Shown: positions 1 to 64,000 of the stretch, one piece after another
How the letters are laid out: every line of letters begins with the position of its first letter
Numbering within the stretch: the stretch's first letter is position 1
NCBI GenBank assembly: GCA_947184155.2
Contig: CAMXCT020000127.1
Coordinates: 236,945-300,944 of the forward strand
Source of the DNA: Cladocopium goreaui
Taxonomy: Eukaryota; Sar; Dinophyceae; Suessiales; Symbiodiniaceae
Reading direction: 5' to 3'
Length of the DNA stretch: 64,000 nucleotides
Notes under the pieces: model-generated
Told to the model about the DNA's origin: nothing
The model's input: the letters and a program-made list of their open reading frames with translations, nothing else
Databases searched by the model: none
Program-made: the position numbers and the translations under genes

Positions 1-1
1 A

Positions 2-568
2 GGAGAAGTCGCAGCTGATGCATGTGCCGCTGGATCTTCTACTCAAATCGGAGGTTTCATTCGAGCACCGAACGGTGAATGTCGCTGGTTTTCTGAAAAA
101 TATTCTCATGAGGATTTTATGGACCTCCACATCGATCTGGATCCCGATCTCCAGAAATCCATTACCTGTATGGAAACACTTGCACAACTGGGAATTTTGC
201 ATTTGGCCGCAAGGCATTTCCATGCCACCAGGATGCCGATCAAATTATCATCCTGGAGTGACAATACTGGTGCAGAAGCTTCAACCAATAAACTGTTTTG
301 CACCAGCAAGCCCCTTTGCTATTTTGTGGAAAGAATGTGTATTTTTTCAGCACTCTCAGGCATAGAGATGGATGTACACCATGTCCCTGGTCATGCAAAT
401 GAGGAAGCAGACGCATTATCGCGTATGAATGTCGAAATCGAATGTCCCACAGGTTTCACATTGTCTGACAGGATTCGTTTGCCTTTGTCAGAACTTTGGA
501 TGGATAGCCCATCTCCGCGCTTAGTTCCTATCGACACTAAAATTCCCTGGAAGTTACCAACTCCTTGA
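2..568 (+). CDS. RNase H end of a retroelement pol (5' partial, enters from outside the window)
   Basis: The frame is open from the window edge to the stop at 566-568. It reads as the RNase H domain that ends the pol of DIRS-like and Ty3-like retroelements. Visible landmarks are an ADACAAGSS segment with the first acidic residue, METLAQLG with a glutamate, WSDNTGAEA with the third acidic residue, and the closing HVPGHANEEADALSR, the usual end of this domain. RNase H degrades the RNA strand of the RNA/DNA hybrid during reverse transcription. The RT part lies to the left, outside the window. Directly downstream is a pair of 183 bp direct repeats, which fits the 3' end of a tyrosine-recombinase retroelement. 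The methionines inside the frame are not real starts. The RNase H assignment is strong; the DIRS-type assignment is inferred from the neighbourhood. Confidence 0.75.
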   Translation, partial: GEVAADACAAGSSTQIGGFIRAPNGECRWFSEKYSHEDFMDLHIDLDPDLQKSITCMETLAQLGILHLAARHFHATRMPIKLSSWSDNTGAEASTNKLFCTSKPLCYFVERMCIFSALSGIEMDVHHVPGHANEEADALSRMNVEIECPTGFTLSDRIRLPLSELWMDSPSPRLVPIDTKIPWKLPTP

Positions 569-646
569 ACTTCATTTCTCTTGCTGGAAATCATTCACTT
601 TCATTAGGGGGTATATTGGCGATTGATTTCCCCTGATAACTTTACT

Positions 647-829
647 TGGGTGACAAATATCATCAAGGGAAATAGATCCGAACAACAGTTTGGATCTTCC
701 AATCCAACATGGATCAATTATTCCAGCAAGAGAAAAGAATAATATCAATGTGCGAGTGTCTGCAATTTTAAGTTATAATTATATGCTTTTGTAAATTATA
801 TAGAAAGCAAATGTAAGTCTTAGTAGAAC
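647..829. repeat. Direct repeat copy 1 (B1-like) after the RNase H gene
   Basis: This 183 bp block starts TGGGTGACAAATATC, ends TAGTAGAAC, and recurs base for base (by eye) at 1124-1306. Near its end, 807-823 is the inverse complement of 897-913 (17 bp, GCAAATGTAAGTCTTAG), so a hairpin with a 73 bp loop can form. The layout B1 (647-829), A2 (830-1123), B2 (1124-1306) after a pol gene is what split-direct-repeat elements (PAT, Ngaro, Kangaroo) show at their 3' end. The matching A1 would lie outside the window. Confidence 0.8.
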
Positions 830-1123
830 TATACATGTACTTGTTTCATGTTTGTTTTACGGGGCTTCATTTTGTTTCGTGGAAACCATTTTGGCTCTAA
901 GACTTACATTTGCGTTTTTTGCTGGGGCATTTATTTGAAAAAACCCACCCACCCACTACCTCAAGCTGTTGTTTCTACTTTCTGGTTCTTCCACGGGAAA
1001 CACGTTTCACCACACTGCGTAAATCGGGGGCTTGATCGCTTCCATAATATGAAGGTACTCCTCCTTCTTCAGCCGCTATAGTCACTAAGTGACAACTCAC
1101 CAAGGAACACCTTTCAACATGAA

Positions 1124-1306
1124 TGGGTGACAAATATCATCAAGGGAAATAGATCCGAACAACAGTTTGGATCTTCCAATCCAACATGGATCAATTATTC
1201 CAGCAAGAGAAAAGAATAATATCAATGTGCGAGTGTCTGCAATTTTAAGTTATAATTATATGCTTTTGTAAATTATATAGAAAGCAAATGTAAGTCTTAG
1301 TAGAAC
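1124..1306. repeat. Direct repeat copy 2 (B2-like); probable right end of element 1
   Basis: This is the second copy of the 647-829 repeat, offset by 477 bp, with no difference seen by eye. Both copies end in AGAAC and then diverge (tata versus gtag), so 1306 is a candidate element boundary. The 294 bp between the copies (830-1123) holds no gene. It includes a 12-base match to the dinoflagellate spliced leader at 886-897. Confidence 0.8.
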
Positions 1307-1986
1307 GTAGCGTTTAATTCTTTGGACAGGGACCAGTTTTATCAGCGAAATGTTCAGCCGAAGTTCTGGACGGGCAACTTGTGTCAGCTGTGTCAAGGTC
1401 CTCTGTATGGTGGGATTGAACCTCGCTTGCATAAGCTGTAGCTGTCGGCTTTTTATTCCTTGCGCCAGCAAGCTCTTGAAAAAGACAACCAAAAAGGGGG
1501 TGATAGCCGAGTTTTCTGTGGAACGCACATCTCAAAAAGCAAGCGTTTGAGCGCAGCTATGTCTGCTATTGACGGTGCAACTCCCATGCGCATTGTTCCC
1601 ACTGATCGTCTGATGCAACCGTCCCAGGGCTGGTAATTGCAAAACTCAACTTTGCAAAGGCACCTGTGCCCCAGCTGGTTCAGTTGAAATAAACCATGAC
1701 GCACCCTAATGGTCTCACAACGCAGTATGGAACAGAAGGGATATGGAACCGAAGACAGGATACACGCTGCGGCAACTTTGGGCTGACTCCGAGCCGGCCA
1801 TTGGACAGAAATCTTCCCCTTCGTATGATATCAAAGAAGGTGACATTTTACGTGCAGTAGCCGCTATCACAAACCTGCCGTCTTCCACGCTGCCTGACAG
1901 TCCCTTCATCCGTGCATTGGGGACACCGGCAGCTCAAAATGCCCCACCACAGACTGGCACCCTGGCGCAAAGAGCCCTGACGTGAT
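1307..1986. other. No recognised gene; flank between element 1 and the recombinase remnant
   Basis: Only short overlapping open frames occur here on both strands, and none matches a family I recognise. The stretch lies just 3' of the reverse-strand recombinase remnant and may be its 3' untranslated or inter-ORF DNA. No repeat or promoter signal stands out. Confidence 0.4.
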
Positions 1987-2678
1987 TCATCTGGTCTGAA
2001 ATGATCCAAACTTTGCCAGCACGCTACAAAAAAGCTGTAACGGCCTGGTCAACAAATCCCTTGAGTACACAGTCATTGCTTTTGCACCTTGAACTTCATG
2101 ATGACCCAAAAGGGTCCCGGGCTCATCGAGTCCATAAGCCGCACACCAAGACAGCGTTGTATGTTTCAAGGAATGTGAAGTAACTGCATTCTCCGTGTTG
2201 GTTTTCAAAATCTTGTTAGAAAAATGCCAACCTCTTCAGTAGTGCATGACCTCTTGCACAGGCACACCACCATGCGAGGCTGCCCGGCAAAGGGCACCAA
2301 AAGGTTCCTTTTCAAAGCTCACATCTGACACAAGCCTGTACCCAATGCCTTCGTCCAGTCCATGGCGGTGACACCCAAAACCGGTGCAACCAACGGCATG
2401 TACAACTGTTTCTTTGCGAGTGACGTGGCCGTTTTGTGATACTTTGCACGGGCCTCAACAAACCCATATGGTCCTCCATCATATTTTGTTCGTTCAATCC
2501 AGATTTGATGAATGTGCTTCAAGTCCGACCATCTTGATCTGGACAAAACTGTAAAAATGATTGCCTCCATCACGTATGCGTCAATAGGGTCCAACGGCCC
2601 CTGCATCGTCTTCTCCAGCAGTGCCAGTTCTGAAACCTTTAAGGGCCTTGCTGGCTTGCAGGTCTCCTTCTCTGCCAT

Positions 2679-2851
2679 CAAGCGCTGAGCCCTAGTCGTC
2701 CTCGTGGCTCAGTTGGTCGCGACACTCTTGTGTCGCTGACAGACTATCGGTGGTGGTTCGATTCCCCGCTGGTCTGTGAGTAAGACTCAAGACCGTAGAC
2801 CCGCCGAAAGGCAACGGGCTCAGACAAACAAAAGCACCAAGCGCTGAGCCC
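2679..2851. repeat. 14 bp target-site duplication flanking the SINE
   Basis: CAAGCGCTGAGCCC occurs at 2679-2692 and 2838-2851. The bases beyond each copy differ, which fixes the limits. Insert plus duplication is 159 bp, a multiple of three, so the reading frame on either side of the insertion is kept in phase. Confidence 0.88.
2693..2837 (+). mobile_element. tRNA-derived SINE
   Basis: This is a 145 bp insert with an internal RNA polymerase III promoter: box A TGGCTCAGTTGG at 2705-2716 and box B GGTTCGATTCC at 2755-2765, about 38 bp apart. Both fit tRNA consensus. It is flanked by a perfect 14 bp direct repeat, CAAGCGCTGAGCCC (2679-2692 and 2838-2851), the target duplication expected from LINE-assisted retroposition. 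The tail after box B is about 70 bp, AC-rich near its end, and unlike a tRNA, so this is not a functional tRNA gene. It sits inside the reverse-strand recombinase remnant. The target duplication contains the probable splice acceptor of that gene, so the acceptor is now present twice. Confidence 0.85.
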
Positions 2852-3610
2852 CACCACGCAGCTAAGATCACTCAAATCAATTGGTCTGGAATAGGAACTT
2901 CGAGAACAAACCTTGCAAACCTAAATGTCCAACAAAGTCAAACCTCTTGATGCCGATGGTCTTAACTGCCCCTCTGGTCTCAAGTACTGAAGATAATGAT
3001 TGCGATTCCATGGATCCCATTCCAAAAAATGTGATTGCATCTAAAGAAAAATACTGCAGCAAAGTTTGAGCACACTTGATAGCTGTTCTAGGTGACTTGA
3101 TTCCAACAGAATCTCTTAGTACCACACTAATAGATCCGGGGTCAGGTGCCACCTGCTCCTGTAAAAGTGTCCTGCCAAGTTGTCCAGGGTAATCCAGAAT
3201 CTTAAAAACCTGTTGCCATTTGTACAATGCTTGATTCCAAAGTTTCTCATTCTCTTCCATTGCATCTCTATCTGGAAGAACCTTAACCGCAAATGAATAA
3301 AATGGTAACTTCAGATCCTGACTGATTGAGCTCTCTGCCATGGTCTTCTCTGCGACCCGCTCTACCTCGTCCGATGCAGTTGCAGCAGACGAACGATGAA
3401 CCAAATATTCACCTGGAACAGGCGGCAACACTGTAGGGAAAACATTACTGTCGTCGTCTGAGAAAATTTCTTTCCAAACTCCTTGCTCCTGTGACAGCTT
3501 CAACTCTCAATCGCCTACCGCATTCAAACGTGCTTTAAACAAAGTTCTATTGCAATCTAACTTGGAAATGGGCACGTCCACACGCTGATGTTGGGCACCT
3601 GTAGAAACCT

Positions 3611-4048
3611 GTGCAGACTCCTCCATGTTTCCCAGCAAGTCAAGATCTAACTGTTCTGCATCAGAACCGTTTCCAAAAAGATCACCAATGGGTGTTCCAG
3701 GACATAGCCAATTTTGAAGATGAAGATCACATGAACTACGTTGGTGAGTTTACCTTCAGGGTCAATGAAACTTGCTTGAACAATGATCACAACATCTTCA
3801 TGGTTGCACCTACAGATCGTGATGCTCACAATCCTATTGTTGTTCATTTAAAGCCCTCTGATATGCTCTGGTCAGAAAAACGTCAGTACATTCCAAGTCA
3901 GATGAAGATGAGACGTCATGACACGAGAAAGGAGAAGCAGAGGCAGAACAAGAGGAAAGGATATGATGATCAAGCATGGAGCGACTGGCGCAGCAGTGGC
4001 TATGGTGGATCCTCAGCTTCATCGTCCACAACATGGAGACCAAAGTGA
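3611..4048 (+). CDS. Hypothetical basic protein or exon, 145 codons
   Basis: This forward frame has no recognisable domain. The middle is acidic to mixed (FEDEDHMNYVGEFTF). The C-terminal third is strongly basic (KMRRHDTRKEKQRQNKRKG) and ends in a Ser/Gly-rich tail (WRSSGYGGSSASSSTT). Such a tail would suit a nucleic-acid-binding or gag-like protein, but that is only an impression. It lies head-to-head with the recombinase remnant. The start may be a splice acceptor rather than a methionine. It could be a chance frame. Confidence 0.3.
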   Translation: MQTPPCFPASQDLTVLHQNRFQKDHQWVFQDIANFEDEDHMNYVGEFTFRVNETCLNNDHNIFMVAPTDRDAHNPIVVHLKPSDMLWSEKRQYIPSQMKMRRHDTRKEKQRQNKRKGYDDQAWSDWRSSGYGGSSASSSTTWRPK

Positions 4049-4265
4049 GTGTATACTTCTAGACGAGGATAACACAGCATGAGAGGCTTATACAGTTTTT
4101 CTGTGCATTCAGTTTCTTTTCACAAAGTATATACTCTTTTAGACGAGATACAACAAGGCAAGTGTTTATTTTTCACAAGATGGCATATACTCTTTTAGAT
4201 GGAGATAATGCCACTACTGTGTCTGAATTTCAACTTACTGTAATGTAGATAGATACTCTTGTATA
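4049..4265 (+). repeat. Degenerate repeats of TATACTCTTTTAGACGAGATA type
   Basis: Variants of the motif TATACTCTTTTAGA(C/T)GAGATA appear at about 4051, 4129, 4187 and 4252, spaced roughly 60-80 bp. This suggests an old tandem array. No coding function is seen. Confidence 0.5.
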
Positions 4266-5450
4266 TAGAGATGCTATCACAATTGTGTCCGTAACCTTTC
4301 CGCTGAGCAGAACATCTCCAAATGGAGCGAATCCAATATACCAACTCCGAGTTTTGTCCATCGTTTGCCTGAATGAGCAACTTTGGAGATCCGCTATTTC
4401 CGTTTATTTTGTGATTTGGTCAACTGTTTTCCATCTGACCTCAATTTCTGAATCTTGCATTGCGAAGTAGGAACTTTTCACCTGTAGAGCGAGCATTTTG
4501 CTTGGAGAGACCGTGCCTAGTGCACCATTGGTCCTGCCGAAAAATAATTACCGAATCCGCTGCTTTCATTTGGACATGTCCTTAGGACATTCCGTCGCTT
4601 TTCAAGTTTGTTTTCTTTCATCCACTGCGTGACTTCCACTCAGTTTTTGCCGATTTGCCATTGTGCCTCCCCCCCCCACCCTTCGATTCCTCCCTGGTCC
4701 GGATTCAGCCACGCATATTGTTGGCTCCGCTGCTAGCCTCAAGTGATAAGTTTTTAGATACGGGCTAATGTATCGTCATTGCGGCTGCCAGTTGAAGCAC
4801 AGTATGTTCTAGATGTGCAGCGCACAAGCAGAAAATCGCCTCGAACTCTCAGATAGCCTATTGCTTGGCCACTACTGTTGAGGGCTTCACCCAGGAGCGC
4901 CGACCCCATCTCAATGCGCAAGCATCAGCCCCTGCGAGCCCCAGTTCAAGCGTGCCCAGGGTGCTCTGAAGGTCTGCATGGGTCCGGTTGTGCGTGCCCC
5001 GACTGAGTTGACGCGCGCGATCTTCTTCAGCGACGTTCTGTCACTTTGACTAGCGCTTACTATCCGGATCGGTGCCCGCACTGGCAGGGCATCAGCTGTG
5101 CGTTACAATCTCATAGATATGGGTTACTGTGTTGTCATTTCCTGGAAGGAAGGAAGGAAGGCAGGAAGGAAGGAAGGATGACTTGCGTGTGCAAAAGTTT
5201 GCCTATTTACTTCAACCTCTTCTGATACCCCTCAGCGCACGCATCCTGTTTCACCCAGCACACATGCAATTCCATTCCATGTACGTTGCGTTCTAGAGTC
5301 ATGACAGAAGAAAGTCCATTGCAATGGCTGTTTGCACCTGCCTACTTTGATACTGTTGCCATGGCATTTTTTTCTGTTCAATAAGAAGCAATGTTCAGTG
5401 CTCCACGCATATCACAGACAGGCAGCTGAGCTCCATGCTCCAACTGAAAT
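4266..5450. other. Intergenic DNA with a GGAA microsatellite
   Basis: I see no gene. A short GGAAGGAAGGCAGGAAGG tract lies at about 5149-5178. The stretch ends at the left boundary of element 2. Confidence 0.5.
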
Positions 5451-5944
5451 ACGTTGAGGCTCAGCGTGCTGATCCTTCTGTTTCTTAATACTCGGCGTAA
5501 GGTCATGGACCTGAAGCGTACATGTTGGTTAAGGGTGTTGATTATGGGGTTGTGCATTTGGGTTAAGTGGTGAGCCTTGCGACGCGTGTAGCGTTATGTA
5601 ATGCTGCGTTATACGCCTGACTGAATCTAGAGATCCTGCTGTGTATTGGAATCTGACACGGTTCTGTGTAGTGATGGGTTCCTGTGTTCGCTAGGGAATG
5701 TTTTGAAAAACCTTTTCCCCAGGTGATTTGTTGTGTTGGCCTTTTGAATTTCAGAAGCGTTTGACACAACGTTGCAGGAACTCAAAACTTTTAAACACTA
5801 CACTATTTAAACATTGTTGGCTACCTATTTGAGAAATGATTTCGGATTATGTTTTCAATCTCGAAATTTTTCATCCCAAACTAGGGTAGGGAGGGAGGGT
5901 GCTCTTAAATTTTAGAGCACTTGATATCACGAAATTTTCGCTCT
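5451..5944 (+). repeat. Split direct repeat A1
   Basis: This 494 bp repeat starts ACGTTGAGGCTCAGCG and ends TTTTCGCTCT. It recurs at 12511-13004. A hairpin with 7 bp arms (GTGCTCT / AGAGCAC) lies at 5899-5920. As the 5' end of the element it probably carries the promoter, but no motif can be pinned down. Confidence 0.9.
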
Positions 5945-6179
5945 TAGCCATTTTGATGGATGCTGTCAATGTACAGCGGCTAACTATTACAGAGCTGATC
6001 CGTCTAGTGATTTTGATTCTCTTCGAGTTGGCCCAGCGGTTTCGAGTTACTATCCCAGACCCTCCAACTGTTGAGTCGGTGCATCCTCCACATTGCCACC
6101 ACAACTGCAATTTTTGTGATCATTTGTGCGCTAGGGCTGATCGTCACAGAACGCACAGGTGCACTTTACATTGGAGGTG

Positions 6180-7196
6180 ATGGTCCTGACCGTAGCTCTG
6201 CCATTGGGGGGGGATAACCAAGAGCAGGATGAAGAGGATTTTGGTTTTGGGGAATCCTTGCCGAGTGTAGCATGTAGCATCAGTCCTGTTCCAAGCATTG
6301 CAGATGATTTTGGTCTTCATGAAGATGCAAGGGAACCTGAGAAAGAGCCTCGGAAAAGTAAATACCATGCCTCTGAAGCGGAAATTGATGCTGAAGAGGA
6401 ACGCAAAAGAAGAACTAGAATTGCTCAGCAGGTTTTTGATGCTACCTTGATTTTGGGCCGAAATGAGAAGATGCTGCGGGCAGTGCAAGTTGGTGTTCAT
6501 AAATTGGAATGGGTGTCAGACCTCTCCAGACTGCCAGCGTTGGGGAGACTTGCACATATTGAGAATGCCATGCAGGATGAGACGCTGAATCGACAGGCTG
6601 CAAATGGTGTGAATGGCCCTCTCCCTTTTACTAGGAGGCGACTGCTGACTGCAAAGCTGGCCAAGTCAGATGATGATCTTCTGACATCAGCATTACGGAA
6701 GTTGCGCAACCTGGTACTATACTGGCCAGAGAACAGCAAACTTGGAAGAGCCTTGCTGACCTCTGCAGGTGCAGTGGTGGGAGAGGACGTTCTTCAACAA
6801 TCGCTCAAAGATTGTTTTGCTGGTAAGGCAGTGGCAACTTTGGTGAGAAGGGCTGCAGATTTTACGAGGTTTACTGAATGGATGATACAATCTGGGCGTG
6901 GGAGACCTGTGTATCCCACAGAAGCTGACTTGTACGGTTACATGTCGGTGTTACGGTCAACTGGAGCAGGTGCCACAGCAGGTGAGTCCTTTTTGTCAGC
7001 TTGGCGGTTCATGGTTCACACCGTAGGTGCAGGACTGGCAGTCAACAACGACTTGATTTCAGGCCGAGTTCTTGGTGCTTCAAAAGACTTGGTTGCAAAG
7101 AAGAGGACACTGCGTCAGGCGCCTCCCCTCACTGCAGAGATGGTATGGGATTTCCCTCCAGTGGAAAGCGCACACTGTGTGGTTCACCGGCTTTAG
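6180..7196 (+). pseudogene. Tyrosine recombinase N-terminal part of element 2; catalytic half missing
   Basis: The frame is open from 6159. The first ATG at 6180 follows an acceptor-like CACAG. After an acidic N-terminus (NQEQDEEDFGFGE) comes a helical region with LGRALL and KAVATLVRRAADFTRF. This aligns with the core-binding region of the recombinase at 2877-3503 (LGRTLL ... KSPRTAIK). The protein stops soon after RQAPPLTAEMV, the place where the other copy enters its catalytic domain (PARPLKVSELALL). No arginine box, HxxR/K box or YSRD tyrosine is found before the gag ORF at 7745. This copy therefore probably depends on a recombinase in trans. It could instead be an unrelated accessory ORF, but the position 5' of gag and the local similarity favour a recombinase. 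Confidence 0.5.
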
Positions 7197-7744
7197 GGCA
7201 TCGTGCATTGCATGGAAACAACAGACAGCTTGTTATGCGGCCGCAGGATGTCGCTGAATATGAAACCCATTGATTTTCCATGGGAAGAACGTGCAACTCA
7301 CGAATTCTGTGAGCAGTGCAACAAGGCATTTTATCGCTGAACTAGCGAGACCTGGAGCGAGAAAAATAGCGCTGGGGATTTACCAGCGGTGAAGTTTTTT
7401 TAAATCTGTATTCAACTTGAAGTGGTATATGTGAATTGCAGGAACTTGCAACACACCACGTGATTTGTACCATTTTGTGTGCATTGGCTCACCAGGAGGA
7501 TTTCTCAAGCGGAATAGCTTGGACAATTGACAGAGCTCAGGTGCATGTAGACACATGACATGTGATTGCAGCTTGATTATTTCTTTTGATTCAACTGTTT
7601 AATTGCGGAAGCCAAGTAGGAGAAGCTGATTTGAAACGACAAACGAAACGTTGTCATTGCCCTTGTTTTGCACTTGGTCTATTCTCGAGACAGTGAACCT
7701 TTCTGACATTTCAGTTTGTGTTCTGCGCCATTTTGGCGTTGAGC
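7197..7744. other. Spacer between recombinase remnant and gag, with a candidate leader exon
   Basis: No complete gene is seen. A polypyrimidine-CAG acceptor (TTTCTGACATTTCAG) ends at 7713. Between it and the gag ATG lies GCCATTTTGGC (7727-7737), which equals the core of the dinoflagellate spliced leader. Confidence 0.4.
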
Positions 7745-8311
7745 ATGGCCTCAATGGAGTCAGTTCCGAGCTTTAGAGCGCGAGCTGCAGACATTGGCAT
7801 GAGAGACGAACTGATTGAACGACTTGTGGTGGCTGGAGTTGATACTTTTGGAAAGCTGGCTTATGTTTGCAGTGTTAATCCGACGGCAGGTGATGATGGA
7901 CCACTTAAGGAAGCCCTGGGCCGCTTGTTAGCTGATGGAGACCCTTTGACACCGCAGGACATGATCTTCATGAGGCGCCTGTGGTTCGAGTCCTACACAC
8001 TGACAGTGACTGAATTGCAAAACAAAATGCAGAAGAATCCCAGTGACACACCCAAATCAATACCATTGGCAGAGAGGTTAGTCCGAATTGATGAGCAGCG
8101 TGATCGTTTGAGAGGCTTAGTTTATGACCAGTTTCTTGAGCCGGCTCACTCTCTTACAGACAAAATTCAGGCGATGTTGGAAGATGGTGTTGTGACTTAT
8201 TTGGCACCAGAAAAATGCATTTCACGTCATGATGAGATTCAAAGCAACAAAACCGAGCAGCAGCTGTCCTTTGATGCACAGGGAAATGTTAAGGTGTCGA
8301 AGGCGGAGTAA
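7745..8311 (+). CDS. Gag-like protein of element 2, N-terminal part
   Basis: The ATG at 7745 (MASMESVPSF) is chosen because the acceptor and leader-like sequence sit just upstream. The frame is also open 27 bases earlier. The 188-residue product is mostly helical, has no enzymatic motif and lies directly before pol, where gag (nucleoprotein) belongs. The text DIGMRDELIERLVVAGVDTF resembles a SAM/HhH-like helical start, which is weak evidence. The frame ends at TAA 8309-8311 while the protein sense appears to continue in the -1 frame (from 8293). Either a programmed frameshift or an inactivating indel joins the halves. No classical slippery heptamer is visible in the overlap. Confidence 0.55.
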   Translation: MASMESVPSFRARAADIGMRDELIERLVVAGVDTFGKLAYVCSVNPTAGDDGPLKEALGRLLADGDPLTPQDMIFMRRLWFESYTLTVTELQNKMQKNPSDTPKSIPLAERLVRIDEQRDRLRGLVYDQFLEPAHSLTDKIQAMLEDGVVTYLAPEKCISRHDEIQSNKTEQQLSFDAQGNVKVSKAE

Positions 8312-8955
8312 CCCTTAGCTGTGATGCCACGGGTGAATTGAGGCTGCGCCAGTGCCTTACTCGCAAAGCTCTGGCGTTCGATCAAATCAAACTGTGCTCC
8401 TTTGATGTGATGGAAACATGGCACAACGCAATGGTACAGGCTATCATGCGCAAACCTCCTGCAGGACACAAGTACGTCACTGTGCAACAAATCATGGCTG
8501 CAGACAAGGAGTTGTGGAGCTATTTGTCTCAACATACACGTGGCAAGCTCAAGACGGCTGTGGGACAACCTCCAGCCCTGGACTCAGAGTTGAAGGTGTT
8601 GATGACTTCACCCACAGTGTTGTGCTACATGACCCCACTGCCTGGGCAATCACCAAAGCCGGAACCACCCAAACCGGTGGCACCAAAACCCAGCTCACCC
8701 AAAGGTGATTCCAATGATTCGACTAGGCCACAGGGAACAAAGAGGAAACTTGAAGGTGCGACAACGGTCAAGGAGCTGTTACAAAACCTGCCAGCTAATT
8801 GCACGTCCAAGACTGAGCAAAACAAGTTCATCTGCTTGCACTACAACAATGGGACATGCAAGAGACAGAAAGCTTCTTCGTGTAATATGGGTGTGCACAT
8901 GTGCTACTACAAGGGCTGTGGAAAGAAGCGACCGTACATTGAGTGCGGACACTGA
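8293..8955 (+). CDS. Gag-like protein of element 2, C-terminal part with Cys/His cluster
   Basis: This frame is open from 8293 and continues the gag-like protein, overlapping the previous ORF by 19 bases in the -1 frame. A Pro/Lys-rich linker (PKPEPPKPVAPKPSSPKG) leads to a Cys/His-rich end: ICLHYNNGTCKR, then SCNMGVHMCYYKGCGKK and IECGH. This resembles a CCCH-like nucleic-acid-binding finger and would serve as the nucleocapsid part. The ORF ends at a single TGA (8953-8955). The frame then stays open straight into pol, which suggests gag-pol expression by stop-codon readthrough, or a point mutation in this copy. Confidence 0.6.
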   Translation, partial: GVEGGVTLSCDATGELRLRQCLTRKALAFDQIKLCSFDVMETWHNAMVQAIMRKPPAGHKYVTVQQIMAADKELWSYLSQHTRGKLKTAVGQPPALDSELKVLMTSPTVLCYMTPLPGQSPKPEPPKPVAPKPSSPKGDSNDSTRPQGTKRKLEGATTVKELLQNLPANCTSKTEQNKFICLHYNNGTCKRQKASSCNMGVHMCYYKGCGKKRPYIECGH

Positions 8956-11900
8956 CAAAAGGAAATACAGCCAGGAGGTCCAGATGCTGACCCATCGAAC
9001 GATGTTGCAGTGTTTATGGAGCTCTGCGCTGGCAGTGCAGTACTATCGTCAGAGGCCGCAAAAAGAGGGTTTCAAACGTTTGCAGTGGACCATGAATTAA
9101 ATAGGTTTTCACCCAAAGCAAAGATTTTCCAGCTGGATTTGTCGAAGACAGAATCTGAACAGCTGCTATCAGACATGTATCACACCATGAAGCCGCAGTG
9201 GACGCACATGGGATTGCCGTGTGGGACGGCATCAAGGGCGAGAGAGAAACCCGTCAGCAACAAGCTGACTGCTAAAGGGGCACCACAACCAAGACCTTTG
9301 AGGGATCAACACCACTTAATGGGCCTGGCGAACTTGTCGCAAGCAGAGCAACGCAGAGTGGAAGGTGCAAACAAGGTGTATCAAGCTGCAGAAGGGATCC
9401 TTTTTATTATTTTCATGCTGGGGCTATGGGTGTCGATCGAAAACCCTGAGAGATCATGGTTATGGGCTATTTTGGCCTTCTTGGTGAAACGGCGCAACAA
9501 TGCTGATTACACGCAATGGTATTTCCATTTGGCTGACACGACCTTTGATGCATGTCAGCATGGCAGCAATTTTGCAAAGACTACCAGACTGAAAGGTACT
9601 CCGGGTATTTTTGAGCACCTGGGTGGCCAATGCGATGGCTCACACACCCATGCAAACTGGAAGGTCCAAAGGTTGGGACCTCACTGGATTTTCAATACGG
9701 CAGCTGAAGCTGAATATCCGCGATTGCTTGCGGAACGAATGGTGGCGGCAGTAGCGGCCAAGTTGCCTCAACACCTTCTTCAACAAACCATCCGTCGCCT
9801 GCGTTTGGATCTTTTGCAACAAGCTGATAAACAACATAAGTTGGGCGAACAACTCATACCTGAATACAGCAATGTGGCGTTCATGGACGAGCTGCCGCTT
9901 ACTGGGTCCTTCAAGGTATTGGCACAACCTTTCAACCGCACTGGGGGAGACAACGACAAAGGCTGTGCAGCCGGGGGTAGCAATGAGAGTGACCTCTACA
10001 AAATTGGGTTTTATTTTTCACCGGAAGAGCACTTTGACAGGGCCATACATCTCAGGCACCCTGCACTACAGTTTAATATTGTTCCCGATGCTTTGAGAAG
10101 AAATTTGTTCAGGCTGTGCACCATGGGGACCCATGCGATAGCGCAAGAAAGGATTGCGGTTTTGAAGGAGGTGATGAAACTCAAATTGGCGCTGACGTCA
10201 GAAGAGCAGAAATTGCGGGCTGGCATGGAGGCCCATGTGAACACCGTCACTAAGGACAAAGCGTTGGTTTTGTGGAGGAGGCTGCTGATGGAAACCCAGT
10301 TCCCGGACATGAATGTTTGCACCTTTATGGAACAAGGGGTACCTTTGACTGGACAGGAGGCAGAGTCTCCCCTATACTTCAAGAAATATGCCCCTGCAGT
10401 GATGACGGTTGAACAGTTGGATCACCAGGCCGTTTGGAAGCGCAGGGCTATGATGGGGAAAACAATTACTGCAGAGGAAACTGAACAGGAGCGAGACCTC
10501 ATAAAAGAGAGTCAGGAAGAAGTCGAAGCCGGCTTTTTGGAGGGGCCTTTCACTGAAGACCAACTGAACTGCAAACTGGGCACCGACAACTGGAGCTTGA
10601 CCCGACGATTTTGTTTATACCAAGGGGAAGAGAGAAAGATCCGAGTTATTGACAACTACAAGGATTCTGGAGTGAATGCCGCTTTCTCCTCATCCTCATA
10701 CTTGGCGCTGCAGGACACTGACTTTATCGTGGGGTTTTTGCGTTTTGTGATGGTGGTGCTTGCAAGGCGAGATCAAGTGGTAGTACAACTTAGCAATGGT
10801 GAGGTGTTGGTCGGAGCTTGGCATCCTACGATGAGTGCAGGACCGGCCTGGGTTGGAAGATGCATTGATCTCAGCAAAGCCTACAAGCAAGTGGCGATAC
10901 ACAGACAATCGTTGCGCCATGGTGTTCTGGGGTTTAGTACCCGTGAGGGTGGATGGCGTATGTACACAACATGTTCATTGCCGTTTGGCGCCTCGGCTTC
11001 GGTATATTCTTTCAACAAGATCAGCCGAGGAATTTGGCACTTACTGGTTCACAAATTTGGACTCCTCACCAGCGTCTTTTATGATGACTATCCGGTTTTT
11101 GAAGTACAACCCTTAGCTGCTTTGACGTCAAAAATAGTTGACGCCTTTCTGAACGTTTTAGGCTGGAGGCATGCTGTGCAAGGCAAGAAGGCTGTAGATT
11201 TTTGCAGCCAACCGGTTGCTTTGGGGGTACAATTCAACTTGGAAAATATCAGGACTGGTGACCTCGTGGTCCAGAACAAACCTGGCCGAATCGAAAGGAT
11301 TGTTGAAATGATTAATTTGGTGAAGGAAGGTGAGGGGAAAACAAAGTCCCTTGTCGCGTCGTTGGCTGGGCTGATGAACTTCGCTGGAGGTTTTGTACTT
11401 GGCCACCATTTCAAGCTTGGATCCCATGCCCTGAACGCCTGGGCGTACAACCACAGTGTGTCACAGGCAGATGTCAGACAGGTCTGCGACTATCTGCTAA
11501 CAGTTGCCAAAGAGGTACAGCCCAAGAGGATACGCCTACATGACTCAGACCTCCCGTGGATCATTTACACGGACGGGGCCTATGAAGATGGCAAAGGCAC
11601 CTGGGGCGCTCTGGTTCACGACCCTTTGTCTGGCCAGAGACTCATCTTTGCAGGTGAGGTGCCGGCAGTGTTGATCTCTTACTGGACAGCAACAGTTGGT
11701 GAGCAATTAATTTGTGAAATCGAATTGTTTGCTTACATATGTGTAAGGTGGCACTTACGGAGAGAACTGAATAATCGGTATGGGATTGTGTTCATTGACA
11801 ACGAGTCCAGCAGAATGACTCTGATTAAGAGGAACTCTCCTTCCCATGCAATGTTCTTGATGGTGTCCTTACTGAGCCTACTGGACGTGGTGTTACCTTG

Positions 11901-12099
11901 TAGCGCTTGGTGCGAGCGGGTACCGAGCGCTTCTAACCCTGCTGATTTGCCGTCACGTGGGAAGTCAGCCGAACTTGGCAAATTGCTTCATGCTACTGAC
12001 TGCGGTGACATACAGTTGCCAGCCTACGTTTTGAACTTTCTTAGAAGGGACCAGTTCGACGTTGAGCTGGCGGAGCTTGTGAAATTCGAAGCTTTGTGA
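8956..12099 (+). CDS. Pol of element 2: C5-methyltransferase-like domain, reverse transcriptase, RNase H
   Basis: The frame has 1,047 codons and is in phase with gag after one TGA; residue numbers here count from 9010. Domains in order: a cytosine-C5 methyltransferase-like fold (residues about 1-250) with motif I FMELCAGSAVLSS, motif IV LPCGTAS (catalytic Cys71), motif VI IENPERSW and a late EAEYPRLLAERM; a linker; reverse transcriptase (about 510-750) with CIDLSKAYKQVAI (Asp619), SLPFGASASV and the catalytic FYDDYPV (Asp691/692, a variant YxDD box); RNase H (about 848-985) with YTDGAYEDG (Asp854), CEIELFA, FIDN (Asp929) and VPSASNPADLPSRG. There is no DDE integrase or aspartic protease, as expected for tyrosine-recombinase elements. 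Retrotransposon-borne methyltransferases are known in dinoflagellates. Motif VI is ENP rather than ENV, and the enzyme's activity is unproven. Confidence 0.85.
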   Translation, partial: QKEIQPGGPDADPSNDVAVFMELCAGSAVLSSEAAKRGFQTFAVDHELNRFSPKAKIFQLDLSKTESEQLLSDMYHTMKPQWTHMGLPCGTASRAREKPVSNKLTAKGAPQPRPLRDQHHLMGLANLSQAEQRRVEGANKVYQAAEGILFIIFMLGLWVSIENPERSWLWAILAFLVKRRNNADYTQWYFHLADTTFDACQHGSNFAKTTRLKGTPGIFEHLGGQCDGSHTHANWKVQRLGPHWIFNTAAEAEYPRLLAERMVAAVAAKLPQHLLQQTIRRLRLDLLQQADKQHKLGEQLIPEYSNVAFMDELPLTGSFKVLAQPFNRTGGDNDKGCAAGGSNESDLYKIGFYFSPEEHFDRAIHLRHPALQFNIVPDALRRNLFRLCTMGTHAIAQERIAVLKEVMKLKLALTSEEQKLRAGMEAHVNTVTKDKALVLWRRLLMETQFPDMNVCTFMEQGVPLTGQEAESPLYFKKYAPAVMTVEQLDHQAVWKRRAMMGKTITAEETEQERDLIKESQEEVEAGFLEGPFTEDQLNCKLGTDNWSLTRRFCLYQGEERKIRVIDNYKDSGVNAAFSSSSYLALQDTDFIVGFLRFVMVVLARRDQVVVQLSNGEVLVGAWHPTMSAGPAWVGRCIDLSKAYKQVAIHRQSLRHGVLGFSTREGGWRMYTTCSLPFGASASVYSFNKISRGIWHLLVHKFGLLTSVFYDDYPVFEVQPLAALTSKIVDAFLNVLGWRHAVQGKKAVDFCSQPVALGVQFNLENIRTGDLVVQNKPGRIERIVEMINLVKEGEGKTKSLVASLAGLMNFAGGFVLGHHFKLGSHALNAWAYNHSVSQADVRQVCDYLLTVAKEVQPKRIRLHDSDLPWIIYTDGAYEDGKGTWGALVHDPLSGQRLIFAGEVPAVLISYWTATVGEQLICEIELFAYICVRWHLRRELNNRYGIVFIDNESSRMTLIKRNSPSHAMFLMVSLLSLLDVVLPCSAWCERVPSASNPADLPSRGKSAELGKLLHATDCGDIQLPAYVLNFLRRDQFDVELAELVKFEAL

Positions 12100-12124
12100 A
12101 GTCTCTTGATCGGCTGAAACCATA

Positions 12125-12512
12125 GGGGGAAGAAACAAGCCTACAATGTCAGTTTGCCAAGTTTGCGTGAAAGTTTGTGAGTCGACCCACGTGAAACCTT
12201 TGGTGGCAAGTCGACGTGAGAAAACCATGCGGAACGCAAACTCAGATCGGTATCGTCCCCCGACTCGCCGTTTGAAAAAGAAAGTGTGAAGCTGAGCGAC
12301 AGATGTTTCCAATGATTGAATTGTCCAGATTGGCGGTGATGTGACTGTGGTTTTATTTTCACGAAAGGGTTGGTTCAGTTTACGCGTATACCCGAGCGGC
12401 ACACATGAAACGCGGCGCATGCTTACCTATACGGAATACAACCATACTTATGCACTTCCCCCGTTTTGGTTTTAATGTCACCCTAGTATACCAACATGAG
12501 AGTGTTAGAAAC
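12125..12512 (+). repeat. Split direct repeat B1
   Basis: This block of about 388 bp starts GGGGGAAGAAACAAGCC, 25 bp after the pol stop. It ends GTGTTAGAAAC, overlapping the first two bases of A2. It recurs at 13037-13423 with a handful of substitutions and one indel. Open frames inside it occur in both copies and are not thought to be genes. Confidence 0.88.
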
Positions 12513-13004
12513 GTTGAGGCTCAGCGTGCTGATCCTTCTGTTTCTTAATACTCGGCGTAAGGTCATGGACCTAAAGCGTACATGTTGGTTAAGGGTGTTG
12601 ATTATGGGATTGTGCATTTGGGTTAAGTGGTGAGCCTTGCGGCGCGTGTAGCGTTATGTAGTGCTGCGTTGTACGCCTGACTGAATCTAGAGATCCTGCT
12701 GTGTATTGGAATCTGACACGGTTCTGTGTAGTGATGGGTTCCTGTGTTTGCTAGGGAATGTTTTGAAAAACCTTTTCCCCAGGTGATTTGTTGTGTTGGC
12801 CTTTTGAATTTCAGAAGCGTTTGACACAACGTTGCAGGAACTCAAAACTTTTAAACACTGCACTATTTAAACATTGTTGGCAACCTATTTGAGAAATGAT
12901 TTCGGATTATGTTTTCAATTTCGAAATTTTTCATCCCAAACTAGGGTAGGGAGGGAGGGTGCTCTTAAATTTTAGAGCACTTGATATCACGAAATTTTCG
13001 CTCT
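12511..13004 (+). repeat. Split direct repeat A2
   Basis: This is the second copy of the 494 bp A repeat (5451-5944), about 98% identical by eye. It is followed by a 32 bp spacer (13005-13036) before B2. In this class the B1-A2 junction has the same order as the closed circular intermediate. Confidence 0.9.
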
Positions 13005-13036
13005 CCCACCCAAGAGTCTTTGAACCCACCCCTCAG

Positions 13037-13423
13037 GGGGGAAGAAACAAGCCTACAATGTCAGTTTGCCAAGTTTGCGTGAAAGTTTGTGAGTCGACCC
13101 ACGTGAAACCTTTGGTGGCAAGTCGACGTGAGAAAACCATGCGGAACGCAAACTCAGATCGGTATCGTCCCCCGACTCGCCGTTTGAAAAAGAAAGTGTG
13201 AAGCTGAGCGACAGATTTTTCCAATGATTGAATTGTCCAGATTGGCGGTGATGTGACTGTGGTTTTATTTTCACGAAAGGGTTGGTTCAGTTTACGCGTA
13301 TACCCGAGCGGCACACATGAAACGCGGCGCATGTTTACCCATACGGAATATAACCATACTTATGCACTTCCCCCGTTTTGGTTTAACGTCACCCTAGTAT
13401 ACCAACATGAGAGTGTTAGAAAC
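13037..13423 (+). repeat. Split direct repeat B2; right end of element 2
   Basis: This is the second copy of B (12125-12512). It ends at GTGTTAGAAAC and the sequence then departs into host DNA (TTTACGAGACC), placing the element boundary at about 13423. Confidence 0.88.
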
Positions 13424-13745
13424 TTTACGAGACCACTCGATGTTCTTCACAGGTCATGGACAATGCTCATGGTAGGTAAGAAAACAATAGCAGTATGTCC
13501 CTTCGCAGCGACACTTATCCCTGAGCCACAAGCCTTGTAATAGTTCCCACCAAACAAGGGCGGTTTCGTCTCCTGCAATTCTTGATGTTGCTTTTGCTTC
13601 AGACATCCTCACGCACTTAGTCGCATGAAGGTTACATCCCTAAAGACCTATCCCTACACGCAAAGTGCCTCAACCGGGCGTCCATCGGTTGAGGCACCTT
13701 GGCCCCTCTAATTCACATAGTTGGCCAACAAACTGATTATCTTGC

Positions 13746-14036
13746 TTGTGGTTCTTATTGCTGTCTATGGCACAGGGTGGGTGGAATTCAGATGTTGAGA
13801 CAAGATGCATGCAAGAAGTTGTTGATGCCGAGGAAGTTCGGACATTGCAACAACAAAAACGTAAGAAGTGGTGGAGAGGCCAATGGGGGAAATCTACGTA
13901 TGAAGCGAAATGGATGCAGGAAATTGAGAGGCACCTAGGGGGAAGGGAAAGTTCGATATTGAAACAGGATGAGCGCAAAAAAATGTTGAGAGATATCCCC
14001 CCACCTACCTTTCGTCCCCCCCTCTCAAATTGACCC
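13746..14036 (+). CDS. Hypothetical basic, Trp-rich exon
   Basis: The forward frame from 13746 encodes a highly charged segment (VDAEEVRTLQQQKRKKWW, then YEAKWMQEIERHL) that looks protein-like rather than random. It is followed by a proline-rich end (IPPPTFRPPLSN). I recognise no family. It could be an exon of an unidentified gene or a remnant of another element; boundaries are not resolved. Confidence 0.3.
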
Positions 14037-15490
14037 ATCATGCTTGAGCTTGGTGTGACCGAACCATCGAATTTGAGCTAATGACCGCACGAAAATGTTT
14101 CATGTCGAATGTTGCTATGCAAATTCTTGCACGTTTTGGTTTGTGCTGTTTGGTTTTCATCGGGGCGTCAAAGAACTGTAGCCGAACATTTCGTCAATCT
14201 ATGGCAATGTGTGTGTGTGTGTTCAGATTGGGGTACACAATTTCCATTCAGTAGGCATAAATCGTCCAATTATCAACCTGATTCAACAAATATGCATTGC
14301 GTGATGAACATTGTTTTTTGCTGACAAAAATGGACATTGGATCACGATTCATGGAACCAAACCTTGCATGCAATTTAGGGGACAATCCAGCTTAGTGATA
14401 TGCGCAGCAGTTGAATCATTCACCGTCCACTTGTGCAGAACATAATTGCTTCGGTTCTTTACCATCAGCGCATAGCAATGGAAGAGGTGGAAATTGAAAC
14501 ACTTGCAACAGTGTCGCGATTTCTTTCTTGACATTTGTTTAGAAATAGCTTGACACTTTTTGTTGCGTGAGTAAACCACATGGGGTTCCACAAAAACTAA
14601 ATCATGACCGCGTTTGCATCCGATGGAAACATTAAAAACATCATTAGATTCGGACCATTCGGATAATTTGTCTATGTTTGTGCTTGCATCGCCCCAATTT
14701 TCAACTAGTGTTTTTTTGATCTGAAGGTGGGCATCATTCCTTGGCAATGATTGATGCAGAAAGCGAGTCGGCGTCCAAGTGAATGTCAAAATTCTCAAAA
14801 CGAAACAGACTCATACAAATTCGCTATGTGGTTCCTTAGATTTGTTTGCTATGGTTTTTGTAGTGCAACATTGTTTTTTTGCCAGGCCAAGGCTGCAGTT
14901 CTTCCAAAGTGAGGCAAGTTGTTGTGACAGTGACGATGTCTCAGGCAATTTTTTTTGGCACAGTCCGATGGGTGTGGCATCTCTGCCCAGGTTTCCCGGG
15001 TTGGTGCAGAAGTACCAGAGGACGCGATGCCAACATTCATGATGTTTGATGTTTGTTGAAATGTGGTGTTTGTGTAGAATTTTTCATTGCAATGGTTTTG
15101 TCAGGAATGGTGTCAAATGTATAAACAAAAAATAATAATTCTGTAAACACTCAATTGACAACCCAGCATCTAAGGTGACGCGGAGAAAGTATCAGTTGCA
15201 AGCATTTATATATATATATATAAATGTTTTATCAGATGCATTGATCCCTCAACAATTAAATCAATTTGTTTTTGCGTATTGGCAAGGAATTGGCGTGGGA
15301 TGAAGATGAGGAAGAGGTTTGTGGGTCCCGAACCAGGGAAAAGGATTTGAAAAAACTAGACAAAACGCATTGTTTTTATTTAAAACAATTGAACTATTGT
15401 TTTTTTGCACACAGGTTTGCCCATTCGGTCAACATTTCCGGAATTACAGGCAATAGATAACACGTGAAGACCAGTTGATCGAATGGCGTT
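14037..15490. other. No recognised gene; one 149-codon reverse frame
   Basis: A reverse-strand frame at 14798-14349 is cysteine- and basic-rich (SRKKSRHCCKC) but has no known domain, and coding status is unclear. A TA microsatellite (ATATATATATATAA) lies at about 15207-15224. The rest shows nothing. Confidence 0.35.
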
Positions 15491-15496
15491 GGTATC

Positions 15497-15726
15497 GCTA
15501 AGCAGCAACAACAACAAGAAAACAAAACAACAAGACAACGAGACAACAAAACAACAAGACAACAAAACAACAAGACAACAAGAAAACAACAAGACAACAA
15601 ACAAGAAAACAACAAAACAACAAAACAACAAGATAACAAAAACAAAAACAACAACAATAAAAACAACACCAGCAACAACAACAATAATAATAACAACAAC
15701 ACCAACAACAACAACCACAACCACAA
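15497..15726 (+). repeat. (CAA)n-rich microsatellite
   Basis: About 230 bp are built almost wholly of AACAAC, AAGACAAC and AATAAT triplets. Long open frames on both strands here (Gln/Asn/Thr-rich or Val/Leu-rich) are products of the triplet repeat. Confidence 0.9.
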
Positions 15727-18700
15727 AATGTCAACATTTTTTTTTTTCATTTCCGGAAGGTCTACTCTGGCTAAATTAAACAAATGCAATGTCGGACCCA
15801 ACCTGGTTTTGTTAAGGTTTGGAAACCCCATTCTGTCGATTCACTGCTGTGTTTAGGGGTCCCATTTGGGAGCACCGGGGGCGTTCCAAGAGGTTCTCAG
15901 TTTGCTCCACCTGGAGATGGATCAACCATGGGGTACCAAAAAACATCAAAAGACCCATGGAACTGATTTAGTTTTATGTTTTAATATTAACCAATATCTT
16001 GAATCCCAACCGTCCATTTTTTTGGGCCAATACTTTGACCCATACCCCTCCATACCTAGGTTTTGTTTAGCTTGGACCTTCCATTTTGGGACTGAACCAC
16101 CTGCCATCCTAGTGGATTTAATCAGCACATCCAAACACCCACGACAAGGTCTCAGCTTCCATCGCATACTCGTCCAGTCAGGTGCCTTTAAATTGCCAGT
16201 TTTGCAAATGTCGCGCTGATGCGAAATGGACATTCCAAATGTCAGTCTATTTGCTGATATTCCTTTTGCCCAAATTTCGTAGCAAAGGATTGGCAATACC
16301 TTGAAGCACTGCTTCTGCAATTATAGCTATAGTTTATTCCTCATGCTTGCCTAATTAGATGTTTTTTTGATAGAGAGGATTGCCACAGGCTCAAGATTGG
16401 GCCTTCGAAGATAGCTGGGATGTCGAGGGGTCTGGGCCCTGATGGCCCTGTGAGAGGTGCAGTGATGCAGTCACACAAAAAAATATTCCGATAGTTGCAC
16501 TATTATCAAAAACCACAACGCTTATTTGCTGTGTTGCTTTCCACTGGTTTGGCATGCTGCCAGTCTTGATTCAACTGGTTGCTTACAATCATTTGAAGTA
16601 CGAACTGTGCACAGTTCCGGTGGCTAAACATTTAAGAGGCACATTGACATCCTAAACCATACAAAAACACCAACTTCATGACATTTTCTACACAGTGCCA
16701 GATGAAGTTGCCACTCCAGGTTGGCATTTGTCTATCCAGGTTTCGTGAAGAAGTCCCTTCTCCAGCGCTCAACTTCCCCTTCGAACTTGATCTGTTGGAA
16801 GACCCAGGGTCTCAGAGTGATGGAGTTCGGAACCTGGTGTTTTTTCTTGAACATATCAAAACCCCAAGGAATAACTGTAGCCACATGAATGGATCTCATT
16901 GTTGGCAAACTTGTGACAATGTTGTCCAGTTTATTTCAGCTTCGCAGATTTCAATGTGTGCAACTTAAAGCAACCTGCCTTCCCGGCAGCTTTTGTTGCA
17001 TGTAGACGGGGCCATATTGTTCGTGCATTGCCAGGTTTCAAAAGAGGGCAGTTCGAAGAGTGGAGAGAAGTGAGCCAGCTTCTGAGCAGTCGGAGATTTT
17101 TTTTCCCTGGAAAATAAGATATTAATTACTCTAAAATCTCATGACTGATCATCATTTTCCCATTGCATTTGTGGGTCGCCGCCGCTTATGGATAAATCCA
17201 ATAAGACTTGTCAACCAGCCGTTGGGCTTCCAAGGATTAGCAGTCATCAGCCACCCAAAATTTGAGAGAATGATGCTGTGCGCACAGGCATGTCATGGTG
17301 GCGGCACACACCTCTGCTGGCAAGACTGTGGGACTCTTTGTGCGGCCTGAAGAGCTTTAACACTCTGATAGTCTGTGATTCAAATATATGTTCGACTGGG
17401 TGTGTCTGAAAATGGGGGAAAACCGTGTACCCCTAATTCATGGCATTTCTGCAGGGGAAAATCAACCACTGGAATTTTGGGTACCTGATTTTCAGACAAA
17501 CCCAAATGCTTTCGTTGATTTTATGTGCATAAAACATAGCAGCACGGCTTGGCTTGCTTGCAAATGTTTAGGTGGTCGCAGAGTATGCAGTTGCCCATGC
17601 TCTACAGCGTGGGATGCGTACCATCTACACCTCTCCGATAAAGGCAGGAATGGTGGAAGTGGGGTGAATGATTGGGAGTACTGGAACAATAAACCTGTGC
17701 ATTTGGGGAGGTGGTCAATTTCCATAGCCAACTCAGTAGAAAGCATAGAGTCACTGGTTTACATGGTGGCAATTGCATTGTGTCTTACAACCTCCGCAAT
17801 CTCGTTTTTGCTTTTTGGGCCTGCTCGAAGAAAATGCCTAAGACACAGAAATGAATACAGAAAAAATCATATACAATCGTTGTTTCATTTTCCTTTCCTT
17901 ACCAGAAACTCCTGCGTGCAATGCAATTGAGATGCAACTTCTATACCCAACCCAGATGCCCGGGAAGTCACACCATCAGGCGCTATCGAATCAGAAATTC
18001 CAAGAGTCCAGATCTCAAACCGACATCGCGGCAGTGCATTGAGAGTTTTGTCGGAAGTCAAGGGGATTCCATTGTTTGCTAGGTACTTGAGAGCCTTTGG
18101 TAAGTCACAGAACAAAAGGCTTTTCTTTCTGAATTGTGCAGTGTATGATTGATTGTGTTCGATAGCTTTCAGAGACCACAACCTCCGCATTTTCGTGGGT
18201 TGCTGAATCTGAATAATACTCAGGTTCACGCGTCGTTTTGAAGGGCTTGGCTCAATTGGCATTGCTTGGAACCTCAGTTTGATGGGCATTGGCAGATACC
18301 ACCTGTGAGCATCCCCATGCCGAGGTGACTGGCGATGTGGCTGTGAATCCTGAGGCATTCCCAGAGATGGACAGGATGGATATCCACTTTACCCGTCGAA
18401 GATCGTCGACGCAAATTCAAGCCCCGATGACTGTAAAATTATTCAGAGATATGAGATACGTAAAAGACAACATTTGCGGCTCATTGCTTTGACTCCGGTG
18501 CTTCCAGAAACGACACCTGAGAGTCACTCGAAAACGATCTTGTTCTTCCGGTACTTCTCCGGTGGTGCATGCGGTCTTATTTAGCCAAAACACAAGACAA
18601 TGATAAACGATGTGAGTACAGCCGAGGGATTTGTTGGATGCGAACAATAGGGCAGAGCTCGTTCAATCCCGAGGCCAGCTGTGTCATCATGACCACAGAG

Positions 18701-20326
18701 ATTCTTCGTGGGCTTCCCAGCACTGAGCTGATCTGAGGGGGACCATCAGTATGTTAGCCTTGGGGCCGACAATTTTGTCACTAGTTTCTTTTTTCCCTGA
18801 GCCTAAGTTTTTTTTACTTCAAATAATCTCCATAGACATGCTGGAATGCCACGCCAGTGGAATCTCACCTCGGTTAGGTTCGATGCTCTACCGTGGCGAC
18901 AAAGGTCTCCGAGAGGCTCCTTCCTGGGTATGTTGACCTTTTTCTGCAGCCTAAACCTCGTGTGTATTTGCTCATAGGGGTATCACAGGGGCATTTATGA
19001 GACATTGATGCATATTTATGTGATTCTTTGTGGGTGGGACATTGGTGATTGATTGTATTTGCACAGGTCAAGTGGGTGATTTTTGATGAGGCGTGCCCAG
19101 CATGGCCTGAGCTGCTACATGTTGCTGTACATGCGCTTTGTCAACTTGCGGCAATGAAACAAACAAGATTGAAACATACAAACTATTTGCGGCTCTTTGG
19201 CAACTCTGCATTCCACATTGAGCGGAGTTTAATCCTGTAGATTGAGGATCAAGTAGACCTTCTGGTCTTCAGCAAAGCTTCAAGACACACTCTTGTTCTG
19301 GTCATCTCAATCCTTGCACTTTTGTGTTTCCTGATGGATCCTGATGGTATGGTCAGGAAATGTCAAAAAGGTTCCAGGATTTTGCTGGGAGGTCTCTTAA
19401 AGTTTGGGGTGACTGGACGGTGTGTGTCGGAGCGTCTTGATCCAAAGAGGCCTCGAGCCAGGCCGAACGGGGCGGAGTTCAGGTGGCGCCTGATCCATTC
19501 GCCCATGCCACGTCCGTGTGAGCCCATCTCCAAACTTGCTGGCTTCGTGAAGGTTGCAACTCAGGACTGATGTTTTTTGAAAGGCTCAAGTAAAGCAGTA
19601 AAGGTATTGCCAGTACGAGCCAGTCTTGGAGATTTGGATCGAACTCCAGATATTCTTTTTTCACTGGTCCAACGTCATAGTGCACTCTGAAGGAGGTGAA
19701 GAAAACTACTCGTGCTCAAAAGAGAGTTGCTGCACCATCCATTTTGAGCTACCGACCAAAAAAACTTCGACAAGTGAAGAAGGACCTTCGCAGATTGCAC
19801 ACACAGTGTTACCGCGGAGTTGTGGTGGTTGATGTATGTTCCACGCTTGGCTGTAAGGCCCACTTCTGATCTGCTGTGTGTCTTCAGTCTGAACTTTCGA
19901 CTGCCGCTCTTTCCTCGAAAAGCCTTGACTTTTTCCCCCAAGTTGGCTGCTGCACCTTGGCCAGGCTTCTGCATTTGAGTCATTCACTGGTTGTGGTGTT
20001 CCATGGATCTCACAAATTTACATACTCAAATTGACATGTCAGTTGCAATTTGTGTTAGTTGCCACTCTTTGAGAACCGTTGCATTTTTTGTCATGGTTTG
20101 GTTTGGCTCTGTGTGCAAACATTTTGTCTTTGTTTGTCTTCTTTTGCCGTGGTGTCTGCCTTTCTGCCCATTGGTCATATCTTTCGAACCAAGATAAACG
20201 AGGAATCTCTGCATTTAGAGTTATTCATGTTGCCCCACAATCTGGGCCATTGCCCAATTTCCCTTTCAGTTGTGGACGACGTCCCCGCTTTTATTGGCTA
20301 GGAAACTCTGTCCTTTCTGAGTCCAG
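15727..20326. other. Intron-like or intergenic DNA, no gene recognised
   Basis: Many short frames occur on both strands, none with a domain I can name. A forward frame at 19322-19570 (MDPDGMVRKCQKG, then FGVTGRCVSERLDPKRPRA) may be an exon of the La-motif gene that follows, as it lies just upstream on the same strand, but the match is weak. Confidence 0.35.
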
Positions 20327-20590
20327 GACACCAAGAAGAAGCAGCCAGGAGCACGGCAGCAGGTGGAATACTACTTCTCGGAAGGTGGGCAAGGCTACTG
20401 TAAGATTTCACTTGTAGTCGAGCGGGTTTGGAGTTTCTGCCGTGGCAGGAAATCTGGTGGGTGATGCCTTCCTGCGGTCCCTCATGGATTCTGATGGTTG
20501 GGTGAGCCTTGAGAAAATCATGACATTTCCGCGGATGAAGAAGCAGAAGCTGCAGAAGCTTTCCCTCCCAGAGGCCATGGCCATGGGGAT
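20327..20590 (+). CDS. La-motif exons (LARP/La-related RNA-binding protein), partial gene
   Basis: Two exons read together as a La motif. Exon 20327-20384 follows CCAG and encodes QQVEYYFSE. After a GT-started intron, exon 20449 to about 20590 follows GGCAG and encodes GNLVGDAFLRSLMDSDGWVS and then IMTFPRMKKQKL. The joined text follows the La-motif pattern (QVEYYFS-NL-D-FL--LMD-DGWV-L--I--F-RMK). La motifs bind RNA 3' ends or mRNA tails, and in LARPs act in translation and mRNA stability. A further small exon-like piece (VAQLLLESD, about 20944-20970) could supply the end of the motif. The rest of the protein is not identified, so whether this is La, LARP1, LARP4 or LARP6 cannot be said. Confidence 0.65.
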
Positions 20591-22908
20591 CACTGGCCGC
20601 TGGGTATTACGGCAGTGCCGTTTCTATCAGTTTCTTGGGCCAGCTCGGGGCTTCCATGGGATGTTCTACCAAACTTCGTCGCGTTGTGGTCTTGGGGAAC
20701 GGAAGGAGTGGTGGGCCTGCGAAAACGAAGTGACATATTTGAGGGTGGGATTACAGGTGAAGGTCCAGATGCGATGCAAGTGAAATCAACCTTCAAGTAT
20801 CATCACATTCTCATGATAGACCTTTCAGGATTGTGATATGTTGGTCACGTCCAATAATTGGAGAAACTGTAGATTTTTTTTGCTAGTAGTCGCTAAACCA
20901 GACTTCTTCTCGATTTGCTTTTGCTCTTTATGCTACATTCCAGGTGGCTCAGTTGTTGCTGGAGTCGGACTCAGCAGGGAACCCAGCAACTTAGTGGTAC
21001 TACAGCTTTGTCACGTTGTGTTGCAAAGTTTGCATGGCGCAAGAATTGATATTTGTATTCTTGCTGCCGATGGCTTTTCCTCCAGATACATGTATGCTCA
21101 TTCTGCTTCTTCTGGAGCAGTGATCTCACATAAAACTAGAAGTTTTTGTGATATAGTAGAGTGCGTATGATCATTGCTTCAATACCGGTTGGCTCCTGCA
21201 TTGCAATGGTACTTTTCAGATAGATCTGGCCAAGTGGGCTTTTGAGGAATTCTCATGTGATCGTTCTTAAATGTGGGGCTTATGACTTGATCGCTGTCTT
21301 CTGCTCAAGCAGTAAAGACTCCGGTGAGTTTCTTATCCCAGGACCGCCGTCAGCTTTGCAGGTGGTTTCGAGATGACAGCCTGCTGGTGAAGGGCATGTC
21401 AGCATGTCCCAAGATTTTCCTGCATTTTTCTTTCTTTGTTGAGACATGTTTTCATTTTTTTTCATTTCTATACTTGCATAACATCTTTGCTGGCCAGAGC
21501 TCTGAATCCTTGAGCTTTTGATGCCCAGATTGAGTTGAGGACCATGTTCAAGAAGCGAGAACGACCCAAGGCCTTTGAGTCTTCAGCATCTTATGTAGTG
21601 CTGTGCAGTCTAAGACAGTTACATGGGTATTTCGTGGGGTATAAACATGAATACATAGTCAAAATAATATTATAAATTAGTATGCATATACATCATCTGG
21701 ATACAGATATATCACAGATGTAGATGGGAATATGGTATGTCCATACATCTACCTGCACACTCTTGGCGTAACAAAAAGGGATCAGCCACCTTGATGTGGC
21801 GACATCTTGCTGCAAGGCCACCCGTGCCAGAGAGGGAGCGGAGGGTGACGAGGATACACCCACTGTGGCAGCTGGCGATTTGGCAGCCAAGAGGCTTGTA
21901 TGCATTTTTTTTTCAAACCCAAACCTTCAGAATTGCCAGGACCAGAAAAACATATTCCATTGAAGTTTTTGTGAGGAAACTGCTTGAAGATGGCTTACAT
22001 TACATATGTCTTTGTATTTTTGCCGGCTTTGGATTCACTGTATTTGTGCGCAAGCTTTTATGAAGCAGGGACCTGCACACGTGTAGAGGTGGCAACACAA
22101 ATGACTTGCTGCATCTGATAAACCATGAAACAATTTTATTCAATTTTCAACGGCATAGATGATTGGAGTTGAGAGAATACCGAGAAACGACCAGCTTGCC
22201 TTCCCTCGCTGAAGAAAAATCACCTATCAGATTGTTGGGATTGAATGGAAGGTCGCGCCGAAGTACGAATTCTTCGACTACCAACAATGAAGGCGCCCGT
22301 GCTGTCTTCAACCAAAGCTCTGACTGCCTCAAGTGCCCAAGGCAATGTTACATATATAATTTATATAATGTTATCCTGCCTTAAACATTCTGAAATAAGA
22401 TTGGCTTTTCAGTTATGCCAGTTCTGCTTCCAGGCGGCAACATTGCAGCCTCGACACGGAAAGAGCCAATGTCTGAAGCAGCCGAGTCCCTGGTGCTGTA
22501 TAGCCGTGACAGTGAAAACAGTGAAAACAAGACTCCTGGATTTTGGCGTCATTTTATCATATTCTATCTGAAGCAACTGATTTCCAGATGTTGTAACTTT
22601 CATGTTTCGGTTTTCAGCTTCTGGCTACGTTGCAAGCCCAGGCCCGATTTGCTGATCGGCAACAAGACGCTGTTTTTTCGGGTTTCAAGGCTGGTGCTTT
22701 TTTATGGGGTGTATGGCAGAGGCTTCGATAGAGACTTGGTAAAGAATATATCATCCTGCAGGGCCACTCTGAGTTCGTCAGGCAAGTGGCTCCACAGAGA
22801 ATACGCTCGGCAACCCAGTTGGCATTGCTTTTTGAAGTGAAGCACCTTGCAGTCGACATCACTTCTCATCTCCGACAAATCCGACAAATCAGGCCATCAT
22901 CTGATGCA
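20591..22908. other. Intron-like DNA between La-motif and CWC24 exons
   Basis: No domain is recognised in the short frames present. The stretch is on the same coding strand as both neighbours and probably holds introns and undetected short exons. Confidence 0.35.
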
Positions 22909-25900
22909 GTTCGACGGCTCGAGGTGGACACTGACGTGAGTCGTGCCCTGAAAGTGGTGAAATCATGTTGGGCGGTCACCGCGGTCACTGTGGTCACACG
23001 GTTGACTATGCATTCAGGTCAAGATCACAGGGCTATCCTGGCCTCTCAGATGAAATGGGACAGTGATGACTGGTGAGGAAATGCGTTCGATTTTGCAAAG
23101 CCTTGGTATTTCAGTTGCTTGGAGTCAAATACTTGTGACCTCAGGAACGAAACGAAGAAATAAACAAGGGCCTGAAGGACGGAACTCTGGAGAAAGGCGT
23201 GTACAGAGGCCTCGGTGGCTATCAGCACCTTGGAATTGTATTTAAGTGAACAATGACCAATGACAATGACAACGATGGCTACTTTGGACACATCGAGCAG
23301 AAGCAACATCGAATGCTCCGTGTCGGTATGTCCAGCTTACAGTGCTTTCCTGTTGCTAAACTCCTGGCGGACTGAGGCGGTATGCCAACAGAAGTGAACA
23401 TGCCATTGCCAACTCCAAGTACACAGGTTTGCTAGGAGAGCTCACTGTCATTCGTGGACAGGGCAGCTTGGGAAAATGGCAATTCACGTCTCTTAATTTT
23501 GTATCGTCCCCATTGAGATCCATTGAGCAGTGATGATGAACCTTTTGCACATATGGAATTGCTTGTGGAGGACCGCTTCGAAGCAGTTTGAGCAATGTGC
23601 GAAGCACCCTGCGCATTGAGTACATTGGCACCACTGGTGAAGGCTTGGAGTGGACGTCCGCAACACATCTAGATCATCTAGCTTGGGTACGCAAGCCAGT
23701 CCACAGTCCGAAGATTTGTCATAGAACAGACTATGTCTGCCCAGTTGTGTAAGGCGGAATTTGCAAGGACTACAAAGCCGCTTTGTTGCAACAAGGAGCT
23801 TGTGATTCACAGAACGGAAGCCTGTAATTTGTTGTGTGTTTGGGCAGGGTAGCTTGATGCTGACCAAGGAAACAGGCTATTGCGGTTTCGGGGATTCCTG
23901 CAAATTTGCACACGACAGGCTGATGCGGGTGGATTGTTGCTATGCACCGACGCTTGAAACGTACAAGTAGGGATTGGCCTCCTAGTTCACCGAAGAGTCT
24001 GATAAGATCTGGTAAGCAGCATTGAGTCATGTGCTTTCTTTCTGGATTGACTGAGAGGTTCAGTTGGGTCAGTTAGCTTGGAATAAGAGTTTGGAGACCT
24101 ATGCTCTGACACCTTTGGCTTGAAGATACTGCGATGGGATGTCCAGGTCAGACTACAAACCCAGTTACATTCTGGAGCAGGAGTGGGAAGCCAAGCAGAA
24201 GGCTGGGGGATTGTTCTGAGATGTTCTTAAGGTCTGCATGTGACTCTGCAGTGGGTCACTGTACATATTCTATTGGCATGTGGCGGTTGGCTCACTCAGC
24301 TCGCTGCTGGATTTCTGGGAGGCAATAGAAGCAAAGCGAAGAAAGAGATGGGAGAGAAAGATGGAAAGGCTTGGCATTCTGATCATTCTGATTCGTGTTT
24401 GATTTCACGCATGGTGGCCTTTGCATCAGAAGGTCCTAGCTTTCCAAATCTTTCCAAGATCTGGATTCTTCTGGAAATCAGTTCAACAGGTCTTGGGTCC
24501 TGACCTTTTAGAGAAATCTCTGCTGCCATGGCAGGCGAAGAAAAGCTGAAGAAGAGGGGCGACCACTTGATGACGACGACGATTCCACGGCATGGACCCC
24601 TATATCCAGTGCAGCAGTTGCTTCCTGACGCTGAACCAAGCTCTTTGCATGTCTAGGCCTAGGCGTCCTGATCAGTGTGTTGATTCTTGGGCTGCTTTAA
24701 CAAGCAAATAAAGAGATAGAAACTCGGACATACATAATATATAGCCGGCCTATTGTACTGTTTGGCTAGTGTCCTTGTTTGTGGAATCATTTTTTTTTCC
24801 GGGAGAATATGCAGTCACGTAAGGTCAGTACAGATGAGAGTGACGATGAAGAGTTGCCAACGGAGTGCTATGAGTGCGGGGCCCCTTGGCAGAAATCACG
24901 AAGAAACAGGAGCGCTTGGGGAGATCTTGGAGAGTCAATCGAGTTGCCCTTGGCTGAACCAACTTGTTAAACCAACTTGTTGTTTTTTTCTTTTCACCAA
25001 GACGACTTACTTCCATTAAGGGGCTGCAATCTCAAGAACTCTGCAGCATTGATCTTGTTTCTCACTGATCAGGAAGCCTGGCAGCGCTGCAAGAGCATTG
25101 CAGTGCAGACTACTTGTGGCCACTATTTTTGTGAGGAGACCTCTCAAATTCTGGTCCTAACCAGCATTCACGTTTCCCTGCAGAATCTTGAAACAAATTT
25201 GACCGAAACCTTCCAGATGGTAATACCTAGGGCCTGCATGGGTATTTAAAGAGAACGCACCCGTTAACACTTGCAATCTCTGTTGATGATTAGTTTGGGG
25301 GTCATAGTACCCAAATGTACCCAAATACATTGGGGATTCTCCATATGGAAACTTGGTGACCTTGGTGACTCACTTTGTCCTCGAAGTGTTCTGGATTTCC
25401 CACGGAAGGAGTGTGCCATGGCAGCCTTCTCAAAGTCGCAGAAGTGTGCCAGGCTACTGCTAACTTTCTTGGAAGTTGATTTATTCGTACATACAATGTA
25501 GGTGTATATATACATATATACATACAAAACACATAGTACATATATGATATATGTGATATACTATGTATAATGTATAATCCACTATATATAATATACAGTA
25601 CAGTGTATATACTATATTATACATATATGATATATATATATGACGTGTTTGTGTGTATGTGTCTGTATGTATATTTAATTATATATAATTATATATATGT
25701 ATGTATATAGATGTGTAGACATATATGTACAATAGTGTACGCACTGCGATGTAAAGATATTGAGGGTCTTATAGAAGCTTTGTGAAGAGCATCGAGCTGA
25801 CAAACCCACATTCCTCAAGTGATATCTTCACAGTCTCACAAGATCCGTGAGTGTGAGCTGGTGCCTATGCTCATGACGGCTGCATTTAAGATTTATCATA

Positions 25901-26073
25901 TCAAAATGCCTGCTAAGATATGCTTTTTTGTTGCAGACCAACAGACCAAGATGTGCAGGTGTGGAGCAAACACAAATGGCATCTTCAATTCAGCGGCCAA
26001 CCCAGAACTTGTTGGCGTCAAGTATATAGCTGCGTCAATACCGACAGATGAGTTCTGCCCGGTCTACGTGTGA
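22909..26073 (+). CDS. CWC24: CWC24/RNF113 homologue: CCCH zinc finger plus RING, many exons
   Basis: Collinear exons match the CWC24/RNF113 family: about 22909-22936 (RLEVDTD), 23145-23230 (ERNEEINKGLKDG, VYRGLGGYQH), near 23570-23625 (GPLRSSLSNVRSTLRIEY), 23848-23918 (CCCH finger KETGYCGFGDSCKFAHDR), 24147-24201 (SDYKPSYILEQEWEAKQ), 24322-24374 (AIEAKRRKRWERKMERLG), about 24535 on (lysine-rich, then acidic), about 24824-24893 (DESDDEELPTECYECGAPWQ, first RING cysteines), about 25073-25139 (VQTTCGHYFCE) and about 25937-26073 (CGANTNGIFNSA, end of RING). Introns after 23918 and 24201 start with GC, and exons begin with G. In yeast and humans this protein is a spliceosome component with E3-ligase-type RING. 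The N-terminus is not found. The last RING cysteines read C-x-C instead of C-x2-C in this frame, so that exon edge may be wrong. Confidence 0.75.
25490..25745. repeat. AT-rich TATA/TATG dinucleotide-like tract inside or near CWC24 introns
   Basis: About 250 bp consist of ATATAC, TATATG and ATATAA strings with interspersed GTGT. It has no coding capacity. Confidence 0.8.
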
Positions 26074-28440
26074 GTCCAACTGTGCAGTAAGGCTGAAACT
26101 TTGCAGGAAAAGCTCAAGGTTGGGAGTTTGCTCGCACAAATCTGAGTTATGTACTGCAAATTTCTTGCTCGAAAAACAGGAGGCGGTTGTAGATCACCAA
26201 AGTGGAAACGGATTCTAGTTTGGCCAGGCCAAAAAAGAGCGGCGAGCAGAGCGAAAGAGGATGAAGGCGACCAAGCGAAGAGAGGCTGGGGATTTTGCCG
26301 CCTTCGTTGTCTTCAATGAATTGTCCGCGTCCTGTGCTTGCCGCATGTGCTAACAGTTAACAACCATTTCCGCTTGCCAGTCGCAGAACACCTTCGGCGT
26401 AAGCACTGAGGGAAACCTTCTTTGAGGCTCCGCCCCTGAGGCCTGGTCTTCCGGTAGGTGTTGCATGACTGAGGTTTGAAGTGGCCCTCCCTGCCTCCCT
26501 GGGTTCTGCAAAATGGCAGAACCACTCTGCCCATCTCGTCCCATTTCGCAAATGCTCAGCCTGGATCGCGTGTGAAGCCTGGCAAGTGACATCTGTTGGT
26601 GTCAATGGTCCAGATGCGCAGTCCTCTGTACAAAGGAGCGTGTGGTGTGTGAATCATCCTGCTGCACGTGGCAATATCTGGAAGCTTAAAAAAGTTTGTG
26701 CTTGTTGGCTGCTGCATTTCTGCAACAGCATGTGACCTGCATGACAAAGAAGAGTTTCATTGACTGCAAACATCAAGAATTTCCATGTTTCAACAGATGT
26801 GCCAAGAATCCAGACAACTCCAAGGAAATCTGATAGAAATCCAATATTCTCCATTCCATCTCAGGTTGAGGTGGCTCGCGATCTCCGTCATGTGCGCCAA
26901 CGTGATGCCCGGTTGCGCACATTGTTTTCTTGGCAGCCTTGGACGGAGGCGGGGATGGGTCACACTGAGCGATGCTGGTGAGACTGGAGCCACTTTAGCC
27001 GAACTTTAGCTATTGGGACTAGGAGCTTCTTGCAAAAAATATCCAAAGTGTCTGGGGCTAAACCAATTTCCTATTTTAGGCCAGTGCAGACAAGGCTGCC
27101 GGAAATCCAGTGACAAGAGTTTCTCGGGCTTTTCTGTCCTTGCTTCTTGGAGGCTCAAGCGGAAGAGTGGGAGCAACAGGGAAAAAAACTGAAGGCAGGA
27201 GTTTCACCTCACAACACTTCACTGCCAGGGCATCGCAGCAATAGCAACTCATCCTTGGCTTCTCTTGTCTCATGGCTCTGTGGCAAGTTGCAAGGTCCTG
27301 ACTTGAAATTACTTGTCCTATCTCTGCCTCTTCCACTCCTCCCATACTGCTTTGATGAAAAATACAAAGATAGACTCCCCTGGATGAGGCGGATCGATTG
27401 CATTGGGCTTTGAAGAGAAAGGTGCAAAAGAAGATGCTCCATCTGGCTCCAGCGACTCAAGCAGCCAGCCCAACACCCAGCGCAGATTACTTGAGGGCCT
27501 AAGCAATGGCACATTCTCGCCAGCCTTACCCTTCAGCCGAAAATAGATACAGCAACAGCAGACATCAACATCATAACATATCGTAACATCACCTTGCAGT
27601 TTCAAGTGTCTCCACCCGACTCCACTCCACCCCCTTATTTGAGGCACAGCTCAAGCTGCTCCTTTTGACTCTCCAATCCAGGCCCCTTGGCTGCAGTGCT
27701 TCTCACCAGGGTGTTGCAATGTGGTGACTTGACTTGATGTAACTTGTATGACAAACGATCATTCCCATTATAAATCTAAAGGATTCTAAAGGACCTGGGT
27801 TTGTGTCTCTGTAAGAGTCTGACTATACGTCTCACCCTTGAAAGGTTCCAGTCTTTCCAAAGCAGCTCTTCTGCGCTTCGGCCATGCCATCGGTGCTGAA
27901 GGCGTGATCCCTGCTACTCATGATGGTGACACAGTGTGATTGTAGCATACTGGCTGACACAACATGTTTCACCCGAACAGGTTCCGAAAGATACGTCTAG
28001 TTTCTATAACGCCTCGGTTGTACACAAACTCAATCATCTGGATTTGGTTTGGTATTTTCGTCACCTTCGGATCAACATACCAACTTCTGAAGGACGCTTG
28101 ATTAATCCTTTTTACACTTGGAGCACGTTGTGGCCTGGAAGTATGAGAAAGCTTGGTGCTATGGTTCCTGCCGCAGTTGAAGCAACTGTTTCGAGGCCGC
28201 TCCAATTGGCAGCTTTTGCAAGAGTTCTCTGAGCACGGCTTTCAAACATCGTCAGTTTCTGGCACCAGGCCAGCTGCAGCTTCCGAAAGCCAATGTGCAC
28301 TGAAATTGATCCAGGTAGCAAGAAATCTGAAGATTTAAGAGCTGCCGCCCCGCCGCCGACCCCGGAAAACAATATTGGCGTTGAAAGGCGGGAACTGTCA
28401 CATACCAGCTGAAAGGTTTGATTTGGATTTGCCTGAAAAT
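26074..28440. other. No recognised gene; one lysine/arginine-rich exon candidate
   Basis: At about 26222-26300 the forward frame reads GQAKKERRAERKRMKATKRR, which looks protein-like and could be a C-terminal exon of the preceding gene or part of another. A second candidate, EVARDLRHVRQRDARL at about 26868-26920, lies on the same strand. Neither can be assigned. Confidence 0.3.
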
Positions 28441-29139
28441 AGGGTAGCCTAACAGTGAAGGACGGACGCGCCAAGGAGAAAGACCAGAAAACTGTCTAGA
28501 GTTTCTTCTGATTCTGAAAGCCTAGAAAAATGGCTAATATAGCTAGAAAAAAAAACTAAACACATATAGCAGGAAACAGAAGGAAAAGAGCCAGGAAAAT
28601 GCGCCTTCGCCGCGCCTAAACACCATGGCAGTGAAGGACGGACGCGACCAGAAAACTGAGTAACGTTTCCCCTGATCCCCTAGAAAAACTAAACATAGCA
28701 AGTGAAGGACGGGAAGGCGTCCCAAATCCACCAAACCAGAGGCAAAGGATGTAAGAGTCATCAGAAGACTTGGGGCTCAACGTCCCTTCTGGATCCGACA
28801 GAAAAACTTGGAATCACAGCCCAGACTGCAACCAAAACACACCGGCAGTGAAGGACGGAAAGGCGTGCAAGATCCACCAAACCAGAGACTTAACGTCCCT
28901 TCCGGATCCGACAGAAAAACTTTGAAGCACAGCCCAAACTGCAGGCAAAACACACCTGCCGGATGGGAAAACACCATGGCAGTGAAGGACGGACAGGCGT
29001 GATCCGTCAAACCCGAGGCTTAACGTCCCTTCTAGATCAACCAGACAAGCTTTGAATCACAGCAGCCAAAACACACCTGCCAGATGGTAAAACACCATGG
29101 CAGTGAAGTGCGGAAAGGCGTGCAAGCTCCACCAAACCG
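28441..29139 (+). repeat. Degenerate tandem repeat with GCAGTGAAGGACGGA core
   Basis: The core CAGTGAAGGACGGA or close variants occurs near 28449, 28630, 28699, 28848, 28980 and 29101. Most copies are followed by GGCGT, CCACCAAACC and CAGAGGCTTAACGTCCCTTC. The spacing is about 70-180 bp, so this is an eroded tandem array of complex units. ACACCATGGCAGTG also recurs. Confidence 0.7.
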
Positions 29140-29276
29140 GAGGCTGTTGCAGTAGTAGCAGCACTCGCAGTAGTAGCAGTAGTCGCAGTAGTAGCAATAG
29201 TAGCAGTATAGCAGTAGTAGCAGTAGTAGTAGCAGTAGTAGCAATGGTAGCAGTAGTAGCAGTAGTAGCAGTAGCT
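29140..29276 (+). repeat. (AGT/AGC)n trinucleotide repeat
   Basis: An imperfect run of GTAGTAGCAGTAGTAGCA type, about 135 bp. It yields long poly-Ser or poly-Leu frames that are not genes. Confidence 0.88.
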
Positions 29277-29280
29277 CTTT

Positions 29281-29447
29281 TTCCTTTGCGCCCTCCCCCT
29301 TGCGCAGCCGGGGTCGGCGGATATATATATATAAAATCTATATGCAGTGAAACACCATGGCTAATAGCATGTGAGAAGGTTTTGGCACAAACTCTTCTTC
29401 CCTTACGCGCTCCCCCTTGCGTCAGCCCGGGGTCGGCGGATATCTAC
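29281..29447 (+). repeat. Pair of direct repeats around GCCGGGGTCGGCGGATAT
   Basis: About 45 bp at 29281-29333 (TGCGCCCTCCCCCTTGCG, then GGGGTCGGCGGATAT) recur at 29401-29447 with a few changes. The copies are 120 bp apart. The origin is unknown. Confidence 0.65.
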
Positions 29448-29829
29448 ACTTTTCTTTTTAAATGAGACACAATGCATGGGCGGGAGAAGCAGTTGATAAT
29501 TTACTCTTTCAGGCCTGCAGTGCAAGTCTCTTGCAGTGCCGTTGCCCAAACTCCCCGGCCAGATCCTCAGCGACCGCTGCAGGGCTCAACAAACATTCTG
29601 CTGAATTTCTGTGTGTCAGCCAACAAACCCTCGATTTTTTTCCACCAGCAAATTAGGGATGTAGACCAGGAAGAACTAGACCCATATCTTTGACGTTCAA
29701 CTCCTGTAAACTTACCTGCTTACCTCGAAATCGTTCTTAGAGATGTTTGCCCCGAAGGGTCTGGGCATGTCTAGGAGATGTTTCCGTGAACTTTTCCACC
29801 CCCTTGACCAGCTTCACATTGCATCAGTC

Positions 29830-30776
29830 CAGGTGCTTGGTCAGAAGCTCCTCCACCTACTGTCTCAGACTTTGGCACAGTGGAGCAGATGAAAGGTGCT
29901 TGGTCAAAAGCTCCTCCACCAAAAGTTCCTCCATCTACTGTCTCAGACTTTGGCACAGTGGAGCAGATGAAAGGTGCTTGGTCAGAAGCTCCTCCACCAC
30001 AAGCTCCGCCATCTACTGTCTCAGACTTTGGCTCAGCAGCGGAGCAGATGAAAGGTGCTTGGTCAAAAGCTCCTCCACCTACTGTCTCAGACTTTGGCAC
30101 AGTGGAGCAGATGAAAGGTGCTTGGTCAAAAGCTCCTCCACCAAAAGCTCCGCCATCTACTGTCTCAGACTTTGACTCAGCAGCGGAGCAGATGAAAGGT
30201 GCTTGGTCAAAAGCTCCTCCACCAAAAGTTCCTCCATCTACTGTCTCAGACTTTGGCACAGAGGAGCAGATGAAAGAAGGTGCTTGGTCAGAAGCTCCTC
30301 CACCACCAGCTCATCCTCCATCTACTGTCTCAGACTTTGGCACAGTAGAGCAGATGAAAGAAGGTGCTTGGTCAGAAGCTCCTCCACCACCAGCTAGTCC
30401 TCTATCTACTGTCTCAGACTTTGGCACAGTAGAGCAGATGAAAGAAGGTGCTTGGTCAGAAGCTCCTCCACCACATGCTCCGCCATCTACTGCCTCAGAC
30501 TTTGGCTCAGTAGCGGAGCAGATGAAAGGTGCTTGGTCAGAATCTCCTCCACGTACTGTCTCAGACTTTGGCACAGTAGAGCGGATGAAAGGTGCTTGGT
30601 CAAAAGCTCCTCCACCAAAAGCTCCTCCATCTACTACTGTCTCAGACTTTGGCACAGCGGAGCAGATGAAAGAAGGTGCTTGGTCAGAAGCTCCTCACCC
30701 TACTGTCTCAGACATTGGCAGAGCGGAGCAGATGAAGGATGTGCAAAGGCCTTCTGAAAATGATCAGAGGCTGTGA
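29830..30776 (+). CDS. Repeat protein exon with about eleven 25-28-residue units
   Basis: The forward frame, open from an acceptor-like CAG at about 29831 to TGA at 30774-30776, encodes tandem units of the form MKGAWSKAPPPKAPPSTVSD followed by FGTVEQ. Unit length varies (about 57, 75, 84 bp) because the proline-rich part PPPKAPPSTV is present, shortened or extended. Extra EG residues (MKEGAW) mark a later subfamily of units. The last unit departs into DVQRPSENDQRL. Base changes between units are often synonymous, and the frame survives every length change, which argues for translation. Function unknown; a low-complexity, probably disordered protein. The 5' exon or exons are not found. The reverse strand is also open for long stretches, a by-product of the repeat. 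Confidence 0.55.
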
Positions 30777-33194
30777 TGCTTCTTTGCATCAAAGGCTTTA
30801 TAGCAGACGTTGGCGAATTATCGCTGGGTCAGGAGACGAATGTGCTTTGATTCGTCTGAGGGGGTCCATGGAATCCTGTCACAGAGCGCTTTTATTTTTT
30901 TTGTTTTGTTGATACTGCGTGCCCTCTGGGCCTTTCTGCTTTTGAGATGTGATTGACAGGAATGGTCCTACCCCCAGGGGACCAACAAAAAAGAAGACCA
31001 GCGTATGCCGCTGGTGCGTTCCATTATGAAGTGATTTCAAAATCACTCAGCCGTCACTTGGGTGAGAATTTCCAAGTTGATGACATCCTCGGGGCTTAGT
31101 TTGCTCTGACTTTTCAGAGCAGAATTCGATTCAAATTCGTGGGTAGTGCCATCGTCCAGTCAGCCTCAACATGCTTTGCTGAGAACTTATGATTATTCCC
31201 CCTTGAAAAGTAAGCATTTGTGTTGCATTCAACAAGCATAAAACATTATGCAGCAACTTCAAAGAGCATTGTGTATCTACAGTGTAATCATTTTATTTTG
31301 CTTGCTGCATGTCTTCAAGTCAGAGTCCTGTTGACGATTGGTGTGCGACTGCTGTGCCAGAGAAAGTGTCCGTCGGTTCCCATCGGTTCCCGTTCCCATG
31401 AAGATCTGGACCTTGAGTGTCATGGGCCACCGAAGACAGAGCGTAACCTTTCTGGCATCAAGTGCGATTCAAATGCACTTCTGGGGCGAACTTCGATTCG
31501 TCAAGTATCCATTAAGACACCAAAGGAGAAATTGCGGACCGTCTCCACTCTTGCTTCCGTTTGGTATCCTTCATGACATATTAGCTGCTTTATTACTTTG
31601 ACATCGCAGTTGCATTGAGGATTCGGTTTTTGTCATGACGATGATGTGTCTTTCTTTACATTAACTTTACATCTCATTTTCTTTGCAAGAGCTATTTGAC
31701 TGATCGCAGGTGCATTATGTAAACGATGCAGAACGTGGTGTTGTCTGGGAGGAGGTCATCATTCTGTTGCCTGCTGAGGCTGAATGCCGAGACTGCAAAT
31801 TGACAGCAGAGTGAGAAATTTTGAGAAATGATCCGTCAGTAAAAATGGCTAATCTGAAACGTGTGAAATCTGCTGTTTGTCTTTGGAACGTCCTTTCTGG
31901 CCTGGTACAAGCTTCGACAGAACCATCAGCCACCCAGACATGTGGCTTGATCAGCCTCCGTTCAGTGGACTTTCACAGCCTTTCGACACGTGCCACAGGT
32001 TTCAATTGTGATGCTTTCAGTCTCCATCTTAAATGGAGCCGTGTCTTCCACGACTGTCATGGTGTTGCAAAGTTCAACAACTACATTTGTAGTGCTTTTG
32101 CGACTCCAGGATGCGCACCAAGGCCACTGTCCCCAACTACAAAGACTTTGCAGGTTGGGTTGGTCGCACCAAACAACGCCCCGTGTGCGCCGATGTGTTG
32201 TGACATGTTGTGACATGTTGTGACATGCAGGTCGTGGTGGTTGAAGCCGGTTTGTGCCACAGGTACACGGTGCACACAACCTACCGACCAACTCCCCTTA
32301 GCTCAGCACCCAGCGTTGCTGGCACTAGCGAAGCAACTGAAGCCACGATGCTGGATCCCGCGAGCTTGGAATTCCTAGGACATTTCCTGAGTTTCCGTGG
32401 TCACACGCTGCCATTGATGGATGATTCAGGGTCTGGTCCTCAGATACTTTACGACACATTGAAGGTTTGCAGGCTCACTCATTTTTCTAGGAGCAGGCAT
32501 TCATGGAGTTTGACTAATCATGTGGGTTTGTCTAAAACTAGGGTTTTGCAAATTTGATGGTTTATCACAATGTTCGTAAATTTAGCCATAAATTGGGGTA
32601 TTCATCATTTTCACAGAAACCGCCATGTCCCTTTGGATTCTTTGGCTCGCAGCTTGTGCAAAAAAGAGACCAAAGTCATGGAGGAGCCTTGGAAAAGCAG
32701 GCAGATATGTTGTGATGGGAGAACTGCTTCGCATGCATGCATGATCATGATCATCATCATTATGATCATTGTATACGACATACATGATATGTACAGATAT
32801 TCTATGCACCATTATGTAGTAGGACGTGTTTAATTTTTTTCCATGCAACACACACACATGCATATATTACCATATATAGATACAATGTACATATACCTTG
32901 CACATCTCAAGCACAAGTAGGATGTCCAATTGTGACCGCATTGCAAAACGCAACACAGAAGAGCTGAGACGAGGATCATGGCAGTGGAGGCCATGTGCAA
33001 AAGAACATGGTGTGCAGTGTGCAGCTGATTTCAATCTGGGGATCGGTGAAAACCTGTGATTCCCTGATTCCCATATAAAACAGGGAAGAACATCGATGGA
33101 ACACGAACTATTTGAGAGGCTACAGCAAGGCACAAGGATTTTTGATTGGAAAGCTAACTCTTGCTGGATGGCGCAGTTTTCGCTACAGGGGAAG
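30777..33194. other. Intron-like DNA with one likely exon (31711-31815)
   Basis: After an intron-like end (GATCGCAG) the forward frame at 31711-31815 reads [20 protein letters not shown] and then [14 protein letters not shown] before TGA. This looks like a real protein segment but matches nothing I can name. A frame at about 32345-32460 (SLEFLGHFLSF) is less convincing. Any N-terminal exon of the FolD-like gene that follows would also lie here. Confidence 0.35.
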
Positions 33195-36100
33195 ATGGAA
33201 ACCAAGCTGATTGATGGCAAGGCGATTGCTGCTTTGGTCACAACCCTAGTGCAGGAGGTCTTGTTGGCGATGTCCAATGGCTTTGAAAATCCTTGGAACA
33301 TCCTTATAGGTCCTTACAATTAGCCTGAGTTTCAAAGGAGTTTAGCCATTGAATATCTCTAAAGGGTTATTGGAACCATTGACACGGGGGCTTATTTTTC
33401 TACAAACCTTTTCCAATTTGAGGTGCGGGCCGAAGTCAAGGACTTGACAGCCCCTTGGCTGAGAACAACCATGTAGCCACATAGACCCTGGTGTCGATCC
33501 CAGCAGATCCCCCAAGTGTCCCTGAGATGTTGCATCCGAAAAGCTTTTTGCCAAAGTGCTTCCGGCTACCCATGGGGATCCTTTTCTGTTGTTTTTACCG
33601 ATGTATTGGATGCTGGTTAGAAGGAATAATGGTTAAGGATCCAACTTCATTGGAGGATGCTTCGGTCCAAGTTGGAAACAGGGAGTTGGCTGCTGAGGAA
33701 GAGTTGAAGTAAAAGAAGGGTCTCGCGCCGGGACTTGCAATGCTGCTGGTCGGTGACCGGCAAGATTCCCAGTCCTACGTTGGGAGACCAAGCAAACTCG
33801 GGATTCCCTTGTTTGGGACGCTTTTTTGCTTGCTTACTCTGTCGGTCGGAGTGAGGATTACACACTTCAGTTAGTGGGAACGTATTTTTTTAAAGCACAA
33901 TCAAAAGCGAAAGGGGTTGCACTGTCCTTCCCAGTCCTGATCTTTAGTGATTCATAGTGCAAGGATGTTTGAGATGTCTACATTTTGCTGGAGTTTGGTG
34001 CATCAGCTCTGTTGCTTTCGGTTGCATTTGCATAGGCTTTTGGTATTCCACGACGTATCATGACTTTGACAGTGACACGCAGAAGCCTAAGGTAAAAAAC
34101 AAGAAGAAGGCCGCGATAGAGGCCTGGTGTGGGTCAAACCATTTAGGGCCCCCAATGGACCCATAATTCTGGGCATTTCTGGTCTTAGAGAATTCATTTC
34201 TACAGGGTCCATTCGCAGGTCAACCTGTCCTTTTTTGATTTTTCCCTAAATCCAGTGGTTCATCATCATTTTCCCATATTTTCCCACTTCAAAATGCTAT
34301 TTTCAGTGGGGGTTCTATTCCTCATTTTCCGCACCAAAAATGGCAGGTTGGCTTCCACGTCGTAGATGTCCACCTTCCTGACACCGTGACGCAGGAGGAG
34401 CCTGGACTCCATGGGATGTAACAAGGAGTTGATTGTAACTCCATGCAGATTGTAGTCCCCTGAAACAAGTAGGGGCCCATGAAAATTATGAAACATATAA
34501 GAATGAGGCCTTCAACTTGTATTCTCTTGACTTTTAGATTGATTGACTTGCCGAGAGCTCTTGCTCCGCATACCTGGGCACCTTGGTTCAGACCCCAGGA
34601 ACTCCTGGCAGAAGTCAAGAAACTCAATGATGATCCAGAGGCGCAAGCTGAACCCGCTGTTTCTCTTGCTATCAGCCGGATGATCTGCCGCCCGCATCTT
34701 TGCCGAAGTTTTCGAACCTCTGTTTGCCAACCACAAATCCCGTTATGTTTGCAGGTTCATGGTATTCTGGTGCAGCTCCCATTGCCTGAACACATCAAAG
34801 AAGCCACTGTCCTGAAGAGTATCCGTGTGGACAAGGATGCCGATGGCTTTGCTGCTGAAAATGCCTCTCGACATGTCAGTGATGCTGAAGAAATCTGAAT
34901 TAAACCCACCGTTGGAAACAAGAATGTTCAGGATCGTGGATCAACTCAAGGGTTTCCCATGGTTTCCCAGTACCTCCTTTTGTTCCAGTATCATGACCAT
35001 CTTGGGATTTCCTTTCAGGTTGGCAATCTTTGTCTCAAAGGAGGTGATGCACCATTGGCCGTGGCCTTCCCGCAGATAGACTTGATTTGTGGTGGATGTG
35101 GTGGTCACTGGTCCTCTGGTCGTGCTGCGAGGTGCCCTGCACGCCAGCAGGCTGTGTAGAGCTGCTGCAGCGCAGTGGCGTGAAAGTGGCCGGGAAGAGC
35201 GCCACGGTGCTGGGGAGGCCTGGGCTTGAGCTGGGCTGTGGGAAGTCATGGAGAGTTGACACAGAAAGAGATGGCGGATCCTGGTGGATTTGTGTGCAAG
35301 GTCAAACTTGAATGGGATGCCAATGGCCCAAATGCTTCTCTCCATGGATGCAACGGTCACTACCTGTCACTCCAAGACAGAGAACATTGAGCAGTATCTT
35401 CGCAATGCTGACATTGCCCCTTGGCTGCCTTGGCTGCCTTGGCCCAATGGTATGGATCTTCCATGATCTTCCCTTTGGCGGAACAAAGGCGACCCCAAGA
35501 CCCAGGTTGTTGCCGCCATTGGCAAAGCAGAATTTCTACGCCAATGCCTCAGTTCGAAGGGGGCCAGGCGAGTTGATTCCAATCCACTGGAGGATGTTTG
35601 ATTCTGGTCCTACTCACATGTATACTGTATAATAATATATAATAACTATAATGAAATGTATATATATATATATATTTATGATTTATGATTTATAATTATA
35701 TTATTCTAACATGGGAGTAGGTTGGTTGGGTAGGGTCTGCATGTGATTTGAAAAGATGTGATGGATGGCTGGTTGACTGCCAATTTTGGCTCAAGTCAAC
35801 CAGCCTTTCCTTGTCCACTTTTTGTTAGCCCTCCCTCCTCTCCCTGATCCCCTCTGCGGGGTGATGGGGGGGGGGGCTGTGTTGGGCTTCCAGCCCTTTC
35901 TACAGATTTTATCTGTTTGGTTTGGTTTGTGTCTAAGTATTTTACTTTGACACTTAACTTTCAAGAGTGTTAGGGATATCTGTGATACCCGACCTCTTGC
36001 ACACCGATTGTTATTTCATAACAATGCACATGTTAGCACCTACAGCTGTACTAGCCAGACCATCGCCTGTCTACCTAGCACACGCGTAAGAAAAGAGAAG

Positions 36101-37375
36101 CTGTGAGTCCTGCACATCCTCCCACCTTTTCTATATATATATAATAATGCCTTTCTGTTGCAGTTGCGAAAGAATGATTGTTGGACAATTTGAGAATCAA
36201 CATGCTGACTCCCAGTATAGCCAATGCAGCTCGAGCTTCTCTGTCCGTGGTCACGTCCGAGGGGGCGCATGGCTGAAGCCCGGCTGCGTGGTCATTGACG
36301 TTGGCATCAACTCAGTGTTTTGGCAAACTTTGAAGCTGTTTGAATTCCGCAACACCGGGACAAACAGCGCCAATAGATGCGAATAGGTTGTGTCGAGTGA
36401 GTGTTTGCAGTGAAAGTCACAAACTGAAGTATTCAACTGCCTGCTCTGATACAGATTGATGACGACACAAAGAAAGCTGGCTATCGTTTGGCCTGGGGCT
36501 GAGTCAGAGTGGGAAATACTGCAGGATTTCTGTCCTAAAGGAGTGCTTCTTGCAGTTGGGCAGTTGGATGTAAATCGCTCGAATAGGTATGGATCAGTAC
36601 AGCAAACAAACACAGGAACCACAATTTAAACGTATTTTAAAATTCTAGTCTTGAACCATCCAGTCTTTTGGGTCCTAATGTGTCTTTTCTAAATACGGAG
36701 GGGAAAAGGTCAACCCCCAGCTCCTCCTGACCGGACTCCATCACCCAGGTTGGTGATGTCAAGTTCGACGAAGCCATGGGAGTCGCTTGACCAAGAAAGA
36801 CATGAGGAACTGAGGATGCCAAGAGACTTGCACTGCAAGATAAACATGCCAAAACACCACTGAGACGCTGCCAAGAAGAGCACTAAAAGTTCACCTTGTT
36901 GAACAAACCCTACCTGTCGTGCTCCCAATTTGACCGGAACATCTACCTGTTGCACAAGAGATTTGGAGCAAGGACACAGTGTGTCCCTGTCAGGTGGCTT
37001 CTGCAATCACCCCAGTCCCTGGTGGCGTTGGTCCAATGACCATTGTGCCAATCCCAGCTGCTGCATGACCTGTAGCACTCTAGCACTCATCATCCGAACG
37101 TCGTGCTTAGATTTCTGGTGGTCCAAGAAAAAGGAAGCGTTTTAACTTTTTATGCACCACTTTCATGCGCATATGTCATATGTCTATTTAGTTCCATTTA
37201 CATCAATTTACATCATTGACATTCATCTACATCAGCTACATCAAGGCTTTTACCATCACCCAACAGCATGGCGCCTGGCAGCTAGGCGATGCTCCTACGA
37301 AACACGTTGAGCCTTGCACGGCAGAGTGCTGGCCTCGACCGCTTGCCGCTGCGCAGAGACGTGCCAGTGGCTTGA
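33195..37375 (+). pseudogene. folD-like: Methylenetetrahydrofolate dehydrogenase/cyclohydrolase (FolD/MTHFD-like), copy 1, with in-frame stop
   Basis: The family interconverts methylene-, methenyl- and formyl-tetrahydrofolate with NADP(H), supplying one-carbon units. Exons in order: 33195-~33262 (KLIDGKAIAA), ~33674-33778 (PGLAMLLVGDRQDSQSY), 34092-34127 (VKNKKKAAIEA), 34347-~34400 (VGFHVVDVHLPDTV), 34599-34640 ([14 protein letters not shown]), 34755-~34865 ([20 protein letters not shown]), 35019-~35070, 35132-~35219 (CTPAGCVELLQRS), 35301-35415 ([19 protein letters not shown]), 35506-~35550 (VVAAIGKAEF), ~36262-36310 (WLKPGCVVIDVGIN), 36455-~36495, 36749-~36776, 36994-37044 (TPVPGGVGPMTI), 37286-37375 (AMLLRNTLSLARQS, then TGA). 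The catalytic lysine region VRNKKKA and all substrate motifs are present. A TAA at 33710-33712 interrupts the exon exactly where copy 2 has alanine, so this copy may be non-functional unless the stop is a sequencing error or is skipped. Confidence 0.8.
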
Positions 37376-38701
37376 GCTGTGAGGGTGAAGGACACGTCGA
37401 GTGTTCTGAGTTGGTGATGGCTCAACAATGGGGTACTGGGATGTACTGGGTACCAATGAACCTGCCAACTTTATTATATAGCCATATATAGCCATTTTTA
37501 GTATTTTAAGCTTTTGTTTCAACATTATTGGACCGTATTAACCCATCCAAAATTTGGGCCAATCCATTTTGAGCCATAGCCGTTGGTTTTTTGACGTCCC
37601 AATGTTGGACGCAGCAGCTGTTTGGACAAAGATCATATTTTGTTTCAAATATTTTTGTGCCAATCCGTTGGCTCTCACTTTTGTGATTGTGACTAGATGT
37701 CACGTTGCTGTAGTGGATCTTGGATTCTCTTTGCTTCAAAAGTCATTGTGGTCAAGATTCATAGTGCTATTGCAGACTAAAACTAGAAGGTATGCCGGCT
37801 TGTAAACCTGCACAGCGTTCACAGTGGTCGTGTTGTCACTTTGAAAGAGTCTATCCAAAAATCTTCGACGAAGCTTTTAGGATTTTGCGCCCACAGGGAA
37901 CTGCAAGATGTGTGCACAGTGAGGTAGTTCAAAGTGGTATCCACCCAGCCCGTGTAGGCCGTCAAATTTGGAGAGAGAGACATACATTACATAAGTTATT
38001 GGGAGATGAGGTTGGGTTAGACTCCGGTTAGACCAGTGTAGCTTGTAGCAATAGATTGGAATTGAGTAGATTAAAGATTGGAGATCATTATACCAAAGAG
38101 ACTCGATAGATTTGATCTATAGACAGAGAGGGATGCAGGCAACAGGAGAGATAGTTGGCTAGAACAAGTTATCACAGAAGGAGGCCCCATAATACATGCA
38201 TCGATGGAAAGCGCTCCAATACTGTCCTGCAAAACTACAATGGTTGGCTGACTCAGATGAACTTGAATGGCAGCATTTGCAGTACATGGATTGCTCTGAT
38301 GGTTTCCTAGTCTACAGCGACAGGTGCAGCTTATGCTGGACCTTTGGAGAGCACTTGATCTCAGATCTTTCGGTTCCCGATTCGAGTTAAGACCCGCTTA
38401 TCCTGGTGGGATTTATGCTTGGGACTGTCGAGAGCAGCCTTGAAAAGAGGGCCGACGCTGTGAAAGGCGACTTGACCACACGACCTGCTTGTAAGCAGCG
38501 ACATGAGAACGGTAAGCCATTGATCTTGCGTTATGTTCTGCAGTACCTTCAAGCTTTGCGACCGGTGAAAACCGATCGCATCATCTACTCGCATTTGCCA
38601 AGCCTTGCTGGGGCAATACACGGGTATTGTTAGGGCACCAGCATCATGAGGGAGCCATCTGCATACAAAAACCCAACAGCTTTGAATCTGACCTCCGAGC
38701 C
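37376..38701. other. Spacer between the two FolD-like genes
   Basis: About 1.3 kb without a recognised gene. A forward frame at 37792-38031 (FERVYPKIFDEAFRILRP) is protein-like but unassigned. Confidence 0.35.
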
Positions 38702-41700
38702 ATGGCACGTGTCCTTGCCGCCTCAGCGTGTGGAGCAGTGGTTGCATTGGGCTTGTCGAAACTGCTGAGGGGCAAGGCAGAGGCCAGGGTGGACACTTTG
38801 AAATTTCTGATTTTGGGTGCTTTTTGCATCATTTTTTTTTTCCTACACCTCAACAGAAACAACGAGAAAGTGCCGTCCACTCAGTTTTGGCAGAATCTGC
38901 CACAGCCTCCTTCGTATAGTTCTCCTTGGCATTTTGATACCCGGACCCCACCCACTGGTTGTCTCAACATCCCATGAACTGGTGCATTTTTCGGTCCAGC
39001 CGATTTTGAACTTTGACTCTTGTTGATGACTTTGGAGTAAATGATATTTTATCGCTCTATTGTCATTAGTAGTATCCTTAATTTGTTGTTGGTCACATCC
39101 CCATTTCGTTGGCAGAGCACCTCCCTTTGGCTGATGTTGTTCAGGCGCGACAGGTTCCGCCACCTATTGAGACGAAAGCGATCGATGGAAAGGCCATTGC
39201 CGCCGAGGCCAGAAAACATGTGGATTGCCCACCAGCCCAGCTGTTTCAACATTGGCTGACTCCAACTGCCAGGTGCGAGGGGAGATCAAGAAGGGCACGG
39301 CAGACGTCTTAGAACATCTTTCTGAAAGTGTGAGCAATATCGATAAATTCCTTGGATCAAATCAAGCCTTCGTGGAAGGGGTCAGAGAGATTTTCGTAGT
39401 TTGCTGTGACATGTGCGTCAGCAGTGTCAGCAGCTTTCATTGAGGCCGAGTTGAAGGCTGCTCACAATATTACTCCTGGCCTGGCCGTGATTTTGGTGGG
39501 ATCTCGGAAAGATTCCCAGTCCTATGCAGGGCTCCCTAGCTTGGACATTTCCTGGTGGACTCTTGACATGTTTCTGCGGTTCATCACATTCTGAGGTGAG
39601 GAACAAGAAAAAGGCTGCTGAGGAGGCTGTCTGCTGATGTGCAAACTGCAAACCATCTTGACTGCCAAGGATCACGGCCACAAAGTCGCTCTAAGCAGCT
39701 TCTCTACCCTTGGATTTCAAACAAGTCCTATGTCAAGTTCAAGATATGCGACTGCCGCACAGGTTGGTTTCCATACGGTGGACATTGTCTTGCCAGAGAC
39801 CGTCTCCCAGCAGGAGTGAACTTGAACAGCGACGGAAGGGTGGACGTTGCTTCTAGCGATCAAAAACACAATTTCGCAGAACTCCTTTCTAATCTTTCTA
39901 GCTCCTGGCAATCCTTCTGCGAAACTCAATGATTGATTACCCTCCGGTAATCAAACATGGCTGGAAAATCCGCCACTTAGTTAATTTAGTTTGATGATTA
40001 TCGAATAAAAGGCCCCATGATGGGAATTTCCAGCAATCATATTTGCAGCCCATCAGATACTATGAAGATGACTTCACTGTGCCATAGGAGTTGTTGTCGG
40101 AGCTGGAGAAGCTCAATTCAGATCCAAAGGTCAGCCGCCACGCTTCCCTTGCTATTTTTGGTTTCAGGTGGATTGTGCGTGATCAGACGTGTGTATATAT
40201 ATATATACATGTATCATATACATAGAATCGTTTTCTGCATGAAGCAGACTGTAGTGAAGCGGTAGAGCGTTTGCCATGAACAGGGAGGAGATAAATGATG
40301 ATAAATGGGTTTGTCCAACCATGGAGATCCCGAAATGACAATTCTAAATAAGGGAGCTGATCAACCATCAAATTTACTTAAATTTTCCCCGAAAAAAAAA
40401 TCAGACAAACCCAAAATCGGCAGCTCCAAAGATGATCTCTGCGTGCATGGCTTCAGATACTTCTTGCCGCAAGGTGCATTCCATCCTGGTTCAGCTGCCG
40501 CTTCCGGAGCACATCGACTCTGCGCTGGTACTCAGCAAGATCCGCGTGGACAAGGACCTGGTGGATCCTGGTGGACTCGGTGACCGGGCCGTGGAGATCC
40601 CCGAATTGGAAAGAAACATCTACAGGAAGCCTCCAAATTGATGGTAAATACCGGGATTTCCGGTGGACAACCTCCAAAACGATAGAAAAGGTAACATCTT
40701 ACTAAAACAGGCACATCTTTTTGGAGGCCTCTAATACTATAAATTACAAACCAATTCATTGATCTCGAGACTATGTACTTGTGACAGTTTGCTTTTTTGC
40801 CTTGTCGGTCCGTGGCGAGGATGCTGATGGTTTCTCAGCTGAGAATGCGTCTTGGCCAAACAAAAAATGGCCGGCAGAGGGTACCCGCGAAATCCAGTGG
40901 TTTGCGGCCATCATTCCTCCTACCATTTTATCCGCTTTGGTGCTGTATACCCCCTTTCCGGGGAAATCTTGCCGCGTCCATCAAAGTTGACGTTTCAGTG
41001 GCATCAATGGCATTCAGGTCGGCAACCTCTGCATGAAAGGAGGATTTCCACCACTTGCCGCACTCGCCTGAGCGTCCATCCGTTGTACAGAGAGGCTTTG
41101 CTCTAAAAGTGCCTTGATTTCCCAAAAAGCACCAAGTGGACCAGCTTCGGGTTTTGCAGACCCAACTCCCTCCTAGGCCCATAGGGTCTAATTCTGGCCG
41201 CGAAGCTGTTTGGTGCAAAGTCCGAGGTTCCCTGCACGCCAGCAGGTTGCGTCGAGTTGCTTCAACGCAGTAATGTGGAAGTCGCCGGCAAAAATGTGGT
41301 GGTGCTGGGCAGGTGCAGTTGAAGCTGAACAACTTAACAAAGTGTGGTTTCAAATTGAATGGACGATGGGCTTTGTGTTGTTGATTTTGTATGTTTTTGT
41401 TGATTCTGTCATGTTGGCGCTTCCAAAAAATTGGCTTTCCTCATTTGCAGAGTTTTTGAGATCTACACTGTCTACACTTGGTGGTCAGCATAGAACATCG
41501 TGCAGGTCCAACATCGTGGGCATGCCGGTGTCGCAGATCCTGCAATCCATGGATGCCACAGTGACAGTCTGTCACTCTCGCACCAAAGATATGCTCTCTT
41601 ACCTCCGAAATGCTGACATCGTCATTTGCCTCAGATTCTCGGGAGATTTGTGGGATCCAAACTTCTTTGCCACTGGTCAGTAGATCCCTCATGTGTTTGT

Positions 41701-43573
41701 GATCAAGATGTGGTACTCATGTTTGGTTGCCAAGAGCAATGAACATACACTCCTTTGCTCTTGCCATCAGCTGATTCCACTCTCATGCCATGAAGGGCTT
41801 GGAGGGAACATTCAACATTTCTGGTGCATCCTCAATCCACTGCAAACATTTGCGGTTTGGATTGATGATAAGGTCATTGCCGCCCTTGGAAAGGCAGAGT
41901 ATGTTCGTGGCAGCCTTGTCGTTTTCGAAATGTTTAGCATGTTAAATGCGTTTCCAAGTTTCAAGACTTAACGACGAAACGTATTGGCAAGATGAGAACC
42001 GGTTCAGTACAAGGCAAACAAACAAGAATCAATAGGATACCTCAATATACCTCATTCCATTCCATGGAGCGTAAACCTTATTCTTCCAAACAACGATGAT
42101 GACGACGACGACCATCAGTTGGGGATACCTGGCGGGACCTGGCGGTGACGTCACCTGACGATCTGCCAAGGTGGTGAGTGGTTGAAGCCTGGATGCGTGG
42201 TGATTGATGTGGGTATCAATGCAGTTTCTCGGTTTAATCGCGACAGCGAAACCACCGGTGCTGGGACGAGTCCCATGGAGCTTCACGAATGGGGAAAATG
42301 GATGAACATGTGGAACATTGGCCATGAAATTGGGAAAAACATACCGACATGTGGTCATTACTTTTCCGGACATATGATGAAATATGTTCTTATTGTGAAC
42401 TAAGCCGCCAAGCAACTTGGAGTCACAGATTTTGTCGACGTCTCTGCAGGTTGATGATGCGACCAAAAAGGCGGGCTATCGCCTTGTCAGGAGAACTCAG
42501 AGAGGGAAAGCTGTGGGACAGCAGGGAATGATGAATCAAACTGACCTGGATTGTTCCATGTCTATATTTATATTCGCTAATATCTATATGTACTTTATTG
42601 AAATATTAATGTATATGAATTTCAGAGCTATTAAAAGATCAATACCTGCTACAGTGCATCGAAGTCAGGCTGTTTTAGTGAAGCTGCTTCATGTGGACCC
42701 TATGCATTTCAGTGTTTTTCAGCTCATTATTTTCACAAAGATGCCAAAGGTGTAAGCAGCCATTTCATGTTTGTCACGATCAGACGAGGTGGGCGATGTC
42801 AATTTTGCAGAGGCTCAGGGTGCTGCTTGGCAAAACAGGTAGACCATGGTAGACCAATTCAATGAGACGAGCAGTGAATCAGTTCCGATGCCGATGCTAC
42901 CAAGGTTGCATCCCAAATAACTCCAGTGCCGGGGGGAGTGGGGCCAATGACCATTGTGCGGAACTCAGGTGGATTTGTGGATCTCATATGACCCAATGAA
43001 TATGGTTGGTATTGGGTGTCCATATTGGACGAGCCATTAAGAACATAGGTATGAACCCAATTTTCGCAACCAAATACAGGGATTTTGGGCATTGCTGCCC
43101 TTGTACCTGTAGGTCTGAAAAGGGCATAATGTTTCATAAGTTAATGGATGATGTTTCATTAAACGTTTCATAAGTTTAGTATAGTTTCCATTAAAACATG
43201 TCATACATGTCCACTGCCAATGAAAAAACATTGGGGTACTTGGTGGCTCATCCCACTTAGTAAGTGGGTTATAACTTATAACACCAGTTAAGTTATAAAT
43301 GGGATAAGTAGGGTTAATCCACTTATAACTGGTGTTATAACCCACTTACTAAGTGGGATGAGCCACCAAGTAGTGAATGGCTTGACCAAGGCCATGCTCC
43401 TGAAGAATACCCTGAACTTGGCACGGCACAGCATCCACCTGCCGCGCATCCCGCTGCGGCGACAAGTTTCTCCCGCCTCGGCGGTAGCAGCTCAGCCAGC
43501 ACCGGTGGCGTCACAGGCTGGGCGATGCAGAAATAGCCTTGACGTTGGATGTTTACTTGATGTTTCATTTTGA
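38702..43573 (+). CDS. folD-like: Methylenetetrahydrofolate dehydrogenase/cyclohydrolase (FolD/MTHFD-like), copy 2
   Basis: Same family and exon plan as copy 1. A possible first exon (38702-38789, MARVLAASACGAVVALGLSK) gives a hydrophobic N-terminus fit for organelle targeting. Core exons: ~39154-39235 (TKAIDGKAIAAEA), ~39432-39525 (PGLAVILVGSRKDSQSY), 39596-~39630 (VRNKKKAAEEA), 39763-~39818 (VGFHTVDIVLPETV), 40088-40129 (ELLSELEKLNSDPK), 40474-40554 ([13 protein letters not shown]), 40820-40849 (DADGFSAENA), 41018 on (VGNLCMKGG), 41227-~41312 (CTPAGCVELLQRSNVEVAGK), 41506-41620 (SNIVGMPVSQILQ), 41873 on (VIAALGKAEY), ~42176-42220 (WLKPGCVVIDVGINAV), 42450 on, 42789 on (GDVNFAEA), 42905-42955 (TPVPGGVGPMTI), 43391-43573. 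No internal stop was seen in the conserved exons. Donors include GC (39526) and GA (40555). The C-terminus runs on about 40 residues beyond copy 1 and is alanine/proline-rich. Confidence 0.82.
43237..43372. mobile_element. TA-flanked inverted-repeat MITE in the last intron of FolD copy 2
   Basis: The left arm starts TACTTGGTGGCTCATCCC and runs about 39 bp in perfect inverse match to the right arm ending GGGATGAGCCACCAAGTA. The match resumes (ACACCAGTTATAA) after a short insertion in the left arm. The whole is 136 bp, AT-rich in the middle, flanked by TA, with no coding capacity. This suits a Tc1/mariner- or Stowaway-like MITE, or a dinoflagellate introner-type element. It ends 18 bp before the exon at 43391, so it makes up much of the intron end. 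Confidence 0.75.
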
Positions 43574-43589
43574 CATAGATTTCTACATA

Positions 43590-43598
43590 TATATATGA

Positions 43599-43629
<31 letters not shown>

Positions 43630-43632
43630 GTG
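43590..43632. repeat. (TA)n microsatellite
   Basis: A short run of TATATATATGATATATATA type immediately follows the end of FolD copy 2. Other TA runs occur at 35656-35675, 40194-40207 and 46580-46600. Confidence 0.85.
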
Positions 43633-45452
43633 GCAGGGACCTTTTGGTATAATGCGACCGTCCTCCTTGGTTGTAGCTCTTTTCCTGTGGCGCTTCTGTC
43701 TGCACTGCCGCTTCTGCGGTGGCTTCGAAGCCTTTCACCTACTTTTGGCTGGAGCCAATTGCTCGCAACCTAGCTAACTACCGCTTACTCTCTACAAATT
43801 TGAGTGAGAGCTTTACAAGTCTGCGCTGCTCCTTTGCAGTCATGTGGTAGATCCAATTTTTTTCATTCCAATAGCCATACCCTAGGGCCCTAGGGGGTTC
43901 TTGAATGACTCCAAGAAGGGTTTTACCCAAGAATACATGTCAATAGAGAATTCTGATATATTCTGATTGTTGGGTTTACCTCATGACGCCCTGTTGGCAA
44001 AACTAGTCAGAGTATTCGCACTCTTTCCACTGACGCACCGCCGATGCAGCAGCTGGTGCTGCTTTGAAGCGAGCCCAGACTGTGCCATCATCGTCCTTGT
44101 GCAGAGCCGCAAGATCTCCTCAAATGGCAACTTTGGTCAACCCTCTGAACAGTAGTGTATTGGATTGTCACCCAAAAGTTCGTGTTACGAAAAGAAATGC
44201 AAATCAGTTGATAGAATTGATGTTCTTGGGTAACCTTATGATAAGTGATATCTGCGTGATTGAGAAAACCAGAACTTCTAGTTTATCTTCTGCTGGTTGC
44301 TTGGAATGATTTGCAGCTGTTCTATAGAGAAAACGATTTACTACCTCGGGTATTTACATACATGGAATATCACTCGCTGTACGTGCTGTCGCGGCTTGTG
44401 CATTGGACACGTATAATTGAAAGAATAGAATGCCGATTGCTGAGGGCACTGTGCCGTAAGCTATTTTTCACTACTCCAAAGCAACATCAAGTCACATATT
44501 GACAGACTTAAATCTGTGAATTGTTTCCTTAATTGGTACGAAAAGACGAACCCAACCCCACACATTCAGGATTCAATCTCTCTAAACTATGTTTGCAGTT
44601 TCACCAAGTTGACACCCAGAAAAAACTGAATGAATGCGTGTCTCAAAACCGCAACTTGAAACCGTTGAAAATTACTGTCGCAATCTATAGTTCCAAATCA
44701 GCATCCGATGTATTCTCTTACTTATCGCAAAACAAATCCCAGATTTTTAGCTAAGTTGTATGTATCTAAATTGTCTCCTGCACTATCAAGCCATGACCTT
44801 TACCTTCGCCCCAAACAAATACCATCGCAATATTTCCGGATTGCGGCTTCCATCCCAGTGTCCCATTGCAGAATGAGTGACCATAGAAAAACAGCTTCTG
44901 CTGAATCTCTTCCGCAGGCCCCTGATACCCTTTCACGACGACCCGGCACCGTTCATCCCTCTGACGCCTCGGCCAAGTAGTTTAAGACGATATTTTTACC
45001 TAATATGGAAATCACCTATTGACCATAACCTGGCTCTCTTGCTCAAGGAAAATGAGCTTGAAGTAGCAATGCTCTGCCATAATGTTGCGACACCAATCTT
45101 GACGCAAACCAACACCATCGCTGAAGTAAGCTAAGCCAGCATGTAGTCATTTCGGGATTTCAAACATATGTGATGAATAGTTGCCGATGGAACGCTTATT
45201 TCAAACTATTGTAACACGTTGCATGTGATCAATCGACGAAAATTCAGCGCAAATACAGACAAGAATCTTGCGAGGCCGCTCGTTCCAATCCCTCGAATTT
45301 CGCTTCCATCCGTTGTTTCCATTCCGGGGATTCGATTGCCAGGACGCAGATGAAGCCTGCCAAACAAGGGCTTCTCATAGAGATGCAGATGAACCCTGCC
45401 AAACAATGATTACGATGCTTCCAAGCCAATCCTCACAGCCCGTAGGCCACTA
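43633..45452. other. No recognised gene
   Basis: Forward frames at 44533-44754 and 44877-45134 are ordinary in composition but carry no known motif. A short direct repeat (CCTGCCAAACAA/GGGCTTCTC versus CCTGCCAAACAATGATTAC, near 45357 and 45393) precedes the trinucleotide array. Confidence 0.35.
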
Positions 45453-45672
45453 ATTGACGACGACGACGACGACTACTACTACTACTACTATTACTACTCC
45501 TCCTGCTGCTGCTGCTACTGCTACTACTACTACTGCTGCTGCTACTACTACTACTACTAGTACTAGTACTACTACTACTACTACTACTACTATACTACTA
45601 GTACTAGTACTAGTACTAGTACTACTACTACTAGTACTACTACTATACTACTAGTACTAGTACTAGTACTAG

Positions 45673-45704
<32 letters not shown>

Positions 45705-45832
45705 GTACTAGTACTAGTACTACTACTACTAGTACTACTACTACTACTACCACTACTACTACTACTATTACTACTACTCCTCCTCCTGCTGCTACTGCTA
45801 CTACTACTACGACGACTACTACGACTTCTAGT
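45453..45832. repeat. (CTA/ACT)n trinucleotide array with GTACTAGTAC palindromes
   Basis: About 380 bp of ACTACTACT, GACGAC and CTGCTGCT units are interrupted by repeated CTAGTACTAGTAC blocks that are self-complementary. Both strands are open (poly-Thr, poly-Ser) only because of the triplets. The ends are GC-richer (CTCCTCCTGCTGCT), and the arrangement is roughly mirror-like around the centre. Confidence 0.9.
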
Positions 45833-48665
45833 AGTTTCGCATTTCAAAGCAGACGAGACAAATATAATATTCTCACCACAATGAACGAGTATATAACCCT
45901 ATGCGTACATGGAAGAACATTGTGACACCACTGCACACCAATCAGAACAAGCACCAACCTACATAACTGAATGGTATCTCAATAAGACTTTGCCAGTGGT
46001 TGCTGCTGCCGGCTGCATGCGCTGTTGAATGGTCGGTCCAGTCACAATCGCCTCCTCAGCGTCAAAAATTGTGCGATTCTCTGCAGCCTGGGCGATGATC
46101 GCATTACTTTCTGAACATAGAGTGCAGGCAGTCTAGCTGACCAAAGCCTGCATACGGAGATAATTCTTCAAATCAAATGTCTAGAAGCAGCTGATACAAA
46201 ACTGACACAGGGCAGATGTCTAAATATCGGCCAGCAACCGCACTTTCATCTCTCCGTCCGGCCTGCTGGGTAGATCCGGCCAACGTCGAAAAAGTCGGTG
46301 TAGAAACTGGAGCCTAGTCCAGCCCAGAAAGAAATGTCAAAGGGATATGGAGCTGCCATTGCCACTGCATCCTTCAAACAAACAATCAATATAGGCATCA
46401 TTCAATCAAATAATCAGCTAAGCCATGCAACCTCTATGTTTTCTTCATTTAATTGGCTGCGAGTCACAATTGTGTATGGAACGTTCCGCGGTGTTCTGGA
46501 CGTATGGAACGAAGGGGCTTCGTAACTGGTCTTGTTCCGGACCTTTGGAGTGTGATGAAATATAGGCTTGACAAAAATCTATCTATATATATATATATGT
46601 ATGTATACTGTATATATGCAACGTAAATTATATACATCTCAAGCATATGCATGTTGAAGCTACTCACGCTGGCTGCCGCTCATTTTCACTTCTCATCTGC
46701 ACGACATCCTTGTTGTATACCTGTTCATCGCAGGTTTGTCTTGCATGGCTGGTGCTCTTGCACTAGATAGGACAGAACCGGTACCCAGCGTCACCCACTA
46801 GCTGTCCACTCAGCTTCAGACCTGTCACGCAGGTCGCATGGTGCACCTCCTACTCTTCAAACTCAGACGTCCCTATGGGGTAGATTGTGTCACCACGTAG
46901 CAAGACTCTAGGCTCCCATTCCCCACGCGCAAAGGATGGCTTAGGAGCAGTCTATGTGAGAACCTGTCATTGGTTCACCCGGGAGTGGGGCAGAGGTGGT
47001 ACATGGGCGGTCCAAGTCTGGAACGGGTATATATGGAACGGTATGGAACGGGGTCTGGAATGAAACGGCCCAGCCCAGCACAGCCCTGCCACCACGCAGC
47101 ACATCTTTATCAAAATTGGCAGTTTGGAACGAGAGTAGCGCAGCAAGCAATTCTTAGACTGCCAGCTGGCAACAGTCAAGTGCATCTCTACCATCAAACA
47201 TCACAGCTGTGCCACAGCGGGCAGCAACTGTAAGTGGTGCAGGCGCAAACCTGCCACAGGTTGAGAGGGAGGGAGGGTTACAGGCAATCCATTCTTAGAC
47301 CGCCAGCCGACAACAGCCAAGCACATCCCTACCATCACACAACAAACGCTGCAGGCACAGACTTGCCAACACAATCACAGGGCTTGGGCATAGTAAAAGT
47401 ATTCTTGCATGTACTCACTCATGTATGTATGTGCGCTCAAGTATGCGCGTACAAATGTAAAATCAGACTGCACATATTCAGAGAGAGAGAGAGTGAGAGA
47501 GAGAGAGAGATACATATAATATTATATATATCATAACGTATGGATCAGAGGTATGGAACGGATCCTTCAAGGAGGTATGGAACGGGGGTATCGAACGGGT
47601 GTGGTACCGGAGCTTGTTCCGGACCTCCTATTTTGACTTGCACCTAATTTCAACTCTACGGTCACGACCAAGTGGCCACTGTGACGCTCGAGGGATGCAA
47701 CCACGGCCCAAGATTTTCCGAAAATGGGCCTGGGCGAATTTGCAGGTAGTCGCGAAACAAAACCGACGCGATTGGAATCGTATAGCTCACCATACGAGTT
47801 TGGAAGCCACATCAAAATATTGTCAGCATAGCAATAACAAACTAAACATGACACTTGGATGCAATCACGCCTTCTTCCCAAAATCATACTTTTCAGGTTC
47901 CACTCCCAATCTCTTGAGATGCCATAATTTTTCTTTGCATACAGATTACAGCTACGAAGTCGAGCATCTACCGCAGAATATGAAATCAATAGGGAAATCG
48001 TTTCCAAAGAGTTACGATTTGCTCCGTAAATGATACACCCAAGTCTAACACCCTACGGTTTATCAATTCGGAGTCTATATAATAATATGATGCATTAAAT
48101 TAAATTGATGCGGTGCTCACGTGACGTTGGCATGTTTCCGCTGGCAAGCAACTGGAATGCAGCATGATCCATCCATCGAAGCGCACAGCACCGATAAAAG
48201 CGACTGTGACTGCTCCAGTAGAGCTGCATGTTCGCTCTACTTTCGTTCCCAAGGGCAACATTTTGGCACAGTGCTGCATTTGGAGCAAAAAGCTGCAGGG
48301 CAGCATCAAAAGCGATCATGCACCAAACCCAACCGAAGTCTCATCAGAGAAGGACATGCGTCTAAATACACCTATATCTCATATAGAAATCTGCGCGTTG
48401 CTACGTATATTTATTGGTGGGCCTTTTCGTCTATATATGTGATCGCGCAACTCTGAAGAAGATAGAATCTGGACCATTATTATTTCTACCTAACGGTGTT
48501 TCATTGAAATTGTCATATTTTAGCTGCTTCACGATGATAATTATTTGTAAGGTGGCTTATTGCCTATTTCCCCGACCCTTTTGAATCCTTACAGAAAACA
48601 ACAACAAGAGAAAAGGACACGCATAACAAACAGGGGACTTGATAGACATTAAAAGGTCATAAACT
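45833..48665. other. Repeat-rich intergenic DNA
   Basis: There is no recognised gene. The phrase GTATGGAACG recurs near 46503, 47040 and 47575, twice followed by CTTGTTCCGGACCT (about 46530 and 47613). A 60 bp block around 47145-47205 (CAATTCTTAGACTGCCAGC) recurs at 47286-47345 with substitutions. A GAGAGAGAGA tract lies at 47480-47509. Together these suggest several copies of one unidentified degenerate repeat. Confidence 0.5.
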
Positions 48666-49178
48666 TCACGAAGACAATCTTTTTTGGTGACGTGTTTTTT
48701 CTGTTTTTGGAGGCCAAGGGAAGCATAGAAAGAAAGTGAAAAGCTTATAGGATCCAAGCACGACCGCCTGCCTGTCACGGTTGTTGACTGCGTGATCTCT
48801 TGGAACTCTTTCTCCTTGACATTTCTTTCTCCTTGATGTCCTTGTCTCATAATGCACTTTGTCCTGACCCGGTTTGCGCGTGTCATCTCTGAATCTTGAA
48901 AACCCTTCCTGTTGACAGCTCTGCAGCCCGAGACCTGACACACTCTTCTCTCCTGACAATATTTTTTCTGATGTCATCGCCGTCTCTTGACACCGATGTC
49001 TTTTCAGCCCCTTTCCGTCGACGTATCTTTCTCTTGGCATCCATATCTTTTGGCACATTTTGTTTTGCGACCTTTTTCTCTTAACATTTCCAGCAAGGAC
49101 ATGTGCACCTATGCCGGGCATATAGGTGATACCAAGAGTGAAAGAGTTGGCAAATGGGATGAAAGGTCCATGCCACAA
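48666..49178 (-). CDS. Hypothetical low-complexity reverse-strand frame downstream of the giant gene
   Basis: A 170-codon frame is rich in Lys, Arg, Glu and Cys-Gln pairs, built from loosely repeated units (CQKIWMPRERYVDG, RCQETAMTSEKILSGEKS, KCQGERVPRDH). The DNA shows degenerate repeats of about 20-40 bp around TCTCTTGACATC. It could be a 3' exon or untranslated part of the adjacent transposon, or just a decayed minisatellite. No known domain. Confidence 0.25.
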   Translation of the reverse strand: MWHGPFIPFANSFTLGITYMPGIGAHVLAGNVKRKRSQNKMCQKIWMPRERYVDGKGLKRHRCQETAMTSEKILSGEKSVSGLGLQSCQQEGFSRFRDDTRKPGQDKVHYETRTSRRKKCQGERVPRDHAVNNRDRQAVVLGSYKLFTFFLCFPWPPKTEKTRHQKRLSS

Positions 49179-49381
49179 GAAAGCAGCTCAATGATTCCAT
49201 CTGCCCGTTGAGTGCCCAGCCTTGGCCATGAAGAGGGAACAAGATTCAAGGCAAAATGTCCTGCAGCAACTTGGGAAAATTCAATCATCACTCACAAACA
49301 CCTTTCTTTCAACAACTCGGTGCAGAAGCTTCACTCCGCAGGTGCTCGACCTTTTTCCCTTCTGTGCCAATCTATCTCACG

Positions 49382-50491
49382 TCAGACCTTCTTCCGGCCC
49401 ATGATTCTACATTTCGAAACTCTCTTTCTGTTGAAAGGAGTTCGATGCCCTCCGGTTGGCGGCTGCTTCGCAGCAGGCCGCTTTGTCGCAGGCCTCTTCA
49501 AGGCACTGCCCTTCACAAGGGAAGCTTCATACTTTCTGCGCCTGTTCAGAGGTAAGTCTGCTTTACAGCTTCCGGCAGCAAACCTAGTCCAACACCTCGG
49601 CTTCCTCCAAGGTGAAGACACAGCAGATCTAGCCAGGACGCAGTTGGATGAAACTTGTCGCAGGCATGGTCTGTACATGGCTACATGGTGAGAAACAAGT
49701 TTTGCTAGATGCAACACCTGCAGTTTGATTTGCAAGGTGCTCTTGTGCATCTGCTGCGTTTCTCGGAACCATGCCCGGACCTCTGCGTGCAGTGCCTCGT
49801 TTGAGGTTGTCCCTGCAGGCAAAAGCACAACCTTATCCGCCGGCAGCGAATGCCGCGCGCGGATGTTGTTAAAGTACCACTGCAATCTGGCCGGTGCACA
49901 TGCAGTATACAAGATCTGTCGCCCGGAACGATTCGGGCCGGGAATGGTTTTGTCCACATCATCAGTGTAACAGCAGGCCAGGGCTGCTATGGCCTCAATC
50001 ACATCTCTTTCACATTTCCAAGGCTTTGTTGGATCAAGGGCGGCAAGAATGCTTTCAGCCCGGGCCTTGGCCATTCCACCGCTTAAAATCTGCTCCCTGC
50101 GGGCTTTTGTCACATGATCAAAGTCAACAGCCATGATTCCGTTAAAGGGCCTGGACTTGTAGCCGTTGGGACTGACAAAGTCCACAGCATTGAATTTGTT
50201 CATGATTGCCCTCAATGTGGTCGAAGCCTTGGTCCTCCTTCTGTATGTGCCATATTCAAAGGTCATGCAGAGGTGGACCGGGTCAAGGCACAGGAGCTCT
50301 AGTTTTGGCATGACATTCCTCAGAGTGGACAATAAGCGCGCCGAAGGATCATCAGTGAACACAACTCTAGTCTGGGCCAAGCCATTCAGAGGGAGAGAGC
50401 TGGCCAAATGCTCGGCAATGGCAGAAGCGTCCTCGCTTGGCACCGGAGCCATCAGTAGAACACATCCCGTGCGGCCTCGAGCTGTCAGTAC
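49382..50491 (-). CDS. Giant transposon gene, exon 5: DDE transposase core and basic tail
   Basis: The exon begins VLTARGRTGCVLLMAPVPSE, a beta-rich segment after the first catalytic strand. RVVFTDDPSARLLSTL carries the likely second aspartate and is followed by LELLCLDPVHLCMTFEYG, a pattern seen in MULE- and KDZ-like DDE transposases. TSNEALHAEVRAWFRE offers the third acidic residue (Glu). The last 60 residues are Lys/Arg/Pro-rich (KRPATKRPAAKQPPTGGHR), likely nuclear-targeting or DNA-binding. I cannot decide the transposase superfamily by eye. Forward-strand frames over this region are shadows. Confidence 0.6.
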   Translation of the reverse strand, partial: VLTARGRTGCVLLMAPVPSEDASAIAEHLASSLPLNGLAQTRVVFTDDPSARLLSTLRNVMPKLELLCLDPVHLCMTFEYGTYRRRTKASTTLRAIMNKFNAVDFVSPNGYKSRPFNGIMAVDFDHVTKARREQILSGGMAKARAESILAALDPTKPWKCERDVIEAIAALACCYTDDVDKTIPGPNRSGRQILYTACAPARLQWYFNNIRARHSLPADKVVLLPAGTTSNEALHAEVRAWFRETQQMHKSTLQIKLQVLHLAKLVSHHVAMYRPCLRQVSSNCVLARSAVSSPWRKPRCWTRFAAGSCKADLPLNRRRKYEASLVKGSALKRPATKRPAAKQPPTGGHRTPFNRKRVSKCRIMGRKKV

Positions 50492-50549
50492 CTGAGACAA
50501 AGCACAACTCAGAGCTTACTTACAAGGATTCGAAGCAGTTAAATGCTAC

Positions 50550-50900
50550 GTTAACTCTGTTTCGGCTTTTATTCAGATAACATTTTTCAATATGTCGGTC
50601 AGGTGCCTTTCGAAACGAATCCTTCCCCTTGAAAACAGCTTCCGCTTGCTCCTTCGCACCGGCTCTGAGAGAAGCTTGGCCGAGTATAGACAGACAGCAC
50701 TTCAAGGTGGCATCCACACTGATGAACTCAAATTCGGTGTGGTCCACCGCTTCTGCCATGGCAGCATCGAATATCTTCTGAACAGCTTCAGAGTAAAAGA
50801 TATCTTCCACCAATGGCCACCAATGTCTGGCATGCTGGGGCAGGAGGCTCGTAAGCTTCGAGCCGCCAGCTGATAAGCGCAATGCCAAGCGACTAGCTGC
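50550..50900 (-). CDS. Giant transposon gene, exon 4: start of DDE transposase
   Basis: After CTCTAAG the exon reads AASRLALRLSAGG and then HWWPLVEDIFYSEAVQKIFD, a helical lead-in common before transposase cores. FEFISVDATLKCCLSILGQA follows, where Asp in SVDAT is the likely first catalytic residue at the end of the first beta strand. The exon ends NRVN, and a 58 bp GT-AG intron restores the frame into VLTARGRTG. If not spliced there, the frame would stop at 50520. Confidence 0.6.
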
Positions 50901-51067
50901 CTTAGAGAGCTGATGCAATCATGCAACCACAGACCAGGGCTGCGGCCAAAAGACGAACAAGAGGGTCAAGATAGTTAAACTATAGTAACTAGAACAGACA
51001 CACAAGATCACATACAGATGCGACGTCAGACAGGCCTTGAAACTGTGAGCCTAGATGCTTGCTTTAC

Positions 51068-52732
51068 CTTCGCATTGCAGACCATCATTTCTTGGTAAAG
51101 CAAATCAGCAAATCCGTGGGTGTAGTACAAGTTCTTGGCCCGGCGATATGGGCTGTCCTTATCAGCGACAACCTCATAACTTTTGTATACTGGGCCCTTT
51201 TCAGTGAGAACTAAGCGCAGGTGGCGGTCGAGGTGGTTGATGGATGCATCCGCTTGCGAGACTGATGCGCGAAGCATGGCAGCGCTTCTTCTCAGGTACC
51301 GGGCAGCTGGTGGGACATTCCGAAGCTGGTCATCATCGAATAAAGCTTGGATGATTCGGATCTGCTTTGTTCCACTGCAGGAAAACTGGCGTTTGGCTGT
51401 GTGATATCGTTGGACATGCTCCGCCACGCGCCCGGGACGACTAAAGTGCCGGAACGGACACAATGGACAACGATGAAAACGCCCCTCATGCACAGTCTCT
51501 GTGCTGTCACGGATTGCATCTCTTTCCTGCTTCAATAAAGCCAAAAGGTCGTCCCCGACACGCACAGCTGCTTCGGAGTGACTGTCAGCTTGCGCTGCTC
51601 CAGCCATGCCTTCATCGTCTGAACCTTCGACCAAGCCTTCACAGACGCAAAGCTGATCCAAATTCGCGCCTCCTATTAAGTCCACTCCTGCTTGAAGTTC
51701 TAAGAGGATGCCATTGTCTTTCTGTCGCTTTGCGCCTTCATCTTCATCTTGCAGCCAAAATGTCACTAGAGACGCAGAATCTATTGATTCCTCAGCACAG
51801 CTGTTTAGAAGATCTTTTCCGATGTCATAGACTGCATCCCCAATCAAGACTTTGCAGGCCTCCTCTGCACATAGGCAGCCAAGAACGAGCGGCGAGCCTG
51901 TGTGCTCACAATGAAGCAAATATTTTCCCGGCTTTTGAACACAGCAGCCTAGTTCTGGCACGCAAGAAAGTTTCGCGGCATTGAAGCATTCTTTGTACGA
52001 ACGGTGCCTTTGCTCTTGTTCAAGCTCTGACGAGTCTTTCTCAAGCCATGCTTCCAACTCAGACCACAGATCCGTAACGTAGGCCAAACACGCCAGAATC
52101 CCGTTTGCTGGACTAGTAAGCCTGGTTGACAGGGTCTTGGTTTCATTGAATCGCCCTTCCTTCTTCAATAGGTCTAAGAAAAAGTAATGCTTCTTTTCCT
52201 TCACGCTAACCTGGAAGCCGGTCTCCTTGGCAATCCATTCGGATGATGACTGACAAATTGACTCGATGTCGAGGGAACGACCCTGGATCCTGCAGCCGTC
52301 AAAATGTAGAGACAAGTGTGAGAGATCCAGTGTCATGAGGTAATCTACCCAGCTCGAGAGCACTAAATCCTCCACAGCCTGATACAAGTAAGCTATGGCG
52401 GAATTCTCCGGGACTGGCTTGTTTTCTTTGCAACAGTAGGCATAAAGATCTGGAAGGTTTGACACAGCCAAGCATTTCATCCAAATGCAAGCTTTCCGAA
52501 GCCCAAGAATCACATCATGTCCAGAGAGGTTGGTAGGAGGGCTCCCGCCATTGATAACTTGTAGCAATACTTGCTTTCCCTGTGTCTTTGACAGGCCTAA
52601 CTCCGCAATGACATCGCCACGCGCCTTGGCACATCGCTCGAGCATCCTGGCGGCCTCTTCGGGCATGGGCAGCGTAGCCTGCAGTTTCTGAACGAGTTGC
52701 CACATCAGTGTGAAATACGCGTTCTCGATATC
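51068..52732 (-). CDS. Giant transposon gene, exon 3: family-A/TV-Pol-like DNA polymerase palm and C2H2 finger
   Basis: The exon starts DIENAYFTLMWQLVQ, a candidate motif A with the first metal-binding aspartate. About 50 residues on, GKQVLLQVINGGSPP resembles the family-A motif B (Lys...YG). Some 80 residues later LSLHFDGCRI resembles motif C (HD-type). This order and the D5-like helicase in front suggest the TV-Pol family, polymerases described in transposons and viruses as relatives of DNA polymerase A and T7 RNA polymerase. The link is from motif memory, not a search. Past an acidic linker comes a classic C2H2 finger, CPLCPFRHFSRPGRVAEHVQRYH split as C-x2-C-x13-H-x4-H, which may begin the transposase part as a DNA-binding head. 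The GT-AG intron at 51067 joins it to exon 4. Confidence 0.6.
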
Positions 52733-52817
52733 CTTAGTTGACTGGGATGTGAACAAAACATGCATGGGAAGTACGTGCAGAAGATTCCCGAGCAGTAAGA
52801 ACAACAACCTTTCCTTA

Positions 52818-54377
52818 CCCCAATGCATCAGGCCATGAATCTAAATCTGTACTGTTAGGACAAAGAAATTTCAGCAGTTTCCGAGAGCATTGCTGTGCTC
52901 CTGCGTCACAAGCATATCTTCTGCCTCTGATGAGATTAGGGATGGTTTGCTGGTACTTCATCTTGCTTTCTCGCCATTGCTGCTTGCCAATGCATCTGTG
53001 ACCGCTTGGCTGCCCATCACGGTCAGCAGATGCCAGAAAAGTACCAAGCAGTTTTTCGCTGGCATCCAATTTACATCTTTTTTCTACATCTCTGTCATAT
53101 CGGAGTTTGTTCTCGGAACTGAGCTTTCCGGATCCTCGCTTCTTCAAGGCAGCGGCGCGCGCATCAAAAAGCGCAATCATGGTAACAACATTGTGTTCTC
53201 TTGCAAGGTGCCTGGACGCAAACTCCCGCAAGCCACTTACATGCCACAGCTCGGGGTACACCATTGGCACAATCTCCCCCTGTAGGTCTATGACACTTTG
53301 TAAGCAGCTGGAACCCAAGACACATGGAACAATGAGCCGCTTGCCTTTGCCCCGCGATCGACAAACTTCCTTCGCCCAGGAGTGCACTTCGAGCTGCTTT
53401 ACCAGGCTTTCCCGATCAAAATTGGGTGCGTTTGCTGGCAAAGATAATCTTTTGAAGTGTTCCAAGGAAATGGCAAAAAGGTTCTTGCTCAGGCACTCCT
53501 CCATGACACGGCGTACCACTGCCTCCAGTTGCTTTTGCAAAGATTCAGCTTCCTCCTGGGTGAGTTGATCGTCCACTGGGCCAAGTCCAGGAGCCAATGC
53601 AGTGTCGCGCCGCCGCGGCTGCAGGCCACAAGCCATTCGCATCTTATCCTCTGTTAGGCCTTGATCCCCACCAAGATTGCAATACGACTCGATCATGTGG
53701 AGACATGCCTTTCGCGAATATGTGTGCTCAAATGCATGCTGCAATTGCACACTACTAGCAATGGCTGGGCCGGAAACGAGAAAGTCCTTCAAAGTAGGAT
53801 CTTTTGGGAAGTATCCATCCTCCGCTGCATCTGGGTAATGCTCTTCCAAGAATTGGGGGCATACAAAGCGGGCATGGGGACGCCAGAGAAAGCTGCGCCG
53901 CAGGATCGAAGGGAAGTTGTGCTCGGAAACGCCTTTGAACAACATCAAACGGTTCACCTCCATCCGTTTCCAGCCAATGAGTTCAATCATGCGCGTTACG
54001 TACCCGTATGGCCGCCTGCCAGCCATTCCATCAGCACTCATTGTTTTCTTGTAAAGGTCTTCACGCATGCGTCGAGAAGTTTCTGGTGCCTCCTGTGCTG
54101 TCAAAATAAAACAGCCTGCAAATTGCTCTATCTGTTTCCGAAGTTCTTGCTCGTCATACCAGATGTTGGGATCAATGAAGGCATGATTGTGGCCATAAAC
54201 GGCATTCAGGTGGGAGCTATAGAGAGACTGCCCAACACCACCCGGGCTCTCACCTATAAAACATCGGTCAATATTTTCGCCTCTTTTGGCAAGTGCCTGA
54301 GCAGCTTGGCAGCATAAAAACACGTCAAAGTTTCGCCAGAAGGTCTCTTGGAAAAACTTCTCCAAGCGAGCGCTTGC
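52818..54377 (-). CDS. Giant transposon gene, exon 2: D5-like SF3 helicase
   Basis: The exon begins after CTAAG with ASARLEKFFQ. A P-loop follows at once: CFIGESPGGVGQSLYSSHL. The spacing is that of SF3 Walker A (G-x4-G-K-S/T), but lysine is replaced by glutamine. Further on are FIDPNIWYDEQELRKQIE, FAGCFILTAQEAPE (Walker B/B' and sensor-like) and KKTMSADGMAGRRPYG, the layout of D5-type primase-helicases. SF3 helicases unwind DNA during replication of viruses and self-synthesising transposons. The C-terminal 300 residues contain cysteine/histidine and basic segments I cannot name. The exon ends at GALG just before a stop. The in-frame junction to exon 3 uses a boundary ambiguous by one G. The Walker A substitution means ATPase activity should not be assumed. 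Confidence 0.65.
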
Positions 54378-54465
54378 CTTAGAAGTTTATGCGGACACCA
54401 ACGGCAAAATGCACAGCAAAAGCTTTTAACGACACAAACAAAAAGAATCAATCCAGACAAGTTGC

Positions 54466-57400
54466 GGCCTGAAGAACTGGATCAGGCAAGGCAGGTTTCA
54501 AGGCATGCGGGATCAATGTGTATATGTTGTTCGCATGGCTGGGCTGAACGAACATGATGTTGCCTTCCTGTGAGTCATAGACGACACAAAGATCCTTGTA
54601 CGCGCAGCCTGCTCGTTTGTTGCTAGGTGTTTCGCACCACTCTATCATAAGACTATAAATCTTATCATCCATGACTTCCTTTTGCAAAGTGACACTCATT
54701 TTGCTTAGAGCAGTCGCAATGCTTTGGGCCCATCCGCCCGCATTAGCAATTCCGATGCCATCAGCTTGCTCATCGCCATCTTCGTCAAACTGCTGGAGCC
54801 TGCGCGCACGTTGCACCTGTTTCATGAAAATTGCAGCATCTATCCAGCTGTCAAGCATTGCTTTGATGTTTCCACCTCTCTCTGTCTCCATGCTGTCCAC
54901 AGCGTCGACTATGCTGGGAGTTGTTCGCTCCACACCACCACCGAGGCACCGAAACAAGCCTTCCAGCTGAAGTATGAACTCCTTCACTCGGGCCACTGTT
55001 TGCTCTGGAGGACTGCCGCGAAAGACTTGAAACGCGCCGCAATCATGATACAAAAAGCATTGCCCGTTGTGAACCCGAAGGTATCGGCCCCCTTCCATCA
55101 GCCAAAGCAGATAGATATGCTCTCGGAGGTATGCATCGCAGAGTCTCATGTGAGGCAATCTGCAAGCACATGCCACCACACGGACCAGCTGCTCAGGCCA
55201 CTCTGGCCTCATACTCCGGATCTGTGAGATTATGCGACTGCTCTGATGAAGCAGGGAATGGTACTGCTCAGGCTCCTTGACCAGTGCAGCTTCCAACGAT
55301 TTCCTGGCGGTGGTTCGCATGTTGAAAAACTCTCCCTGAAATTTCGGCATGGACTGGGTGGCTCCAGGTAGCAAGCGGCGCTTCTTGCATCGCCGCAAAG
55401 TTTCGTCATCTTCTTCTGGGCGAGGGATATCTTCGGCAGCTTGACTGGCAGGACAATGAGCATCTTGAGGTGCCTCTGCTTCTTCCGGCTCTAACATCTC
55501 CTGTGCCACTAGGGCGTCCAGCTCGGCTTCCATCTCTCCCACCAGATGTGGATCGCAGGTGGATCCCCCGCGGACATCGTGTCCACGTGCAATATCCTTC
55601 CAGATAGTCATCATGGCATCCACCTCCGTTTCAAGACGCGGCACGTGATCAACGAAAGGCCGCATTTGCTGGTCTGGATGTGTGCAGACCACCAGCATGA
55701 GTGACACCTCAAAGCTATAATACTTTTCGATGATGTACCTGTAGATATTCAGTTGGAGACGATAATGCCAACCAGCGCAATCCGGAAAATGAGCCAAAGG
55801 AGGGAGCATTTTGGAGGGAGAAGAAAATTTGGACGCTAGGTCTGACGTTCGTTTCCAGTCAATCAATGCTAATTGTCCAGTTGGGTTTATAGCAGTGAGA
55901 TCGATCGACCCAGCTATGTTCTCTTCCTCACCAAAAATAACCCATTCCGTGCGGAAGGCGCGCCACCCTTGCATGTCTTGTAAGAAGGTTTCAAGCATCG
56001 AGAATTCTGGACTTGTTTTTGGCACCACATATCCATTCACATGCGCTTCAAACCAAAAATGCATGTGGGTGCCTCGAAGAGCAGCATCAATTCGGTTGGC
56101 TTCCCACATGCGCTTGATTTCATGCGGGCCAAATACCAGACTCTGGACAATCTCTGGAAAGTTCGTCCGCAGGCCCTGGAGCCGGTTGGAGATCCATGTG
56201 TCATTGCGGGGGGAGTCCAGGAGAGCAAGCACAAGGTCTGCATCAACTTGGCGGACGCGCTTCAATACAGTCTCTCCTAAGAATGGTCGCAAATAGCCTG
56301 CGCGAGGCCATCTGTCACCTGCCATCATCTTGGAAATTGCTTCGTCGGCATCGAATGGTCGTGCGAAGGCATGGATCAACCCAGTCACAGATCCATTGGT
56401 CTGCTTGCCACGGATGTAATACACGTGGCCTTCAGACTCGAACCGAACGTGACGGTCTCTGTCATGGGGGTGAAGCCATGCCAGAGTTGTGATGTCTACG
56501 CAGGGAGCAAAATGTTCGTGACGATAGGGAACCATAGCATCCACGCTGTCTCCCCGCAAGGGCAACTCCATTCCTCCATGACTTTGCGTCCAGTGAGTGA
56601 GCTTCTGCATTTTGCGACTGCGAGCCCTTTCTTTGTTGTTGCAAAGGTGAACATATGCAGCTGGGTCCGTCAATGCGCCGCCTAGGCAATCGCCAAAATG
56701 TGACCCCAAAGCTGCGGAAAGCAGCAGAACTGATGATGGATGCACCTTGGACTTGGTTCTTGGCTTGCTTTGGCATGTTTGCAAGAACCGTTGCAACAGG
56801 ACGTGGCGATAAAAGACGCTTGTACCCATGGAAGTCACTTTCTTGTGGACAGTTTGGCCATATGGCCTTGCCAGAGTGGAGAAGAAGAGCACGGCGCTTG
56901 ATAGCTGTCGCTTGCGAACCTTTTTGCTAGATGATGTCTTCGCTGTGCTCAAAACATCTAGTAGGGAAAGGTCTTGAATAATCTCTGGCCAAAACCATGT
57001 AGTCAGTGCAGCCTCCAGATTGGACAGCTCCCCAAGCTGGAGCAACTGTATGAAAGTTTTTGCTGCGAGAAGCTGCACCTTCCACTCCTCAAAGTGATGC
57101 GAAACATCAAATGGAACTGGCAAAACCCAAAACAAGTGTGGATATTTGCCCAGAGTGGATGAAAGCGGCTCGATGTGCATATAAAAAAGCTTGAGCTGGA
57201 GCCACATTCGCGGGCGGTCTGCAGGGGCAGCTGGCTTGCGAAAGATGTACTGGTGCAGTAAGAGAGCAGGGCTTCCACCGAGGCAATCCCGTAAGGTCCG
57301 GCACAGCAGCCGCAGCTGGCCACACTGCACATATAACTTTAAAGCCCGCATATTCAGACGCAAAAGGCAAGGATATGACAATGTCGACCAACAACTGTCC

Positions 57401-59932
57401 ATGAGTGCTGCTCTGACGTTGGCGCCGCACCACCATGAAAGTGGCGGATCGTTGTGTGCATCGGGCAGCAAGGGATCGGCCCCCGCGGAGAGCAGCTGCT
57501 GGACGAGAGCGACGCTGTCCGTCACAGCAGCAAAATGCAAAGGGGTTGCGCCCTGGGAGTCTCTGGCATGCACGTTGGCTCCATGGTCCATTAAGACGTG
57601 CAATGTCATTGGCGAGTTTGCCAGGACCCCCAAGTGCAGGGCCGTACGCCCGTCGCTGGTGGCGACATTGGGATTTGCAAAGCCAGCCAGAAGCAGATGC
57701 AGCGAATAGAAATGGCCACGAGATGCTGCAACATGAGTGACAGGCTCGGCGCGCCAGCGCCCCATCCATTGGCAATTAGGGTCTTGCCCGGCTTCCAGAA
57801 TCTCGATCACTGTGTCATGCTGTTGTTCCTGGATAGCATTGACCAAATCTATTGTGCGATTGGTGGTTGTGGGTGCTAGAACCACGTGCATGACTCGAGG
57901 TGACCCAAGCGCTGGCCAAGTTCCTCCCACTGGAACTGGCTGACCCTCCACAAGGAGACGAACTGCAAAAGGAAGATGTCCTAGGTGAAGAGCCACACCT
58001 TGCTTTAAGGACATGACTATAGACTCTTCGGAGGCTGGCAGGACGCAAATCTCACTCCCTGTGTATGCCATAACAAAGGACACATGGTCAAACGGCAGGT
58101 CTCCACCGCCAAGCACATCTTCCACATCCCAGTACCTTTGCTGTTGCGACACAGATCTACACACTGCCCACAACCTTCTCCCAGAGCAATACGAAAGTAT
58201 GTTTGGCAGCTGTCGGATGATCCAATCCGTAGGCGTGGCGCGAGCAGCGCATTGGTGGATGCACATCGCCGCCATGAGGCCTGCTCCGGCAGAGTAAAAG
58301 GGTGCCTGGCCATCGCTATTGCAAAGGAGAGGATCTGCTCCAGCTGACAGAAGACAGGCCGAAAACACAACGTCTTGGTAAACAACTGCCAGGTGCAAGG
58401 GGCTGTCCCCATTGCTGTTTTGCAAGTCGGGATCTGCCCCCCATTGCAATAAAACTGACACAATCTCTTCTTGGTCGTGCGCAACAGCTGCATGCAAGGC
58501 GCTGCGACGGTCGTCGGTCAGCACATTTGGATTTGCAAACCCCTCTAGCAGCAAGCGCACGCTCGCAATGGAGCTGGTGTCGGTAGCGTACAATAGACCA
58601 TGATGAAAGCGTTGGTCTGCCGCATCCCACAACCATCCATTTGGATCTTGCCCCAATTCAAGGATGTGGGTCAAAGCTTCGACATCATCATCCACTATAG
58701 CTTGCAACAAGTCAGGAGAATGCTCATCTGTTTTCTGCTTCAGAACGAGAAGCATGCCATACGGCTTGCCCAGGGTGGACCAGGTAAGATGGTTCGAAGC
58801 GCAGCGGCCATCCACCAACAATGCCACTCCAAATGGCGGATGTCGCAAGTGCGTGCCGACCTGCTGCTTCATCCACATGACCGTAGAGTCATCTGTAACA
58901 TCCAGGCGCAGCACCTCTTCTCCTGTGCAAGCAAAGGCAATACTGATGCTTCCACCTCGCGCATCCAGGCCAAGTTTTGTGTTTCGAAAGGTTGATGACA
59001 CCTGCCATAGAGGGGCAATATGGTCGCCACAATATGCAGCAATATCGCCAATGCAAAGCAATAGGATTGCATGAAAATTTGAGCTATCGCCTCCAAAGAT
59101 TGCACGAAATTTCTGTCGCTGCTGGTGCATGACCCTTTCCCACACTCTCTTGGACATAGCATGGTCGCAAGGGTTGGGAAGGGCATAGTAATCCTGAGGA
59201 TCTTGCTGCATATGTGTCATGAAAGTGCGTAGCAGTGCAATGTGGATGCGCATCCTTTTGGAAATCCGGGCCACAAGTTCGTCGCCATCTGTACTGTCTA
59301 TCCCAGCTGCCGTGCGAAGAAGAGACAAGGCAGTGCGCCTCTCTGCAACCTGTGCATACCATGCCGTGTCGGTGCAAGGGCTAAACGGTGAAGGAACCGT
59401 TTCAAAAAGTGATGGCATATGCGCCAACAAGGCTTTGTAGTCACAGAGCAGTCCCTCGAAAATGGTGATTCGGCAGCGAATAGCCATGAGAGACAAGTCA
59501 TGAACGGGAGCGTGTGAGCCGTGTGAGCTTGTCGGGCTCGATGAAAGGTCGCTACCGGAGAATTCGCTGTCTACGAAAGACGGTAGCTTTGGGAAGATGG
59601 TTGAGGCAGGCGATGAGCCTCCTCTGCAATCAAATGATTCTAATTTGATGGCTTTTCCTGCGCCTCCTACTCGGGCCACTGGGCAAATGCAAAATGCGGA
59701 CAGCTGACAGGTGTTCAGCTGCCAATGTGTCCCTTGCAGCCACCAAGGTTGAGGGTTATGTGGCTGGAAGCACAGATCGGCTTCGTTCCAGGTGTGGGTG
59801 CGTCTTCCGAAATTTACTTCCCACTTGCCCTCTACGCACCTTGCAGCAATGAAGTGGGACCGGGAATGAAGGATGTAGATGCCAGGGCCGACTTGCGGCA
59901 AGTGTGTAGCAGGCACGCTCTTGACACATTGC
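54466..59932 (-). CDS. Giant transposon gene, exon 1: ubiquitin-like/ankyrin repeats and PD-(D/E)XK nuclease
   Basis: Residues are numbered from the codon at 59916; an acceptor-like CTAAG places the exon start at 59932. Around residues 320-395 and 610-690 are two similar ubiquitin-like segments (MKQQVGTHLRHPPFGVALL and LKQGVALHLGHLPFAVRLL). Each is followed by ankyrin repeats (400-545 and 690-820: SALHAAVAHDQEEIVSVLL, TALHLGVLANSPMTLHVLM, TPLHFAAV). A nuclease domain spans about 1160-1420: SVTGLIHAFARPFDADEA, AGSIDL (Asp1339), LIDWKR (Asp1353, Lys1355) and QLNIY (Gln1388-Tyr1392), the G-x2-D, D-x-K and Q-x3-Y pattern of Cas4/RecB-like enzymes. Residues 1520-1815 (RYLRVHNGQCFLYHD and after) look like the helical region that precedes D5-type helicases. 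It continues into exon 2 by a GC-AG intron at 54465. If unspliced it would end at TGA 54448-54450. Confidence 0.78.
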
Positions 59933-60031
59933 CTTAGTTCTCATTGTAGAAACCATTGCAACATATGGACCTGAAAGATGCTGACATGGTTCCAGCTATC
60001 ATCTGCAATGTCCTTTTGTTGCCGTTTCGTT

Positions 60032-60277
60032 TCATCCATGGCTACTTAAGTCTGACATTCCGAAACACATCGCAGCAGTACGGGCGAGACGCTGCCATGG
60101 CTGCAAGAAGCGATTTCCATCTGCTATTGCCCAGAAGGGCCCGTCACCAGTGTAAGGTACCTTGAAGCCATGAGCTCGGAGAGCGTCGACGAGACAAACA
60201 TCTTTGAAGCAATCATCGCAACGACTCCTCAGGTGAAAGCCAGGGTCAAAGGACATTCTTTTGCAGTCAGTTCGCAC
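60032..60277 (-). CDS. Candidate upstream exon of the giant gene
   Basis: The reverse frame reads CDDCFKDVCLVDALRAHGFK and then PYTGDGPFWAIADGNRFLQ, a cysteine-rich, protein-like segment just upstream of the acceptor at 59932 and on the same strand. It may provide the true N-terminus, since exon 1 begins without a convincing start codon. The donor and phase could not be settled, and no family is recognised. Confidence 0.35.
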   Translation of the reverse strand: MRTDCKRMSFDPGFHLRSRCDDCFKDVCLVDALRAHGFKVPYTGDGPFWAIADGNRFLQPWQRLARTAAMCFGMSDLSSHG

Positions 60278-62424
60278 TTGCTATCACAACATCAACATAC
60301 AGCACTCACAGATAAGTGACTGCGCCAGCGTCTTGTCACTCCCAGTGGCGACAGAATTGCGCCGGCGAAGTCCATGGCCTGTAGTCCAGCAGTTTCCGCT
60401 TAGGTGCCAAAAAAGAAACCAAGCAAACAGGAGTAATGCTAGCAGGCAAGCAAGCGTGACCTTGCCTTTCACTGGTTCCTCATGCAAACCTGAGCAGCAT
60501 TAACTTCAGAGAAGGCCAGCCAGACTCAAAAGCATCACTCTAACAAGACATATATAGCAGATTCCAATCGCATGTGCGGGTGCAACACCCCACAAACATA
60601 GATGAATTGGACGATACTAGACATGTTTGGCTCCTCTAGTAGTCCTCTAGATAACCTGGTAGCCTCAAGCATCGATTCGCCTCTCAAAAAAACTTTCATT
60701 TTCTCACTCACTCTCTAAAAGTGTGCAAGCTTAGGAACCTTGGCAAGTGGATAGGTTTGTCGCCTCTGCTTCCGAAAGGATGCTGAGCACAAGCTTGTCC
60801 ATGCGCCGCTCACGACGCTCTTTCCGCAGAATCGCGTTGATGTGAACATTGGACCAATACACATCCTCGTATCGTCGGCGGCGCTGGCGCCTCGATAAGC
60901 CAGGCCTTAGCATAACAACTGCAAACCACATATACCTTGCTCTGGGCCTGTTCATCGGCTCCTTCCCTTGATAACGAAACACTGACCTTATGGTCAAGAC
61001 GCTGTTTGTAGCTTGCACGTGCCTTGGCTTGTTCAGACCTCGGCTTCCGCTTGGGGGCACGAGCTTCAGGCTGTAAGGAGGAGCACTGTTTTGATTATGT
61101 ACCAGCTGCCGAGATGCCGAAGTTGTGCAAGCAGCTGCCTCACCAGTATACCAGAAGCAACACATGGGTCATTCAGTCATGACCGTTTTTTCACAAGACA
61201 CTCATTGCTTGCAGAAAAGTGACAACCGATCACAATCTGACTGCTCGTGTCTCCTCGGACTTTGTTGGCTTAGAGACACTTCAACGAACAAGGCTGCACG
61301 AGTGAAAGCTGAAGAAGAGCAATTATATAATGAGCCAAGGGACATGGGCACTTGAGGGCTGACATCTCTGTCTGATACCGACTGCCTTATCAGCTTTGTA
61401 TAATCATTAAGTTGAAGCTGTTTGAAGACTAACCGTAGAAGCCAGCTGCAATCTCAGGACAAGACCCTTTCCTATAATCCTTACAATGTAGCATACAGAC
61501 ACTACAGCCTTGAATGGCTATATTAGCCCCAGCCAAGCCGTAGCGAGTCATGTTCATGAATTTTTGCTGCTGGAGGTATGATTCAGTTGAGGCGCTCGGA
61601 GATGTTGCTTGGTGTCTCGGCACTGCCATCTGACTGTATACGCTGCGACCTCAGGGCACCATCTGTCAGTAGGCAACTAGTCAGGATCGGTCAGGCAGCA
61701 ACAACATATACGAGCTGCAAGTGGCAATGCGTTTCTTGCAAACGAGACTCTGGCTGCGAAACCTTCGGTAGAACAAAGGCCGCACCACACGACGCCAGCA
61801 GTGAGAAGACGAGGGTGGCATCAAAGCTGTTGAAGATATCCTTGCCACAATCTTTCGGACAAGGCCATCACCTGAGCAGGGCTTGGCTCAATACGTCTTG
61901 GACACGTCTATATTCTTAGAAAATACAACTGCCACTAAGCGGTCAAACCATGTTATTGTAAGGCCAGCGACACCAAGTGGTAGCCTGCCAGAGGCCAGTG
62001 GTTGCACTCTTTTCGCACGCGATGCTGGATACCAAGCGCTTGCCAAGGCAAAATCGCACCCCTCATCAGCGAGCGCAAAGCACTTCATTGGCAAAGACAT
62101 AACACCGTTTTGTAGCGCATGCCAACTTTGCATCCAAGGCGCAGCGTGTTTGCTCGCCGCACGCGTGATCGCACTGGTGCTCCAATCTCTGCTGGATAGG
62201 TTCAATGAAATATCTGCCTTAATGAACCACATCTCATTCCATCATGCATTGCAAGTTGAGACGCACTTCTAACCCTTACAAGCCAAATTGCTAACCTCAA
62301 GAGATCTTTGCCTAACTCCAACAAGGTAGATTTTGCTAACCACAAAAAATGTCTTGACCCTTATATTTTCACTAACCTCAATATTGTGTATTTCACTAAC
62401 CACAATATTGTGCATTTCACTAAC
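60278..62424. other. Region upstream of the giant gene, two unassigned reverse frames
   Basis: A reverse frame at 61165-60731 is strongly basic (LSRRQRRRRYEDVYWSNVHI, KERRERRMDKLVLSILSEAE) and may be an exon of an unknown protein. Another at 62232-61888 (HALQNGVMSLPMKCFALADE) overlaps an equally plausible forward frame. At 62329-62425 a short phrase around CACTAACC(A/T)CAATATTGTG recurs three times just before the minisatellite. The element boundary, if upstream, should fall in this stretch. Confidence 0.35.
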
Positions 62425-62425
62425 C

Positions 62426-64000
62426 TCTAAGACTCCATAGAGAGAAAAAGTCTCCATAGAGAGAGAAAAAGTCTCCATAAATAGAGAAAAAGTCTCCATA
62501 GAGAAGAGTCCCCGTAAAGTCCCCGTAAAGTTCCCGTAAAGTCCCCGTAAAGAGGAAAAGTCTCCATAGAGAGAGAAAAAGTCTCCGTAGAGAAGAGTCC
62601 CCGTAAAGTCCCCGTAAAGAGGAAAAGTCTCCATAGAGAGAGAAAAAGTCTCCATAGAGAGAGAAAAAGTCTCCATAAATAGAGAAAAAGTCTCCATAGA
62701 GAAGAGTCCCCGTAAAGTCCCCGTAAAGAGGAAAAGTCTCCATAGAGAGAGAAAAAGTCTCCATAGAGAGAGAAAAAATCTCCATAGAGAAGAGTCTCCG
62801 TAAAGTCCCCGTAAAGTCCCCGTAAAGAGGAAAAGTCTCCATAGAGAGAGAAAAAGTCTCCATAGAGAAGAGTCCCCGTAAAGTCTCCGTAAAGTTCCCG
62901 TAAAGTCCCCGTAAAGAGGAAAAGTCTCCATAGAGAGAGAAAAACTCTCCATAGAGACGAGTTCCCGTAAAGTCCCCGTAAAGTCCCCGTAAAGAGGAAA
63001 AGTCTCCATAGAGAGAGAAAAAGTTGTTCAAGAGAGAGAAAAAGTCTCCATGAGAAGGAGGTCCCCGTAAAGTCTCCATAGAGAGAGGAAAAACTTCGCC
63101 ATAGAGAGAGAAAAAGTTCTCCTTAGAGAGAGAAAAGTCTCCATAGAGAAGAGTTCCCCGTGGTAAGTCAAAGGTAAGAGGACAAAGTCTCCATAGAGAG
63201 AAGAAAAAGTCTCCATAGAGAAGAGTCACGTAAAGTCTCCTTAAAAGTCCCGTAAAGTCCCCGTTAAGAGAAAAGTATCCATAGAGAGAGAAAAAAGTCT
63301 CCATAGAGAAGAGTTCCCGTAAAGTCCCCGTAAAGTCCCCGTAAAGAGGAAAAGTCTCCATAGAGAGAGAAAAAGTCTCCATAGAGAAGAGTCCCCGTAA
63401 AGACCCCGTAAGGTCCCCGTAAAGAGGAAAAAGTCTCCATAGAGAGAGAAAAAGTCTCCATAGAGAGAGAAAAGGTCTCCATAGAGAAGAGTCCCCGTAA
63501 AGTCCCCGTAAAGAGGAAAAGTCTCCATAGAGAGAGAAAAAGTCTCCATAGAGAGAGAAAAGGTCTCCATAGAGAAGAGTCCCCGTAAAGTCCCCGTAAA
63601 GTCCCCGTAAAGAGGAAAAGTTTCCATAGAGCGAGAAAAAGTCTCCATAGAGAAGAGTTCCCGTAAAGTCCCCGTAAAGAGGAAAAGTCAGAGAAAAAGT
63701 CTCCATAGAGAGAGAGAGTCCCCGTAAAGTCCCCGTAGAGTCCCCGTAAAGAGGAAAAGTCTCCATAGAGAGAGAAAAAGTCTCCATAGAGAAGAGTTCC
63801 CGTAAAGTCCCCGTAAAGAGGAAAAGTCCATAGAGAGAGAAAAAATATCCATAGAGAAGAGTCCCCGTAAAGTTGCCGTAAAGTCCCCGTAAAGAGGAAA
63901 AGTCTCCATAGAGAGAGAAAAAGTCTCCATAGAGAAGAGTCCCCGTAAAGCCCCCGTAAAGAGGAAAAGTCTCCATAGAGAGAGAAAAAGTCTCCATAGA
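62426..64000. repeat. Long modular minisatellite, runs off the right edge
   Basis: Almost 1.6 kb are built from a few modules in varying order: GTCTCCATAGAGAGAGAAAAA (with short variants), GTCTCCATAGAGAAGA, GTCCCCGTAAA repeated one to four times, and GAGGAAAA. Higher-order units of roughly 70-130 bp (two or three CCATAG modules, then two or three CCCCGTAAA modules) repeat about fifteen times. The reverse strand stays open for 525 codons as METFSLSMETFPLYGDFTGT-like text. No known protein resembles this, and single-base slips at 63020-63260 break the pattern. Treated as non-coding satellite. Confidence 0.9.

Follow-up and report, generated by a model that had tools for sequence, protein, structure and literature searches.

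A gene on the minus strand of a 64,000-nucleotide stretch of the Cladocopium goreaui genome (contig CAMXCT020000127.1; hereafter the window) probably encodes, as a single polyprotein, the replication and integration functions of a dinoflagellate mobile element. We put the probability of this reading at roughly 0.6. The gene is real, and the domains guessed in a preliminary description, made from the sequence letters, largely hold. A wider and more tentative proposal, slightly less secure than an even bet, is that the gene represents a new superfamily of self-replicating dinoflagellate DNA transposons in which one gene serves the whole cycle. This proposal covers the TV-Pol polymerase, a DDE-type domain of the C/D(2)H kind, the nuclease, a ring without the Walker A lysine, and ankyrin-type modules recruited from the host. 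Among the matches listed in open-licence literature, searched by titles and the beginnings of abstracts, no description of this dinoflagellate family was found.

Gene structure

The preliminary description joined five minus-strand open blocks into about 3,378 residues. At the same coordinates, the blocks translate into 3,383 residues and a stop without any internal stop, the first block by itself being an open frame of 1,830 codons. The five blocks are thus real, but an upstream exon had been missed and two junctions misplaced, as alignment with relatives shows. The revised model runs from ATG to stop over six exons and five introns and encodes 3,410 residues.

60096..60256, minus strand: exon 0, first half of a protease-like domain with the Cys of VCLVDAL; GC-AG intron, in-frame join
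54466..59932, minus strand: exon 1, second half of the protease-like domain, ankyrin repeats, PD-(D/E)XK nuclease and start of the SF3-related region; supported by the open frame and homologues
52842..54377, minus strand: exon 2, SF3 core and first part of TV-Pol; end set by an alignment gap in relatives
51068..52732, minus strand: exon 3, TV-Pol core, second protease-like domain and C2H2 finger
50607..50900, minus strand: exon 4, opening part of the DDE-type domain with its first Asp; end set by an alignment gap in relatives
49382..50491, minus strand: exon 5, remainder of the DDE-type domain, then a basic C-terminal end; stop codon 49382-49384

The end of exon 2 is placed at 52842 rather than 52818 because all 12 aligned relatives lack the next eight residues (DSWPDALG); the intron 52841-52733 then has GA-AG ends in place of TA-AG. 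Similarly, exon 4 ends at 50607 rather than 50550 because the eight relatives covering this junction lack the next 19 residues, which leaves a GC-AG intron at 50606-50492. Exon 0 is supported by FKDVCLVDxLRAH, shared with relative P0003, and by DGPFWA, shared with P0011, P0018, P0022, P0023 and P0024, while its ATG (60256) and donor (60095) were deduced from reading frame and phase and are not fixed by alignment. Altogether, the introns have GC-AG (three), GA-AG (one) and GT-AG (one) ends, and the reading-frame phases agree at all five junctions. The alignments of 29 relatives end at residues 2850-2945 (26 of them within 2890-2910), and those of 28 start at residues 2880-2957. Judged from these alignment boundaries, the position of intron 3 seems to be common to the relatives.

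Relatives and domain order

Database searches yielded 145 relatives, and every one with a named organism is a dinoflagellate. Their best local identities of 25-62% indicate wide divergence, and most are partial frames. Nevertheless, the nuclease, helicase, polymerase and DDE regions occur together in one chain in nine of the 145, and the polymerase and DDE regions in 22. The claim of one gene present in many copies with a fixed core order is borne out by all 84 relatives in which at least two of these four regions can be compared. Gene models from Symbiodinium, Polarella and Prorocentrum join the blocks as well.

Copies appear to be dispersed: nine relatives from Symbiodinium sp. CCMP2592 (P0001, P0005, P0007, P0017, P0028, P0057, P0066, P0112 and P0126) lie on contigs of nine different lengths. 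Clusters hold up to 115 member sequences (P0067), a count that may include repeated assemblies. A second copy is absent from the window, as its self-comparison shows. The preliminary description regarded separate occurrence of the blocks in unrelated genes as evidence against it; scans with two short patterns each found neither a relative nor scattered blocks in the viral contigs or the prokaryotic genome contigs.

Polymerase and helicase-related region

The domains of the polyprotein are located as follows.

57322..58974, minus strand: two ankyrin blocks, each following a segment that the preliminary description called ubiquitin-like; Pfam Ank_2 1.1e-29, Ank 2e-26
55522..56496, minus strand: PD-(D/E)XK nuclease (GSID ... 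IDWK ... RLQLN)
53589..54564, minus strand: SF3 (D5/P4-type) helicase-related region, split by intron 1 (54465-54378)
54225..54242, minus strand: Walker-A-like GGVGQS with Gln for Lys, as established by residue counts in relatives
52154..52991, minus strand: TV-Pol/family-A core (RGRRY..GAQ..SR, DIEN, GK..NGG, VED, LHFDG), split by intron 2
51689..52126, minus strand: second protease-like domain (GNCIP ... GxYLLH ... PHCVA), by residue counts in relatives
51401..51469, minus strand: C2H2 zinc finger (CPLCPF...H....H) with near-invariant ligands
49754..50879, minus strand: DDE-type core, D (SVDAT), D (FTDDPS), DxxH (LDPVHL) and E (TSNEALH), split by intron 4

The TV-Pol-like polymerase is confirmed by profile comparison. 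With hhalign, the polymerase region matches four TV-Pols at 98.4% (E 6.5e-14) in global and 97.3% (E 2.4e-11) in local mode. Other alignments gave 95.4% (E 1.9e-8) and 93.8% (E 1.8e-7), so that the failed polymerase search named in the preliminary description as grounds for rejection did not occur. The best E-value of 40 column shuffles is 0.064, and that of the reversed profile is 0.56. The first comparator, LMM01 MAP_030, was picked by its motifs from three translated genes of one phage that is named in PMC2579912; the remaining three are its tblastn relatives. A scan of the genome contigs added no further TV-Pols, and the TV-Pol alignment proved too diverse to support a second one.

Both catalytic Asp residues of the palm are present in the window protein and conserved in relatives (that of DIEN in 72 of 74, that of LHFDG in 70 of 72), as is an Arg ahead of motif A (74/74). 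In the fingers, an Arg (70/74) and a Lys (73/74) are conserved 15 residues apart without forming a literal RxxxK, and the four comparators, by eye, likewise show the Lys without a clear RxxxK. Pfam gives no match to a family-B polymerase, which is a weak test, as Pfam also missed the TV-Pol. Searches of PDB with three family profiles returned nothing credible. A sub-threshold Pfam match of the polymerase consensus to MSS51_C (E 0.0041) was taken as chance.

The SF3 helicase claimed in the preliminary description stands as a relationship but not as an ordinary helicase. Against eight phage SF3 regions (P4 alpha and seven of 45 listed hits, L022-L029), hhalign gives 85.1% (E 6.9e-7) in global and 82.6% (E 9.7e-6) in local mode; cross-domain controls were also run, here as for the TV-Pol, and the best control E-values are 0.049 for 40 column shuffles and 0.36 for the reversed profile. 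The sensor Asn (84 of 86 relatives) and a conserved Arg (86 of 87) are in register with the phage proteins. The Walker A lysine position, in contrast, holds Gln in 77 of the 84 relatives with a letter there; the others have Leu (three), Thr (two), Met (one) or Gly (one), and none has Lys. As the GK(S/T) of Walker A is missing, the region is called SF3-related rather than an SF3 helicase, and the Lys-to-Gln change argues against ordinary helicase action. Given this change, the ring may handle ATP in an unusual way or serve chiefly as a scaffold for loading. That the whole family carries it, while the SF3-type domain is conserved in other respects, poses a testable question about ring ATPases. 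Neither Pfam nor PDB matches the SF3 region, and a PDB sequence search found nothing credible for exon 2. Residues 1540-1715, considered D5N-like by eye, were rejected after failing to match the phage SF3 set (E 0.82).

Nuclease, zinc finger and DDE-type region

The predicted PD-(D/E)XK nuclease is corroborated on relatives and on the family consensus. Thirteen of 15 members match the exonuclease phrog_298 at E up to 1 (best 5.3e-22), and the consensus matches Pfam PDDEXK_1 at E 4.3e-6 (27.3 bits, cut-off 22), the nuclease being the only region above the Pfam cut-off on consensus sequences. Single relatives match the Pfam nuclease weakly in two of 15 cases (best 0.0054), and the window protein alone does not match it. 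The core residues are invariant (D 30/30, D 31/31, K 31/31). The ligands of the C2H2 finger are nearly so (C 56/56, C 56/56, H 58/58, H 58/59), which upholds this assignment on conservation, but its Pfam matches fall below the cut-off.

The C-terminal region is probably a DDE transposase, to judge from its motif. The residues of this motif are near-invariant in relatives (first D 47/49, second D 49/49, D of DxxH 49/49, H 49/50, E 47/48), and the transposase guess survives to this extent, but not in profile tests. No significant match was obtained in Pfam, NCBIfam or a PDB profile search, or with hhalign against ISL3, IS5, IS4 and Tn3. The best local E-value against ISL3, 0.22, lies inside the shuffled null (best 0.062), and this weak alignment coincides with the DxxH motif. 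The region is therefore called DDE-like and is not assigned to a transposase family.

Protease-like domains and N-terminal modules

The N-terminal protease-like domain is split between exons, with its Cys in exon 0 and its His in exon 1. In the second protease-like domain, the dyad is conserved in relatives (Cys 39/42, His 38/43) and replaced by Gly and Leu in the window copy. Since Pfam does not match it, this domain is papain-like by motif only.

The ankyrin repeats are well founded and are the sole Pfam match above the cut-off on the raw exons. The ankyrin module looks captured, because only seven of the 145 relatives cover this region and its placement relative to the neighbouring N-terminal parts varies. 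Ubiquitin-like domains had also been proposed and are not confirmed, as neither of the two segments of the window protein matches Pfam. Among the relatives, P0088 carries ubiquitin repeats. F-box or RCC1 domains occur in the gene models of three others (P0025; P0011 and P0018).

Mobility and alternative explanations

As a mobile element, the polyprotein would act in several steps. The N-terminal protease-like domain may cut it into working parts. The SF3-like ring and the TV-Pol would prime and carry out DNA synthesis to copy the element, and the zinc finger would recognise its ends. The DDE domain would cut these ends and join them into the genome, whereas the nuclease would process ends or intermediates. 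In a search for terminal inverted repeats between 40000-49400 and 59900-62430, the best pair has 12 bases, compared with 11-15 for the best pairs of 20 shuffles. No terminal repeat thus exceeds chance in these flanks, and mobility is inferred. The uninterrupted frame had been taken as a sign of recent activity. This argument is weak, as a host gene under selection would give the same picture and the window copy has lost the Cys and His of its second protease-like domain.

An unlikely alternative is a family of host genes in many copies that derives from a domesticated mobile element, now serves the nucleus, for instance in DNA replication or repair, and spread by duplication rather than by the encoded transposase. 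No terminal repeats were found in the scanned flanks, selection by the host would also account for open frames and conserved residues, and additional modules accompany some copies (ankyrin) or relatives' models (F-box, RCC1). Gene retroposition and tandem duplication are reported for dinoflagellates in the available text of PMC11453091. However, the introns of the window copy speak against its retroposition from mRNA, and the relatives are widely divergent. The enzymes are those expected of a selfish replicon, and all DDE-type residues are near-invariant, although a host gene that no longer transposes would have no need of them.

Less probable still is that the gene is the replication module of a small DNA virus that integrated into the genome, a relative of polinton-like viruses or virophages whose capsid genes lie elsewhere or have been lost. 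Virophages do contain TVpol-S3H fusions, as seen in the consulted part of PMC3671162, and PolA-SF3H fusions are found in polinton-like viruses, known to be integrated in a dinoflagellate (from the available section of PMC12721341). In the dinoflagellate protein, however, the domain order is opposite, with SF3 ahead of TV-Pol, and the fusion to a DDE-like domain is constant. The pattern scans of viral contigs gave no relative, and positions 1-49000 of the window contain only three stop-to-stop frames of at least 260 codons, none capsid-like by eye.

That the protein is a chimera of adjacent genes, with exons from at least two separate transcripts, is very improbable: most database relatives are partial and dinoflagellate gene models can err, but polymerase and DDE regions share a chain in the same order in 22 relatives, the many frames ending near one position fit the common intron 3, and all junction phases agree.

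Comparison with known systems

A C/D(2)H motif is found in DDE transposases such as those of Mutator, hAT, P and ISL3. The dinoflagellate region resembles them in its second Asp, the D of DxxH 23 residues on, and a long spacer followed by the Glu, but none of the tested families gives a significant profile match. With the SF3 primase-helicases of the phage P4 alpha type, the polyprotein shares the SF3 core and the sensor Asn and Arg in register; it differs in the Gln replacing the Walker A lysine and in an unmatched upstream part (1540-1715).

The mobile elements with TV-Pol described by Iyer, Abhiman and Aravind in 2008 (PMC2579912) share the polymerase core by profile. According to the accessible text of that paper, D5-like helicases accompany TV-Pols, and RNase H-fold transposases are present in some of the neighbourhoods. 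There, a D5 helicase, where fused, follows TV-Pol on its C-terminal side, whereas the dinoflagellate SF3-related domain is N-terminal, all domains lie in one spliced eukaryotic gene, and the fingers lack a literal RxxxK. The statement in the same text that TV-Pols are never fused to nucleases would need amending.

The TVpol-S3H proteins of the Sputnik and OLV virophages and the PolA-SF3H proteins of polinton-like viruses likewise fuse the same polymerase family to an SF3 helicase, as far as the available parts of PMC3671162 and PMC12721341 describe them. The virophage TVpol is N-terminal (PMC3671162, same part), while the dinoflagellate TV-Pol follows the SF3 region in a chain that adds nuclease, protease-like, C2H2 and DDE-type domains, with no capsid genes by eye.

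Polintons (Mavericks) resemble the family in being eukaryotic elements that encode their own polymerase and a DDE-type integrase. As portrayed in the accessible part of a review of giant transposons (PMC6431247), they use a family-B protein-primed polymerase, a retroviral-like integrase and a capsid, spread over several genes. A Polinton reading was considered and rejected on the TV-Pol match, the dinoflagellate gene uniting a TV-Pol of family A with a DDE candidate of the D(x2)H type. The same part of the review anticipates elements that combine a nucleic-acid-primed polymerase, a primase and an integrase, and the dinoflagellate family is a candidate for such an element. If mobile, it could help to explain the swelling of dinoflagellate genomes and would be a type of self-synthesising transposon that, unlike Polintons, relies on a family-A TV-Pol and holds its whole enzymology in one gene.

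Gene structure and splicing

The gene under study had been described as five minus-strand blocks encoding one chain. The join proposed for them does read as 3,383 residues and a stop with no internal stop, but its start and two of its junctions needed correction. A minus-strand open frame from 59940 to 54448 (1,830 codons) is followed by shorter open blocks. At junction 2 the original join carries 8 residues present only in the window and absent from 12 of 12 aligned relatives; at junction 4 it carries 19 such residues, absent from all 8 relatives spanning that site. Because these residues are unique to the window and lie exactly at the junctions, they are probably intronic. The corresponding shift gives intron 2 the ends GA-AG and intron 4 the ends GC-AG. 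Non-canonical introns of these types are usual in dinoflagellates. A text search of PMC11453091 turned up neither GC-AG nor GA-AG. The proposed start falls at a splice acceptor, and motifs of an upstream exon (exon 0) recur in six relatives.

60096..60256, minus strand: exon 0
51067-50901, minus strand: intron 3

The revised model has six exons and runs from ATG to stop over 3,410 residues, with the first-exon ATG and donor picked by frame and phase. Its introns (163, 88, 109, 167 and 115 bases) each have a terminal AG, and the next base is G. Alignments end at residues 2850-2945 in 29 relatives, 26 of them at 2890-2910, and start at residues 2880-2957 in 28; the position of intron 3 is apparently common to the window gene and its relatives. 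Judged from sequence, this apparent sharing and the continuity of the relatives back the splicing of the predicted six-exon gene.

Relatives and domain order

Three protein searches, with about 8,000 candidates scored in each, returned 25, 78 and 44 proteins, 145 of them distinct. All 145 can be aligned to the window protein, with best local identities of 25-62% among the 25 proteins of the first search. Where an organism is named, it is a Symbiodinium species, Polarella glacialis or Prorocentrum cordatum; EukProt entries give gene names alone, and many entries are without a name. No relative turned up when viral contigs and prokaryote genomes were scanned with two short patterns each.

With a region counted as present at 50% coverage, and many entries being partial frames, the nuclease is found in 34 of the 145 relatives, SF3 in 96, the polymerase in 77 and DDE in 60. 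Polymerase and DDE regions share one chain in 22, nine of which also have the nuclease and SF3. The order of these regions recurs in relatives: in the 84 that have two or more of them, no change of order is seen. The N-terminal part is variable, and the ankyrin region is covered in 7 of 145. In two relatives (P0003, P0015) the segment placed after the ankyrin block in the window stands before it, and in another (P0004) the nuclease lies ahead of ankyrin.

Nuclease, helicase-related region and polymerase

The predicted nuclease was borne out by matches to the exonuclease family phrog_298, seen in 13 of the 15 relatives compared with an E threshold of 1 (lowest value 5.3e-22), and by Pfam PDDEXK_1, which scored above cut-off on the family consensus and weakly in single relatives (2 of 15).

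The presence of a TV-Pol-like (family-A-related) polymerase was likewise confirmed by profile comparison. The polymerase alignment (75 sequences) matched four TV-Pols at 98.4% in global mode (E 6.5e-14) and 97.3% in local mode (E 2.4e-11); with two alternative alignments the figures are 95.4% (E 1.9e-8) and 93.8% (E 1.8e-7). Counting, here and for all domains, only positions with a letter and excluding the window, the relatives retain D in 72/74, D in 70/72, R in 74/74 and K in 73/74. One comparator, MAP_030 of phage LMM01, was chosen by motifs among three translated genes, a choice that favours resemblance, yet by far less than E 1e-11. The LMM01 genome is listed as a TV-Pol carrier in PMC2579912; MAP_030 is annotated as hypothetical in its record and adjoined by two transposase genes. 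The other three comparators came from tblastn with MAP_030, to which they are 19-27% identical.

The SF3 alignment (89 sequences) was compared with eight phage SF3 regions, namely P4 alpha and seven of the 45 matches listed from 574 records. It matched them at 85.1% in global mode (E 6.9e-7) and 82.6% in local mode (E 9.7e-6), and the Walker A motif, the sensor Asn and the Arg line up. By this comparison the region is SF3-related, but the Walker A lysine occurs in none of 84 relatives (Q 77, L 3, T 2, M 1, G 1). A Gln there speaks against normal ATP hydrolysis at this site; neighbouring residues might compensate. Other SF3 residues are conserved (E 87/87, N 84/86, R 86/87). A D5N-like label, given by eye to the region upstream of SF3, is unsupported, since that region gave only E 0.82 against the comparators.

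Eleven query alignments were compared with both comparator sets (22 pairs). Three pairs matched (SF3 with SF3, SF3 plus upstream region with SF3, polymerase with TV-Pol), and the remaining 19, among them the upstream region by itself, gave E of at least 0.27. The best E from 40 column shuffles was 0.064 for the polymerase and 0.049 for SF3; reversed profiles gave 0.56 and 0.36.

DDE-type region and zinc finger

For the proposed DDE transposase, the acidic set is conserved in relatives (D 47/49, D 49/49, DxxH with D 49/49 and H 49/50, E 47/48), but no profile test was passed. The lowest Pfam values were E 0.0097, for TNP-like RNase H in 1 of 31 members, and 0.07, for ISL3 in 2 of 31; the family consensus matched no transposase profile, and hhalign against ISL3 gave E 0.22, within the shuffled null. 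The ISL3 alignment covers the D-to-DxxH motif, which is no more than suggestive. The zinc ligands of the finger are retained in 56/56, 56/56, 58/58 and 58/59.

Protease-like domains and possibly captured modules

Between polymerase and finger lies a domain that bears the motifs GNC and PHC, with the Cys kept in 39/42 relatives and the His in 38/43; by motif only, it is papain-fold protease-like. In the window copy, Gly and Leu replace Cys and His. A similar N-terminal pattern, divided between exons 0 and 1, retains Cys and His; its exon-1 half resembles the second domain weakly (43%, E 0.00025, two-sequence alignment). The relative P0088 has ubiquitin repeats at residues 712-908 (Pfam 1.7e-20), downstream of its polymerase and protease-like regions (ending at 658), an arrangement that would fit a protease cleaving at ubiquitin-like joints. 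A distant relative of 5,799 residues (P0024) shows by eye several protease-like motif copies before the helicase-polymerase-DDE core. In the Polarella gene models P0011 and P0018, RCC1-like repeats follow the DDE region; they were either captured at the C-terminus or brought in by fusion of gene models.

Other features of the window

5451-5944 and 12511-13004: split direct repeat, 98%
12125-12512 and 13037-13423: split direct repeat, 98%
6141-7196: tyrosine-recombinase-like frame (by eye), within the split repeats
8956-12099: reverse-transcriptase-like frame (by eye), within the split repeats
647-829 and 1124-1306: exact direct repeat, 183 bases
29808-30776: tandem repeats of ~63-84 bases, open as a 322-codon frame with STVSDFGTVEQMKGAWSKAPPP-like units
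43237-43372: perfect inverted repeat, 39 bases, spacer 58 bases
62439-64000: long tandem array reaching the window end (units of 11, 21-22, ~67 bases and longer), readable as repetitive open frames

The stretch 5451-13423 looks like a recent DIRS/Ngaro-type retrotransposon.

Proposed function and comparison with known systems

The gene is open and spliceable, with a fixed core order and conserved catalytic positions. It probably represents a replicon that would be copied by its own SF3-like ring and TV-Pol and integrated by the zinc finger and DDE domain. The main rival explanation is a domesticated host gene family. Nine relatives named Symbiodinium sp. CCMP2592 lie on contigs of nine different lengths, and a shuffle comparison within the window found no terminal repeats around the gene beyond chance. 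For the replicon, the role of TV-Pol as a primase-polymerase is a prediction of PMC2579912.

Among the titles and abstract openings listed from an open-licence library, no description of this gene family was found. TV-Pol with a D5 helicase, and nearby transposases in bacteria, are known from PMC2579912, and TVpol-S3H proteins in virophages from PMC3671162. Apparently new in the window gene, compared with these systems, are its reversed order, the fusion to a nuclease, the union with a DDE-type domain in a single spliced gene and the changed Walker A.
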